Assembly (NCBI RefSeq): GCF_037975245.1
Contig: NC_092565.1
Span: 14,723,499-14,787,498, forward strand
DNA: 64,000 nucleotides
Source: Apostichopus japonicus
Taxonomy: Eukaryota; Echinodermata; Holothuroidea; Aspidochirotida; Stichopodidae
Reading direction: 5' to 3'
Shown: positions 1 through 64,000 of the stretch, one piece after another
Layout of the letters: the number at the start of each line of letters is the position of its first letter
Numbering within the stretch: the first letter of the stretch is position 1
Made by a program: the position numbers and the translations under genes
Notes under the pieces: generated by a model
What the model was told of the DNA's origin: nothing
What the model saw: only the letters and a program-made list of their open reading frames with translations
Database searches by the model: none

Positions 1-770
1 ACTGATTACATTATGTACAGTATTCTGTGATTGTGATTAGAATACTCACTAATGGTTTAATCCATTGCATTATGCATACTATAAATGAGAGTAGAACACA
101 CCTACCATAGTTGAGACTGGAGTACATATAAGCTTTGTTATACTTACATGTATGGTGATGGAAATGAGCACAATGAGGAAGCACATACTAATCCTTTAAC
201 ACTTTCTAATGGTTTGATTGATTACAGTAAACATACTTTAATTGTGAATGAGCATACACATACCAGTATGTCTAAGTTTACAAGAGAGTAAACTGCTGAT
301 AGTTTGATTGATTTCACTATACACAATGTGAGTGTATATACTAATGGTGTGAGTTACTGCAGTATGTCTAGTGTAATTTGGAAGTACATTACTTACTAAT
401 GGCTTGACTGATTGTGAGGTAAAACACACATACTATTGGTTTCACTGATTGTGTAGTAAAACACACATACTATTGGTTTCACTGATTGTGTATTAGAACA
501 CACATACTATTGGTAATTTGGTTTCACTGAGTGTGTAGTAGAACACACATAATATTGGTTTCACTGATTGTGTAGTAGAACACACCTTATATTGGTTTCA
601 CTGATTGTGTAGTAAAACACACATAATATTGGTTTCACTGATTGTGTAGTAAAACACACATAATATTGGTTTCACTGATTATAGTATGCATACTGAGTGT
701 GTAGTCGGTCACACATGCTAATGGTATAACTTCTTCCAGTAGATACTTTTGTTGATGAGAATAGAGGAAC
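1..770. repeat. Minisatellite, 37-bp unit with degenerate flanks
   Basis: The core from about 415 to 700 is a tandem array whose phrase GGTTTCACTGATTGTG recurs at 438, 475, 519, 557, 594, 631 and 668. The spacing is 37 bp except for one 44-bp step caused by a 7-bp insertion. Each unit also contains GTAGTAAAACACACATA. From 1 to 415 and from 700 to 770 there are looser copies of the same words (AATGGTTTGATTGATT, ACACACATAC). No convincing coding region is present; short minus-strand ORFs here follow the repeat. Confidence 0.9.
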
Positions 771-1334
771 TAATGGTTTGACAAATATTGTGCAATAAAT
801 ATCAATCTTATTCCCAAGAATGGAAGGTATAGTGGAAATTTTGAAAATTGTCCACTGGTTGTGTGAGGTAGTATAGTATAGTTTGTAATGTGTTACACAG
901 TTCATTAGAATGTTTGTTCCTTGAATGCAATGTTACAATGTTTGTAATGTATGAACCGAAATGCACTGACAGATAACGGCTAAGTTACAAACATGTTAAT
1001 ATATTGATGACTGTGGTGCATGTATCTAGCTTTTGATGATACATGATTGGATAATGAAACTAGAAGTGATAATGACTCTGTTATGTTTGAGTCAGAATGA
1101 AGACCTGATACCACAGGCCTACTTCAGTGCTTGTTACGTGTGTTGGTAGCGGACCTTCTTAACATATGACATCACAACCACACACTTGTTAAGGCAACTG
1201 GAGTATTGCATTTACCAGGAGATAAGATTTGTAATATTGGGTTAACACCCATACTGGACACCATTTATTACTTTAACAGCTATAATACAATACATTATAC
1301 TGTATGTGTATTCTGTATTAAATGGTGGGCTTGA
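771..1334. other. Unannotated intergenic stretch
   Basis: AT-rich sequence with no ORF resembling a protein and no obvious repeat structure. I see nothing to annotate. Confidence 0.6.
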
Positions 1335-1752
1335 ACCACTATGCTTCACCATGCTTACAACTTAGAAGATTAACAGCCATGCTTTTTAGATGGTTAAAAG
1401 CCTTACTATATCTTGCAGAGATGTAATTTAATTAGTTGGTATACAGCCATACTTTGCATTGCATATAACTTAGCTCGTTAACAGCCTTAATATATCTTGC
1501 AGAGATGTCATTTAATTAGATGGTACACAGCCATACTTTACACTGCTTATATATAAGCTGGTTAACAGCCTTACTTTATCTTGCAGAGATGTCATTTAAG
1601 TGGATGGTATACAGCCATACTTTACAATGCTTTTAGCTTAGCTGGTTAACAGCCTTACTTTATCTTGCAGAGATGTCATTTAATTGAATGGTATACACCC
1701 ATCTTTACAATGTTTATCACTTAGTTGGGTAACAGCCTTATTATATCTTGTG
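1335..1752. repeat. Minisatellite, 84-bp unit
   Basis: The word TCTTGCAGAGATGT recurs at 1411, 1495, 1579 and 1663, exactly 84 bp apart, and a decayed copy (TCTTGTGAGA) follows at 1746. Each unit also carries GTTAACAGCC and TACAGCCATACTTT. There are about 4.5 copies, and no ORF spans the array. Confidence 0.93.
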
Positions 1753-2310
1753 AGAAATTGCAATTGTTTTGTAACAAACAACAAACACAGAAACAGAGTA
1801 AAATAGCATTGAGTGGCCTCAGTGTAAGAATAATACTAAGAAATGTTTTCTTTATCAAGGACAAGGTAGTGTTATGTTTGTGAAATTGTACTGTAAATTG
1901 AGTTATTATGTTGTCCTAACTTATTTTAGTAGATGGTAGGAATTGTATATGTGAAGAAAGAGAGGTCAGGGGTGTTCATTATTTTCAAGATTTGATTGAA
2001 CTCAGTAGGTAATTTATTGTGATTTTTTGTTTCATGTTTGTGTGCCTAGAATTTGTACATATGATTACCAAGTCAATAAAAGTTGATATCATTGTTAGAT
2101 GTCATATACCAATCATTCATTCGTGTTGTCACCCCACAGTAGGAGGATACGGGGGGGGGGAGTTGTCAATGTGTCCGTCCAGCCGTCCGTCTGTCTGTCT
2201 GTCTGTTATTGGGAATACTGTATGTTAGTCACGGTTGTCTATTGCTCATAGTCTAATTGCGAGAGCTAATAGCAATGGCCCTGTGTTTACTTGGAGGTGT
2301 CATATAGTTT
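1753..2310. other. Intergenic, simple-sequence patches
   Basis: No gene is seen. A run of ten G at about 2151-2160 is followed by a short GTCC/GTCT stutter at about 2170-2204. Confidence 0.6.
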
Positions 2311-2475
2311 TTAAATGTGATTGGGGTAGCGAGTGTAACTTCTTCCAGTTCAAACAAATAAATGTGATTGGGGTAGAGATTGGGGTAGAGAGTGTAAACA
2401 ATGTGATTGGGGTAGAGAGTGTAACTTCTTCCAGTTCAAACAAACAAACTTCTTCTGTTCAAACAAATAAATGCA
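2311..2475. repeat. Short tandem repeat containing GATTGGGGTAGAGA
   Basis: Three to four irregular copies of GTGATTGGGGTAGAGAGTGT joined to CTTCCAGTTCAAACAAA. The 93-codon ORF across it (2235-2516) is built from the repeat and has no family resemblance, so it is not called as a gene. Confidence 0.7.
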
Positions 2476-2519
2476 TCAACCTGCTGTGTCAAATTAGGAG
2501 TAAAGATTCTGAGTAAATG

Positions 2520-3605
2520 TATTGGGTAGGTGCCAATCAGAGAAGGGGGGCAGCAGATGCTCCCCCTCCCCCCTCTCATCCAAAGACAAAAGAAGTATGT
2601 GTGATATCATTAGTAACACACCCTTTTTCTTGCTATTGGCAAACACCTCTGAAAGCCAGTGGTGTTCATGAATAGTGGAAATATTAAGGTGCCATCAAAA
2701 TATTAAAACCCCCTCTGTAATATAAAGGTAATTGTCATAAAATGATTAATTTGTTAACAATTTGTCACAAGTTGATCAATTCTATACATTTATTAACTGA
2801 TCAACCCATCATTTGGTTGCAAAATGTCAAAATGATTGCTTGTTCATTTAAGTGACAAATGAGTATTTAAATAATGTTCTGAAAAATTCTTAAAACATTG
2901 TATGGATTCTTACCATGCAGACGATTTGCAACAAACTTATCAAAATACTCAGTGCTCAAACGTTGCAATATGTGAAATTTTTAAATGAGAAAGTAAACAG
3001 TGGGATACTCCTTGCAGAAGATGCAAAATAAGTGACGAATAACTCACCATTTAATTTCAAATTGCAAAACTTTCTAATTTCAATAGGTGATGGATTCACA
3101 CTTTTCAACAATTCTTAGAAATACAAGTGAGCGGAAAGTTGCTGACATGATATGAAGATTTTAAAGGTTTTGTGGCACCTTAACGTTTCCATACTTAAAA
3201 TGATTACTCGAGGGAACTCTACTTGACATATGCTGGAATGTATTTGCTGATGTAAAATTCAAAAGTAGGCATACCAGAATTATTGTGAAAATGCTCTCAA
3301 GCTTCTGATAAATGCGATGTGATATAATATGCTTATTCCCATACATAATTCATAAACCAAATAGTGATCATTTCCCGATGCAATCATTTCAAATAGGTTT
3401 AGCTATAATTCACTACGCAACATAGAATCTGGATCATACTTGTCAAATGCATTGAATTCAAGCTATGCGTGGAGCATCTATAGACACAGATTGAAATTGG
3501 AAAGAAGCTGCGAAGGGTTAGAGCCAGAAACATCTGTTAACAAGCAGGGACACATGTGACAATGCATTGTCACATTTATCAGCAGAAGTGTTGTAAAATA
3601 AGAAA
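2520..3605. other. Intergenic stretch without recognisable genes
   Basis: AT-rich sequence with only short random ORFs. Nothing else is seen until the hairpin at 3608. Confidence 0.6.
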
Positions 3606-3607
3606 GT

Positions 3608-3695
3608 AAATCACGTATCACTGGCAAGATACGTCGAGCGCCCTCTTTAAACACTAAGAGGGCGCTCGACGCATCTTGCCAGTGATACGTGATTT
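3608..3695. repeat. Near-perfect inverted repeat: 40-bp arms, 8-nt loop
   Basis: The left arm 3608-3647 is the reverse complement of the right arm 3656-3695 with a single mismatch. In the left arm GATACGTCGAG faces CTCGACGCATC in the right. The loop 3648-3655 reads TAAACACT. The arms are more GC-rich than the flanks. It could be a fold-back transposon remnant, a tail-to-tail duplication or a transcribed hairpin; the sequence alone does not decide. Confidence 0.95.
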
Positions 3696-3699
3696 CAAA

Positions 3700-4455
3700 G
3701 CAGTCAAATCAAACCTTTGTTATTCATAAATGTATTCCGGCTTTGTGTTGTTCCTCGGAAGTTGCATGCTAAGCGATAGAAGTGTTCACAGTTTTAATCG
3801 TAATTTTTCTTCTTAAATGGAACGGAGGGTGATAAAATACTGCCCGATACTGTTGTTTTAACTGGTTTTTGTATATTAATAGTTTTCAACACCAAACACG
3901 CCGCGAAATGAGCTAAGCATTCAGGAAACGTTGCCTTGACCATTACTTTAGCAACTAGGCAATCAAAAGAATTTAGATTTTTTAAAAAGAAACAAGTGTT
4001 AGTCTACCCACTTCGGTAAAGAAAATTGGTTATATTGTACCAACACCGTTGGGTAATGACATCTTCAACTGTTGTGGAAATTATAACGCACTAACCAACC
4101 CACTCCCTCCCCTTCCCAACCTCTTAGCAATTTAATCACAGAAGTCCCTTCATGTTAAATGTAATAGGCAGTGCTACACAATAATAAGAGAAAAATAACC
4201 CTAATGTTAGCATAAATATAAGGCTTTTCCAGGCCTATAATTTGATAGAACTCCACTTTCAATTGTTGCTAAAACCTCCCCTGGGACCCAGTAGACTTTT
4301 GTATACGATGGGTCTGAGGTCCTCTCCTATAGAAAACAATTGTAAACTGCCGCAAGTGCGATTTCCGTCCTATATTTAACAACTGTGGATAAATATAATA
4401 AAATTAGAACTAGTGATGATTTAAGTTACATCGACTTATATGAATGCTGCTCCTG
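3700..4455. other. Intergenic stretch without recognisable genes
   Basis: No protein-like ORF, RNA gene or tandem repeat is seen. Confidence 0.55.
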
Positions 4456-4459
4456 CATG

Positions 4460-4812
4460 CTCGGCGCTTTCGACACTATCTAAGCGGAACAACACCACAG
4501 GTTGGCGCGGAGCGTACAGCAATGTTTTGAGTAAAGATACTCCCTAGATCTCCGGAAATGACCCTTTCCGGGCCTTGCCAATTTGCAGATAAACGAAGAA
4601 CAAATAGGTGTCATCGCCATTTTGTCAGAAAATTACACAACAAAATGTGACAAATGTCAATAGGTATTTGAGAGCGCAATAAAAAAGTCAATAATCGCGA
4701 ATAAGTAAAAAGTTGTAAAAAGCTGAAAAGGGCGCCAACAGTCCATGTGAGTCCGTCAGGGGCCACCTCCCCCCCCCCCCCCCCCTCTGACTGTATGGAC
4801 GCTCCGCCACTA
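4460..4812 (-). mobile_element. hAT-type MITE, truncated copy
   Basis: This is an inverted, diverged copy of the element at 53132-53529. Reading the minus strand from 4812, it shares GTGGCGGAGCGTCCATACAG, TGGCGCCCTTTTCAGC, TTGCGCTCTCAAATACC, GACATTTGTCACATTTTGTT, TGGCGATGACACCTATT and TTCCGG-GATCTAGGGAGTATC with the other copy. The outer GC-rich end next to 4460 is rearranged, so the second terminal repeat is lost. A long C run at about 4768-4786 replaces the corresponding G/C tract. It encodes no protein. Confidence 0.85.
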
Positions 4813-6805
4813 GAAATAGTGTGCAAACGTTATGAAACCAAACAAAGAGTGGAATAGTGTGGATCTAACCGTCCGGATGTCCTGAACTCTCTGGGTCTTA
4901 GAATGATGTTCATGAATTGAATTGAATTTATTTGCTACATTTCAGTTTTACATTTTGAACAGTATAGAAATAAATATAGATGGTATCAAATACAGTAAGC
5001 AGTAAATATAGAGTAATGAAATAATATATATATGTGAGATGGAAGTAGAGGAACCAGAAATAAGTGGATACTTTTCTGGTCTGGTCCCTTTGTAACAAAG
5101 AAAGTGCAAAGTACATCACCCACCCCTCCCCCTCCCCCCAAAAAAGCCAACAAAGTCAAAATCTTATGAAAAGAGAAAGAAAGAAACATAAGAGAAAAAA
5201 CAGGAAGTACAACTAAGATGGATTGCTATGCAGTAGGTATTGTTTTATTTTTTGCTTAAAAGTATTGAGTGTTGGAGAAATTTTAATGACATGATTAAGA
5301 GAATTCCAAAAGGTACACCTGTGCTACTAATTTGAGAATATGTGTATAGAGTGCAGGGGCGTCACTGTGGTTCAACGTTTGTTGGCATTTTTGGCCGACA
5401 AAATCTCTGTTCAAGCTACATGGACTTTGATACTGCAAATTGAAGAAATAATACTCTCATAATACTTGTTATTTCGAGATAAAACATAATCATGTCGAGA
5501 CAAAACCATCAAATTTCGAGACGTGGAAACTACGACATGTAACGTCAGGATTTTATGAATATTAGTTTAGTTAAACTTTTGATATCAAACATAAAACTCG
5601 TGGGAAGAAACTTCAACATTTCGACGTTAAACGACACATTTTCGGGATAGAATTTAGACGTTTTGAGCAGACGTCAGAGCTTAAAGAAAAAAGAATCAAA
5701 TTCCGAAATAAAATGTAGAAAACTAGTTGAAGGTCGAGATGTGATGGAGTGGGAGGGGTTGAGGGGATGTTCTATAGGGGAGTCCTTGGTATGAAGTATC
5801 ATCTTATCCTGGTTATTTATAATGATTTGGCCTCTTCATATATAAGTCTATTATACAGCTCTGTTAATGATTTAGCAATCACTGCCGCACTTATTGGATA
5901 GCACCGCTACCCCAGATGCCTTGATCCACACGTTTCGTTTCATACCGTGATATGACTACATTCTTATTCACAGTGAGCGATGAATACAGGTATGATGTCT
6001 TTGTGTGAGCTGCAGATGTATCGTTTGGTATAGGCATGTATTTGTCTTCCCGTTTAAAATCTTCTCTTCACCTTTCCACTTCTCCCCTATTTTTTATTCG
6101 TATCTCTTTACCAACTCGCACGGGTTTCTTGCAAAGCTCGTTTATTGCCCCTTCCCCCTCCCCCCCCTTACCCGTGTCTCTTTCAGGCGCACGCTCTCTC
6201 CACTTCTCTCTCTACATATGCTCGAGGAAACGAAACATATGTAACGAATCGTTTTGCTAAATTGATACACTTATACAGTTGTTTGTTCCCGTGCAAAAAC
6301 ATCCTAAAGTGTATATCTTTATATTACCTACCTATGCGTATACCATATGAGAAGCATTGTACATGCATGTTAAGTCACTATTTGAAACTAGGAGAGCAAG
6401 TCAATAAAGTACAATTGAAGTTTGTTATTTATACTTACATTTCTGCATGCATAATTAATGTGCGATATAAATATTTAGTACCCTGTTATGGGTGTACATA
6501 TATTTGCACAAGCTGAATAAATACCTAGTTTTTCTTTTACCTTATATACATTGTATATGAATTGTTTTCCTGTTCAACGTTTATAAGATTTTTATGATAT
6601 CATATTTTTAAAGTGTCAATCTCTTACAAATATATGCTTTGACGTCATTTTTCGTTTCACTATAGCGAACTTATCCCGTTATGTGACGAAGACTTATTAG
6701 AGGATTGAACATCTCTTTGGTAAAATTATCAACCATTTTTTTTTACACTTCAGGAATTGGCTAGAATCACCCACGGGAATTGAATCGTGTCACACACCCG
6801 ACGAA
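4813..6805. other. Intergenic; degenerate CGAGA-rich stretch
   Basis: No gene is recognised. About 5455-5740 contains repeated words such as TTTCGAGATAAAA, GTCGAGACAAAA and TTCGAGACGTGG, probably an old repeat. The overlapping plus-strand ORFs at 6005-6516 are pyrimidine-rich and have no family resemblance. Confidence 0.5.
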
Positions 6806-7010
6806 GCTCACACGTCTCGATGTAAGGAGACTGGGGTTAGGAGCAGATCAGTCCGTTTGGATTTTCGCGCCCATGCAGGTACTTTCCTGTGGGTGACGTT
6901 TCTTATAAAGCATTTGTTCCTTTCCTAGGAGATTCGTGATACTCATGTGACATATATGATCACACAGCCACAGTCTCGATGCAAGGGGACTGGGGTTGAG
7001 AGCGGATCGT
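6806..7010. repeat. Local direct duplication, about 160 bp offset
   Basis: TCTCGATGTAAGGAGACTGG followed by GGTTAGGAGCAGATC near 6814 is repeated near 6973 as TCTCGATGCAAGGGGACTGG followed by GGTTGAGAGCGGATC. Both are followed within about 20 bp by TTTTCGxGCCCA. Confidence 0.75.
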
Positions 7011-7199
7011 TGTTTGTTTTTTCGTGCCCAGGTTTTTTGTTGGGGGATTTTTCTTTAATATCTTGAATGATTAGAGAAAAAAAAATTCCCTGTGTGCATA
7101 AACAATTTTCTTAAAGAAGAGGAAGTAGAAAAAAAATCACAGCAACTACGAATCAAGAAATCGATGCTTTCACAATTTTATCCATCAACAGCATTTAGC

Positions 7200-7480
7200 A
7201 ATGTGCCCTTTATGGTCACCATATCAAAGTTGTTTAGTATTCTCGCTGTAACCGCGAAACGTTCCTTTAAGCTCTGTCATTTCACATTCCAGGAAAGTCC
7301 CCTCGGATTCCAAATTTTCAACACAGTCAGTGCACATGCCCCAAAAACCAATATGTAATCAATATAAATCTGTTTAAGAAGAAGAAGAAGTTGTACAGAC
7401 TGTAGATCTTTACAATTGATTCTTAGCAATACATCATCTACGACCAAATTTTTACGAGCGAACCTTGGCCGAAGTCTGTT
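7200..7480. repeat. Ancient duplicated block, upstream copy
   Basis: This is alignable by eye, at diverged level, with 14570-14820. Shared words include TTCTCGxTxTAxCCGCGAxACGTTCCT, CATTTCACATTCCAGG versus ATATTTACACTTGAG, CCAAATTTTCAACACAGTCAGT versus CCCGATTTCAACACGATCAGT, and TTGGCCGAAGTCTGTTTG versus TCGGCCAAAGTTTGTTTG. It is probably part of an old duplication that also produced the LRR paralogues. Confidence 0.6.
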
Positions 7481-8635
7481 TGCGAAGAGACCACAATACT
7501 TATAGATGAGAAATCGGCAGTTTACATTGCTGAATCGGCAGTATATAATTATTAAAAAACGAGGATACCAGACATATTATTTTCCACTGATGTTGTCTCC
7601 GTAACTAGTTCTCATCGTTATAACTGTGCTGCTTTTATGGTTTTTACTATCCATGTTTTAAACTATACTATCGGCTCTCAATCGAACTTCAGAAAGGAAA
7701 AGCTGTGACGTCACGCACAATTTGGCAAACAATCTTGTTGGATTCCGCTGAGACGACCTTTAATGTAGAGACTTGATGAAGGATTTTCACATATTAGGAC
7801 AAGTCATATATAGACCGCGATAATTCTATAGTACTACAGGACGACTGGGCACTCTTATTTTAGTTACGATACTTTCCCAAAAAGTATTAGTAGTCAAAAA
7901 ACCGAAACAACATTGCGAGTCGCCAGTATATGGAAGTGTACTAGCAGAAGGTGAACAGGGTAAGTATTTATTAAATTTCATTTAAATATAGAGTTTTACA
8001 GTGGAAAATTGTATAAGTCTGTTTCAAGATTCGTATTCACAGAGCAACGTTATGGAGCTTTCCCGCTGATATAATGTGGACAAAGTAAATGGAGCACCCT
8101 TATAAAAATAGCCTATCGTTTACCTAGGTCGAGATAAGCTCGATTGAAAATTCTTATAAAGTAAGATACAGGATAGGCTTTGGCACTAGGAACGAGGTCA
8201 CATTGTTGGCAGTATATGAGGAATCAACAGCCCTAATATGTTCTAAATATAAATAATTCTTCGTTATCCTCTTTCAAAGCAAATTCTCAAGTTTGATTTT
8301 GGTAAATTGATTCGATGATATTCGACGCTTAAATCCATAAAATGTAGTTTCGCTATATATAGCTGCACAATTCGTGTTTCATTTGATATAGTGAAATATG
8401 CGATATTTTCGAAACATTTTCACGTGTAATTGATACCAAATATGTTTCCAAATATAACAGAAACTGTTGTGATTTTAAGGAATCCAAATATTAAAAAAAC
8501 TTTATTTGGTAAAACAAGGAAAGGAAGACCTGTCATTTTGAGCAATACGTACATTTTACCACTGTCTCGATATATGCATTCGTTTAAATTATAATGAAAG
8601 AAACCAAAGCCATTTATGACATCATCTTGTGTATT
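7481..8635. other. Intergenic stretch without recognisable genes
   Basis: AT-rich DNA. No protein-like ORF, RNA gene or repeat that I can support. Confidence 0.55.
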
Positions 8636-8990
8636 ACAGGGGCGTCAATCCCAATTAAAAAGTGGACGGGCGGGGGGTGTGTTGGTTTGGGGACATAAAT
8701 GACAACGTGGACAACACTGAAAGAGTGTGGGTGGGTCCAGGGGCTCGCCTTAGGACCACTGATGGGGTCCAAGGGGTCATCATCACATCATATCATCACA
8801 CTATCTAAGCGTAGCGCCACCTTCGGTAGGCAAGTAGCGTAGCAAGAATTTTTTGCCAAAATATGCCCCTCCCAGATTACCGGAAATAGCACTTCCCAGG
8901 CCTTGCCAGACCAACTGGAGGTGGTCTGATCGAGTCTGTGTGTGTGTGTGGGGGGGGGGGGGGTGAGCTGAGTGGGTGGGCCTGATAAGG
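8636..8990 (-). mobile_element. hAT-type MITE relic, related to the 38792 copy
   Basis: The left edge reads CAGGGGCGTCAATCCC. Internally, on the minus strand, it carries GGCCTGGxAAGTGCTATTTC, TCTGGGAGGGGCATATTTTGGC, TTCTTGCTACGCTACTT and GGTGGCGCTACGCTTAGATA, matching the interior of the copy at 38792-39100. A TG repeat plus a G run (about 8936-8963) lies at the right edge. I could not find a clean second terminal repeat or target duplication, so the limits are approximate. Confidence 0.65.
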
Positions 8991-9379
8991 GACTGTGCCT
9001 CAATATTCTTAGTTAAACATGGATGCACTGATATAGGGGCTAACAATGAAACTGATAGGCCTACATAAGTATATTTAGTAGTTTCACATTAGACTGTTAC
9101 ACTGTTCACGCAGGTTAAATCGTAGGAGCTCTCTACGTTTATTGTTATTCTAAAAAAACTGTTGAAAACTAAAACAAACGTACTATCATCGCATCTGCGA
9201 TAGTGCATATACGCGATGAGCGGTTAAATTTAACCTACAATATGTGCCTAGAATCTTGAGGGTTGCACACTATACTGACTAATGAAATCAAAAGAAATGA
9301 TATGAACATTTCGCTAAAAGTAACTGAAATAGATCATGCATACTTGTACATGGGTTCACCATATAGCTTATGCCTACTT

Positions 9380-9860
9380 TTACTTAGGAAGGGGACCCCT
9401 CCCCTCCCGCAGATACGGTCCTTTACTTAGCATCAGTTAATTTACTCACAAATAAAACATTTTGTGAAAATATCTACATAACTACCAAGCGGAGATATAC
9501 ATGGTTATAACAACAACATGAGTATAGCATCTGAGCACCCAGGCATATCACCATACATATATCTGTCTCAATACTCCTATGAAATATATTATTATCTCCA
9601 AAACACTAAAACTATCATGAGTGAAATTGCTAACCAAACTGAATGCACAATATAATTTACATATAGTGTTATATTGCAACATACTATAACATTAATAATA
9701 ACATAATGTACTTGAAAGGAGATAAGAGAATGCTGTTGACTTTCATTATCTGCTGACTAGCATGCATATACCCTCAGCGGTGTATGGGCGCGGCTCCTCA
9801 TTTAATTACCTCACACATAAAATTATCTACATAACTACCAAGTTGATCATTGTTTCAGAT
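9380..9860. repeat. Degenerate direct duplication, about 355 bp offset
   Basis: ATCTACATAACTACCAAG occurs at about 9471 and again at about 9826. Each is preceded by a related stretch (ATTTACTCACAAATAAAAC versus ATTACCTCACACATAAAAT). No gene is seen. Confidence 0.6.
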
Positions 9861-10221
9861 ACACTAGCAGAATATGTAACATGGTAATGCGATGGGACTA
9901 TTCGAAATCAAATAACAAGTGACGTTTCCACATAATTGTCCTAAAATGTTCGAAAGTAACTAACAAAATATTTTAATGATGAAAAACCCTTCAGAAACGA
10001 CTAAGTAAAACATTCTGGTTTGAGAAAGTTATCGAGAGGTCGTAACAAACATAGGATGTTTTTAATTTTGTTTTTTTAGAGTAGTTAATGCCAATCATCA
10101 TATATCAACTATAACGTAAACTGATTGGGCCGCTGTCTTCTTTATTCACAAGAAATTACGATGGAGACGACATGACAACTTACGATGATTTTATCGCGTT
10201 GTACGTTTGATTTCAATTTTC

Positions 10222-10296
10222 TTTCTATTTCTTTGTTTCCGACAGATATCCTTCCACACTCGGCCCGACAATATTTAAGTGAAGACGCAGATAAAC
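10222..10296 (+). other. Probable 3' splice site and 5' UTR of the first LRR gene
   Basis: A pyrimidine-rich tract ends in CCGACAG at 10245, leaving a 51-nt leader before the ATG at 10297. The same arrangement (TTTATTTCTTTGTTCTGGACAG) precedes the broken paralogue near 15782, so an intron in the 5' UTR is likely. A preceding exon was not located. Confidence 0.55.
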
Positions 10297-12570
10297 ATGG
10301 CGAAGTTCATATCCGGCCTAGTTATAATGACTGTCATTGCCGTAGCATATGGACAGTGCCCGTCATCCTGTTCTTGTTTGTTTCTTCCGGTGAACCAGAT
10401 TCATGTTATCTGCATCGATGCCCAATTAAGTTCTTTTCCAGGCAACATACCATCTCAAACTACCTACCTATCCCTCGCGAATAATTCAATTTCATCAATC
10501 AACGCGAATGATCTTGCTGGGTTAGGAAACCTACAAATTTTGGACTTCTCGGACAATCAAATTGAAACAATTGACGATGACGCATTTCTGTCCTTAACAG
10601 AATTGGAAGAGTTGTACTTAGAAAAAAATGAATTAAAGTCATTTGGCCCTCAACACGTACAAAACCTGACAAAGTTGGTCATTTTAGATCTATCATCCAA
10701 TCCGTACCTTACTCTGGACGAATGTTTTCTCTCTCCGTTGGATAAACTGGAAACCTTGCGTCTCTCTGGAAGCCCCATCAATTTTGGACTTGATCTTTTT
10801 GGTAACGCAACATTATGTACCTCTTATCGATGTAACGCACTCTCAGATATGAGGTGCCATCTGCCCCTCTTAAAGGAGCTCGATATTTCTGAAACTTTAA
10901 CCAACGAGGTGCCCGCTGAGTTGTTCCTACTTACTCCAAACCTAGAGAAGCTCTCCTTAGCGAGGAATGGAATCACGTTTATTCCAGATGATGCCTTTGT
11001 CGGTTTGAATAGTTTGCAAGATCTCAGTTTAAATTACAACAACATGACCAATGTTAACCAAAGGACTTTGAATGGACTTGGAGGCCTGACAAAACTTGAA
11101 CTGGGTAATCGTGGACTTGTTATAGAAGTGGATATATTTGATGTACTGCCGAATCTTTCTGAATTATCTCTCACCTTGCTTGGTCAAGTTGTTATTGACT
11201 CTCTAGCTCCATCGGTGGCTAACACAGACGTTACAAAGTTGAACCTACATCACAACTTCCTTGTTTCTATACCAGCCTCGATGTCTCATATTTCAACAAT
11301 CACTTCTCTTGATCTTTCTCAAAACGCCATCACACATGTACCAGAACGAGAGTTTTCGTCCTCTTTAAAGGAAATCGACTTGAGTCACAACAATCTTGAC
11401 AGCTTGCACCAAGACGCTTTTGATGGTCTAAATCAACTAGAGACTCTTAAATTATGTTACAATGAACTGGCAATTGTTCCATCGAGTGTATTTGATCCGA
11501 TACCACTCACAACAACAATCTGTTTGGGGCAAAACCCTTGGGTGTGTAACTGCACGATGTTACCAATCATAGTTGACTCTCGACATCATACATTTCCTAA
11601 CCCTCAATGTTCATCCCCAACGGATTTAAGCGGACGGCCGTTCAGTGCTGTGAACGAAAATTATTTGAATTGTCCATCTTCGACAACTGCGACTTCACAA
11701 AAACCGTTGGTGACGACAAAATCACCTCCTGCCACAGGATCGAAACATACGACAAAAGCATTTCCCGCGACACGACTTATGACACAATACGTACCAACTA
11801 CAAGGCCTACGATAACACCGACAGCTACAAGAAAATCGAAGCATACGACAAAAGCATCACCCGCGACACGACCTACGACAAAATACGTACCATCTACAAG
11901 ACCTACTATAACACCGACAACTACAAGAAAATCGACACCTAGGACATCACAAACTTCTCCTAGTCCCTTTCATTCAACGTCACCAAGTTCTCAGCGACAT
12001 GAATTCACATCAACGCCATCAGCCAGTCGACAGATTACACGATACACAATTTCTGCATCTCCTGCTGGTGTTACCACCGACAACCAAACGACTATAGTCA
12101 TTATAATAACGGTGATCTGTTTCTTGTCTGTAGTTGTTACTTTGTTGACTATTGCAGTGTTTTGGAACATTTATGGAACAAGAAAAAGAACATATAATGA
12201 CGAGGGGCGACGTGTTGGTGACCACTTCAACGGTGGTGTCCCGACCACTCCTCCTCCAAGATATGAAAGCGTTCCGGAAGAAATATCACACATTTACCTT
12301 TCTCATGCTGCACAGGATGCACAGATTCATCATAATTATTTTGGTGAGAACGACAACGCTTCTGGAATTTACGACGACCATGGGATAACTCCACCTGCGT
12401 ATTCTAAGAACAATCCACTATACGAAAGAGGTTTTCCAACTGTTAATACGCTTTCAGATAGTGTCGCTGGACGTGAACTTGTGTCAATGGCAAATCTTCC
12501 CCATGACAATAATTCTGCCTATAATACTGCACCTGTTGAACCAGTATATATGGAGATTAAAGAAGGTTGA
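10297..12570 (+). CDS. LRR type I transmembrane receptor A (757 aa)
   Basis: A single open exon that I place as a cell-surface leucine-rich-repeat receptor or adhesion protein; no exact orthologue is recognised. ATG 10297 (AACATGG) is chosen because the frame upstream opens only on a GTG. Residues 1-20 are a signal peptide. Residues 21-459 hold an N-terminal Cys cap (CPSSCSC), about a dozen LRRs of LxxLxLxxNxI type with a Cys-containing insert (NATLCTSYRC), and a C-terminal Cys cap (NPWVCNC). Residues 460-599 are a Thr/Ser/Pro-rich, mucin-like stalk with two exact-length 32-residue repeats. The membrane segment is about 600-623. The cytoplasmic tail has two PPxY motifs (PPRY 653-656, PPAY 699-702), one NPxY (NPLY 706-709) and a C-terminal VYMEIKEG. 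There is no TIR or kinase domain, so it is not a Toll receptor. Ligand and signalling are unknown. Confidence 0.9.
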   Translation: MAKFISGLVIMTVIAVAYGQCPSSCSCLFLPVNQIHVICIDAQLSSFPGNIPSQTTYLSLANNSISSINANDLAGLGNLQILDFSDNQIETIDDDAFLSLTELEELYLEKNELKSFGPQHVQNLTKLVILDLSSNPYLTLDECFLSPLDKLETLRLSGSPINFGLDLFGNATLCTSYRCNALSDMRCHLPLLKELDISETLTNEVPAELFLLTPNLEKLSLARNGITFIPDDAFVGLNSLQDLSLNYNNMTNVNQRTLNGLGGLTKLELGNRGLVIEVDIFDVLPNLSELSLTLLGQVVIDSLAPSVANTDVTKLNLHHNFLVSIPASMSHISTITSLDLSQNAITHVPEREFSSSLKEIDLSHNNLDSLHQDAFDGLNQLETLKLCYNELAIVPSSVFDPIPLTTTICLGQNPWVCNCTMLPIIVDSRHHTFPNPQCSSPTDLSGRPFSAVNENYLNCPSSTTATSQKPLVTTKSPPATGSKHTTKAFPATRLMTQYVPTTRPTITPTATRKSKHTTKASPATRPTTKYVPSTRPTITPTTTRKSTPRTSQTSPSPFHSTSPSSQRHEFTSTPSASRQITRYTISASPAGVTTDNQTTIVIIITVICFLSVVVTLLTIAVFWNIYGTRKRTYNDEGRRVGDHFNGGVPTTPPPRYESVPEEISHIYLSHAAQDAQIHHNYFGENDNASGIYDDHGITPPAYSKNNPLYERGFPTVNTLSDSVAGRELVSMANLPHDNNSAYNTAPVEPVYMEIKEG
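11740..11935 (+). repeat. In-frame 96-bp tandem repeat in the stalk of receptor A
   Basis: Units start at 11740 and 11836, and a partial third starts at 11932, all beginning TCGAAxCATACGAC or a relative. Each encodes 32 residues of the pattern SKHTTKAxPATR then YVPxTRPTITPT. Expansion in steps of 96 bp keeps the frame and would lengthen the stalk. Confidence 0.93.
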
Positions 12571-13816
<1,246 letters not shown>

Positions 13817-14569
13817 TGTAGAGGAGAGACTGTTGTCCTTTCGTAACATTATCTGTGGATATAGTTTGACTTGTTCAACTGGTATAAGACTTACCTTGCT
13901 GTGATAGCTTTTAAGGTAATGTTCTCGCTCTCTCAAATTAAAATATATTTTCTATATTTCGCGAATGATATCCCGTTATGTACCAAGGACTTTCGGTACT
14001 TGTTATCAACTTGTGGGAGAAATGTATCCATTTTTTTACGAGAAGAGGTATGCACGGGAGGGGTGGGTCATGACTGGTTACATTAAGCAATATTTTTTGG
14101 GCAAATTTTAATTGCTTTAGAAACTCATTAGAAATTCGATACTTGCAGTTAGATCACATATCGATATCTGACTTTAGTTTTCCACTTTACCAAGTCATTG
14201 AATCAACTTCCATTTTTCAGTGGAAACTGTTTCCTTTTTCATTATTTTTTATTATAAATATTGCGATCAATTTAAAGGTTTAAGATATACTTTTGCGTTC
14301 AAACAGGCATTGAAGAATGGAAATGCAATAAAATGTCAGAACATTCAAATACCGTATTTCTCCATTTGTTGTATTCTTAGATGCAAATTTCGCAATATTT
14401 CTCCCATAACCATATAATCATAAAATTCCAATAAGTAGGCCTGGAGAAAAAGCTCTTCGTTTTTATATAAAAAAAATTATATATAGAATAGTAAACAAGA
14501 CATGGATAATCTCACAATAAATTATCCATGAATAGCATCAGCAATACGGCTATTATGGTCACCTATAAC
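13817..14569. other. Intergenic stretch without genes
   Basis: No protein-like ORF. A short part near 13965-14000 (GATATCCCGTTATGTACCAAG) resembles 6665-6695 (CTTATCCCGTTATGTGACGAAG), a further trace of the older local duplication. Confidence 0.5.
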
Positions 14570-14820
14570 GTTCGATGTTCTCGATTTACCCGCGATACGT
14601 TCCTCACATCTGTGTAATATTTACACTTGAGAAACTTCCCCACATATTTCCCGATTTCAACACGATCAGTAATATTTGCGAAAACAATACGCAATTAATA
14701 TATATCGGTTTAAGTATAATTAGTTTTGCCGTTTATGATAGTTGTATCATAGCAATGCGTAATATTATTATCAAACATTTTTCGAGGAAACTGCGTCGGC
14801 CAAAGTTTGTTTGATTGAGC
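14570..14820. repeat. Ancient duplicated block, downstream copy
   Basis: Diverged partner of 7200-7480; see that entry for the matching words. It lies upstream of the broken LRR paralogue, just as the other copy lies upstream of receptor A. Confidence 0.6.
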
Positions 14821-14978
14821 ACCATTACGGTGTATTTACAATAGTAATAGAATGTGGGTGTTTCTATGCATGTAAAGACGAATATCACTCCAGTAAAAGG
14901 CTAATAATTACGATACGAAATGTGGTCATAAATGTGAGTCTTTGACTAAAACACCTTTACTTTTCCTTAGTTTTATGG

Positions 14979-15340
14979 GGAAATGCTTGATAATTGTGTA
15001 ACACATATTTTGAAGTTAAAACTTGCAGCGATTCAGTATATGGACGTACAATGAGTACATAGGTGATTAGGGTTAGTCGGTCTGACATTTATATTAAAAT
15101 TTCTTTACTGATCTTACTTGTTTTCAGAAGAAATAGAAATGAAAGTGATAATCATTTCAGACTTCATATCCTCAGAAAACAGTGTGATGCTGAACCTATA
15201 GTTTTAAGTAGATACTTTTCTCATTGATATAATGTGACTATAACCCACTTTGCTTTCTATAAATCGAGATACGTTTATTTGAGACTTATTAACCCATATA
15301 AATCGCGGGATTATAAGTTTACACCACAGAGAGGTAACTT
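14979..15340. repeat. Direct duplication, copy 2 of 2
   Basis: Partner of 13459-13816. Small differences (for example AACACATATT for AAACATATT, GGGATTATAAG for GTAATTAAG) and no coding potential suggest a recent non-coding duplication. Confidence 0.92.
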
Positions 15341-15724
15341 CGTCGGCAATCTAAGGATGCTGTTCATCCTGTGTTCAGTTCATTACGTGAATACTTATTT
15401 CATATGAAATATGCTAGAGTAAAATTAGATACATTTGAATGTTTTTATTTGTATTTCACATGTGATTGTTTCAGAAGAAAAAATAGTGACACGATAATAA
15501 TAATGAAAACGGATCCTGATGCTCAATAAACCTCAGTTGAAAAGAATCAAGGAACTTTTCCTAGATCAATAGTAAACGTATTTTGAATAATATTGAGAAA
15601 GTTTAGTTAATATGTCTTATGGAAAGCATTTATCATGTCAATAATACAGTAAAATGTCTGAGCGTATGTCTCCTTCTGTGACAAAAAGATATAACATGAT
15701 CTGTATGGCTGCCAAGGTCACTTG

Positions 15725-16060
15725 ATGTTAAAACGTTTTAAGTTAGATGTTAATTTGCTGTTTATTTCTTTGTTCTGGACAGAAGTTCTCATGCGTTCGG
15801 CTTCACATGATATAATGAAGACGTTGAACATAAAATTTAACATGATAGTCCAATTGGCTATTAATATGATGAACTTTATATGCGAACTAGTTGTTATGAC
15901 TATCATTGCCTCAACAATTGGATGCCCATTATTTCTTCTTCATTTCCTTCGGAGGGCGATAACATGTGATCTGCATAAACGTCCACTTAACTTCTTTCCC
16001 CGACAATGTACCATCAATCTCTATCCCATAAAGCGTACCAAACTACACAAGTTCACGTAC
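15725..16060 (+). pseudogene. Broken 5' end of a third LRR receptor paralogue
   Basis: From the ATG at 15869 the frame reads a signal-peptide-like start, ELVVMTIIASTIGCP, which aligns with GLVIMTVIAVAYGQCP of receptor A. The next residues (RRAITCDLHKRPLNFFPRQC) align with NQIHVICIDAQLSSFPGNIP. Homology then fades by about 16060 and no LRRs follow. The LRR-cap cysteines are mostly lost. The upstream DNA 15725-15868 is also homologous, including the intron-end tract TCTTTGTTCTGGACAG. The open frame continues to 16174 without further similarity. A truncated relic is the best reading. Confidence 0.7.
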
Positions 16061-16062
16061 GT

Positions 16063-16461
16063 TTATAGCTTGTGGAGGTTTTCATACTGTTTCATATATG
16101 ATGAAGTTTTATGGAAATCCCCTAATTCTTTAGGTTTAATTATTTGTTTAATGACTGTCTTTAAGTCAATATAACAAACCCCTGATATCACAAGGTTCAT
16201 GTATATCCTGAAGCGACTATATGGCAATTGGCAACCAGGGTCGAAGTCCACGTTCCTTATGTGTGCAACAGCAGCAGCTCCGTGGTCATTAATTATTTGA
16301 ATTGTTTCAGGTTTATATGAAATGCGTCCGTATATGTAAGATGCATTTCGATGACTGCTTCCTCTCTGGCAGGTAAATTCAAGAAAAGATTTCCAAGTCG
16401 TGCAAAGTACAGAAACACTGAAGAGAAGAAGAAGACAGAAACTAGTAAGGATATTAGCCAA
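16063..16461 (-). CDS. Possible small secreted protein (132 codons), uncertain
   Basis: A minus-strand ORF begins with a good signal-peptide pattern (MANILTSFCLLLLFSVSVLC), followed by a stretch with several Cys (FTCQRG, FDPGCQ, SGVCY) and one NxS sequon (NAS). I recognise no family. It may be a real short gene, the first exon of a longer one, or chance. Its 3' part overlaps the last bases of the open frame of the opposite-strand LRR relic. Confidence 0.3.
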   Translation of the reverse strand: MANILTSFCLLLLFSVSVLCTTWKSFLEFTCQRGSSHRNASYIYGRISYKPETIQIINDHGAAAVAHIRNVDFDPGCQLPYSRFRIYMNLVISGVCYIDLKTVIKQIIKPKELGDFHKTSSYMKQYENLHKL

Positions 16462-16464
16462 TTG

Positions 16465-18300
16465 AATATAATATGTATTGTCAATTGATTTGTAACATTA
16501 ACAAGGCGATATCATTACTATTGCATATCACACATGCATGGTACGTGCCATCGTGTTATCATGAGCATTGCAACTATAGAAATTGTCATGTTTTCAGAAT
16601 ACCGCTGCAACCTTCATCGTTATAAACAAAAATTGCAGTTGATAAGAGGTTATCTAAAAGCTGTGAAAACATATTGTCGAGGAGAGGGGAGGTTGAAGGG
16701 GGGGGGGGTCGGTAGCTAGTATTATTGTGACAATTCTGCATATATTCCAATTGCGTATGAGGCCTCACTTTAGCCCTTGCCTCCCTCCCATTGGCGCCAC
16801 CACTGGTTATTTATTCAACTGAATATAAAAACGTCCACGTAATTTTTGTTTTGTAAACCGTTATGTCCGTCATTCTCATGGTTCGTTCTCGATAAATCAG
16901 TGGCAATCATCTATCTTTCATTAAATTGTACAGAAAGTTTATATTTGTTTATTTTTACGACTAACATGACGGGCAACCTACTAATTTAGTCCCATTAACT
17001 TTCTCATGATGGAAACAGTTATAATTCATCATTTACTGCCATATGAAGCTTCTTTTTTCATAATTAAAAAAAAGGGAAATGTGTGTGACATATATGCAGT
17101 TTTAGTCTAGTGAGAAATATATGCAAAATTGATAATTCGTAAGCAAGCTATAATGAGACAATCATGAAGTATACTGAATTAGGAATCACTTTGTTATGTT
17201 AATTCAATACTGGAAGGTATATAGGCCTTTGTTTCACTATTTCCAGATTATTGAGTTATTGTATGTAAATATAGATATTTTTTCAATGTACGTATTTTGA
17301 TAAGTTACTGCTTCGGTACTTGTCCCTCTGGAATAATTCCACGTAATGTTTACAAAAGGTTGTTTGATTGATATCAAGAACTGTATCCGTTATGGAAAGA
17401 GACACGTTTGAAGGGCGAGGGGCAAAGTGGTACAAGGTACACATGAAAGATTAAATATTAAAGTAAGGTATTAATACAAAATTCCTCTAGCACCGGGTGC
17501 TTCTTATTTCGAGATAATGTTAACGGCAGATAAATGTCCAAACCAAACAACGATCACATCTCAAAAAAAATAAAGAAAAAAAAAGAAAACAAGAAGTAGA
17601 GCAGTTTGATCTTTTCATTGTTACAATTAGCGTACGTCATACTGTGGACTTATATCAAGGGTACATTATTTTCCAAGCCAATATATAAAAATATATGAAA
17701 ATGAAAGACAAAGTTTAACTTACACACATAAAGTAATGGTGACTACATAAATCCTTAGTGTACAGTACACTAAGATGTTGTGTGTTGGTCATTCCTACTC
17801 TAAATCATATAACTGTAACGTATAAATTGTAGGCGTGATAAAACTGATATTGGACACCTGTTTTATTCATAATGATATCCATTTGCCCAACCCATTGCAA
17901 AATATCATTGCAATGTTGTCTATTATTTGTGACCTGTGGTCTAAGTTTAATCCTTCATAAATATGATCCCCGTTGCTTTTCTTTTCATGCTCTAATACCC
18001 TTTGAAGTCAAGTTTGATTTCATCTCTCCTCTAGATGAAATCGTTGAATCCTTACTCCATTTTGTAATTGTTTACACTGCTCCTCATTGCTGCATCTGTT
18101 CAGCACCTTCCAACATGTTTTGTCCTCTGATTCAACTTGATTTGGTGTTTTGACCAATTGTCTGGTTTACGTTTGTTATCCTGTCAGCAATTTACAGGAA
18201 ATAAAGTTCAATGACAACGAAAATTATAATTGTGAAAGATTGTTACTTTATATTCCAAAAATATCAGTTTGGACAGTAGTTATTTGTTTCAATTCTCTTT
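16465..18300. other. Intergenic stretch between LRR relic and receptor B
   Basis: No protein-like ORF. A G run occurs at about 16699-16708, and GGCGCCACCACTGG near 16793 resembles a hAT terminus without a partner. The rest is AT-rich. Confidence 0.5.
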
Positions 18301-18417
18301 GTTTCAGATCTTGCAGAAGAATACACCCATCAATTTTGCAAAGGAATATCACGCGTTGAACAGAAACTACTATTTTAATTAACGAAATTCACAGCCTGGT
18401 CCGATAACAATAGCAAT
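18290..18417 (+). other. Probable 3' splice site and 5' UTR of receptor B
   Basis: A T/C-rich tract CTCTTTGTTTCAG ends at 18307 (a second AG follows at 18316), leaving roughly 100 nt of leader before ATG 18418. By analogy with receptor A, an upstream non-coding exon is likely but was not located. Confidence 0.5.
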
Positions 18418-20751
18418 ATGACAAACGCAGGTATAGGACCAACCCTGCTCTATTTTGTGGCTATCGTTGCCTTAGCACATGGATGCCCGTCATCATGTTC
18501 TTGTTTGTTTCTTCCGGTGAACCAGTATCATGTTATCTGCATCAATGCCCAATTAAGTTCTTTTCCAGGCAACATACCATCTCAAACTACCTACCTATCC
18601 CTCGCGACTAATTCAATTTCATCAATCAACGCGAATGATCTTGTTGGGTTAGGAAATCTACAAATTTTGGACTTATCTGACAATCAAATCGAAACAATTG
18701 ACGATGACGCATTTCTGTCCTTAACAGAATTGGAAGAGTTGTACTTAGAAGAAAATGAGTTAAAGTCATTTGGCCCTCAACACGTACAAACCACGGCAAA
18801 GTTGGTCATTTTAGATCTATCATCCAATCCGTACCTTACTCTGGACGAATGTTTTCTCTCTCCGTTGGATAAACTGGAAACCTTGCGTCTCTCTGGAAGC
18901 CCCATCAATTTTGGACTTGATCTTTTTGGTAACGCAACATTATGTACCTCTTATCGATGTAACGCACTCTCAGATATGAGGTGCCATCTGCCCCTGTTAA
19001 AGGATCTCGATATTTCTGAAACTTTAACCAACGATGTGCCCGTTGAGTTGTTCCTACTTACTCCTAACCTAGAGAAGCTCTCCTTAGCAAGGAATGGAAT
19101 CACGTCTATTCCAGATGATGCCTTTGTCGGTTTGAATAGTTTGCAAGATCTCAGTTTAAATTACAACAACATGACCAATGTTAACCAAAGGACTTTGAAT
19201 GGACTTGGAGGCCTGACAAAACTTGAACTGGGTAATCTTGGACTTGTTATAGAAGCGGATATATTTGATGTACTGCCGAATCTTTCTGAATTATCTCTCA
19301 CCTTGCTTGGTCAAGATGTTATTGACTCTCTAGCTCCATCGGTGGCTAACACAAACGTTACAAAGTTGAACCTGCATCACAACTTCCTTGTTTCTATACC
19401 AGCCTCGATGTCTCATATTTCAACAATCACTTCTCTTGATCTTTCTCAAAACGCCATCACACATGTACCAGAACGAGAGTTTTCGTCCTCTTTAAAGGAA
19501 ATAGACTTGAGTAACAACAATCTTGACAGTTTGCACCAAGACGCGTTTGATGGTCTAAATCAACTAGAGACTCTAAAATTATGTTACAATGAACTGGCAA
19601 TAGTTCCATCGAGTGTATTTGATCCGATACCACTCACAACAACAATCTTTTTGGGCAAAAACCCTTGGGTGTGTAACTGCACGATGTTACCAATCATTAT
19701 TGACTCTCGTCATGATACATTTCCTAACCCTCAATGTTCATCCCCAACGGATTTAAGCGGACGTCCGTTCAGTGCTGTGAACGAAAATGATTTGAATTGC
19801 GTATACACTACGATCAAGAACCCGACTGTGACTACCATTTCCGGTACAACGGCGGCAACGGTAACGACCACGCCAACTGCCAACTCAACACCTAAGATGA
19901 ATCCAACGTTGATGAGTAGTGAAGTGATTACTGGCGGTAGACATACGTCACCATTTGTACATGAACCTTCCACATCAAAGTCGACAACTAAATATTCAAG
20001 GACGACGGTGCAGGTTGTGACTTTTGCAGCATCAGACATACCTTCAGCATCCCATAATGAAAACAACACGATTTTGATTGTCTCGATTGTCATGTCTCTG
20101 CTGTTGGTGGTAGTTGCTGTTTTGACTTTTGTATTCATTTGCAATTGCAAACGATCAATCAAGACGAAACGAGCAGCAGTTGTTGTTTACAGTACGTCAA
20201 TGCCACACAATGTTCCTTCGTCGCAAGATCTTCCTCCGGATTACGAGAGTATTCTGCCAAATCCCCAAGTAACTGTTGAGAATCTCGATTACAGGGAACA
20301 CACAAACATCTTGGTGAATGTTGCCCCTATAGATATTACTCATCCCATAACAGCCAACAATGAAAGTTTCAACAGAGCTCAATGCAATCCTGGGCAAAAC
20401 GGACTCTGTGAATCTAAGGCTCCAAACGGAGCAGTCGTTCATCACTACTTAGGGGCGACTCACGTCGATTTAAATACGAACCAAAACACCAGCTTTTTAT
20501 CCTCAGAGTTAAACGAGAAGGCCGAATTAAGCAAAATGTATGAAGACAAAGAATACGCTTCTTCCCTTCCACCACCGTTTCGTCCACCATCCACTGGTCA
20601 GTACTTGACACCTGATGCTGACAAAGATGATGGAATAGAGATCAAGGCGGAACCAAAAACCATATTGGTTGGTAGCGTGTCGATGGGTGGTGTGGAAGAT
20701 CCAACATATGAATGTATTCCAACTGATCTCCTGTATGACGAACCTAAGTAG
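18418..20751 (+). CDS. LRR type I transmembrane receptor B (777 aa)
   Basis: A single open exon, paralogue of the gene at 10297. The signal peptide is residues 1-22 (different sequence from A). LRR ectodomain residues 23-461 differ from A by about 23 of 439 residues with no indel. The following Thr-rich stalk 462-550 is unrelated to A and lacks A's 32-residue repeats. The membrane segment is about 552-575, followed by a basic stop (CKRSIKTKR). The 200-residue tail carries one PPxY (PPDY 606-609) and Tyr motifs near the C-terminus (DPTYECIP, LLYDEPK). An N-linked sequon present in A (QNLT) is lost here (QTTA). It is probably a surface receptor with the same or similar ligand face as A but different intracellular wiring; function unknown. 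Confidence 0.9.
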   Translation: MTNAGIGPTLLYFVAIVALAHGCPSSCSCLFLPVNQYHVICINAQLSSFPGNIPSQTTYLSLATNSISSINANDLVGLGNLQILDLSDNQIETIDDDAFLSLTELEELYLEENELKSFGPQHVQTTAKLVILDLSSNPYLTLDECFLSPLDKLETLRLSGSPINFGLDLFGNATLCTSYRCNALSDMRCHLPLLKDLDISETLTNDVPVELFLLTPNLEKLSLARNGITSIPDDAFVGLNSLQDLSLNYNNMTNVNQRTLNGLGGLTKLELGNLGLVIEADIFDVLPNLSELSLTLLGQDVIDSLAPSVANTNVTKLNLHHNFLVSIPASMSHISTITSLDLSQNAITHVPEREFSSSLKEIDLSNNNLDSLHQDAFDGLNQLETLKLCYNELAIVPSSVFDPIPLTTTIFLGKNPWVCNCTMLPIIIDSRHDTFPNPQCSSPTDLSGRPFSAVNENDLNCVYTTIKNPTVTTISGTTAATVTTTPTANSTPKMNPTLMSSEVITGGRHTSPFVHEPSTSKSTTKYSRTTVQVVTFAASDIPSASHNENNTILIVSIVMSLLLVVVAVLTFVFICNCKRSIKTKRAAVVVYSTSMPHNVPSSQDLPPDYESILPNPQVTVENLDYREHTNILVNVAPIDITHPITANNESFNRAQCNPGQNGLCESKAPNGAVVHHYLGATHVDLNTNQNTSFLSSELNEKAELSKMYEDKEYASSLPPPFRPPSTGQYLTPDADKDDGIEIKAEPKTILVGSVSMGGVEDPTYECIPTDLLYDEPK

Positions 20752-20921
20752 ATAAAAAGATATCCATCAATCAATTAAAGAGTGCAAATCTTAACCCAGA
20801 ATAATCAATTTATCGACCAGATATATGGCACACAAACATTGCTTTGCCCAATTTTCCTTTAAATCGTAGTTCTTTCAAAAAAAGAGACCTACTAATGTGA
20901 TGGTGTGTCATGAAAGCATGT

Positions 20922-20927
20922 AATAAA
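20922..20927 (+). terminator. Candidate polyadenylation signal of receptor B
   Basis: AATAAA lies 171 nt after the stop codon of receptor B, a usual distance for a short 3' UTR. Confidence 0.55.
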
Positions 20928-20984
20928 ACGATAAGTACATTATTTAGTCCATTTTCTGTTAGTTATTCCTGTTAGATAGGTGGC

Positions 20985-21058
20985 TCCAATTGGATTGGTT
21001 ACTTAATTCAATTGGATTGGTTACTTCAATTAGATTGGTTACTTCAATCAGATTGTAT
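20985..21058. repeat. Short tandem repeat of CAATTGGATTGGTTACTT
   Basis: Three to four copies of an 18- to 23-bp unit, with A/G variants (CAATTAGATTGG, CAATCAGATTG). Confidence 0.85.
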
Positions 21059-23819
21059 ATTTCTATTACAAATTGGTCTAGCTTAACTCTTAGTCTATAT
21101 GTTCAATATTCAACACCCAAATGGTTAAACTCTGGATCCTTTTTACTTGTCAGAAGGGAATACAATCAGTATCTTGATGAACTTTGGACCTCCATCCGGT
21201 AGTTTGGTTCTTCACCGGAACTAATCTAACTTGCATTTTCTTTGTTAAAGGGTGACTTAATCCACCGACCGCTAAAGATTACTTTTATTATTCCAGGTTG
21301 TATTTCTACACCACGTTCAGTTTTGAGAATGAACCTGACTTCACCAGTGGGTGAGCCTTGTAATTTAAGTATTATTGGTTTACATAATACCAGCAATCAT
21401 TACAAGATGTACGCAATATTTGCATTGTAACATTGATAGATGTCAGACTATATAAATCACCAATGGCTAATTTGCGTTACAAAGAGGAAATGCACTTTCA
21501 TTTATTTGTTCTTTTAAGTATACAGTCGATTTTAGTTGGGAAGTGACTTCAGATGCTAACGAGTCGAATTTCCTCGTTTAAGCTTCAGTAACATTCGCTT
21601 TGGTAATATATTGGGACTGTGTAAATTCAGTTGCAATAATTTTAAATAAAAATGTATAAATGAGACTGTTCAGCCTGTAGACTACCATATTGGGCAACAA
21701 TTGAACTTTCATCGCGAAATAAACCTACTTGTGTGTCATTAATGCTTCTTCATGGACGAATAACTACTACATAAACAGATCATGATAAAATTGTGCTATT
21801 ATCTACAATCTATATGCAAACTTGTAAATTATTCTTTTCTTTTTTTTATAGTTTTTATCAACTCCCTCTCCCGTCCCCCACACCTCTCCATACGGGATAC
21901 AACACACTATAATTTAGATATTACCGGATATTTTGGTCCGAACCAGTAACATTATTCATTTATCATTGTAAGGAGTTAAGGGTCACTACTGGGTATTATA
22001 TTTAACCATACTTAATAACTAGCCCTTAAGAAGAAAGAAAATGTTTTTGAGATACTGCTACTAGGGTAACCGTAAGGCAAAAATTGTATAACATATAGAC
22101 AGACTATGGAAAGCGTTTTGCATAAACGAGTATAAATTTGTTATGTCTACCTATTTTTTTAAATTATATTTCGCGACAATTCTTTAAAATAACGTATTGC
22201 GTATCCTCACAACAATGTTGTATACAAAATTAGCATCAAACGATAATGGTTTTAATATAATATGTTAAGTGTTTCTTAATATGCCTACCCAGATTTATCT
22301 TATTGATATGGTAATAGATACACAAAGTACTGAATATATTCAGGATATTATGAACTATAAGACAAAGAGAAGTATAAAAGAAAGTGACTAAAAGTGACCA
22401 CCAATATGCTAATAATCATGAGTCATTTTTTTGTGTTCTGTTATTGTCCATTCACTATTTTGCCTCGGTATAATTTGCCTTCGTTCTTACAGAGACACGA
22501 TGATGTACAGTAAGCTTGAAGCAGGACCCATCCGGGCAGTTCAATATGGTGACTCACAAATGTTGAGTAATTTCTGTTATCTGGTACGATGTATACATAA
22601 ATTTAGTCAACAACTTTGGACCGTCGTGGCTATATTGTTAAATATTTATTCTACGCTGTAGTTCCACACACATTTCCTCAATAAATATAAACTTTGGTGT
22701 GCATATCACTTCCTTGTACTCGTGCACAGCTAAAATAAGTGTGGGGATCACCCTTGTGTTAAAAACTGCAATGACATTAACCTTTTTCTACGTGTGTCCA
22801 TTTTTTCTTACTAACGGCATCGAACGGCCCTCCCCGTCAAGCATATATACACACATCCCTTGTATCTCCCCCCCCCCCTCCCTCTGGGTACCGCCATGCA
22901 GCGCACTTTGCACATGCTGCGTAAGCTACATGAATTCATCGAATCGGCTTTTAATGAACTTGCACGTATATATAGTATAACCTACGTAAATTCACTACTG
23001 AATTCAAAAGGAATTGAATCCGGTATTTTTATTATTAGGTACACGCAGTGTTATTGGCTAACCTAGAGTGCAAGAGGTTAACAAGTTGGAGATCCCTGGA
23101 AGGGACGCCCGCGAACTGAGCCCGAATTTAGAACATTTTCTCTCGGGGCAAATTTCAAGAACAAACATGTATAAAGAGGGGTACTCTGAATGTATTTTTC
23201 TTCGCACATAATTAGTCGGAAAGCGGTAAGGCGATGGGAGGGGGGTAATTCCCCTATCTTTCCCGGCTGCTACTTCGCCAATGGAACAGCTTCTGTTACC
23301 TTTCCATGCCTAGATGTTATATTTGGGAAAATACGTTAATGTAACAATAAGTAAATTAGAAGAAGGGGCTGAGCCTGGATATCATAACGGCGTGACTACC
23401 AACTTATAGAAGGTTATTTTTTCTTTCTGAAACCAGTAAACGTCCAAAGAATTCACCTGTTAACAAGTTTACAGTGAAAGCTATTCACCTTTAACTGATT
23501 ATGGGCCTAAGGAACTTGCATTGATCCCGGTGGCGACCTTCTTGATTTGTTCTGAAAGCTCATATCTCCCACAGCTGTGAAATAATTCTATACCCAAAAG
23601 AGTGCCAATTTGTTTTAGACCAGGGCTATCAGACACAACCGAAAATTGTTTGTTCTCATGCAACCACCAAAATAGTATGATCAATATGTTAACGTTGTGC
23701 ACCCTCCAATTCTCTACGCTGCATGCGTAGATTTCGCAACACACTCGCATCGTATCACAGAACTAATTCAACACAGTTCTGTGTTATAGAATCTGAAGTA
23801 TATAGTAAGAAGAGCAAAA
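21059..23819. other. Intergenic region before RRP12
   Basis: AT-rich. Only short ORFs without family resemblance, and no tandem arrays. The last 100-200 bp should contain the RRP12 promoter, but I see no clear TATA box or other defined element. Confidence 0.5.
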
Positions 23820-26800
23820 ATGGGTAAAGGACCTGGTCGAACGAGGGTGAAAGGAGCAACGAACAAAAAGCAAAAACGTTGGAAAAAGGGACAGAGCTGT
23901 GTTACTAACCCTGTGGTGAAGAAGCACCGACAAGAAGCTGCGAGAAGTCGAATGTTCCCAACCACACATGGTAGGATGCGTATAACATTAACAAGCTACG
24001 CCTTGTGTAATATGAAATAGTACTACTAGTAGTTCATAGTCATAACACTAGGCTCACGACTTCCCAACACAAGGTATTACACCGTACCTAATACGCTATA
24101 GCCTAGTACAAATTAGGAATCGTAGCTATTCGCATAGCAGCTTGGTGAACATCGATGTTCTTGCCAACTATTTGTCCGGCCGCCCATGACCAATTAGCGG
24201 GTCAAAGTTCCTTATCACGCCTGTCAAATTCTTCCATATATTTTAACTTTAAATTGACTAAGGTAGCCTAAGTAGTTAGTCAGTAACAACTAAACAGTAG
24301 TATTAGTAACACTGATAATAACAGTTACAGTTAGTGCAAGGTAAATTGTCAATATGAATTACGATAAAAGACTGACAACAACAAAACACCTTACAACTAC
24401 ATTTGTGTCAAAATCTGTAATGACCATTATTTCATTCTTAAAATAATTAAGAGATTGGCATTTTAGGCCTAAGTTACAACTTTGTTGCTGTAAAGACTAG
24501 CTAATAATAAATGACAGGAAATCCCTCAAATATTCTTACACAGTATTTTACCCATTACAATGCTTGGATGTTATTGGAAATAAAGCAACACAGTGTTGGA
24601 ATTGACTCTGGTAAATTTTAGGTGTTATCTCTTACAGCATATCTCTCAGCAGGTAGTCTGATAGAATGTTAACATTCATTTTGGCCCAACACAAACACGC
24701 ATACAGCTTTCAACATGGGATTCCATCTTTTTCCAGTTGATGGTTGAATAAAGATTTTCATCTGGTTGTACTAGGAAACACAACGAAGCAGAACTTGTCC
24801 GGCTGTCTGGTGATAACATGATATGTTTTCTTATTCCATCGCAGTCCGAGACATCATCCATCAAGCTGTTGGAGAAATAACCTGATACATTCTTTAATTC
24901 ATCTGGCAGCTGAATGAATAGTGAGGGCACCACTCCTTATTACTGCCCAGGAATAACATGAGGGAATTCTTCTATTCCACCAGCTGACCGTTGAATTAGC
25001 GCCACAGATACAATTAGGAATAGCTATATCCTGATCTCACACAGGCCCTCCCAGCATATGCTACACAATAATGTTTATTTAAACAAACAGAAGAACTCAG
25101 GGTCACATCAGTAAGATGACAGTAAACTTGTGGCAATGTTCACTGACCAAATATACCAAGGTATTGATGGCCAAGTCTGCTTGCCTATTAATTGTTCACA
25201 ATGGTTATGTACAACAAACTAGCCATATCATGGTTTATGTTCAAGTGTATTTCCATAGCTAAACAGTATGGACACAATGTTGCATACAAAAACCAGTGAC
25301 CTGTACTGCTACATAGATATCAAAACTATAACATGATGACAAGCTTCAGCATTATCTAAGTTATTTCATTTGCATAAAGTGTATTACGTATCTCCAGCAA
25401 TGATGTAAGAATGCTGCTTTGAGAGTGTACTGTTACCATGGAAATTTAAATTCTTGTTGTAACCAGTTACCAAGAGCAGCCTGACTACTGATGCCTTGGC
25501 GAAGCATAACGAAGACATCGCTGATGTTGATGACAACGTATCTGTCGGAGGAGATACATACAAGACCTTCTTGAGTGGAGTCAGCGACTGCTCTCAACCG
25601 GCCTTTGAAAAAGTTAAACGTTTCTGGCAGTCACAAGCAGCCAGTCAGAAAGAGGTACTGCCTATCTTAGTTGTCGAATCAATCATTTAGGGCACATGTT
25701 GTTTACATTTTCATGTTTGAAGAGAGTAGTTTAATATGGACACCAGTCTGCTTGGACAAACCATATTGTAAATTAGACATGTCTTTGATACAAATAGATT
25801 AAAAGTTTGCCTGATTTCCTGGAACAAATGTTTCTTGTATGATCTGTTTGCTGTCAACATGCAGTAGAATTTTGTATTGAATGTTTTGTATACAAGTGAG
25901 CCTTCTGAATATTAAAGATATTGCAAAATGGAACACAAAAAAAGCAACAACAATAAAATTTACATTAAGGAAAATGAAGTTTATTTCACTCCATGACTAC
26001 ATTGTGAGTATAAAGGTTCAGCAAACGAGGAATACCGTTTCCATTAAGTATTTTGCAATACTGTTGAAGAAATGCATCTAATCTAAACTGTTATCAAGTT
26101 TTTGAAACAATGGAAGTCATTTAAGCATATATAGTGAGTTTAGACTCACCATAAAGGTCCCTTTGTTTTAAATCTATTTTGTTACATGGTTGCTATGCTT
26201 TGAAAGGGTGTGAAGACTCTCGCAAAAAGAAACGTCTAATGCCGGTTATTTGACCTAGTTTTGAATGAGGTGTAACAGAAGTGTTAAACACCACCATCGA
26301 TTCCAGAAAATACACACACAGCTTGCTACCGTCGGTAATTAGACACTAGTGTACAGTCAGTATATGCAGCTGCTGTCAATACCCACAACACAGTATGCAA
26401 ACAATACAGCGATGGACATCTCAGGTCCAGCTAAAGATAACAATTAAGGTATCACGTTTCATTACTGACTGCATTTTGTAGCGACACGAACAACAGTTTC
26501 AGATGGCCGCACTCGGTTTGAGGCGAGTCTTCAATGCCTTTAAAACTTTCTAAAATGAGATTTAAGATAAAAGAAATTTGACTAGACAGTCCAGAGACAT
26601 TGACAAGCCATCCCACACAGGTTAATATTTTTTTATATTACCTGGCCCAGTCTATAATTTTATAAAATGGTAACAATGTAGAAGGAGATAGCTTTTTTAT
26701 TAAACCCCTCAAAGTAATATGTAAGGAGTCAGAAGTAACATCAAGGTATGTATGGTAACCCTATATTAAATATGATTACAAAATAACTTCTCTTCACATG

Positions 26801-29800
26801 AACTGAAGGAAGGGGGAATGGGTGAAATGCACATGAGTTGTGGGAATATAAAATATTGCAATGCCCACATCCAGGCACCAAATTTGCCCTTTGAATTTCA
26901 TTTCTTAACCATGAGTTTCAACCCATTGACAGGTTTGTGCTGTTTTAGCTGCCATTACAGAAGTCATCAGAGATCAAGGAGGTAAAGAAACAGAAACAGA
27001 GTATTTTGGAGCTTTGGTAAGTTTTCCTCAATTTTACTAAACTTTGATGAACTTCAGCACCAGCTACATGTTTGCAGAAAACCATATAACCCCTCCCCCC
27101 CACCCCTCTCAAAACAAAAGGAAAAATGTTTCATCACGAAATAAAGAGATACTACACCACATAAATAACCAAGACATCAACGTACTGTGAGCATGTGCAG
27201 AGGTGCATCAACAGACAGATCAAAAGTTCTTATCATCCAGTGAAATTTTGAAAAAGTGGCCTTTTGTTCGAAGCTTTTATGCTGAACATCTCGGAGAGCT
27301 TTAATGTAATTACTCCACCCATAGCTTTTAAAGCTTAGTTGGGCTTAATTTTTGATACTGTTTGTAATTATTTAGAACATGCTTGAGGATAGTGCTATCA
27401 TACCCACAGGTTGAAATGCTGAATATTTACCCTAGTCATGAATGCCAGTCCTCGGTGATGATGATGCATAATTAGTTTGTTTAATTATATTTTAGATGAC
27501 AGCAATGGAAACCATGGAAACAGAAGAGTCCCTAACTGCTGTAACCTTTTTGTTGTCTCTAATCATCAAACGGTATGTACTGCTACTTTAAACACACCTA
27601 GATTGATCAGCACCTCAACATTAGAAAACTACATAGCAGCATATCATGTCATTTGAAAGATCACTCAGAGTAGAAATAGCTGATATCAATTAATATATAC
27701 TTTGCATTCTTACAAAGCAGAAAACTCCTATATCTATTTTGATTTTCAACAATAATATCCACCATAATGGATGTAAATGTATGCTTATTTAGCAAAAGAT
27801 TTTATTTGATGTCAACTCCTTGGTACAAGCCAAATTGTTAGTTTTAAAATCCAGTGTTTTTGTTAAATGCTAATGAAGCTTTCAAACGTTCTCTTACTTT
27901 ACTCATGACACTAGGGAACCAATGACAAATCCCAACACCTTTTGGCAATACAAATTCATAACAAATATGTTGTTTTGGATCACAAACTTCTTTACCATTC
28001 TCTTATTGGCTCTTGGTTGGCTCTAGGGTGTGGCTTGACATTATGAGAAAAACCTGAGATGTTACAAAAAGGGACAATTTTGTAAAAACTTTAAAATGAT
28101 TTGAAATGTAACTTGCACTGATGGTAGGTTGCTGTGAGAAGTTTATAACATCGAATTTATGTCTGTACTGCACGTTATCATAAATTCTAATATTTAGAAG
28201 AGAGGTTGCAATTATACCTCCTCGTTTTACAGACTTATTAAATGTTTTTAACTGAGATCAGAAACAGCACTTATAAGAATTTTCTAGTGACAAACAATTT
28301 GAATTTTTTTGGTAGCAAAAAATATTTGACACTGCAAGATGTAAACCCACATATCAGTATTTCCACCCTAACACAAGATGTGGTTGATTTAATATAACCT
28401 TTGAACCTACACCAGGAAGTTGGATCACAGTAGGGGGTCTGTGATGTCATCTGGGTAAATGCTATTCAAAAGCTTCACTAAAGTTATTTTAATCTCTTTG
28501 TTGATCATTTGGAATCTTTTCTTATCTGTCAAAGTTCTCTACACTTTGAATTTCATCAAAATGTATCTTTTCTGTAGAAATATATGAATGATAGCCAAGT
28601 TATAAAGAAAAACAAAGGCAAGCTGCATTTTCAGCTGAGTTGCCCTGATGACATTTTATTAAATTGTTTGACTTTTCATTAGTTTGATAGAAAAAGCTTT
28701 CTTAAACCAATTAAACTGGCCTATCAGTGATTGCTATTTCTGGCCAGACCACATTTGTTTGTTGACTGCTTTCTCCTACTATAATCATTTGATATTATAC
28801 CAAATAACCTGAATTTCCATAAATGTCTGTTAAGAATACTTTTCCTGCTCAACTGGAAGACTTGCATTTATTCAAAACTCTTCTAATTATTCCTCTCTTT
28901 TTGCACCTTTTCTTGGTAGTGTTCCTCCTCCAGTTTTAAAGTTGAAGTTTTCAGAGGTCAGCAAATCATTATCCGGATTGCTGGCATCTCATTCAAGTGG
29001 CAACAACACAGCTCTGGTCAAATCCATCCTCTCTTGTTTCGGTAACCTTCTTCGATCTCAAGAAGCATCGGCCTGGAGTAACCCATCCACTCTAAACACA
29101 TACCAGGGAATCCTAAGCTTTACAACTCACAGTAAACCAAAGGTAGGCATTTTAAGACAGCTGTTAAACTCCTTATCCTCCCACCTATTAAACCCCAAAT
29201 CCTCCCAAATATGGAGTATTTACTTAAAACCAGCACCAGCAATTTAAGTATCCTAGTGAAGTTTATATTCAGTTCCTTCATGTTATTTGTGAGATATTGA
29301 TTCTTAAAGTTGTCCCTTTTTAACAAAAAGTGTAAACTTAAAGCAAACAACAAGGTGTGATTGGATAGAATGTGAGTATCAAGTAGCTCCAAATTCAGAT
29401 CGTAACAAGCTGCAAAGCTTGTAAACTTCAAGGAAATGTGGTATCTTCATATTAATGAACCATTTATTTTGGAGGTAGAGACACTGGATGTAAAATTTTG
29501 ATGAAAACACAAAAACCATATTGCCCAAGATTTTTAGATGGTTTTTTTTTGACAGATCAAGAATGATTTAAACCTACACATGTGTATTTCAATAATTCAT
29601 AACAGAACATTTCATTTGAACCCTGTTTTTTTTGTATCGATACCAAACTATGACATCAGTTTAGGGTATTTGTGTTAGTAATGGTTCTGGTTGAAGCACC
29701 AAAACACATTCCTTTGAGGTGGCTTTCACCTTAAGCTGTAAGAAAGTACACCTTGTTACACCTGCTCATGGCTTGAGCCCTGTAATCAGCTCCTAGATTC

Positions 29801-32800
29801 AATTTTTGTTTATCACTTTTAATATCTCTGTTGTTATGTACTCTGTACTTTATTATATCCTTCTTTCTTTTCATTACTGAATCTGGAATACATACAACAG
29901 TTCAGACCATGTAGTTAATAAATATTGTTTACAATTATTTGTATTTGTGATATATTCCATGCCAGTCACATCAATAAGTAAGTTTACTAAACACACTCTT
30001 CTCTTTCGTCAGTCAACTTTGGTATCAATCTGACCTCATCTGTATCATGTCATTTATAAGACAATTCAAATATAAGAACATGAAATGTGTACATATGATG
30101 AGCTTCCTTAGATGATTCTTTCAAAGGAGAGCAAAAGTCTGTTTCATCAATTTTGATATAAATAAATTATGATTTAAATATATGTTATTTTGATCTTCTT
30201 CCTAACTTACAAAATGTCAGAGCTATGGTTGTAGGTTCAGTACCTGGAAGGAGAACCCCGTTCTTCCCCCCCCCTCCCCCCTCTCCCTTTCTCTTTTCTA
30301 TATTTGCCTTCTTTATATAGTTTCCTCGTTAGTTTTCCAATGTTGAGGTGCTGATCACTCTATTAGACAGCTATACATAGTTGGGATCAATTTGAAACTT
30401 TGAAAGCTATGCTATTGAAGGGCTATTCAGGGATTGAGGTTTTACAGAACATATTTTGCAAAAGTCCTTTCCTTCTCTTTCTTTTCAAGGTGAGGAAAGC
30501 TGCCCAGAGTGCAGTGGTGTCAATTTTAATGGGAAGCTCGTTCACGCTTGGTGGAATTTCCTCATCCACTCACCCAGCAGCCCAAACCACAGCTAAGTTT
30601 TGTATCCAGCAAGTAGAAAAACATGGAGGTTTGTTAAAATATCTTATATCTGTTGTTACTTGTTACTTGTGCTATATTGTATAAGAAAGTAGAACAAACC
30701 CCAAGGAAAGATGGTACGTACTCTAGTTGGATAGAATATATACTGAAACCTGGAGCTAAGTGTAGGCTTTTCATTGTACCCTTGTCCCAGGGCACTAACA
30801 CCACAGACAGAGATAAATGGAACAAAGACCCTCTCTGGAACTGCACATTTCTAATTACATACTGCATACTGGTCAAGTGGTTGTTAATGGACTTGGCAAT
30901 CTAAGGGATTGTAGGTTGGAGTCTTGGCCAGATCATGTATATTGTTGTGTCCTTGCGCAAGGAACTTGCCTCAAGTGGCTTTATTCACCTAGTTGTATAA
31001 ACGCTGACATCAGAGGCAACTTATGAATGTAGTTGAGTGTACAGAGTTATGGCTGAACCCGATGGGAGGGAAGCCCCCAGGGTAGTGCTCTGTGAGTGAC
31101 TAGTGCCCTGTGAGTCACTACTTCAATTGTGTACACTTTGGTGTTTGGGTGCGACAAGTTTCCACTAATCGGACTACATTGTACTTTTATAAAGTATAAA
31201 AACCCTGTTAACATGAATACATGATAACTCAAAAAAGATTGTATGTGGATCCAACTTACCTGTTAATTGGTCCCCAAATAGAAGGTTTGTGTTATAGATA
31301 GTATTTAAGAAATATAACTGTATACTATATGTATATGTAACTGTTAATCCATAAACATATAACAGGTCCTTATGCCTCACTCCATTTTACACGATGGTTG
31401 GTGTGGTATGACTGACAAGAGGGTCAGCTGACTATAGCAGTATAGCAGTAAGTAGTGTCATGGTTCCCCTGAGCTGGCTAGGCTACTCTATAATAGCATT
31501 ATATAGTGTTAGGATCTGTAACACAAACTTAATGAAAATTCAATGTATCATAGTTCTGAGTGCAACAGTTTTCAACTTTGACCTCTACAGGATCTGGAGA
31601 GGCTACCGCCACGTGTCACATCCTCACTCTTCTGCAATCAGTGATTTCAAGTTTCCCTAAATCATCTCTAAAAGAGACATGCGAAACAATTTTAAAGGTC
31701 ATGACGTTAAGCAATGTGGTAAGTATCACCTTCATGAAAATCTTATATACACTTTAAAGACAGTGATTCCAACTGAAATGACCACATCACTATCTAACAT
31801 TTTATCCACAGTAAACTTCTTTTTTTTTTGTACGAATCTTAAGTCTGGATATTGTAACCTACTCTGAGGCTCACGTAATGTCAAAAAAAGGTGACGTTTC
31901 CGGGGAAAGCTAGATTTTTGGTAAACCTGTAGGAGAGTGTCTTTAAATATACTCCAATCAACTACAAGTTTAGTTTGAGTTGCACTCAACTCAGCCAAAA
32001 AGCAAAAAGCTGCTCAAAGTGACTTTGTGTTCTCTTCTCTGTAGGTGGTGTCTGCTGTAGCTATGAAGGCGCTGCACAGTTTGGTTTCCATGGATACCAG
32101 TCTTGATAACTTTCCACCAGAGCTCAATGCCAAGTTGATCAATGCTCTTTATGACTTCCAGCCGTCAACAAACGACAGCCAACCATCGCAGGCTTGGCTT
32201 GCAGTCATGCAGGCTGCTCATGTGAACTTGTTTCGGTGAGCTGAAAGATTATGGGCCAAAACACCCCTTTTATGTTAATTAAAAGATATCCTATGCAGTT
32301 ACATTCTTGTTTAGCTTGAATGCAGCCTCCAAGAATTTTTGGCTGAAAGCTCTAATTTGATGGATCTTGTTATTGGTTCTTTAAAGTTTCAACAATAACA
32401 TTTAAAAAAAGAAACATTAAGTTATAGTGATCGATATTAAATCCATATTTACTTTATGTATAAACTTATTAACAGTTGTTGCCCAGAAGGAGTTGACCAG
32501 TGTGTGCTATTATAATTCAAGGAAATATGGGGTTACATTGCTGTTGTGCTGTTGCCTGTTGTAGTTCTTAGGGAAAAATAACTGGTTTTATAGATGCAAT
32601 ATTAACCACTCCTGAATGTATGTTAATGGATGTGTGTATTTACTTACCTTCAGCTTGCTACCTTGCCCTGTGCATGTTTCTGTCCGTAGGTCAAAGGTAT
32701 AAGATAAATTAATGTTTTTCACGACCACTGATAAAATGTTGAACCCTATGTGCTGGCTCTATGAAATGTAGTATGTACAAATCAAGAGACACATCCTGTA

Positions 32801-35739
32801 TAGTCCATGAAAAGGAATACATTGGGCCTACCATGTACAGTGTAATGTACCTCTGCCAATTGGTACATCTGGAGTTTTTGTTTATACAGAGTTATGTGTT
32901 TAGCCAAAATGAAAACCTTAGAGTTTACAATTTAAATATCAGTCTGACACCTCTGTCTTTCTTTGATCTCCTAGGAGTAACCAGAGTTTGTGCTTAAACC
33001 ATCTCCACCGGTTGTTCCAGGTCTGTATGGCCTACCTTCTCTCAGAAAAGGGGGAAATTGCTGTAGCATCAGCAAATGCTATGAAGGTAAGCTTAAGTGA
33101 GCGTGTCTAAAAATGTTATAACGGTCAGGTTAAAATTAAGAAATGAATAATGCAAGTCAATGTATCTTTGTTTAGGGGTCCAACAAATTTTCTCTTTAGG
33201 TCTTTAGGAATCTTTACTCACCAATCTTGCTTTCTCTACATTCTTAGGCCGTACTCAAGGAGTGTGTCGGGTCACTCTCTGATGATGTTTCAGGTCAAAC
33301 CAAGGAACAGAATCCTGTCATGAAGATCTTTTCACACGTAGAGGGAGGTCTTTCTTATCAATACCATGCCTCTTGGGGATTAGTGCTGCAAACACTCTCA
33401 GTGTTTTTTGAGGTAAGTTTCTTGTGATAAAGAGAAGAAATGGTTCCATTTTGTGATGAGAAATGCATAGCTCTCCATGGAGTAAAATTAGGACAGTCAG
33501 CCATCTGCATGTGGTTCATAATCATTACACATTCCATTAAAATCATGAAAAGTGTGGCAGTCCTCTATCTTAGGAAGTGAAAGGAAAGTGTGTCCCCTCC
33601 CCTGGTAACTTGTTGAGCATTTTTGGTAAAGGCAACCGTAACAGTTGCACAAAAAAAACACCTCTGCAAATGAAACATAATGTCAGTGATTGTCAAATTG
33701 AACCCATTTTCTGCCATGGTCCAATTAAGTTGAGAGAGTGGTCGGGATAATGATATGCCAGTATGCCTACACTGAAAACAGAAGGAATCCATGCTTTGCC
33801 AGTGTTCAATCATAAACATCACAGACAGAGAGTCAACTATGAGGGTGCGTCAATATTGGAACCATTACTTTGTGGTTGCCATGGATACATCGGCATCTGT
33901 TTTTGACATTTTCAACACACATCGAGAAATTTCCTTTTTCTGTTTGTTTCTTTGTTGACATACCATCCTTGACATGAGTGTTTTCCACAGACAAAAATGC
34001 TTAACAGGGCTCATATCTGTCAGATTACAGGAAGGAAGTGAACTTGTGTGATTTCATTGTCCCAGATAAGAAAGTTGGCGTTCTTTTAATTCTCATGTCC
34101 ACAGGACCCAGAACATCCTTGAACTGACATAATATAAAGTGGTAAATACCTATAAAGTTTTGAAGTCTTGTGTTCAACCAATGAATAGTGTGATCAAAAC
34201 AGGAAAAAAAACCCAGATATTTTCTTCAACAATTAAAAATGTTTCTGACTTGAATTCTCATGTTTTTTATTGGTCAATCAGGTCTGGGGGAAAGCAGGCC
34301 ATCAGTACATGCACAAGTGTTTGCAGACCATGTGTGACTTGAGAAGCACTCACCACTTTGCCTTCATCAATGAAGTTGACAAATGCATCGGGGAAGCGAT
34401 TAAGACGATGGGGCCGAGGATTGTGTTGGATGCTGTTCCGTTTCAGATTACAGGAGAAGAGTAAGTGGTTATATTTCAGTGGTTATATTTCAGTGGTTAT
34501 ATTTCGGTACAAAAAGCCAAGTAATGTGCGTTGAATCAACAATTGGATTGTTACATAAACATTTCACTTAAACAAGACTTGTATTGGCACATAGAGAATT
34601 TATTTTATTACAGGAATTTTTTAGTGAAAAATATGTATGTATATTAGATCCTCCTGCAAGCAGGAACTCGCAAAGAAGCCTCATAGGCTTTTCAAAGCCG
34701 CAAGCTGACCGAAGTCAGTCTCTTACATTCATATAATTTAACGTCCATAATTATGAATTGTTAATTGTCAACAACTCTGTAACTGGACGACATACATTAA
34801 TCTGGGAGTGACTCGAACCGGGGACCTTATGATTGAAAGGCACCGGCGTTAACCACTGAGCTAACACTCCACTAATATGCTCACAGGAATGTGTACAGAC
34901 TTAGCATACGGCTGTGATTAAAAAAAATCGCTCAAATAACAAATATCTGAACAACATATTATGAAGAAAACCGAGTTAGGGAAGTCTGGAACGTTTTTAA
35001 CTCTTCAAAAGATTGCCAACTTGCAACTTCACCGAAAAATTTCCAACTAAATCACTATTTTACTTTCAGAAATTTGAACTTTCCTCACTGTAGTGTAGCT
35101 TGCTAATGATAGCATCCCTGCAGTCCCCAAAGTGCCGCGATGACGTCACAGCGTTCATCGTTCTCCACAATATATATTAGATTAAGTTGGTGCGATGTTA
35201 AAAAATTCACTTCTCCTGAATCATAGGATGAAAAATCCCCAAACTAGGACTGTGGCGATGAAAAAATTATGGAGTTTTTTTCATATACCCAATAAACTGC
35301 AACTAAAGAATTCCTTTAAGCACAGTTTGTCTTATCCTGCCGATATTGTCTATTTTTGTCTTGTTATGATTTGTTTTTGTACTGGTCTATAGTACATGTA
35401 GTGTTGTGTCTGAGTTAAGCAAGTATTTTAGGGCACAGTCTTTCCATCATAGAAGATTTAGCACAACTGATGAAGTCTTTCATTTTGCTTTTATGATCAG
35501 GCAGCAGTGTACATGTAATACTTCCGCTTTAGAACATTGTTGGACAGATGATAGCATCTATTACAATGTAATACGAGAGTTTTGCTCGATAAAGTATTTA
35601 TCTTCTTTTCATTTTAGAGATAATTACGACTTTCCAAGGAGTTGGTTGGTTCCAGTCATCCGTGACAACGTGTGCAATACAGAATTACAGTTCTTCACTA
35701 AATTCTTTCTTCCACTGGCTGCTAAATTCAAGATCAAGT
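23820..35739 (+). CDS. RRP12: RRP12 exons 1-12: basic N-terminus and first HEAT/NUC173 part
   Basis: Encodes residues 1 to about 586. The N-terminus is Lys/Arg-rich ([24 protein letters not shown]), typical of the family and likely nucleolar-targeting. Exon 2 has [20 protein letters not shown], the family start of the helical repeat region. Exon 3 has [13 protein letters not shown]. Exons 5-7 carry [20 protein letters not shown] and VMTLSNV. Exon 8 has [20 protein letters not shown]. Exons 10-12 ([33 protein letters not shown]) match the conserved NUC173 region. Exon 2 must start at 25467, because the three AG sites just downstream give an immediate stop. Confidence 0.93.
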
Positions 35740-38700
35740 GTAAGCCCATGTTAACTACGAGGCATTTATTTTTATGTAGAAATATGTCAGAAGCATTAAA
35801 ATTCCATTGTTTGGCTTGAAATAACTAGGTGTTATCAATCAGTTGACGTTAAAAAGAAGGTATTTTTTTTGTAAAATACTTATTTCAACAGATAGTTTAA
35901 TATGACAAATTGTCAAGAAAAATTGGGAAATTAAATCTGGATATAGGAAAATGCTGCACCTCCCCAAAACCTTACTCTGAGGTCTAATAAGTAACGCTGA
36001 TTGTTTTTTTCATTCCTTGGTAAGAATAAACAAAAGCAATGTTGATCAAGTCAGCATTCCATATGCTATGTTTCCATTTCGATGCTCTTCCATATTAAGT
36101 ATTTGATATTAAGTAATTGGTGAAAGAAAGTCCTGCTATTTAACTATTTCTTAATCGAAGTTAATGGTAATCAAACAAGGTGTCCATTAATATTTTGTGC
36201 TTGGCCAGCCCAATGTTCTTCAAATGTCATGATTATCTCCGCATATTAGATTTTAACATTCAATCATTTCAGTTCTACATTATGTATTTTTGTATCCTTT
36301 GGAGGGTCACTTTCACTAACAAGAACAAACTGAAATCTCATTTTCTCCGATCAGCTCTTGAACTTAAACAGAATAATCGTGAAGTCGAGGCAAAGACCTA
36401 CGATGTTCTTCAAGTCCAGCTTTGGTCTCTCTTTCCGGGATTCTGCAAGAGCCCCACCGATGTCATCCCGGCGTTTAAAGGAATCGCCAAGATACTTGGA
36501 TCAGCTCTCGGTGACCGTAAAGACGTCAGGTCAGACATTTGCTCCGGGCTGAGAAATATCATCAAGAGTAACGTCGACAACGGTGAGTATTCGATGTCAT
36601 TTTCTGATAATTAATTGATGTTAATTAATTAATGTTTGATCCGACCAGATTAATGATATGCTGTGGTGTATTTTGGTGTCGTCCAGGGCAAACAGCTATA
36701 TTGGATTTTATGCAGTAGCAAGAAACTTGGTCGTTCACTCAGTGCGGTGATATGTAGTTCTTATGAAATAGCTATGAAGATTGTTAGTAGATTCTCCAAA
36801 GATGGATTTTGATGGTTTTTCCTTTGGTCTCGAGATGACTTTCTTGCTGGAATACAAAACTATTCTTGAGATTTTCAATGTGCTGACAGCCGGGAATGTT
36901 TTCAAGTTTTTTTGACTTCTCTTTTACAGAAAGAAACAAGACAGAACTGGCTAGATTTGCCAAGAATTTCCTCCCAATCTTGTTCAATATTTTCACCAAA
37001 GAAAATTCCGAAGGGAACAGATCGGTGCTTGCTGTTTTGGAGACGATTAAAATTTTCCTGCAGATAACAGATGTCAAGGTAATGTGGAGGGGGTTCGTTT
37101 GGTTGCCATCTTTAAACCGATAGTTTATTGAACTTTCCAAGAAAACTTTCCAAAGGATTTATGCAATGATGGCATCACAACTCACCTCTGTTAAGTTTAT
37201 GTTCCATGTCTTAGTTTTGGTTAAATTTTTGTTTGAGAAACATTTAGCTGTTTATTGGTGGTCACTCTTCAGATTTTAGTATCTATACATTTGTACAAAG
37301 AAAACATGAGGAGTTAATGTAAGATGTTTGATATAACATACTGTACAGAATGTAGTGGTATGGAAATACAGTTCTATCACACACTATGGTACCAAATTGC
37401 TTGTCTCTATTATAACAACAATCCTTGCTGGGTTTTAAGAATATTTGGGGGGAGAGGGGGGGTGAGTATTAACTGTTACATCTGCTGGTTCCATGTACTT
37501 TGATGAGTATCCATTTCTAATGTGTGTATTCATCCATTGGATGTGTGTGTATTAATGTAAAAACATTTGTAATTACATATACTCATTTGGTATACTTTTT
37601 GTTACCTTCCCTTAACTGGTGAATTACACTGGATACATATTCATAACCATATTGTTTTACCAAATCCTTTTATTACCAAAGTCCCTTTTATTGATATAAT
37701 TTTGATCCACAATGGTACAATTTTTTTTTTTTTTATTCAGCTTGTCGACGACCTGGTTACTCGTGTCTGTGGTAAGTTCAGCTCAGGAGAAGAGTCCCAG
37801 CAGCCTCCACTACTCGACCTCTTAATCGCTCTTGCTCCTTACGCCAGTTCTGGAAAACTCTCTCAAATATTCCAGGAAGTCAGTCCATGTTTTGAAGTAA
37901 GTCTTTTTGTGAATAACAATTGTATTTTTAAGTTTTTAAGTTTTCTTGAAAAAGAATTATGTAGAAAATGATGTTTTTCTTTATCTATAGTCACTTTTTC
38001 TTCTTTTTTTGTGGGGGGGGGGGGGACTTTTTCTTCACAATGATGTTAGAATACTCAGAGCTGTTCTAGTTAATGGCGTGTACTACTTGAGACAATTTGT
38101 CAAACTTAACTGCTGACCATTTGTGTTTTTCCAATGGATTAATATACTGATTTGCATTATAAATTTAGGGATATTCATTCTAAATGAAAACGAGTTTCAA
38201 GATTGTACACTGCAATGCTATCATGCCTTATAGCTATGCACTTTATACCTGTGTATATACGGAGAGCTTTAAGGAACACCAATAACAGAAAGTCATCGAC
38301 ACTCTTTCTGATTACATGTCTCCCTTTCTTAGCTGCTTTTAGGTTTCATTGATAATATCTGCTAATATAAAGTGGAAATAGTTTCAGAGACTAACCACAC
38401 TCTCTTTGGCTTCATACCGATTCATCGAGAGAAATGTTTTGATCGCTTTTGACAATCTTAAGTCACAAATTATTGTCCAGGGATAAAAATATGTCTATGG
38501 TGGTGTTTTTTCTTTGATTACCTTTAACCAATTGAACATATAATCTTTCAATGATTAAAGGATTTTTACATCTTCTCTTCACAGAGCACAAATCACTCTT
38601 TACAGAAGAAATCTTACCGAGTCTTAGAGGAGATATGTTCAGGCCAGTCTGATGCATGCAGCAAATTCAGAGAAGACAATATAGAACTGCTGGAAAAGAA

Positions 38701-41700
38701 ACTCGTAGAATCAATGTCAAGTGCTGCGTCGCCTTCCAAACTGGTATGATTGATATTCTTTATGTGAGGTGACAGTTTGATATAGCATAGACAGGGGCGT
38801 AGCCAAGGGGGGGCGGCGAAGGGGGCATCTGCCCCCCCCTTGAGCATATATTTTTTTTTTGTATGTTTTTATGATATTGCTAGTAATATCAAAAGAGAAA
38901 ATGCTAAGATCCAACTTACAAGGCCTGGGAAGTGCCATATACAGCGATCTGGGAGGCATTTGCAGCCAAAATATTCTTGTACGCTTCGCACCAACTCATG
39001 GTGGCGCTACTCTTAGATAGTTTGCAATGCCGTAAAAACGATTATAATATTTTGCCTACAGTTTCGCCCCTCCCTTGGCAAATTCCTCGCTACTCGCCTG
39101 AGCATAGAAGTAGAGGGTGGGCGATGGGGGGAGGGGTGGGGTGGGGAATAGGTTAGACAAGAGGGAGGATACTGTGTTAGTGAGATTAATGTTGCGCAAT
39201 GATGGGGAATGTCGAAATGAAACTTTATTTGATTTGAAGTAAAAGATCAGAACCAATTGTTAGTCGGCGAGGGAAGTTCTGCCAATGTTGGGAAACAAAG
39301 TGGAAAAAGGAACTACAAAATACTGGGTTTCATTTTACTAGAGAGTTGCTAGGAGTTCTTTCTCTAATGAATGAATGGAAATATCTCTTCTTTTAATCAT
39401 GTTCGTGACATTAGATTCATGTGAGATAAAAGGACAGAATTTCTGGATTTTCACTTGTGATGATTAAGATAATTTGACATGTTCGAATTTTTCTCCGACA
39501 GCCTCGGTTACGATGCCTACTGCACATAGTCAAGCAGCTTCCATCGGGTAAACACGACGTATTGAAGACAATTCTCCCAGAGGTCATTCTGTGTGCCAAA
39601 GAGGTTAACTCCAAGACCAGAAGCACAGCATTCCTTCTCCTCAGTGAAATAGGACGCTGTCTTTTGAGATCAGACGAGAAGAGCAAACAAGGTATGGCTT
39701 CAAGTTTAATATTCAAGTAAAGAAAGCAGACTCATCAGTTTATATGTGTAGAGGTAAGATTAGTGGCCCCTGTGGACCTGTATCTATCCTGGCAGTCTCA
39801 TTATCAACCTGGAGGTCAACATGGACAACTTCCTAACCCTAACAATGTTCATTGAGGTCACTATAAAGAGATGAAATGATTACCAATGATGACATGATAA
39901 AGGAATCTGTCACAGAAAGTGTGTTTTGATTTTTGAGTTGCAATATCATCAGTATGTATTCACCGTTGGAGATAACCTGGTCTCTCCTTAACTCATCCAG
40001 GAAGGAATAAGTATTGTCATTTCGGAAAGGGAACCACACAAGGGGTTAACTCTCTTCTGACGTTGGTGAGATGGATAATGTTATGAGTAGAAACTGTAAT
40101 GTTGATGAATATTTTTCTGTTTTTATTTTTCAGAGTCAATAGCTCAATATCTGAGTATGCTGGCAGCTGGCTTGGCAGGGTCTTCACAGATGATCAGTGC
40201 CACCATCTTGGCGTTCACTTCTGTTATTTATGAATTCAAAGGTGAGAAACAAACAGCGACAAATCATAGTCAAGTCTTTTGGTTTGTCTCTGTTCACTTC
40301 TCAACCATCACTATATAAGTCTCTCCCTTTAAGTACACACCAAAGACCAATGACATTTTTTTCACCCTAATTATTTGCTGTAAACCAGCAGTATGTCCAC
40401 TATGGTAGGCATTGCCTTATTCCTAGCTGACAACGTTTGTTCCAACTTCCACATGCAAATATGGCCAAGCCACAGAGCATCAATAGTATGGTATGTTTAT
40501 ATACTTCTGGTCTAGATTTCTGTTTTCAAGAAAAAGGTTTTCAGAAAATGTTATGTGATAGTTAACAACAAGTTGAACTGTTTCTTGTATGATTATATCC
40601 TAAAGTCCTTTAATAATCTCAGTGATGAGTTACATGCTGTTGACACGGTTCAGGTTCAAGTTCTTCCTCCAGATAGCTTTTGAGATGAGTCTAATGTAGC
40701 TCTTTGGTTCTATGTGTGCATTTGTATGACCACTGTTTCACACATATCATCAACACATGGAGATAACCTATCTCCATTGTTGTTTGTGTCACTCAACAAC
40801 ATATGGGAAACTGAGGGTGACTAGACTAGGTCAATGAAATATAAAATATTGTATAAAGTTTACTTATACCTTCTTTCATATTACCATGATTCCTCATTAA
40901 GTGTGGTACAATGTAAGCATAGCAACAAGGAGTGACCAGTGTTTCTCCTCTCTTATCAGATCTCATAGACGGGATGATTCTTGGACAGTTACTGGAGAGT
41001 GTCCATACCTTGATAGCAAGCAAAACCAGAGATATCCTTCGACCTGCTCTTGGACTTACTAAAGTCATCTGTGCTGTCACCGAAGATACATCTCTGGCTC
41101 AATATGTTCAACCCTTGGTAAATCTTAGTTCATATATACATTCTTTGTTATGTTCCAGCAAATTAAGCAGATTCACTGTGTAAATATGGTTTTCCTCCGA
41201 TCTGGTTACCATGGCAAAGCATGATAACTTTACAGTTGCTGGAGTTAGAAAGAAGAATCTCTTTTATTAGATCCCTCACAGATAGCAGGAGAATTGACAG
41301 ATGGCATCAAATACCATCATTCATAGAAAATTAAAAAGATTCAAAATTTGAATTAAAATGTTGAATTGGAAGCCACCCGATGTGAAAGTTGTAATCCATA
41401 AGCCCCTGCGGGTTCTCCCATGTTCCTGGTCACTTAAGCGTTGTAGAAATAACTGCCCTATTATTATTATAATTATTAATACCCATTTCTCATATTATGG
41501 GCAGTATTACCTAGTTTTGCTTTTCTGTCACACCTCATGCCAGTCACATGGATTTACAGAAATGAGAAAGAGTGCTTTTATTTCAGTCAGGGGAATTTGA
41601 GAATGGATATGATTAATCTTTCAGCTTGAAGATCTTGGTAACCTCAGTGATACAAACAGCAGAGCGCTCAGAGTCTCCATCAAATCCATTTTCAAGCAAC

Positions 41701-44700
41701 TGATGAAGAAGTTTGGGTAAGTCTAAATAGTCAATCATTGTAGTAGGATGTGTTAGCCTACATGACCAGTGTTTGTACTTTGTTGTACTAACCTATATAT
41801 AGTTACTGTATGTACCTTGCTTTGCATGCCTGTATTATCAGTATTCGTACCTTGTTAAAAAAATTTAAAGTTTCTCTTCTCTTTTTATGTATCGGTAGCT
41901 ATGAGATGCTCTCAAAAATGGTGGCTGGTAAACAGCTGAAGATGTTACACAACGTTAAGAAAAGACAAGATAGAAATAAACGTCTACGAACAGCGAAGGA
42001 GCAGATTGAGGATGATGAAGATGACAATGAGATGGCAGCATTGATGCCCAGTAAGCCGAAACCAGAAAGGTAATATCTACTACATTCACAGAATATATAA
42101 CTAACTACATTGCACCCAAAACCAGAAAGGTCATATCTACTGGTAACAGGGAATATACAACTACATTGCACCCAAAATCAGAAGGTTATATCTACTGGTT
42201 GCACAGAATAAACAACTACATTGCACTCAAACCAGATAGGTCATATCTACTGCCAACAGGGAATATATAACTACATTGCACTCAAAACCAGAAGGTAATA
42301 TCTACTGGTAACACAGAATAAACAATTGCATTACACGCAAAACCAGAAAGGTCATATCTACTGGTAACACAGAATATACGACAACATTGCACACAATGAG
42401 TAACTGTTGTTAGTGTGGCTTTGACACATTCAGAGCTTGCCACCTTTTTATTCATCTGTCCAGTATGAAAATTAAGGATGCAACAATTGAAAATGTTAAT
42501 AAGTTGAGTTTTAGTAGTTGGTGTAGTAGATCAGTGTTGAGGAATTGAGTCATCAGTTTAATTGTAAGTATATCTGTGTATATAACACACACAGATCATC
42601 TGTCTTTTGACTGTAGTAAGAACAGTTTTGTAGAGTTACATCCCAATTGGTGAAGAGGTGGATTAAAAACAGTGAAAACGCTTTTGGTGGATGAAAGAAT
42701 TTGTCTGAGAACATTAGCCCTCAAGAATGTTTACCAATTTGTTTCTTCGGAAAACTAGGAAAACAATGCTTGTATGAAAGTGGGGGAAAGTCAAAAACCC
42801 TCACCATATTAGATCTTTTATTGCTAATTTAAATTTACTCAAGTATTACTTACTGAAATATGATTTTTAAAAAAACTTTCTTTGTAGCATGGAACAAATA
42901 CTCCAAGAAACAGATTCTGAAGATGATGACGATGACGAAGATGAAGACAAGAGGTCAAAGACCAAAGTTAAAAGGTCCAGAAAAACAGCAAGAGGATCGA
43001 CCTGGCTTAAAGAGGATGACAACGACGAACCCATGGATTTCCTGGATCCGACTGTTTCAAAGAGAGTTTTAGGTAACTTAACGCCTCATCTGTGATTAAT
43101 TTAAAATCTGGTTTATACCTCTGGGCAGAGATGAAAAAGGTCTTTGTGAAGCGGAATTGTTGAGGGAGCGGGGGGAGGAGGAGGGGCTTTGAAATGGATA
43201 CTAGGGGTGGGTGATGAATTGGAAGCTATAATGAAGAATTACACATTCTTTCAATGTTGTATTGTCATCTCAATCAGCAGAACTGCTTGTGTCATGTGTT
43301 CTAACTTGTTCGAACATCTACATATTTTGTACATAATTTTTTATTTACATTTTGTGAATATAACTGTTTCTCATGTTATCTTGCATTTAGTATTTCCAGT
43401 CTTTCCTTTTCAAGTGTTTCTGATTTTAGAAAAGTTGCAAGAATGAGCAAAAGAAATTTATGATATTGTCTAAAACATTGCCCAGTCACTTTTCCATTAT
43501 TCATTTACTTACAATATTATAAAACTCGACGGATATAATTCTTTGCAAAACCAGCCACCAAACCTAGGAACGAGGCCGGCGGTGTTCACAGAGGAATTCC
43601 ACACGACTTCAAGAAGCTACCGGACGGACGGCTGGTGATCACAGAGCCCAAAGACGACGAAGATGAGAAACCATCCTCTGGGGGTAGAAAGAGGAAAATG
43701 GAACCAGACGATGACTTGGAGGCAATGATGGACCAAGAACTCTTATCAAGGAAGGTAGGTTTAAGGGAAAATGTAACATCAAGCATTGAGAGATGACTGA
43801 TGTTTGAATTCAGATCTCTTTGATATTAAATGTTGATTGACTGCATAAGGGAATATACCAAGAATGTTGACCAATTCCTTATAAAAAAAACACACATTTT
43901 GTTTGTTCCTGAGTCAAGGCTACTTTTAGGCTTCTTTTTTTATTGTCAAATAGACATTTGATATTTCAAGTTCAGCCTAAACTCAAATTTTACGATTAAT
44001 ATTTGAAACGAGTGATATTGGAATACATCAGTAATCGCCATATTTGAGAATGTCTTCCTCGGAGCAATCGCTATTGACTACAACTTTTAATACCTACTTC
44101 AATTGTAGAGAGGGGGATGGAGGGGGGGGGGTTGGGGGAGAGGGAGTGGGAGTGGAGGTGTTTCACTGAACTGTTCAGAAATTCTTAATCATTAAGAAGA
44201 ACTATATCTTTGGTTCTGAAACCCAAATTACAGCATAAGATTGACATTCAGAGAGACATAGATTCAGAGAGACATAGATTGATGCCTAAAGTGGTATTAA
44301 CCTTAATACATATGGCAAGGGTAATTTAAAAAGGAGTTTTACAGAGCATTAATGTGATTATTTCTGTAGTACCGTTAGTTAACCCTTGGTGTGTAATTAG
44401 GAGGAAAGTATTGTGTCAGGGGTTATTGGTTGAAATGTGAGATTAAAACTTAGATTAACGGTGGATTTTCATATCGATAAATTTTATTTCTTCGATCGTT
44501 GAGACATCATCCTAATAGAAGCTTTATGTTTCTTGTACGTGACCACCGTTTAGTTTACTAGGAGTCTTGTTCAAGTTTTGACATGTCAAATCTTTGTATA
44601 AATTTTGCAAAAAAAGCCGTTTTATTTTCTTCTTCGAACAGAAAATGAAGAAGAAGTGGAATGATATGGACTCCAGCGATGATGAAGACGAAGTTGGCTC

Positions 44701-46313
44701 AAAATATCAAGGTAAGAAAAGAGTGGATTAATCTGAGAATTATGAGACAAATTTATGGCTTGGTTGAGATTTGATAATTTAGAGAAATGAATGTTCTGTT
44801 TAATCAATTTTGAACATCAATTAAAATGTTATATAAACTTCCTGCGTTTGAAGTTACATTAATGTATGGAAATCATGTATGTTACATTAAGATGTCCTGT
44901 AGTCTTCACTGGTTCCCTCTGCGGTGTATTGTTTTACTTTTTGAAGTTACCTACTGTTTTCTTTGTCTCTCTCTCTCTCTCTTTGCATAATTAGCTCTTC
45001 TTTGTTTGTTTCTCGTTTAGTTAAAATAAACAAAATTTGTGTGTTTTTATTCACACAACTTTATTTCCTGGAGTCGACTTCTCCTGTGTTACAATGCCCA
45101 ATGTTCATAACAATTTCTTCCGATTATGTTTTGCCCTACAGCTGGAGGAAAGGGAATTCATAGGGTGTTGCCTGGACAGAAGAAACCAAAAGTTGTCGGC
45201 ATAGATTATAAATCGAAGGTCAGAAAATGATGGTCTCTTTAATAAAAATGACAATCACATTGTAATAAATGCTACTATGGCACAGCCCCAGAGGATAATT
45301 TATCTACATATTACAGAAAAATCAGGGGAATATGTTATAGAAAATTGGATAATGTTCTAACTAAGGTTTTATTTTAACAAATACTAGGTTGGAGTACACT
45401 TTAAACATGCTTTCTATATTAGGCACTTCTTACCTGACTGATGACATTTAATGTGAATTAATTTCAATTAGCTTTAGATGTACCAAGTGGTTAGTTTGTT
45501 CTCCTGAATGTTCTTTGAAGTGTATATTGTTGACCTCAATTCTTTGGAGTGAGTATATTCAGGTTCTAGATTGCTGCAAGTATGTTGTGATAATTGTTAC
45601 GAGGTGGATCTCATCTTTGAAGGAGTCATGCGACCATACTGGCAGGTATTGAGCTATATTTGAATGTTGCTATGGTAGTATGGAGAGTTTTCATTTGTAT
45701 TCATTTCTGAAAACAGAAAGCTGGAGGTGATATCAAGAGGAAGGGTAAACCGGACCCGTTTGCATATTTACCTATGAGCAGGGAACAGCTGAATAGACGG
45801 TAAGTAGTGTCCTTGAGTTTACCTTTGTCTAGCATTTTACATTGAATTTTCATATTTACCTATGAGCAGGGAACAGCTGAATAGAAGGTAAGTAGTGTCC
45901 TTGCGTTTACCTTTGTCTAGCAAAAAGAAAAGTGAAAAAAAGTCAGCAAAAAGTATGTGAAGCTTTATTAAGATTACTTTCCTGCGTTGGAAGGTATCGT
46001 TGTTGTTGCTGTATGTAAAAGTCTGTTACTCTGCAATTGTATTATTCTTTTCTCTTATGTTTTATTTCGTGTGTTTCTCTGCTAAGTAACTTTGAATTCC
46101 TCTGTTGAACAATTCCTCAATCAATTTCCCCAAAGAATGTCATATTTTACTTTTCCTCTTCCTTTCCGCCGCAGGAAAAAGAAACAGACATCCGGTACAT
46201 GGAAACAGATTGCGAAGACAGGTCATCGAAAGGGGTCGGGTGGGGCCGACAAAGAACAAAAGAGTAAGGGAGGCCGAGGAGGACAGAAGAACAAAAGGCA
46301 CAAGAAGCATTGA
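23820..46313 (+). CDS. RRP12: RRP12 ribosome biogenesis protein, 27 exons, 1307 aa
   Basis: HEAT-repeat nucleolar protein needed for pre-ribosomal particle maturation and export (family knowledge). Exons: 23820-23970, 25467-25654, 26933-27016, 27496-27572, 28920-29142, 30490-30628, 31591-31718, 32045-32235, 32975-33086, 33248-33412, 34282-34460, 35618-35739, 36355-36582, 36930-37078, 37741-37896, 38585-38743, 39502-39691, 40134-40241, 40960-41117, 41625-41716, 41899-42069, 42888-43072, 43555-43754, 44642-44711, 45142-45218, 45717-45799, 46175-46313. Every boundary is GT-AG and all phases close on a TGA stop (1308 codons including stop). Length is close to the vertebrate protein (about 1300 aa). 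The start AAAATGG is in good context. Intron repeats are annotated separately. Boundaries were placed by eye, without transcript data. Confidence 0.95.
26200..26543. mobile_element. TTAA-flanked MITE, copy 1 (RRP12 intron 2)
   Basis: Same orientation and high similarity to 46536-46894. The right end reads GCGAGTCTTCAATGCCTTTAA. The left end is decayed (TGAAAGGGTGTGAAGACTCTCGC). Shared interior words include GAATGAGGTGTAACAGAAGT, CAGCTTGCTACCGTCGGTAA, TTAGACACTAGTG, GCGATGGACATCTCAGGTC and GCATTTTGTAGCGACACGAA. It has no coding capacity. Confidence 0.85.
30868..31020 (+). mobile_element. tRNA-derived SINE-like element (RRP12 intron 6)
   Basis: A degenerate tRNA head is followed by a body. There is an A-box-like GGTCAAGTGGTTGTTAATGG, a B-box-like GGTTGGAGTC at about 30914, then GTGTCCTTGCGCAAGGAACT and a segment ending GTTGTATAAACG. 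From memory, this last pair is typical of widespread animal SINE bodies. A tail and target duplication were not identified. Confidence 0.6.
34650..34873 (-). mobile_element. tRNA-derived SINE, minus strand (RRP12 intron 11)
   Basis: On the minus strand the head reads GGAGTGTTAGCTCAGTGGTT (A box) and, about 35 nt later, CCCCGGTTCGAGTCACTCC (B box). The T-stem does not pair and the anticodon loop is 8 nt, so this is a tRNA-derived SINE head and not a functional tRNA gene. The body continues to about 34650 with GACTTCGGTCAGCTTGCGGC. Confidence 0.7.
36355..41716 (+). CDS. RRP12: RRP12 exons 13-20: central and C-terminal HEAT repeats
   Basis: Encodes about residues 587-1000. Recognised family segments include [20 protein letters not shown] (exon 13), [17 protein letters not shown] (exon 14), [12 protein letters not shown] (exon 15), [11 protein letters not shown] (exon 16), [12 protein letters not shown] and [12 protein letters not shown] (exon 17), [12 protein letters not shown] (exon 18) and [16 protein letters not shown] (exon 19). 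These are paired amphipathic helices, as expected for an importin-like solenoid. No frame break or premature stop was found. Confidence 0.93.
38792..39100. mobile_element. hAT-type MITE with 8-bp target duplication (RRP12 intron 16)
   Basis: The left terminus is CAGGGGCGTAGC and the right terminus, read inward on the other strand, is CAGGCGAGTAGC (10 of 12 matching). The 309-bp element is flanked by the direct 8-bp repeat AGCATAGA at 38784-38791 and 39101-39108. An 8-bp duplication and a CAGGGG terminus are hallmarks of the hAT superfamily. It starts 48 bp after exon 16. It has no ORF, so it was mobilised by a transposase encoded elsewhere. Confidence 0.9.
41899..46313 (+). CDS. RRP12: RRP12 exons 21-27: acidic/basic C-terminal tail
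   Basis: Encodes about residues 1000-1307, predicted disordered. Exon 21 ends in a basic then acidic run ([19 protein letters not shown]). Exon 22 has an acidic block and the conserved [16 protein letters not shown]. Exon 23 has [12 protein letters not shown]. Exons 24-26 carry acidic Ser-Asp stretches then [16 protein letters not shown] and [20 protein letters not shown], both highly conserved in the family. Exon 27 ends in [14 protein letters not shown]. Exon 21 is followed by a donor-copying minisatellite and exon 26 by a partial duplicate of itself. Confidence 0.93.
42059..42395. repeat. Minisatellite that includes an exon end and splice donor
   Basis: Six copies with starts at 42061, 42121, 42177, 42231, 42287 and 42342 (period 54-60 bp). 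The first copy begins inside exon 21 of RRP12 (ACCAGAAAG then the donor GTAATATC). Each later copy repeats ACCAGAxAGGTxATATCTACT, so each contains an exon-like end plus a GT. Confidence 0.92.
45851..45922 (+). repeat. Partial tandem duplication of RRP12 exon 26 with its donor
   Basis: A 72-bp near-copy of 45763-45834, 88 bp downstream. It repeats the last 37 bases of exon 26 (encoding [11 protein letters not shown]) plus GTAAGTAGTGTCC. It lacks an acceptor. Use of its donor (after 45887) would add 88 nt and shift the frame. Confidence 0.93.
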
Positions 46314-46370
46314 ACACTCTTTCTGTTGTGATATAATGCTGTTAGCATGTCCATATGATGAAATATTAAT

Positions 46371-46376
46371 ATTAAA
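46371..46376 (+). terminator. Candidate RRP12 polyadenylation signal
   Basis: ATTAAA, the common variant hexamer, lies 58 nt after the RRP12 stop. No AATAAA is seen nearer. Confidence 0.35.
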
Positions 46377-46535
46377 TATGTTGGACCTGCACCTAGTACC
46401 CACTGGTCTGTAGACATGTTGTTTTTGTCTCAGTAATGGTAATGTCAAAGTTGGTCATATGGCGTGTAGTACCAGTTTCCGTTTTAAAGGAACTATCAGC
46501 TGAATCATGTTATGAGATACGTCATGCTCACCCCA

Positions 46536-46894
46536 TTAAAGGCATTGAAGACTGGCGCACAAACAAACGACTCATGCTGGTAATCTGACCTAGTTTCGAA
46601 TGAGGTGTAACAGAAGTGTTAGACACCACCATCGATCCCAGAAAACACACACACACACAGCTTGCTACCGTCGGTAATTAGACACTAGTGCACAGTCAAT
46701 ACATGCAGATACGGTCAATACCCACAACACAGTGTACATAGCAGCGATGGACATCTCAGGTCTAGATAAAAGATAACAAGGCATTACTGTCTGCATTTTG
46801 TAGCGACACGAAAAATGCTGCACTTGCAAGCAACGGAAAGTTAACTTTTTCAGAAGGCGACACACGGTTTGGGGCGAGTCTTCAATGCCTTTAA
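46536..46894. mobile_element. TTAA-flanked MITE, copy 2 (3' of RRP12)
   Basis: Clean inverted termini: left TTAAAGGCATTGAAGACTGG at 46536, right GCGAGTCTTCAATGCCTTTAA ending 46894. TTAA at both ends is compatible with a TTAA target duplication (piggyBac-like) or a TA duplication inside the repeat. It is 359 bp long, non-coding, and includes a short CA run. Copy 1 sits at 26200-26543. Confidence 0.9.
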
Positions 46895-47285
46895 TGGAAG
46901 AACTGTCAGCCATGCGAATGTGTTATGTGAAGAAATGTCAACACTGTATTATGATGCGAAATTAATAGCAAGTTATAAAAGATGAAATGTTGACCATATT
47001 ATGTGATATGCAATATGTGCATTAGCTTGCAAGGACACCTGTGGAATATGGGTATTTAGCAGAGCAGGTTAAAAGTATAATAAGCTGATATTTTAACTTG
47101 TTATAATGATGTCATGCTATAACATGGTTAATATAGAGATCACATTTCCATATAAATATCAGCATCACATTTTAGATTTTGATATCACTCAGTTCTTAGT
47201 CTTATTAAAGTTACCTATCCAAAATCATAGCACAACAGGTCAGTTGTATGGTATCCAAAGATCCAATTAGAGAAAAGCAGATAAA

Positions 47286-47525
47286 ACTGTCTTCCTACCT
47301 TATTGTCAAAGCAACCATTCACTATTCTCACTGTCACTTAAGTCCTTATTCAGCACTGTGAAAGAAATACTGGAAAACCCCAAAAATGTGATGGTTATCA
47401 TAGATGGGCTAGATGAATGTGCAGACAAATTTGGAAATTTCTTTACAAAAAATTAAGCCACCAAGTTCTTGCTGGAAGGAGTTTAATCTATGACACCCCT
47501 TTGCTTAGAGATAGTTCCCTGCGAA
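47286..47525 (+). pseudogene. NACHT/STAND NTPase fragment (Walker B region)
   Basis: The frame from 47286 reads SLKSLFSTVKEILENP, then NVMVIIDGLDECADKFGNFF. The hydrophobic run plus DGLDE is the Walker B signature of NACHT NTPases, as in NLR-type proteins. A stop follows at about 47454. A shifted frame then continues the family-like text (KLSHQVLAGRSLI), so a frameshift has occurred. No Walker A, LRR or other NLR part is seen nearby. It is a relic, not a gene. Confidence 0.65.
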
Positions 47526-47529
47526 AAAA

Positions 47530-49815
47530 CGCAAACGGATCGAACTATATAAGGTTTTGGCCTGAAGATACATGAACCCTGTGTCCATTGCATCATCCAG
47601 TGGGTGTGATTATTTTGAACCAGGGCACTTTCAGTCACAGACCAATCATTGTGTGACTGACTTGTGACACCTTTCTGTAAGAAAAATGTTCACATTTTGG
47701 GGTTTTATAAGTATAGAATAAAACATATGGAAATATGTTTTTATGTTTTCCAAATCAAAGGTGATTGCAGTTTTGTTAAAACATGAATTTAATTTCGTAT
47801 TATATTCATAGATTTCTTTAATTTGTCAAACTGCTTTCCTTAAAAGCAGATATAGAGATATCAAAATTGCTGTGCTTGAAAATTTACAAAATGCATGTTG
47901 AATAATGCTTCATGGTTATCATGTACATACAAGCAGTATTGCACAGTTTGATTTTAAATAAATTTTAAAAAAACGTAATTGCTTTAATGTAAGTCATACA
48001 ATGCAGATCCATTGTCTCAATAAACTATAAAAACTATCAGAAGAATGTGTTTGCAGTATTTCTTTTGTTTTTTCTGTGGAATTGTGGTTTGCTCAGGGTC
48101 AGGGTAGAAGAGTAATAGGTTGTCTTTACTTCAGTTTGGAAGTTAGATTATTGCCTTATAGTGATTCTGTGGACTTGAACTACTGAGGTACAACTAATGG
48201 AGCCAGAAATATATATATATATTTTATAAAGTTGTTTATTGTTTCAATATTGCATGATATGGGGATTTCCATGGTATTTTCAAGTTAAGCAACAGCTTTT
48301 TTGATAAAAATTCCACAAAACACATTATTGTTGTGTCAACCATATTTGATACTATTGGCAGACAATTATGACACCTCCAGGACCCTGTACCCATCCCCTT
48401 ACCCTATCTCCCCCCTCCCTCTCAAAACAAAACTGGTTGTGATGTGTAAGAGCTAGGTGGGGCAGGTTTGGGTGGATGGACATTAATGGAGAGTTGAAGG
48501 ATCTGTGGAGTGCTAATCAAATTTACAGTGGATCAATGGAGAAGGTTGCAAATGTGGACAGTACCAAATATCTCTATTACCATAGTTGTCCCTCTCATCC
48601 TCCCCCCCCCCCCCTCCTTCACCAGTTGGTCCTCATGTTCAGTGCAGTTCTCCACCAATTATCCACTTGGAACTGCAGCTTGCCTTTAAGAAACTACAGT
48701 TCTTAGAAAGTTGTTTATTTGCATAAGTTCATAACAAAGCTGTCACTCAAATCCCAAAAAATAAGAGATAACTAATAGGCCCTACCGCCGGAAATCCGTT
48801 GTACTTACGAGTAGTTAGACAGGAATCATACCTAATTCGCATAAAATAAATACTACTTTTCACTAAGTACTGTATGAAACAAAACAAACTTAAAATCAAC
48901 TTTAAGAGCAGAATAAATGACGAATTTCAACTATCAAATTGTAAATTCGGCATTTTAAAGTTTTTTTCGTTAATGTATCACTTTCCTGTCATAAAAGTCG
49001 AAATATGGAAATTTTATGTCGAAATTTCCACCTTTAAAGAAAAATTGTTGAGATTAAATGTCACACAGTAGAGCTTCCGAATTTCCATAAAAGCCACATG
49101 TGACGGATTTACAGTGAGACCGACCTTTGTTTTCTTTTGTCTTTTTTTGTTTGTTTTTTGTATCACGGTGGTATTTCAAATCTCGTCATGTGCAAAAAGC
49201 TTCAACCGATGACATATAAAGTGAAGGAGATTTACATGCGGCTCAGCTGTGGACTTCTTTCATGACTGATACAAGACTATAGAAACACTGAATTAAGCTG
49301 CAAAACTCTTTCTCAAACCACTATGTACAGTATTACATTTGTTGCAGACATCCCATTTTTGTGATGTTAGAATGTTAAAACGACTGCTCTTTGACTATGG
49401 AACGTCTTGTAAAATCGTCAGACCTCGAGCATTAATTTTCTTGTGGGGCATTTCCAAATTTATACCTTTGGGGGTTGGCAGATCCGCTTTCTGAAACTAT
49501 TTTTTTCTTATTTCAATTACCATGTACCTTTGAAACCACCGTATGTGCGTGATGGATATTAAGATAAACATTTCTGAAAGAGAAATACCTTAATTGTATC
49601 GGACCTTCGATGACTAAATTACTACACAGAAATTAATACATTTCTGTGGTATACTAACAGACCATCGAATATACATAATCAGTGCTATGCAAGTTGAATG
49701 TTTCCCCGCGGGGGCATATAACTAAGTGAGCTCACCGTCTCCTTGAGGCTTTGTGGGTGGTTTCAATCGGAAGGTGATATATAAACCAGGAAGCGAAGCC
49801 GCTGGTACACAAGCC
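47530..49815. other. Intergenic region before DBNL
   Basis: No gene is seen. A C run lies at about 48602-48614. Immediately upstream of the DBNL start, a TATATAAA lies at 49778-49785, but it is only 31-38 bp before the ATG, so its role as a TATA box is doubtful. Confidence 0.5.
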
Positions 49816-52471
49816 ATGGCTAAATTCGTCAAAAACCGAGATGCAATCACGAAAGCGTGGAAGGATGTGTGCGATGCCTCTTCAGACATAAAATGGTAAA
49901 CTATTTTGTTTTATTATGACTGTCAGACTTGTTTCCACTCGACGAAGTAACCAAGTCACTAGTAAGACTACAGTTAGGCTACTATAGTTAATCCGCTAGT
50001 CCCTGCGTTTCATTGTACTCCGCTACACTATAGCCTACTTATCCCTTTGACTAGCCTACACACTCAATACTACACTTCCGGGTGTTTACTTTCACGCTTA
50101 AACTTTAAGACTGATACATATTAAGGAACAACATGAAATTGTCTCCTCTGAATGGAAATACATGACCTGAGGCAAAGAAAATTTGAAAAGATGTACATTT
50201 TAGGCCCCTGGATTGCTACTAGGCTATTTAGGCCTAAGCCAATATTTGGGTTACGGTAGACCTGCACTGATAATGTTAATGTTGCTAACAGCCGACAAAA
50301 TTAACCTTTCGGAGAGAAGCAATGCTTAAAAGTAGTCATAGGGAATATTACACTAGTTCCCTGGGAAACTTTGGTGGCGAACTGTAGAACGTAATCTTAA
50401 AAAAAGCATGCAATCAGCTACTTATATTTTGTAATAAATGAGCGTTTTTTGTTTTGTCACAGGGCCATATTTGGATATGAAGGGAAAACTGATGAAGTAA
50501 AAGTTGTTGAGACTGGAGGTAGGTGCTTAAATATATACACTGGCCCACTGAAACTGCTGTACTACACTGGCCCACTGAAACTGCTGTACTACATTGGCCC
50601 ACTTGAAACTGCTGTACTACAATGGCACACTGAAACCTGCTATACCCCACTGACTCCCTGTGTTTTCTACTCTTCCACTGATACATGCTGAACTTCACAA
50701 AAACCTGTTGTATCCCACTGGCCTACAGTATCCCACTGAAACCTGTTGTACCTCAATAGCCTATTGAAGCCTACTGACCCTCGGAAACATTGGAAGTTTC
50801 CCGTGAAACATACTTTTCCTCTCAGGTCTATTGTAAACCAGATTCAGTACTAGTATTAACTTCAAGGTTTCAACATCATGTTTAGTATTGTCAGTGTAAA
50901 AGCTGAGTAATGGGTGGAGAAGGTGCAATCATTATCAAACATTCCAGTTGTGACTGTATAACATACTCATGTTATTAGAAATGCCATCAGTCATCATGCA
51001 CTGTCCACTTTAATCACTTTTACATTTTGTTCCATTTGGTCCTTGATAAACTAAGATCAATAAGTTGAGTTTGGTTCCCTCAACCAAGCTGTTCAAAACT
51101 GATGGAATACAGGAAATCGTTTACAGTTTATTGATAAACGTTGATCTTTAGTGAATATAAGACCCTGCTAAAATGAATGTTCATATCAAGAACTGATTTC
51201 AATATACTTACCGGGTATTTTAAGATACCCAGGGGGTGGTTACGTCCTATGGCAGGGCTTAAACATTGCTTTCATCGTATACATAATAACTGATACCTAT
51301 CATGGGTGCTTTAAGCGGTACATAGTACAAATCATTTTGCTTTGCCACTTAAATTACAAGCATCTTGCACACCAAAAAACAGTAAATTCGAAAATGTTTC
51401 ATCTCATCATTTCTGGTCTAACCTTCCTTCATCTTCATTGTTTTCTTTGTAGATGGAGATCTTGAGGAGATGGCAGAGGAGTTGAGCAGCAGTAAAGTCC
51501 AATATGCTTTCTGTCAAGTTGTAGATCCAAACACAAATCTTTTCAAATTAGTTTTAATTAATTGGGTAAGAGATATTATAAATTTATAAGATGAAATAAT
51601 AGAAATATGTTTGTTGTCTGATCAAGACCTTATTTTGAGCTGCATTTTACACTCATTCTGACTAAGATATTCATGTTGCTACAAACCATCAACTTTTTTC
51701 ATTTAACAGAAATATTATCAATTCTCTATGCTGGAACGGAACCACTTTGTAAAGAATTTTAGTATACTTTAAAGGTAATGTTTTCATGATACAGTTTTTT
51801 TTTAAATTTCTTCCCACTAGATTGGTGAGGCATGTCCGGAAGCTAGAAAGGGATTGTGTTCTCGTCATTTTCCAGATGTAGCCAGAATACTAAGGGTGAG
51901 TGAGGTCAAGTTAGCTTGACCTTTTTTGACATGCCAGAAATTTGGCAGTTGTTTTGCATATTGTTTATATGTACGATAAAAGAAAAATCTTACCCTAAGC
52001 AAGAGTTTTAGAACAAACAATATATGTTTTAGCCATTAGTAATTGTTGCTTCCTTTCATAGAGCTCTAAGGGACTGCTCAGACTGTGAGGGCCAGCTCAA
52101 ACCCTGCACTTTCACTGTGGTCAAAGGATCTCAACTTTGGAGTATAAGTCAAATTTGTATTTGTGTTTTCACATACTTTGAAATAACTAAAAACTGTTGT
52201 AAACTCAGCAGGTGGTGATCAATTATGTATATTTCCTTTTGATTCTTTACAGGGAGCTCATGTGACCATTAACGCACGTTCTGAAGATGATGTCGAGGAA
52301 AGTTTCATCCTCGATAAAGTGTCAAAGTCCTCTGGCTCTAATTACAGCTTCCACAAGGAGAAAGCTGTACCTTTGGAAGAACCCAAACCAGTTAGTTCCG
52401 TTTATAAGAGGACGATGGCTGCCGCTGAAATCAAGGGCAAGAACAGAGATGAATTCTGGGACAAGTTGGAG
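49816..52471 (+). CDS. DBNL: DBNL exons 1-5: ADF-H actin-binding domain and linker
   Basis: Residues 1-181. [19 protein letters not shown] is a typical drebrin/Abp1 ADF-H start. It is followed by [19 protein letters not shown], then [39 protein letters not shown] and [20 protein letters not shown], all family-conserved. Exon 5 continues into the linker, ending [20 protein letters not shown]. Confidence 0.95.
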
Positions 52472-53627
52472 GTAAAAATCAATAAAGCATCGCTAAGAAT
52501 TGTTCCTCTTGTTGTTGATGGAATATGGTGAACATATTCTTTAGTTCTTCAAATTTACAAAAGCTTGCTATATTAATACTGGCATATATGCTCTCATTAT
52601 TAGAAAACAGCACCAGGTGTATGCAAACTGCTTATCTAATATTCTAATCATCTTTGCTGTACTATAGGGTTTAGTTGGTTAAATTTTAAACATCCTCTTA
52701 TACAGAATAAGGAGTGTGCCTGATGAAAGTAACCAAATAACATCAAACTTTAATCTTGGGATACTGTTTTTGTTTTCTGCTGTGAGTATAGGTAAAGTTA
52801 CTAAAATATTAAATGTGCTCAGCTCAATAACTTATTTGAGATCAAACCCCCAAAAATGGAGAAATCTGGTTAATACGATTAGGAAAGGTTTCCTTACTTA
52901 GTTATGTATACAGCGATGCCTAATGAAGCCCTGTGCCTCTGACAGCCTTCATTTTTCTATTTGTCAGCAAGAGCAAAAGTCTAGTCAAGTCCAAGAGAGG
53001 CAGATGCGAGAGGAAGAAGCGAGAGCGGTCGAGCAGGAGCGGAGGCAACGAGAAGAGCAGGAAGCTATTAAGAGGGAGAGAGAATTACAGGAAAAGAGCA
53101 GAATCATCAGCGAGAAAGAGTAAGTCATTAGCAGTGGCGTAGCGTCCATACAGTCAGAGGGGCGGATGCCCCCTGACGGACTCAAATGGACTGCTGGCGC
53201 CCTTTTCAGCTTTTTACCACTTTTTACTTATTCGCTTTTATTGACTTTTTTATTGCGCTCTCAAATACCTATTGACATTTGTCACATTTTGTTGGTGTAA
53301 TTTTCTGACCAAATGGCGATGACACCTATTTATTCTTCGTTTATCTACAAATTAGCAAGGCCTGGAAAGGGTAATTTCCGGCGATCTAGGGAGTATCTTT
53401 GCTCAAAAAAATTCTGTACGCTCTGCGCCAACCTGTGGTGGCACTCCGCTTAGATAGAGTCAAAAGCGCCCCTACAGACCATGCTCGCCCCCCCCCTGAC
53501 CATTCTCGCCACCCCTAGCTCCGCCACTGGTCATTAGCTTTCTATTTCCTCGCTCTTCTAGTTTCATAATTTTTGGTTCCTTGCTTTTTGCAAAGCAAGG
53601 AACCTATGCGTTCAACTTGGCGTGTGT

Positions 53628-53666
<39 letters not shown>

Positions 53667-56600
53667 TATGTGTGTGTGTGTGTATGTGACGTTTGGCTTG
53701 TGTACACGATATCTCAATAAGGAAATGATGTATCATGATGAAACTTGTTGGGTGGATAGCCCATAGTAAGAGGAAGATCCCTATTGTTTTTGGTGCCCGC
53801 AAAGGTCACCAAAGGTCAGTTAGATGCCAAAAACCAATATATTAAAAACAGCAATAACTCCCATTGACAGGGTCCGACATGGTTGATATTTTGGGAGTAG
53901 TTGTGAATGGGGTAAGGCATCGTTTCCAAACTTAACGGTAATGTGAACGAAGGTCAACAAAGGTCAATTAATGATAAAAAACTAGTATTTTTGCGATAAC
54001 TTGAGAACGAAATGTCCGTTAGGGTTGGGAGTTGCTTCAATGTAATCCAATTGTCGACCCGCACCTGGGTGACCCTTGACCTCAATTTGACCTTTGGTGA
54101 CCTTTACGTGTTTTTGGGGATTTTTACAGTTTTGATGCTATTTTCAGATGTCAAAGGTACCTTCTGAACATAAATGTCAATAGGTTGACCCCGTGTGACC
54201 TTTATGTGCGAAGTTATATGGGGTCAAAGTTTTTCGGTCGGAGTTAGGATGGTTGTACAGACTTGTCGTTTTGTTTTTTGGAATCAGGAGATTAAACTAC
54301 ATCTGAAACCAAGGTCAAAAGGTCAAAGGTCACATTAGAAAAAATGTGCTTATTTTGGGAGGAAACGAGCAAAAAAGAAAATGTTTGGTTTTGATGCTAG
54401 ATTTGGATACCAAAGGTACCTTCCGATCAAAAATGTCAATGGGTTGACACCCGTGTGACCTTCGTGTGCGAAGTTATACGAGGTCAAAGTTAATTTTCAG
54501 ACATTTAATGCAATAACTCCCAGTTCCAAGGTGTGACGTGGTTGATATTTTTGGACAAGTTGCAAATGGTATAGGGGAATATTTTCAAACTTAACGGTCA
54601 TGTGATCCGAGGTCACCAAAGGTCAATTAATGTTAAAAAACTAGTATTTTGGGAGGAGAAAATGGGCAAAGAAAAAAATGTTTGAATTTGTATAGTTTGA
54701 TGCTCTATTTAGGTCTCACCGATCAAAAATGTCAATAAGTTGACCCAAGGTGACCTTTGTATGTTAAGTTATATGAGGTCAAAGTTAATTTTCAGACATT
54801 TAGTGTAATAACTCCCAGTGCCAAGGTATTACACGGTTGATATTTTGGGACAAGTTGCAAATGGTATAGGGGAATATTTTCAAAATTAACGGTCATGTGA
54901 TCCGAGGTCACTAAAGGTCAATTAATGATAAAAAACTAGTATTTTTGCGATAACTTGAGAACAAATTGTCCGTTAGGGTTGGGAGTTGCTTCAATGTAAT
55001 CCAATTGTCGACCCGCATCTGGGTGACCCTTGACCTACATTTGACCTCTGGTGACCTCTGCTGACCTTTTTGTGTTTTGTGGATTTTAACAGTTTCGATG
55101 CTATTTTCAGATGTTAAAGGTACCTTCTGATCATAAATGTCAATGGGTTGACCCCCGTGTGACCTTTGTGTGCGAAGTTATACGAGGTCAAAGTTAATTT
55201 TCAGACATTTTATGCAATGACTCCCAGTTCCAAGGTGTGACACGGTTGATATTGTTGGAGTAGTTGCAAATGGTATAGGGTAATATTTTCAAACTTAACG
55301 GTCATGTGATCCAAGGTCACCAAAGGTCAATTAATGATAAAAAACTAGTATTTTTGCGATAACTTGAGAACGAATTGTCAGTTAGGGTTGGGAGTTGCTT
55401 CTACGTAATCCAATCGTCCACCCACATCTGGGTGACCCTTGACCTCAATTTGACCTCTGGTGACCTTTTCGTGTTTTGGGGATTTTTACAGTTTCGATGC
55501 TATTTTCAGATGTTAAAGGTACCTTCTGATCATAAATGTCAATAGGTTGACCCCTGGATGAGCTTTGTGTGTGAAGTTATAGGAGGTCAAAGTTAATTTT
55601 CAGACATTTCATGCAATAACTCCCAGTGCCAAGGTGTGACAAGGTTGATTTTTTTGGACAAGTTGCGAATGGTATAGGGGAATATTTTCAAACTTAGCGG
55701 TCATGTGATCCAAGGTCACCAAAGGTCAGCTAATGTTAAAAAAACTAGTATTTTAGGGGGAGAAAATGGGCAAAGAAAACATGTTTGAATTTTTACAGTT
55801 TTGATGCTCCGTTTAGGTCTCACCGATCAAAAATGTCAATTGGTTGACCTACGGGTGACCTTTGTGTGTGAAGTTATGTATACAAGTTCAAAGTTAATTT
55901 TCAGACATTTAATGCAATTAAATTCCAATGCCAAGGTGTGACACGGTTGATAATATGGGACAAGTTGTGAATGGGGTGTTGGAACATTTTCAAACTTAAA
56001 GATCATGTCATCTGTGGTCACGAATGTTATCATATCTGTTGACCCGCTTGTAGGTGACCTTATACTTCTTACATTTTCGACGCCATATTTAGATCTCAAA
56101 AGTGCCTTTTGATCAAAAATCCGATCACATTTTGTGATCACAAAAGTGTTGGCTATATAGTGTTGGTTACTTTATGCGTACATGTAGGACCACAATTACT
56201 TGGACTATTTAAGCCCAATCTTGCTTGATAATATTATGTGTATTGTCATATACCCCAAGCAAGGAACCACAGTGCCCTTGGGCTCTTGTTGAGAGATTTT
56301 GTTGTTGCTAAGAGCTGCTACTGTAGTGTGGTTATCACAGTGTCAGTAGAGGTTTTGACACTTATTTGCCTTAGGTAAAGTTTACACAAATGTCATAGCT
56401 GGTCAGGTCATGGGGCGTGGGGGGGGGCTTCATTGTCAGATGCAGCAGTAGGGGATGGTCTTTCTTTGAATTTGGAATTCTTAGAATCTTAATGTAAGCA
56501 TACTGCCATGTTTAACTCTGGCCCCTGGTCATGTAGAAATAGGCTGCACTAGTTTAGGTAATCACTCAGAGAAGATATGCATGCAGTCAATGGCTTGGTA

Positions 56601-59600
56601 CAAAATTCAAGTGCAGAAGGTGTGTAATTGCAAGTGGATAATTTCTGCTGTTCCAGCTATATGCCAAATATTTGGGATATTAACTGCTTATCATCAAATG
56701 GAATTTGAAACAGACTTAAGGTGTTTGATAGTTACAGATTCCTGCAGCAACACATTTCTAAACCTCTGCCTGTGATGGAATCCATGCAATGGAACACTGA
56801 AAATTAGGTGGTTGATTACCACATTGACTCCTAGTGTAAAGTATGTAGGTTGGACGTGTGGTGTGTTAGTCTCTGTATGTGGATGCACATGTTCACATAC
56901 AAATAGTTCCCTCTGAGCTTTATGCTGGTACGGACACTCGATCTATTAATTTATTGATGAGAATGAAACTGACATGGTTTCCCACAAACTTTAAAACACG
57001 ATTTATGACTAGCAGGCAATGTCATAATTTATGTCATCTCCTGTCTAGTACTAGATGTGTCCAGGCCTGACAAAAGGGTGGGTCAGTGGGCTACAGGTCT
57101 GGGTCAGTTAGGGGGTGTGAGACAATTGGGGCCAAGGAGAGTATGTGATAGAGAAGTGTATATTCTCATTTTTTACTGATTTCACTGTGAATCTTCGTTG
57201 AAACCTGCAAGAACCAAATACCAGCGATGTGTTATTTGTTTGTATTCTCTGAAGAGCTGTCGCTGAAATAACTAGCAATAATTAATTGGTTTTGCATTTT
57301 CTTTTACCTTCAGGAGACAACTAGAAGCAGAAGCAGAGGAAAGGGCAGCTGCTGACAGAGCTAGATTTGTAAGTATTAATCAGCCAGTTTGGGGTGGGGG
57401 GTGGGGGCAGCTAGTTTAGGTACGGGGTGGGGGAGGGATGGGGGAAGATGAGGTATCAGGGGAGGGATAATAACAGTGGGAATGTTTGTTTGAGTAAGAG
57501 CACCTGAATTTTGGATTTTGGTTTGACTACTGTAGACTCAAAAACCATGGGCGTTTGCAGTGATAGGTAAAATATAATATATAATTACATGCACAAATTC
57601 TTTGCTTTTATGCATACATGTGCTTATAATGTTAGAAGTTTGGGATTAGTATCTTCTGGGAAAAGATTCAAGTTGCATCATTGACTTGTTGGTACTTAAG
57701 GTTTATTTGATGAGAAAATGTAGGATTTTTGCAGATTGATCAGGTGAATTCTTATTTCCAATAATATTTAACCTTCGGGGAAACTGTGCACAGAAAACAA
57801 GAATACTACAAAACAGTATGAAACTTACATCCTTGTCTGTGTAATACAACAAGATGTGTTCAGTAGCTACTATGTTTAGTGACTAATTCTATCGGTTTAC
57901 TATGTTTAGTGACTCATTCTATCGGTTTACTATGTAAATAGTGACTCATTCTATCGGATTTTGTATCGGTTGATTTAGTTTTAAATCATGAAAACTCATA
58001 ATCATAAATTCATAACCTATTCCCTTTATGCTTTAAGGTTATGATTTACAGCTCATAAAGTTAAGATTTGAAGAACAGAGAATTCAGAAGTTGTATAATT
58101 GAATTTCGGAGTGAAACTTCAGGTGCTTTTTATGCTCTCTCCTAATGATTGTTAAAAACCAAAGATGCAAATAGGAAAACATAAAGTTTTGTCTGGTATA
58201 ATGAATTGTTACTCTACGATTTCCTTCAAGGGCTTTGCTCACCCCTCTCTTGTCCTCTAGACAATATTCTGCACCCTTCTTTGCCGTGATCTAAATCTGG
58301 TGTATGAAGTTAGGCTTTGAAATCTGTCGATTGAAACCTTGTCTTTTGTTTTCAGTTTAGCGTTCAGTCTTATATTCTGCGCCAGTGAAGAAGGTCTTGC
58401 ATATTGGTTCACATGTTTTACATTAAGAGTGCCCAATAATTTTCACAAGAAGAAATGGAGATTCTCTTATTTGTGTTGTTTGAAGTTCATGTTTACTTCT
58501 ACAAGTAGCTTTTCTTTTAAACATGAACCAACTATCAAACTCCTTAGTTACTAATCTGATATGAAATAGTTTCTTTTATAATATTAAAAGGTAAATCATG
58601 GAAGACTACCCCAAGGAAGCTTTCATTTCTTTAGCTTTGCTTTGAAGTCGTCAATCTTCTTTTATTTGATAACTCAAGTATTTTGATATGGGATTGGATT
58701 CTCCGGTAGCGTCAGCCTAAGGGCGCAGAATACAGATCTTGGCCCCGATTGGGGGGGGGGGGGGTGGATCAAGAGTTAGGCTATGAATCCTTTAAAATTA
58801 AAGATTGATGGCTCCAAATCAATGTTGCTAATTTTAAGTTGAATCATGTGTAGAAATGATACAGCCTATAAAGATAATAAAAAATCTTGAGACCGTTCTA
58901 ATTTGTGATATTCCAGATTCTGACCAAAGTCTCTGTGGCCTTCAGAATGTTGAGGGAGACTACTATGATGTGATATTATGAAATAACAAGATATGCCCAC
59001 CCTCAAAATACAAGTACTATTAATTACCATATTGCTTAAAAAAAAAAATTTAAAAAGGGGGGATTCACCAGTGAAATGAAGCTATTCCAAATAAGCTCTG
59101 TCTATATGCATGCCAAACACGGGTGGTTTAATAAAAATTTAGTTTTCCAGAAGGATTAAATGTAGGTAATGCAAAATACGAGTAATTAACTTGGGACTTT
59201 TCTAGAGAAGCTATAAGGGGCTTTGAGCAGTTAAATTCAATAAATTCCAGACTGGTACGTGACACTAGCAAGAAGTTAGTTGAAGGGTTCAGATTATCCA
59301 CTCCCTGTAGGCTAGTATCAGAAGTCACTTCAGCATAGCGTAGAAAGTATAGAATTTATTAGTACTTGGTACGTTAGGAATTGTCCTGGGAGGAAAGCAA
59401 CATGGTGTACTCAGTGTGACTTTTGCTTGAGACTGATGTTGTAAGATAACACAGATGTGTGATAAACACTTAATCTGCTTTTGCATTACTCATGGGTGTG
59501 GTAGAATTGTGACATGTTGTTTGATACTTTTATGTTCTCACTTTTTGGTTTTTGATTTTTGTAATAGGAAAAGTCAGAAGCAGATGTTGATACAAGTTCA

Positions 59601-62600
59601 TCACGTCCTGTCCCTTCATCACAAAGGACACAGGTCAGTATTATTAGCTTTCACTTCTAAAGAAATATTCTCAAGGTGAAGGAAATGGGTAACATGAAGA
59701 TAGAAATGAAACAACAGGAGCGTGGACAGATGTTGTAGTCTACGTTATACTCCATTCAGTTCAATAATTGTTAGACACTTTTTCAATAGCATGCTTTAAC
59801 CATTGATTTATTTGTGCTGCTTGTTCAATTATAGCCATGATCCTTGTTCCTATTTATAGCCATACTCCATGGTTATATTATAGCCGAAATCTATGGCCAT
59901 ATTAAAGCCATACTCTATGGCCATATTATAGGTTAAACTTATAGCCCAAATATATCCATACTCTATGGTCATATTAGAACCATACTCTATGGTCATACTA
60001 TATCCATACTCTATGGTCATACTATAGCCATGCTGTATGGTCATACTATAGCCATGCTCCATGGTTATATAATATCCATACTCTATGGTTATATTATAGC
60101 CATACTCTATGGTCATATTAGAACCATACTCTATGGTTATATTATAGCCATAATCTATGGTCATACTATATCCATACTCTATGGTCATACTATAGCCATA
60201 CTCTATGGTCATACTATATCCATACTGTATGCATACTATATCCATACTCTATGGTCATACTATAGCCATACTCCATGGTCATACTATATCCATACTCCAT
60301 GGTCATATTATAGCCATACTCTATGGTTATATTATAGCCATACTCTACGGTTATATTATAGCCATGCTCCATGGTTATATAATAGCCATACTCTATGGTT
60401 ATATTATAGCCATACTCTATGGTCATATTATAGCCATGCTCCATGGTTATATAATATCCATACTCTATGGTCATACTATAGCCATGCTGTATGGTCATAC
60501 TATAGCCATGCTCCATGGTTATATAATATCCATACTCTATGGTTATATTATAGCCATACTCTATGGTCATATTAGAACCATACTCTATGGTTATATTATA
60601 GCCATACTCTATGGTCATACTATATCCATACTCTATGGTCATACTATAGCCATACTCTATGGTCATACTATATCCATACTGTATGGTCATACTATATCCA
60701 TACTCTATGGTCATACTATAGCCATACTCCATGGTCATACTATATCCATACTCCATGGTCATATTATAGCCATACTCTATGGTTATATTATAGCCATACT
60801 CTACGGTTATATTATAGCCATGCTCCATGGTTATATAATAGCCATACTCTATGGTTATATTATAGCCATACTCTATGGTCATATTATAGCCATGCTCCAT
60901 GGTTATATAATATCCATATTCTATGGTCATACTATATCCATACTGTATGGTCATACTATATCCATACTCCATGCTCATATTATAGCCATACTCTATGGTT
61001 ATATTATAGCCATACTCTACGGTTATATTATAGCCATGCTCCATGGTTATATAATAGCCATACTCTATGGTCGTATTATAGCCCTACTCTATGGTCATAT
61101 TATTCATAGCCATGCTTCATGGTCATATTAGAACCATACTCTATGGTCATACTATATCCATACTCTATGCTCATATTAGAGCCATACTCTATGGTCATAC
61201 TATAGCCATGCTCCATGGTTATATAATATCCGTACTCTATGGTTATATTATAGCCATACATTATGGTCATACTATAGCCATATTCTATGCTCATATTATA
61301 GCCATACTCTATGGTCATACTATATCCATACTCTATGGTCATACTATATCCATACTCTATGGTCATACTATATCCATACTCTGTGGTCATATTAGAGCCT
61401 TACTCTATGGTCATTATTGCCATGCTCAATGGTCATACTATATCCATACTCCATGGTCATCTTATATCCATACTCTATAGTCATACTTTATGCATACTCT
61501 GTGGTTATATTATAGCCATACGCTGTGGTTATTAATATCTTACAGGTTACTGGCCTCTGGTTTTAGTGTTTTCTAAAGATAGCTAAGAAAATGACCATTT
61601 GTTATTATCAGTATTGATTGATTGATACATGTCTATTTAACTGATTGACTGATTAAACCATTAGGAAGCAAAGCAGCTCTTAGCCCAGAGATCAGCCAAC
61701 CCAAGAGATCAGTTTGAGCCGCAGTGGGGCTCAGAAGAACCACCGTCCCCACCCCGTAAACAACCCATTCAGCTTCCAAGAGCACCGGAACCGGAACCCG
61801 AACAGGAACCTCCTCAACAGGAAGAGGAGCTCTATGATGAGACAGATTTACAAGAACCAGAACCAGAACAGCCTCCAGCAAATGAGTGGGGAGGTAGGAA
61901 CAGAGACTCAATTGTTTCTCAGAGATGAAATGGACCATTATAAGAATCTTTTATGTCTTAACTGGTGAATTGTTAGTTCCTATATTTATCAAGGTTAAGA
62001 AAGAACATAGCACAATGTACTGCCTAGGTATCCCTCAATGATATTCGTGGGCAGAAATTGTGCAATATTAATATTTTGTCCCTGTTAACTTCAATGGTCA
62101 ATGTTCTTTAATAACTTGATCTAGTCTGCGGAGTAGATACACTTTGTTATTATTATTTTCGGTTTTATAAAAAAAATTTAAAAAAGGTTAAGAAAGAACG
62201 GCTTGGTATTGAAAACTGCACGAATGTTTGGCAATGAAATGCATCTCCTCTTTGTTCCGGACAGAACCCGAAGAGCCTGAAGTAGATGATCAGCCTTTTT
62301 ATGATGAGACCGAGACTCAAGAGCAACCCTTGTATGATGAAACTGACCTGCAACCTCCACCACAACAACAACAAGAACCTGAAGAGGAACTTTATGAGGA
62401 AGCAGAGGTCCCTCAGTCTCCCCCTGCCCCAGGGGGAGGAGGAGGAGGAGGTTTGAGGGCTCAAGCGCTCTACGATTATCAAGCAGGTCAGTAGAATATG
62501 TAACCTGGTATTCTGCTAGTTAGTACTATCAAACTGCTTATGGGCTTTTTTAAGATATTCTGGCAATGTAGTACATGGAACGTCTCTTGAAGTATTATGT

Positions 62601-63599
62601 AATCAGCATTTTATGGTCGAACCAGAAAAATTATTCCTTTGAGTATCTTTCTTTGCTAAACATTAACCTATTATGGTATTAACAGGGTTAGTTAAACCAG
62701 AATCATATACTTGTCCACACTGTATGAGGTCTATAGAAATATTGTTCCATTGCTGTAATACAACCATCTGAAACACTGACTTTGACAGTACCAATCACTC
62801 GGATGCCATGTCAAGGCTTAATATAGAAGTAAAGTTAGGTAATAGTAAAAAACTATAATAGAAGCTCAATCCACATGTGTAGTAAGATGTGCAAACATTT
62901 CAGTAAATGGCTTTTGACATCCCACGAGGAGTAAACATTTGATATCATGTAAAGGAATTTAACATGCTAAGTATGTGGTTTATCCAATGTTCCCTTTCCA
63001 GAGACATCACTTGTCTGATAACGTTGATCTCACATGAAATTTGGCATCCACCAAAACAGTAGGCCCCTATTACAGGGCATTCTCATTAAGAATATGATGA
63101 GATCTCTACAAGATTAACCTTCTTGAGGTTGTGTTTACAAGGCTTTCACATGTCAACTCAAATGACATTCGATATGCCCCCCAAAAAACAAACAAGGATC
63201 TCCAGCTCAGCAGAGGAAACAATATTGTGAAATTTACCTTTCTGTCCCTTCTCGCGATACTGCGTGTACAAGCTATTTGTCACACAGGTACAAACCAGTA
63301 CACACATGGTTGCTAAGGTTACAATTGTCATGAAAAGCAAAGCAAAGCCTTGATTTGTTGAAGTCTTTTGCCACCTTCTACATTGACCCCAATGTCACAG
63401 AATGACGTCAAGATGGATGTTAATTGACTTTCTTCATTTTGTTTATATTCAAATTTCAGAGGATGAAACAGAGATAACCTTTGACCCCGGTGACATCATA
63501 GAAGACATTGAACAGATCGATGAGGGCTGGTGGAGAGGGACAAGTCCAGACGGCACCTATGGATTATTCCCAGCCAACTATGTGGAGCTAATAGAGTAA
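49816..63599 (+). CDS. DBNL: Drebrin-like protein (Abp1/HIP-55 type), 11 exons, 468 aa
   Basis: Actin-binding adaptor linking cortical F-actin to endocytosis and receptor signalling (family knowledge). Exons: 49816-49895, 50463-50518, 51453-51565, 51821-51895, 52253-52471, 52968-53119, 57314-57368, 59568-59633, 61665-61893, 62265-62486, 63460-63599. All introns are GT-AG and phases close on the TAA stop (469 codons with stop). Domains in order: ADF-H (1 to about 135), linker, coiled coil (about 182-255), acidic Pro/Gln-rich region with repeated YDE motifs, C-terminal SH3 (about 413-468). It is slightly longer than the vertebrate protein (about 430 aa) because of the YDE region. The start ACAAGCCATGG is in good context. 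Confidence 0.96.
50530..50660. repeat. 27-bp minisatellite in DBNL intron 2
   Basis: Three to four copies of the phrase ACTGAAACTGCTGTACTACA followed by CTGGCCC. It degrades rightward to about 50790 into CCCACTGAAACCTG words. It begins 12 bp after the exon 2 donor. Confidence 0.88.
52968..59633 (+). CDS. DBNL: DBNL exons 6-8: charged coiled coil
   Basis: Residues about 182-272. Exons 6-7 are almost all Glu, Gln, Arg, Lys and Ala (for example [39 protein letters not shown]), a single long helix as in vertebrate DBNL. Exon 8 is Ser-rich ([16 protein letters not shown]). Exon 6 ends at 53119 with the donor GTAAGT, and a hAT MITE starts 12 bp downstream of the exon end. Exons 6 and 7 are separated by a repeat-filled 4.2-kb intron. 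Confidence 0.93.
53132..53529. mobile_element. hAT-type MITE, intact, at DBNL exon 6 donor
   Basis: A 398-bp element with termini CAGTGGCGTAGC (left) and GCTCCGCCACTG (right), which are inverted repeats with one mismatch over 12 bp. It is flanked by the direct 8-bp repeat GTCATTAG at 53124-53131 and 53530-53537. The first two bases of the left duplication are bases 5-6 of the exon 6 donor GTAAGT. It has no ORF. An older inverted copy lies at 4460-4812. Confidence 0.95.
53575..56295. mobile_element. 2.7-kb repeat element rich in AGGTCA direct repeats (DBNL intron 6)
   Basis: It opens with a hairpin (13-bp arms, GGTTCCTTGCTTT then TTGC then the reverse complement, 53575-53604) followed by a TG microsatellite. 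The hairpin arm recurs near the right end (AAGCAAGGAACC at 56257). The interior is a degenerate tandem array with steps of about 300-660 bp. Anchor words AAAAACTAGTATTTT recur near 53979, 54637, 54931, 55339 and 55740, and ACGGTTGATATT-type words near 53879, 54538, 54833, 55242, 55643 and 55943. No protein is encoded. The family is not recognised with certainty, and the right limit is approximate. Confidence 0.75.
53621..53688. repeat. (TG)n microsatellite
   Basis: About 68 bp of TG with a few TA interruptions, inside the element that starts at 53575. Confidence 0.97.
56296..57313. other. Remainder of DBNL intron 6
   Basis: Non-coding. Apart from a G run at about 56420-56427, I see no repeat or gene. 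Confidence 0.6.
57867..57970. repeat. 30-bp tandem repeat in DBNL intron 7
   Basis: Three copies of ACTATGTTTAGTGACTCATT followed by CTATCGGTTT, with minor variants. Confidence 0.85.
59829..61535. repeat. 24-bp satellite with 456-bp higher-order period (DBNL intron 8)
   Basis: About 70 monomers of a 24-bp unit built from CATACTCTATGG and TCATACTATAGC, with variants CTCC/CTCT, GTCATAC/GTTATAT and TATAGCC/TATATCC. A series of 19 monomers (456 bp) starting at 60241 recurs with the same order of variants at 60697, and a partial third copy follows after about 60900. A 2-bp deletion near 60229 shifts the frame. Long ORFs on both strands (repeats like YGHTIAIL on plus and EYGYSMTI on minus) exist because 24 is divisible by 3 and the unit lacks stops in some frames. 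It lies wholly between exons 8 and 9. Confidence 0.95.
61665..63599 (+). CDS. DBNL: DBNL exons 9-11: YDE-repeat region and SH3 domain
   Basis: Residues 273-468. The acidic Pro/Gln-rich part has tyrosines in repeated contexts: ELYDETDLQ (Y329), FYDETETQ (Y361), LYDETDLQ (Y372) and LYEEAE (Y392). It also has a PxxP stretch ([11 protein letters not shown]) and a seven-Gly run. The SH3 domain has the ALYDYQA signature (exon 10), the split junction, then EGWWRG and [12 protein letters not shown] (exon 11), with all core aromatic residues present. The intron interrupts SH3 just after ALYDYQA. Confidence 0.95.
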
Positions 63600-63775
63600 C
63601 ACCGAGTTGCCCCAATTATAGTGCCAAAAACTCTTGGACAGAACATTACTTGCTAAGGTACTGAAAGAGAATATTAGCAGCAAGTTTAATATATAGAGGC
63701 AGATATATATCAAATCATGCTCAGCTTAGAAAGCTTTCATTCCAGCAAAATAGATAGCTTGCTGGTGTTATTGAT
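63600..63775 (+). other. DBNL 3' UTR, proximal part
   Basis: Follows the TAA stop. No AATAAA is seen before the minisatellite, so the transcript end is probably within or beyond it. Confidence 0.5.
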
Positions 63776-64000
63776 GCAGCCCAGCCCATTCCTAATCATG
63801 TGATCTAGCCCAGCCCATTTCCTGATGCTGTTATCTAGCCTAGCCCATTTCCTGATGATGTGATCCAGCCCATTTCTGATGATGTGATCCAGCCCAGCCC
63901 ATTCCTGATCATGTGATCCAGTCCAACCCGTTCCTAATCATGTGATCTAGCCCAGCCCATTCCTTATCATGTGATCCAGCCTAGCGCATTTCCTGAGGAT
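63776..64000. repeat. Minisatellite, about 29- to 30-bp unit, running off the window
   Basis: Eight or so copies of AGCCCATTCCTGATCATG followed by TGATCCAGCCC, with unit lengths of 25-30 bp. It continues past the right edge and lies in the 3' UTR or immediate 3' flank of DBNL. Confidence 0.9.

Follow-up and report, generated by a model that had tools for sequence, protein, structure and literature searches.

Near-identical ectodomains on diverged tails in two tandem LRR receptor genes of a sea cucumber: a probable case of ectodomain-limited gene conversion

How can two neighbouring receptor genes be nearly identical throughout one domain and so different on either side of it? This question is raised by genes A and B, which encode leucine-rich repeat (LRR) receptors and lie in tandem on the forward strand of a 64-kb stretch of sea cucumber DNA (hereafter the window), with starts 8.1 kb apart and both frames intact (Table 1). 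From the sequence, we consider it very probable that A and B are old tandem paralogues whose ectodomains were recently homogenised by gene conversion. In the following, we set out the limits of the shared block, the traces of older ancestry beside it and the behaviour of comparable gene pairs, and weigh the readings that compete with conversion.

Two receptors and one shared block

Each gene is a single open frame from ATG to stop. The Pfam scan returned LRR families only (for A, LRR_8 with E 4.4e-51 plus LRR_4, LRR_5 and LRR_1; for B, LRR_8 with E 3.8e-48), and both products have the composition of LRR type I membrane proteins, their signal peptides and stalks being assigned by sequence reading only. 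Sequence reading places the LRR strands about 24 residues apart, and the strands in an AlphaFold model of the ectodomain are spaced as expected of LRRs (mean pLDDT 68.3, caps poorly modelled). The closest solved structures by sequence, among the best 60 of 349, are general LRR proteins (acid-labile subunit, LGR4/5, LINGO type and LRRC15). Membership of the Toll-like receptor class was rejected, because the Pfam scan found no TIR domain in A or B. Self-comparison of the window also revealed an internal 96-bp duplication in the stalk of A (11739-11850 against 11835-11946, 87.5%). Neither Rfam nor a tRNA scan had a match in the window.

Table 1. Features of the receptor locus, with positions counted from the start of the window
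Feature	Positions	Strand	Description	Basis or relation
Gene A	10297..12570	+	LRR type I membrane receptor, 757 aa	ORF and Pfam
A, signal peptide	10297..10356	+		older divergence from B, 37/57 aligned bases
A, ectodomain	10357..11673	+	probable homogenised block: N-cap, 15 LRR strands, C-cap	strands by sequence reading
A, stalk	11674..12090	+	Thr/Pro/Ser-rich, 139 aa	
A, membrane segment	12091..12165	+	without charged residue	
A, cytoplasmic tail	12166..12567	+	134 aa; PPRYESV at 12253-12273; also PPAY, NPLY, YMEI	
Third copy	15635..16015	+	truncated: 5' flank, signal peptide, first ~95 nt of ectodomain	
Gene B	18418..20751	+	LRR type I membrane receptor, 777 aa	ORF and Pfam
B, signal peptide	18418..18483	+		alignment with A and third copy
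B, ectodomain	18484..19800	+	probable homogenised block	
B, stalk	19801..20067	+	89 aa	
B, membrane segment	20068..20142	+	without charged residue	
B, cytoplasmic tail	20143..20748	+	202 aa; PPDYESI at 20233-20253; also YECI	

The two ectodomains, 1,317 bp each, align without gaps and agree at 1273 of 1317 positions (96.66%). The first-pass annotation had given their coordinates and equal length exactly, and its estimate by eye of roughly 40 differences and about 97% identity comes close to the 44 differences counted. These fall on codon positions 1, 2 and 3 in the numbers 11, 11 and 22 and change 23 of 439 residues, leaving 416 identical. The residue differences are not concentrated on the LRR strands, since 7 of the 23 lie in the assigned strand heptads, and these heptads account for 24% of the ectodomain; they include N-glycosylation sequons present only in A (ectodomain residues 42 and 103) or only in B (residue 291). 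Identity is even along the block, at 95-100% per 99 bp. We do not claim several tracts within it: a longest-run test gave P = 0.03 for all sites and P = 0.18 for silent sites only.

The edges of the block are abrupt. In a self-comparison of the whole window, the sole match between A and B runs from 10328 to 11672 and from 18458 to 19799, and a permissive blastn of both regions returned the same single match. The sudden end of similarity after the last cap, noticed at first sight, is thereby borne out, and the next 100 nt give no A/B alignment (394/2000 shuffles reach the score). The same applies to the 5' flanks (1341/2000) and the 3' UTRs (1831/2000); an identity extending equally into flanking DNA, which the annotation had named as the mark of a simple recent whole-gene duplication, is therefore not what is found.

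Substitution estimates (NG86) give the same picture. For the ectodomain, dN is 0.025 and dS 0.065, with dN/dS at about 0.4-0.5; for the signal peptide, dN is 0.629 and dS 0.587 over 19 codons; and for the post-ectodomain part, under a forced alignment, dN is 0.808 and dS 2.827. Third-position identity in the ectodomain differs from that in the post-ectodomain part (Fisher P = 1e-76, forced alignment) and from that in the signal peptide (P = 6e-6). High identity, silent sites included, is confined to one segment.

Older ancestry beside the block

The signal peptides had been described as only loosely similar. They are indeed divergent, but they are homologous as DNA: none of 2000 shuffles reaches the A-B score, although the protein alignment alone is weaker (48/2000). 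Their mismatches far exceed the ectodomain rate (Fisher P 3.6e-14). An independent view of this older divergence is offered by a truncated third copy, short and decayed, which sits between A and B and consists of two matching pieces in different frames. Over the signal peptide, the fragment agrees with A at 42 of 57 bases (0/2000 shuffles) and with B at 34 of 57 (1/2000), against 37 of 57 between A and B. Over the first ~95 nt of the ectodomain, the identities are 94/98 for A-B, 66/93 for A and the fragment and 69/93 for B and the fragment, and a three-way test of signal peptide versus cap start gives P = 5e-7 for A-B (Fisher). The 5' flanks of A and the fragment are homologous (0/2000 shuffles), those of B and the fragment borderline (56/2000). 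Together, the three-way identities and the 5' flanks imply that the ends and the ectodomain record different histories, which is the expectation if homogenisation of the A and B ectodomains came later than the separation of the three genes. Older descent in the adjoining parts is thus seen in the signal peptide and the third copy; for the tails, it is suggestive only.

Are the tails related? As DNA, those of A and B do not align. As protein, the whole C-terminal part is matched by 13/2000 shuffles in local alignment, the membrane segment by 24/2000 (global) and 210/2000 (local), and the tail alone by 754/2000 (local). Global alignment of the tails is reached by 20-141/5000 shuffles when gaps are permitted freely, varying with the settings, and by 176-295/5000 under a strict setting, where the reversed tail outscores the real one; across the A-B global alignments, the reversed tail scores close to the real tail. 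Both tails contain the motif PPxYES[V/I], at tail position 30 in A (PPRYESV) and 31 in B (PPDYESI). A match within three positions occurs in 1/1000 shuffles and one as good anywhere in the tails in 6/200, so that only its position is unusual. The looser form PPxYE[ST][VIL] appears in 2/20000 and 4/20000 shuffles of the two tails and has no other occurrence in the six frames of the window. PPxY was present in 0/10 of the other LRR genes read, several of these reads being without the full tail. In the LRR gene L042, a PPDY lies on the extracellular side of the membrane.

Real tails proved a harder standard than shuffles. Ranked among 45 real-tail pairs of the genome, A-B comes third and second in global alignments and 13th and 22nd in local ones, whereas the old tandem pair L042/L043 takes first rank on all four comparisons. 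In forced alignment, the A/B tails reach 45% nucleotide identity, little more than the 43% of L044/L045, a pair whose tails cannot be aligned. The homology first suggested by shuffling was accordingly weakened by these controls. On the sequence evidence, common descent of the two tails is probable but unproven, the evidence being suggestive. The initial description of stalk, membrane segment and tail as not alignable therefore holds for DNA, but "unrelated" goes too far in view of the shared PPxYES[V/I] and the weak protein evidence of homology.

A search of the 671.58-Mb assembly (35 contigs; the window occupies C5:14723499-14787498) with the ectodomain as DNA, with simple repeats and very common words skipped, found two places, A and B. 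At the protein level, with 96 of 333 candidates scored, there were 151 matches, led by A (100%) and B (95%) and followed by a best further match of 35% identity. Neither tblastn nor blastn found further copies around the window, over 120 kb on its upstream and 110 kb on its downstream side. The membrane segment and tail of A retrieved themselves plus one chance-level match (E 0.87), and those of B only themselves; one scan of viral contigs found no relative. These searches leave no donor for either tail and no copy of the ectodomain with other tails. The same ectodomain joined to further tails, for which the annotation had proposed a genome-wide search, is thus not seen beyond A and B.

These observations bear on the strongest competitor of conversion, namely a transfer of the ectodomain to an unrelated gene with its own membrane segment and tail, which would give the tails separate origins. 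Such a graft would account for tails that are unalignable as DNA and only weakly alike as protein, for the middling local ranks of A-B among real tails and for a forced identity near that of L044/L045, whose own tails cannot be aligned. It fits poorly, however, with the signal peptides of A, B and the third copy, which are homologous at an older level, because this homology means that B possessed this gene's 5' end before homogenisation. Nor did either tail have a relative elsewhere in the genome, and a separate origin would leave unaccounted for both the near-equal position of PPxYES[V/I] in the two tails and the lack of PPxY from the other LRR genes read, several of them without a full tail. 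In the comparable pair L036/L037 (see below), moreover, the homology of stalk and membrane segment is plain. We therefore regard a graft as unlikely. Of the two routes that had been offered at the outset, conversion or grafting, the former has good support as an event limited to the ectodomain, whereas the latter runs against shared signal-peptide ancestry and tails for which no donor was found.

Comparable receptor pairs and the origin of the block

Nine LRR-receptor pairs of this genome were examined, A/B included. They were chosen, not blindly, from ectodomain protein matches lying close together; L029/L035, 8.3 Mb apart, was included as both genes were among the fetched relatives. Eight pairs entered the segment test and one, L046/L034, was profiled only. 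In L045 and L042, and probably also in L036 and L047, the C-terminal end falls outside the stretches compared. Three of the nine pairs, A/B among them, combine a homogenised ectodomain with diverged stalk, membrane segment and tail, a proportion that is not an unbiased rate because the unequal ORF lengths of the other two, L036/L037 and L044/L045, were visible when the pairs were chosen. Among the remaining six, four are even, one is nearly so (L042/L043) and one is the profiled pair.

The four even pairs are recent whole-gene duplicates without ectodomain contrast. Nucleotide identities of ectodomain and post-ectodomain part are 91 and 93% in L029/L035 (third-position Fisher P 0.72), 96 and 95% in L038/L039 (P 1), 98 and 95% in L040/L041 (P 0.41) and 95 and 96% in L047/L048 (P 1). 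The old pair L042/L043 has 66% in the ectodomain and 50% beyond it (P 0.033), and L046/L034 is uniformly old, with 41-53% throughout. Outside the block, A/B resemble L042/L043 closely: signal peptides are at 58 and 58%, membrane segments at 60 and 60%, and tails at 45% in A/B and 48% in L042/L043.

In L036/L037 (C19, 9.7 kb apart), the ectodomains are 98.1% identical with dS 0.065, whereas the post-ectodomain part is at 68% with dS 0.70 (113/267 codons aligned; contrast P 2e-14), its stalk and membrane segment being plainly homologous. The identical block of this pair includes the signal peptide, and the 5' flanks are weakly similar (1/500 shuffles). The tail of L036 is long and contains tyrosine; the frame of L037 stops less than about 20 residues from the membrane segment, and similarity to L036 runs past the stop. 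In L044/L045 (C17, about 7 kb apart), the ectodomain is at 88.5%, ranging from 63 to 100% per 20 codons, against 43% in the signal peptide and 43% in the post-ectodomain part (P 4e-10 and 3e-14 versus ectodomain), with 5' flanks (153/500 shuffles) and tails (704/1000) unalignable. The patchiness of this ectodomain suggests several tracts. The open frame of L045, a candidate gene, lacks an ATG ahead of the cap.

This survey helps to judge the weaker alternatives. That the whole gene was duplicated recently to give A and B, whose ends then changed very fast, would agree with the tandem arrangement, the shared orientation and the 96.7% block, but it is very unlikely given the excess of signal-peptide mismatches over the ectodomain rate, the unalignable 5' flanks and 3' UTRs, and the four recent duplicate pairs, which keep their post-ectodomain parts as similar as their ectodomains. 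An assembly or haplotype artefact that pasted one ectodomain into both places is just as improbable: 44 sites distinguish the two copies, both frames are intact and dN/dS is about 0.4-0.5; two other pairs, each at its own level of divergence, show a comparable pattern; and the assembly agrees with one published from PacBio HiFi and Hi-C data (PMC10344927). Least probable of all is purifying selection alone, holding the ectodomain constant in old paralogues without transfer of sequence, because a dN/dS below 1 would be consistent with it but silent sites are homogenised too (dS 0.065 versus 0.59 in the adjoining signal peptide), and a low silent divergence confined to the block is not explained by selection on the protein.

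How, then, might the block have become uniform? Gene conversion between the ectodomains of A and B is supported by the homogenised silent sites, the old signal peptide, the unalignable flanks and the conflicting relationships of the third copy, and we infer that recombination, rather than another copying route, was the cause. We envision that an ancestral LRR receptor gene with one coding exon gave rise to the tandem duplicates A and B and to a third, which would now be the truncated fragment. Signal peptides, flanks, stalks, membrane segments and tails of A and B would then have diverged over a long time, and later, non-reciprocal recombination between the same-orientation neighbours would have reset the ectodomain to near identity. 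The tract might have stopped where homology stops, with the signal peptide as its upstream limit and the repeat-rich stalk as its downstream limit; rapid turnover of signal peptides and of low-complexity stalks, the latter exemplified by the 96-bp duplication in A, may fence it to the LRR domain. Tract edges at the ends of homology would explain why the tract coincides with the LRR domain with no intron at that edge. A corollary of the single coding exon is that tract edges lying on domain edges cannot be exon boundaries, so that what fences a conversion tract becomes directly testable.

The three pairs with a homogenised ectodomain may represent three stages, in which post-ectodomain homology is plain (L036/L037), present in traces (A/B) or beyond recognition (L044/L045). 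Selection may hold the two receptors to a common ligand and let them differ in output, and attaching one recognition module to different signalling tails might be a route to receptor diversification. Conceivably, this could be extended to a general scheme of LRR paired receptors, whereby repeated conversion keeps tandem ectodomains common as tails lengthen, shorten or vanish, and one ligand leads to several outputs or to a decoy; L036/L037 would then combine a signalling receptor with a decoy, and the same arrangement would be older in A/B and L044/L045. To us, this wider scheme is tentative and rather doubtful.

Relation to known systems

A and B share with paired receptors their near-identical ectodomains, three N-glycosylation sequons differing. 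The opposing signalling motifs of paired receptors are absent: a motif search found no ITIM, ITSM or ITAM in either tail, and neither membrane segment has a charged residue. With no such motif in the tails, A and B do not qualify as an activating/inhibitory pair on motif grounds. Variable lymphocyte receptors are marked by LRR cassettes put together somatically from flanking modules; as for A and B, the germline sequence shows intact ORFs, and no similar stretch was found in the 120 kb upstream and 110 kb downstream. Among the open-access matches listed, titles and abstracts held no report of ectodomain conversion in LRR receptors of echinoderms or other invertebrates, and the excerpted text of a paper on amphioxus LRR receptors contains no such case (PMC10199209).

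A close parallel is mammalian TLR1/TLR6, likewise tandem LRR receptors in which conversion homogenises one part while others diverge (PMC2077338). There, homogenisation covers LRR 16-19, the C-terminal cap, the membrane segment and the greater part of the TIR domain, with divergence in the N-terminal ectodomain, whereas in A/B the whole ectodomain is homogenised and the tails, which lack a TIR domain, have diverged; for their conserved tract boundaries, the authors state that they lack a clear explanation (PMC2077338). The same source describes EMR2/CD97, which resemble A/B in a near-identical extracellular part maintained by conversion next to a different membrane part, but are mammalian EGF-TM7 proteins, and the mammalian PILRA/PILRB, inhibitory and activating counterparts (PMC2077338).

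Siglec-11/16 are also neighbouring genes with near-identical ectodomains produced by repeated conversion, converted regions about 9 kb apart and different outputs (PMC5701461). They differ from A/B as multi-exon Ig-domain lectins with known ITIM and adaptor-linked signalling (PMC5701461), A/B being LRR receptors of one coding exon in which no ITIM, ITAM or charged membrane residue was found. The ITIM/ITAM pairs of CEACAM receptors (PMC2832619) and the XFL pairs of Xenopus (PMC2413239) likewise join like or identical ectodomains to unlike membrane or tail parts, but are vertebrate Ig receptors with signalling-class features absent from A/B (PMC2832619, PMC2413239). Ectodomain-limited conversion with different outputs is thus known, in the sources cited here, for vertebrate Ig receptors, and for TLR1/TLR6 in another layout. 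The pattern in three of the nine sea cucumber pairs, a set not chosen blindly, suggests that the same evolutionary solution exists in an invertebrate, on a different fold.

Surroundings of receptor genes A and B

Downstream of the two tandem receptors lie exons of an RRP12-like gene, recognised by their Pfam matches. Between genes A and B, the members of a direct repeat pair (~360 bp each) are 94% identical and spaced 1.2 kb apart, and a TA microsatellite adjoins the first copy. Self-comparison also matched 53133-53470, near the cluster of overlapping direct repeats at 53851-56024, to a copy in inverted orientation located at 4463-4811, with 89% identity. The long tandem repeat at 59815-61539 has an apparent unit of ~24 bp, and both its strands are open in several frames.

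Features of the window and LRR receptor genes on other contigs (C17, C19) of the same genome assembly (G000)
Feature	Location	Basis
RRP12-like gene, exons	window 28834-36611	Pfam HEAT_RRP12_N and RRP12_HEAT
Direct repeat pair	window 13459-13817 and 14979-15339	self-comparison
Long short-period tandem repeat	window 59815-61539	many overlapping self-matches
Clustered, overlapping direct repeats	window 53851-56024	~75-92% identity, self-comparison
L044/L050, LRR receptor gene	G000:C17:33823900-33827000	
L045/L049, putative LRR receptor gene	G000:C17:33831000-33835000	
L036, LRR receptor gene	G000:C19:19717300-19719700	
L037, LRR receptor gene	G000:C19:19727000-19729400	

Receptor pairs elsewhere in the genome

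The tandem C17 genes share 88.5% ectodomain identity (range 63-100% per 20 codons) and have unalignable tails; the L045 tail contains a repeated motif, RKRTPNKESKNTGYPNSEAKSPS.

L036 and L037, likewise in tandem, are 98% identical in signal peptide and ectodomain. L036 carries a long, Tyr-containing tail, probably clipped at the edge of the stretch read; the L037 frame meets a stop at most about 20 residues from the membrane segment, and similarity between the two still runs on past this stop. L036 and L037 may possibly constitute a signalling/decoy pair.
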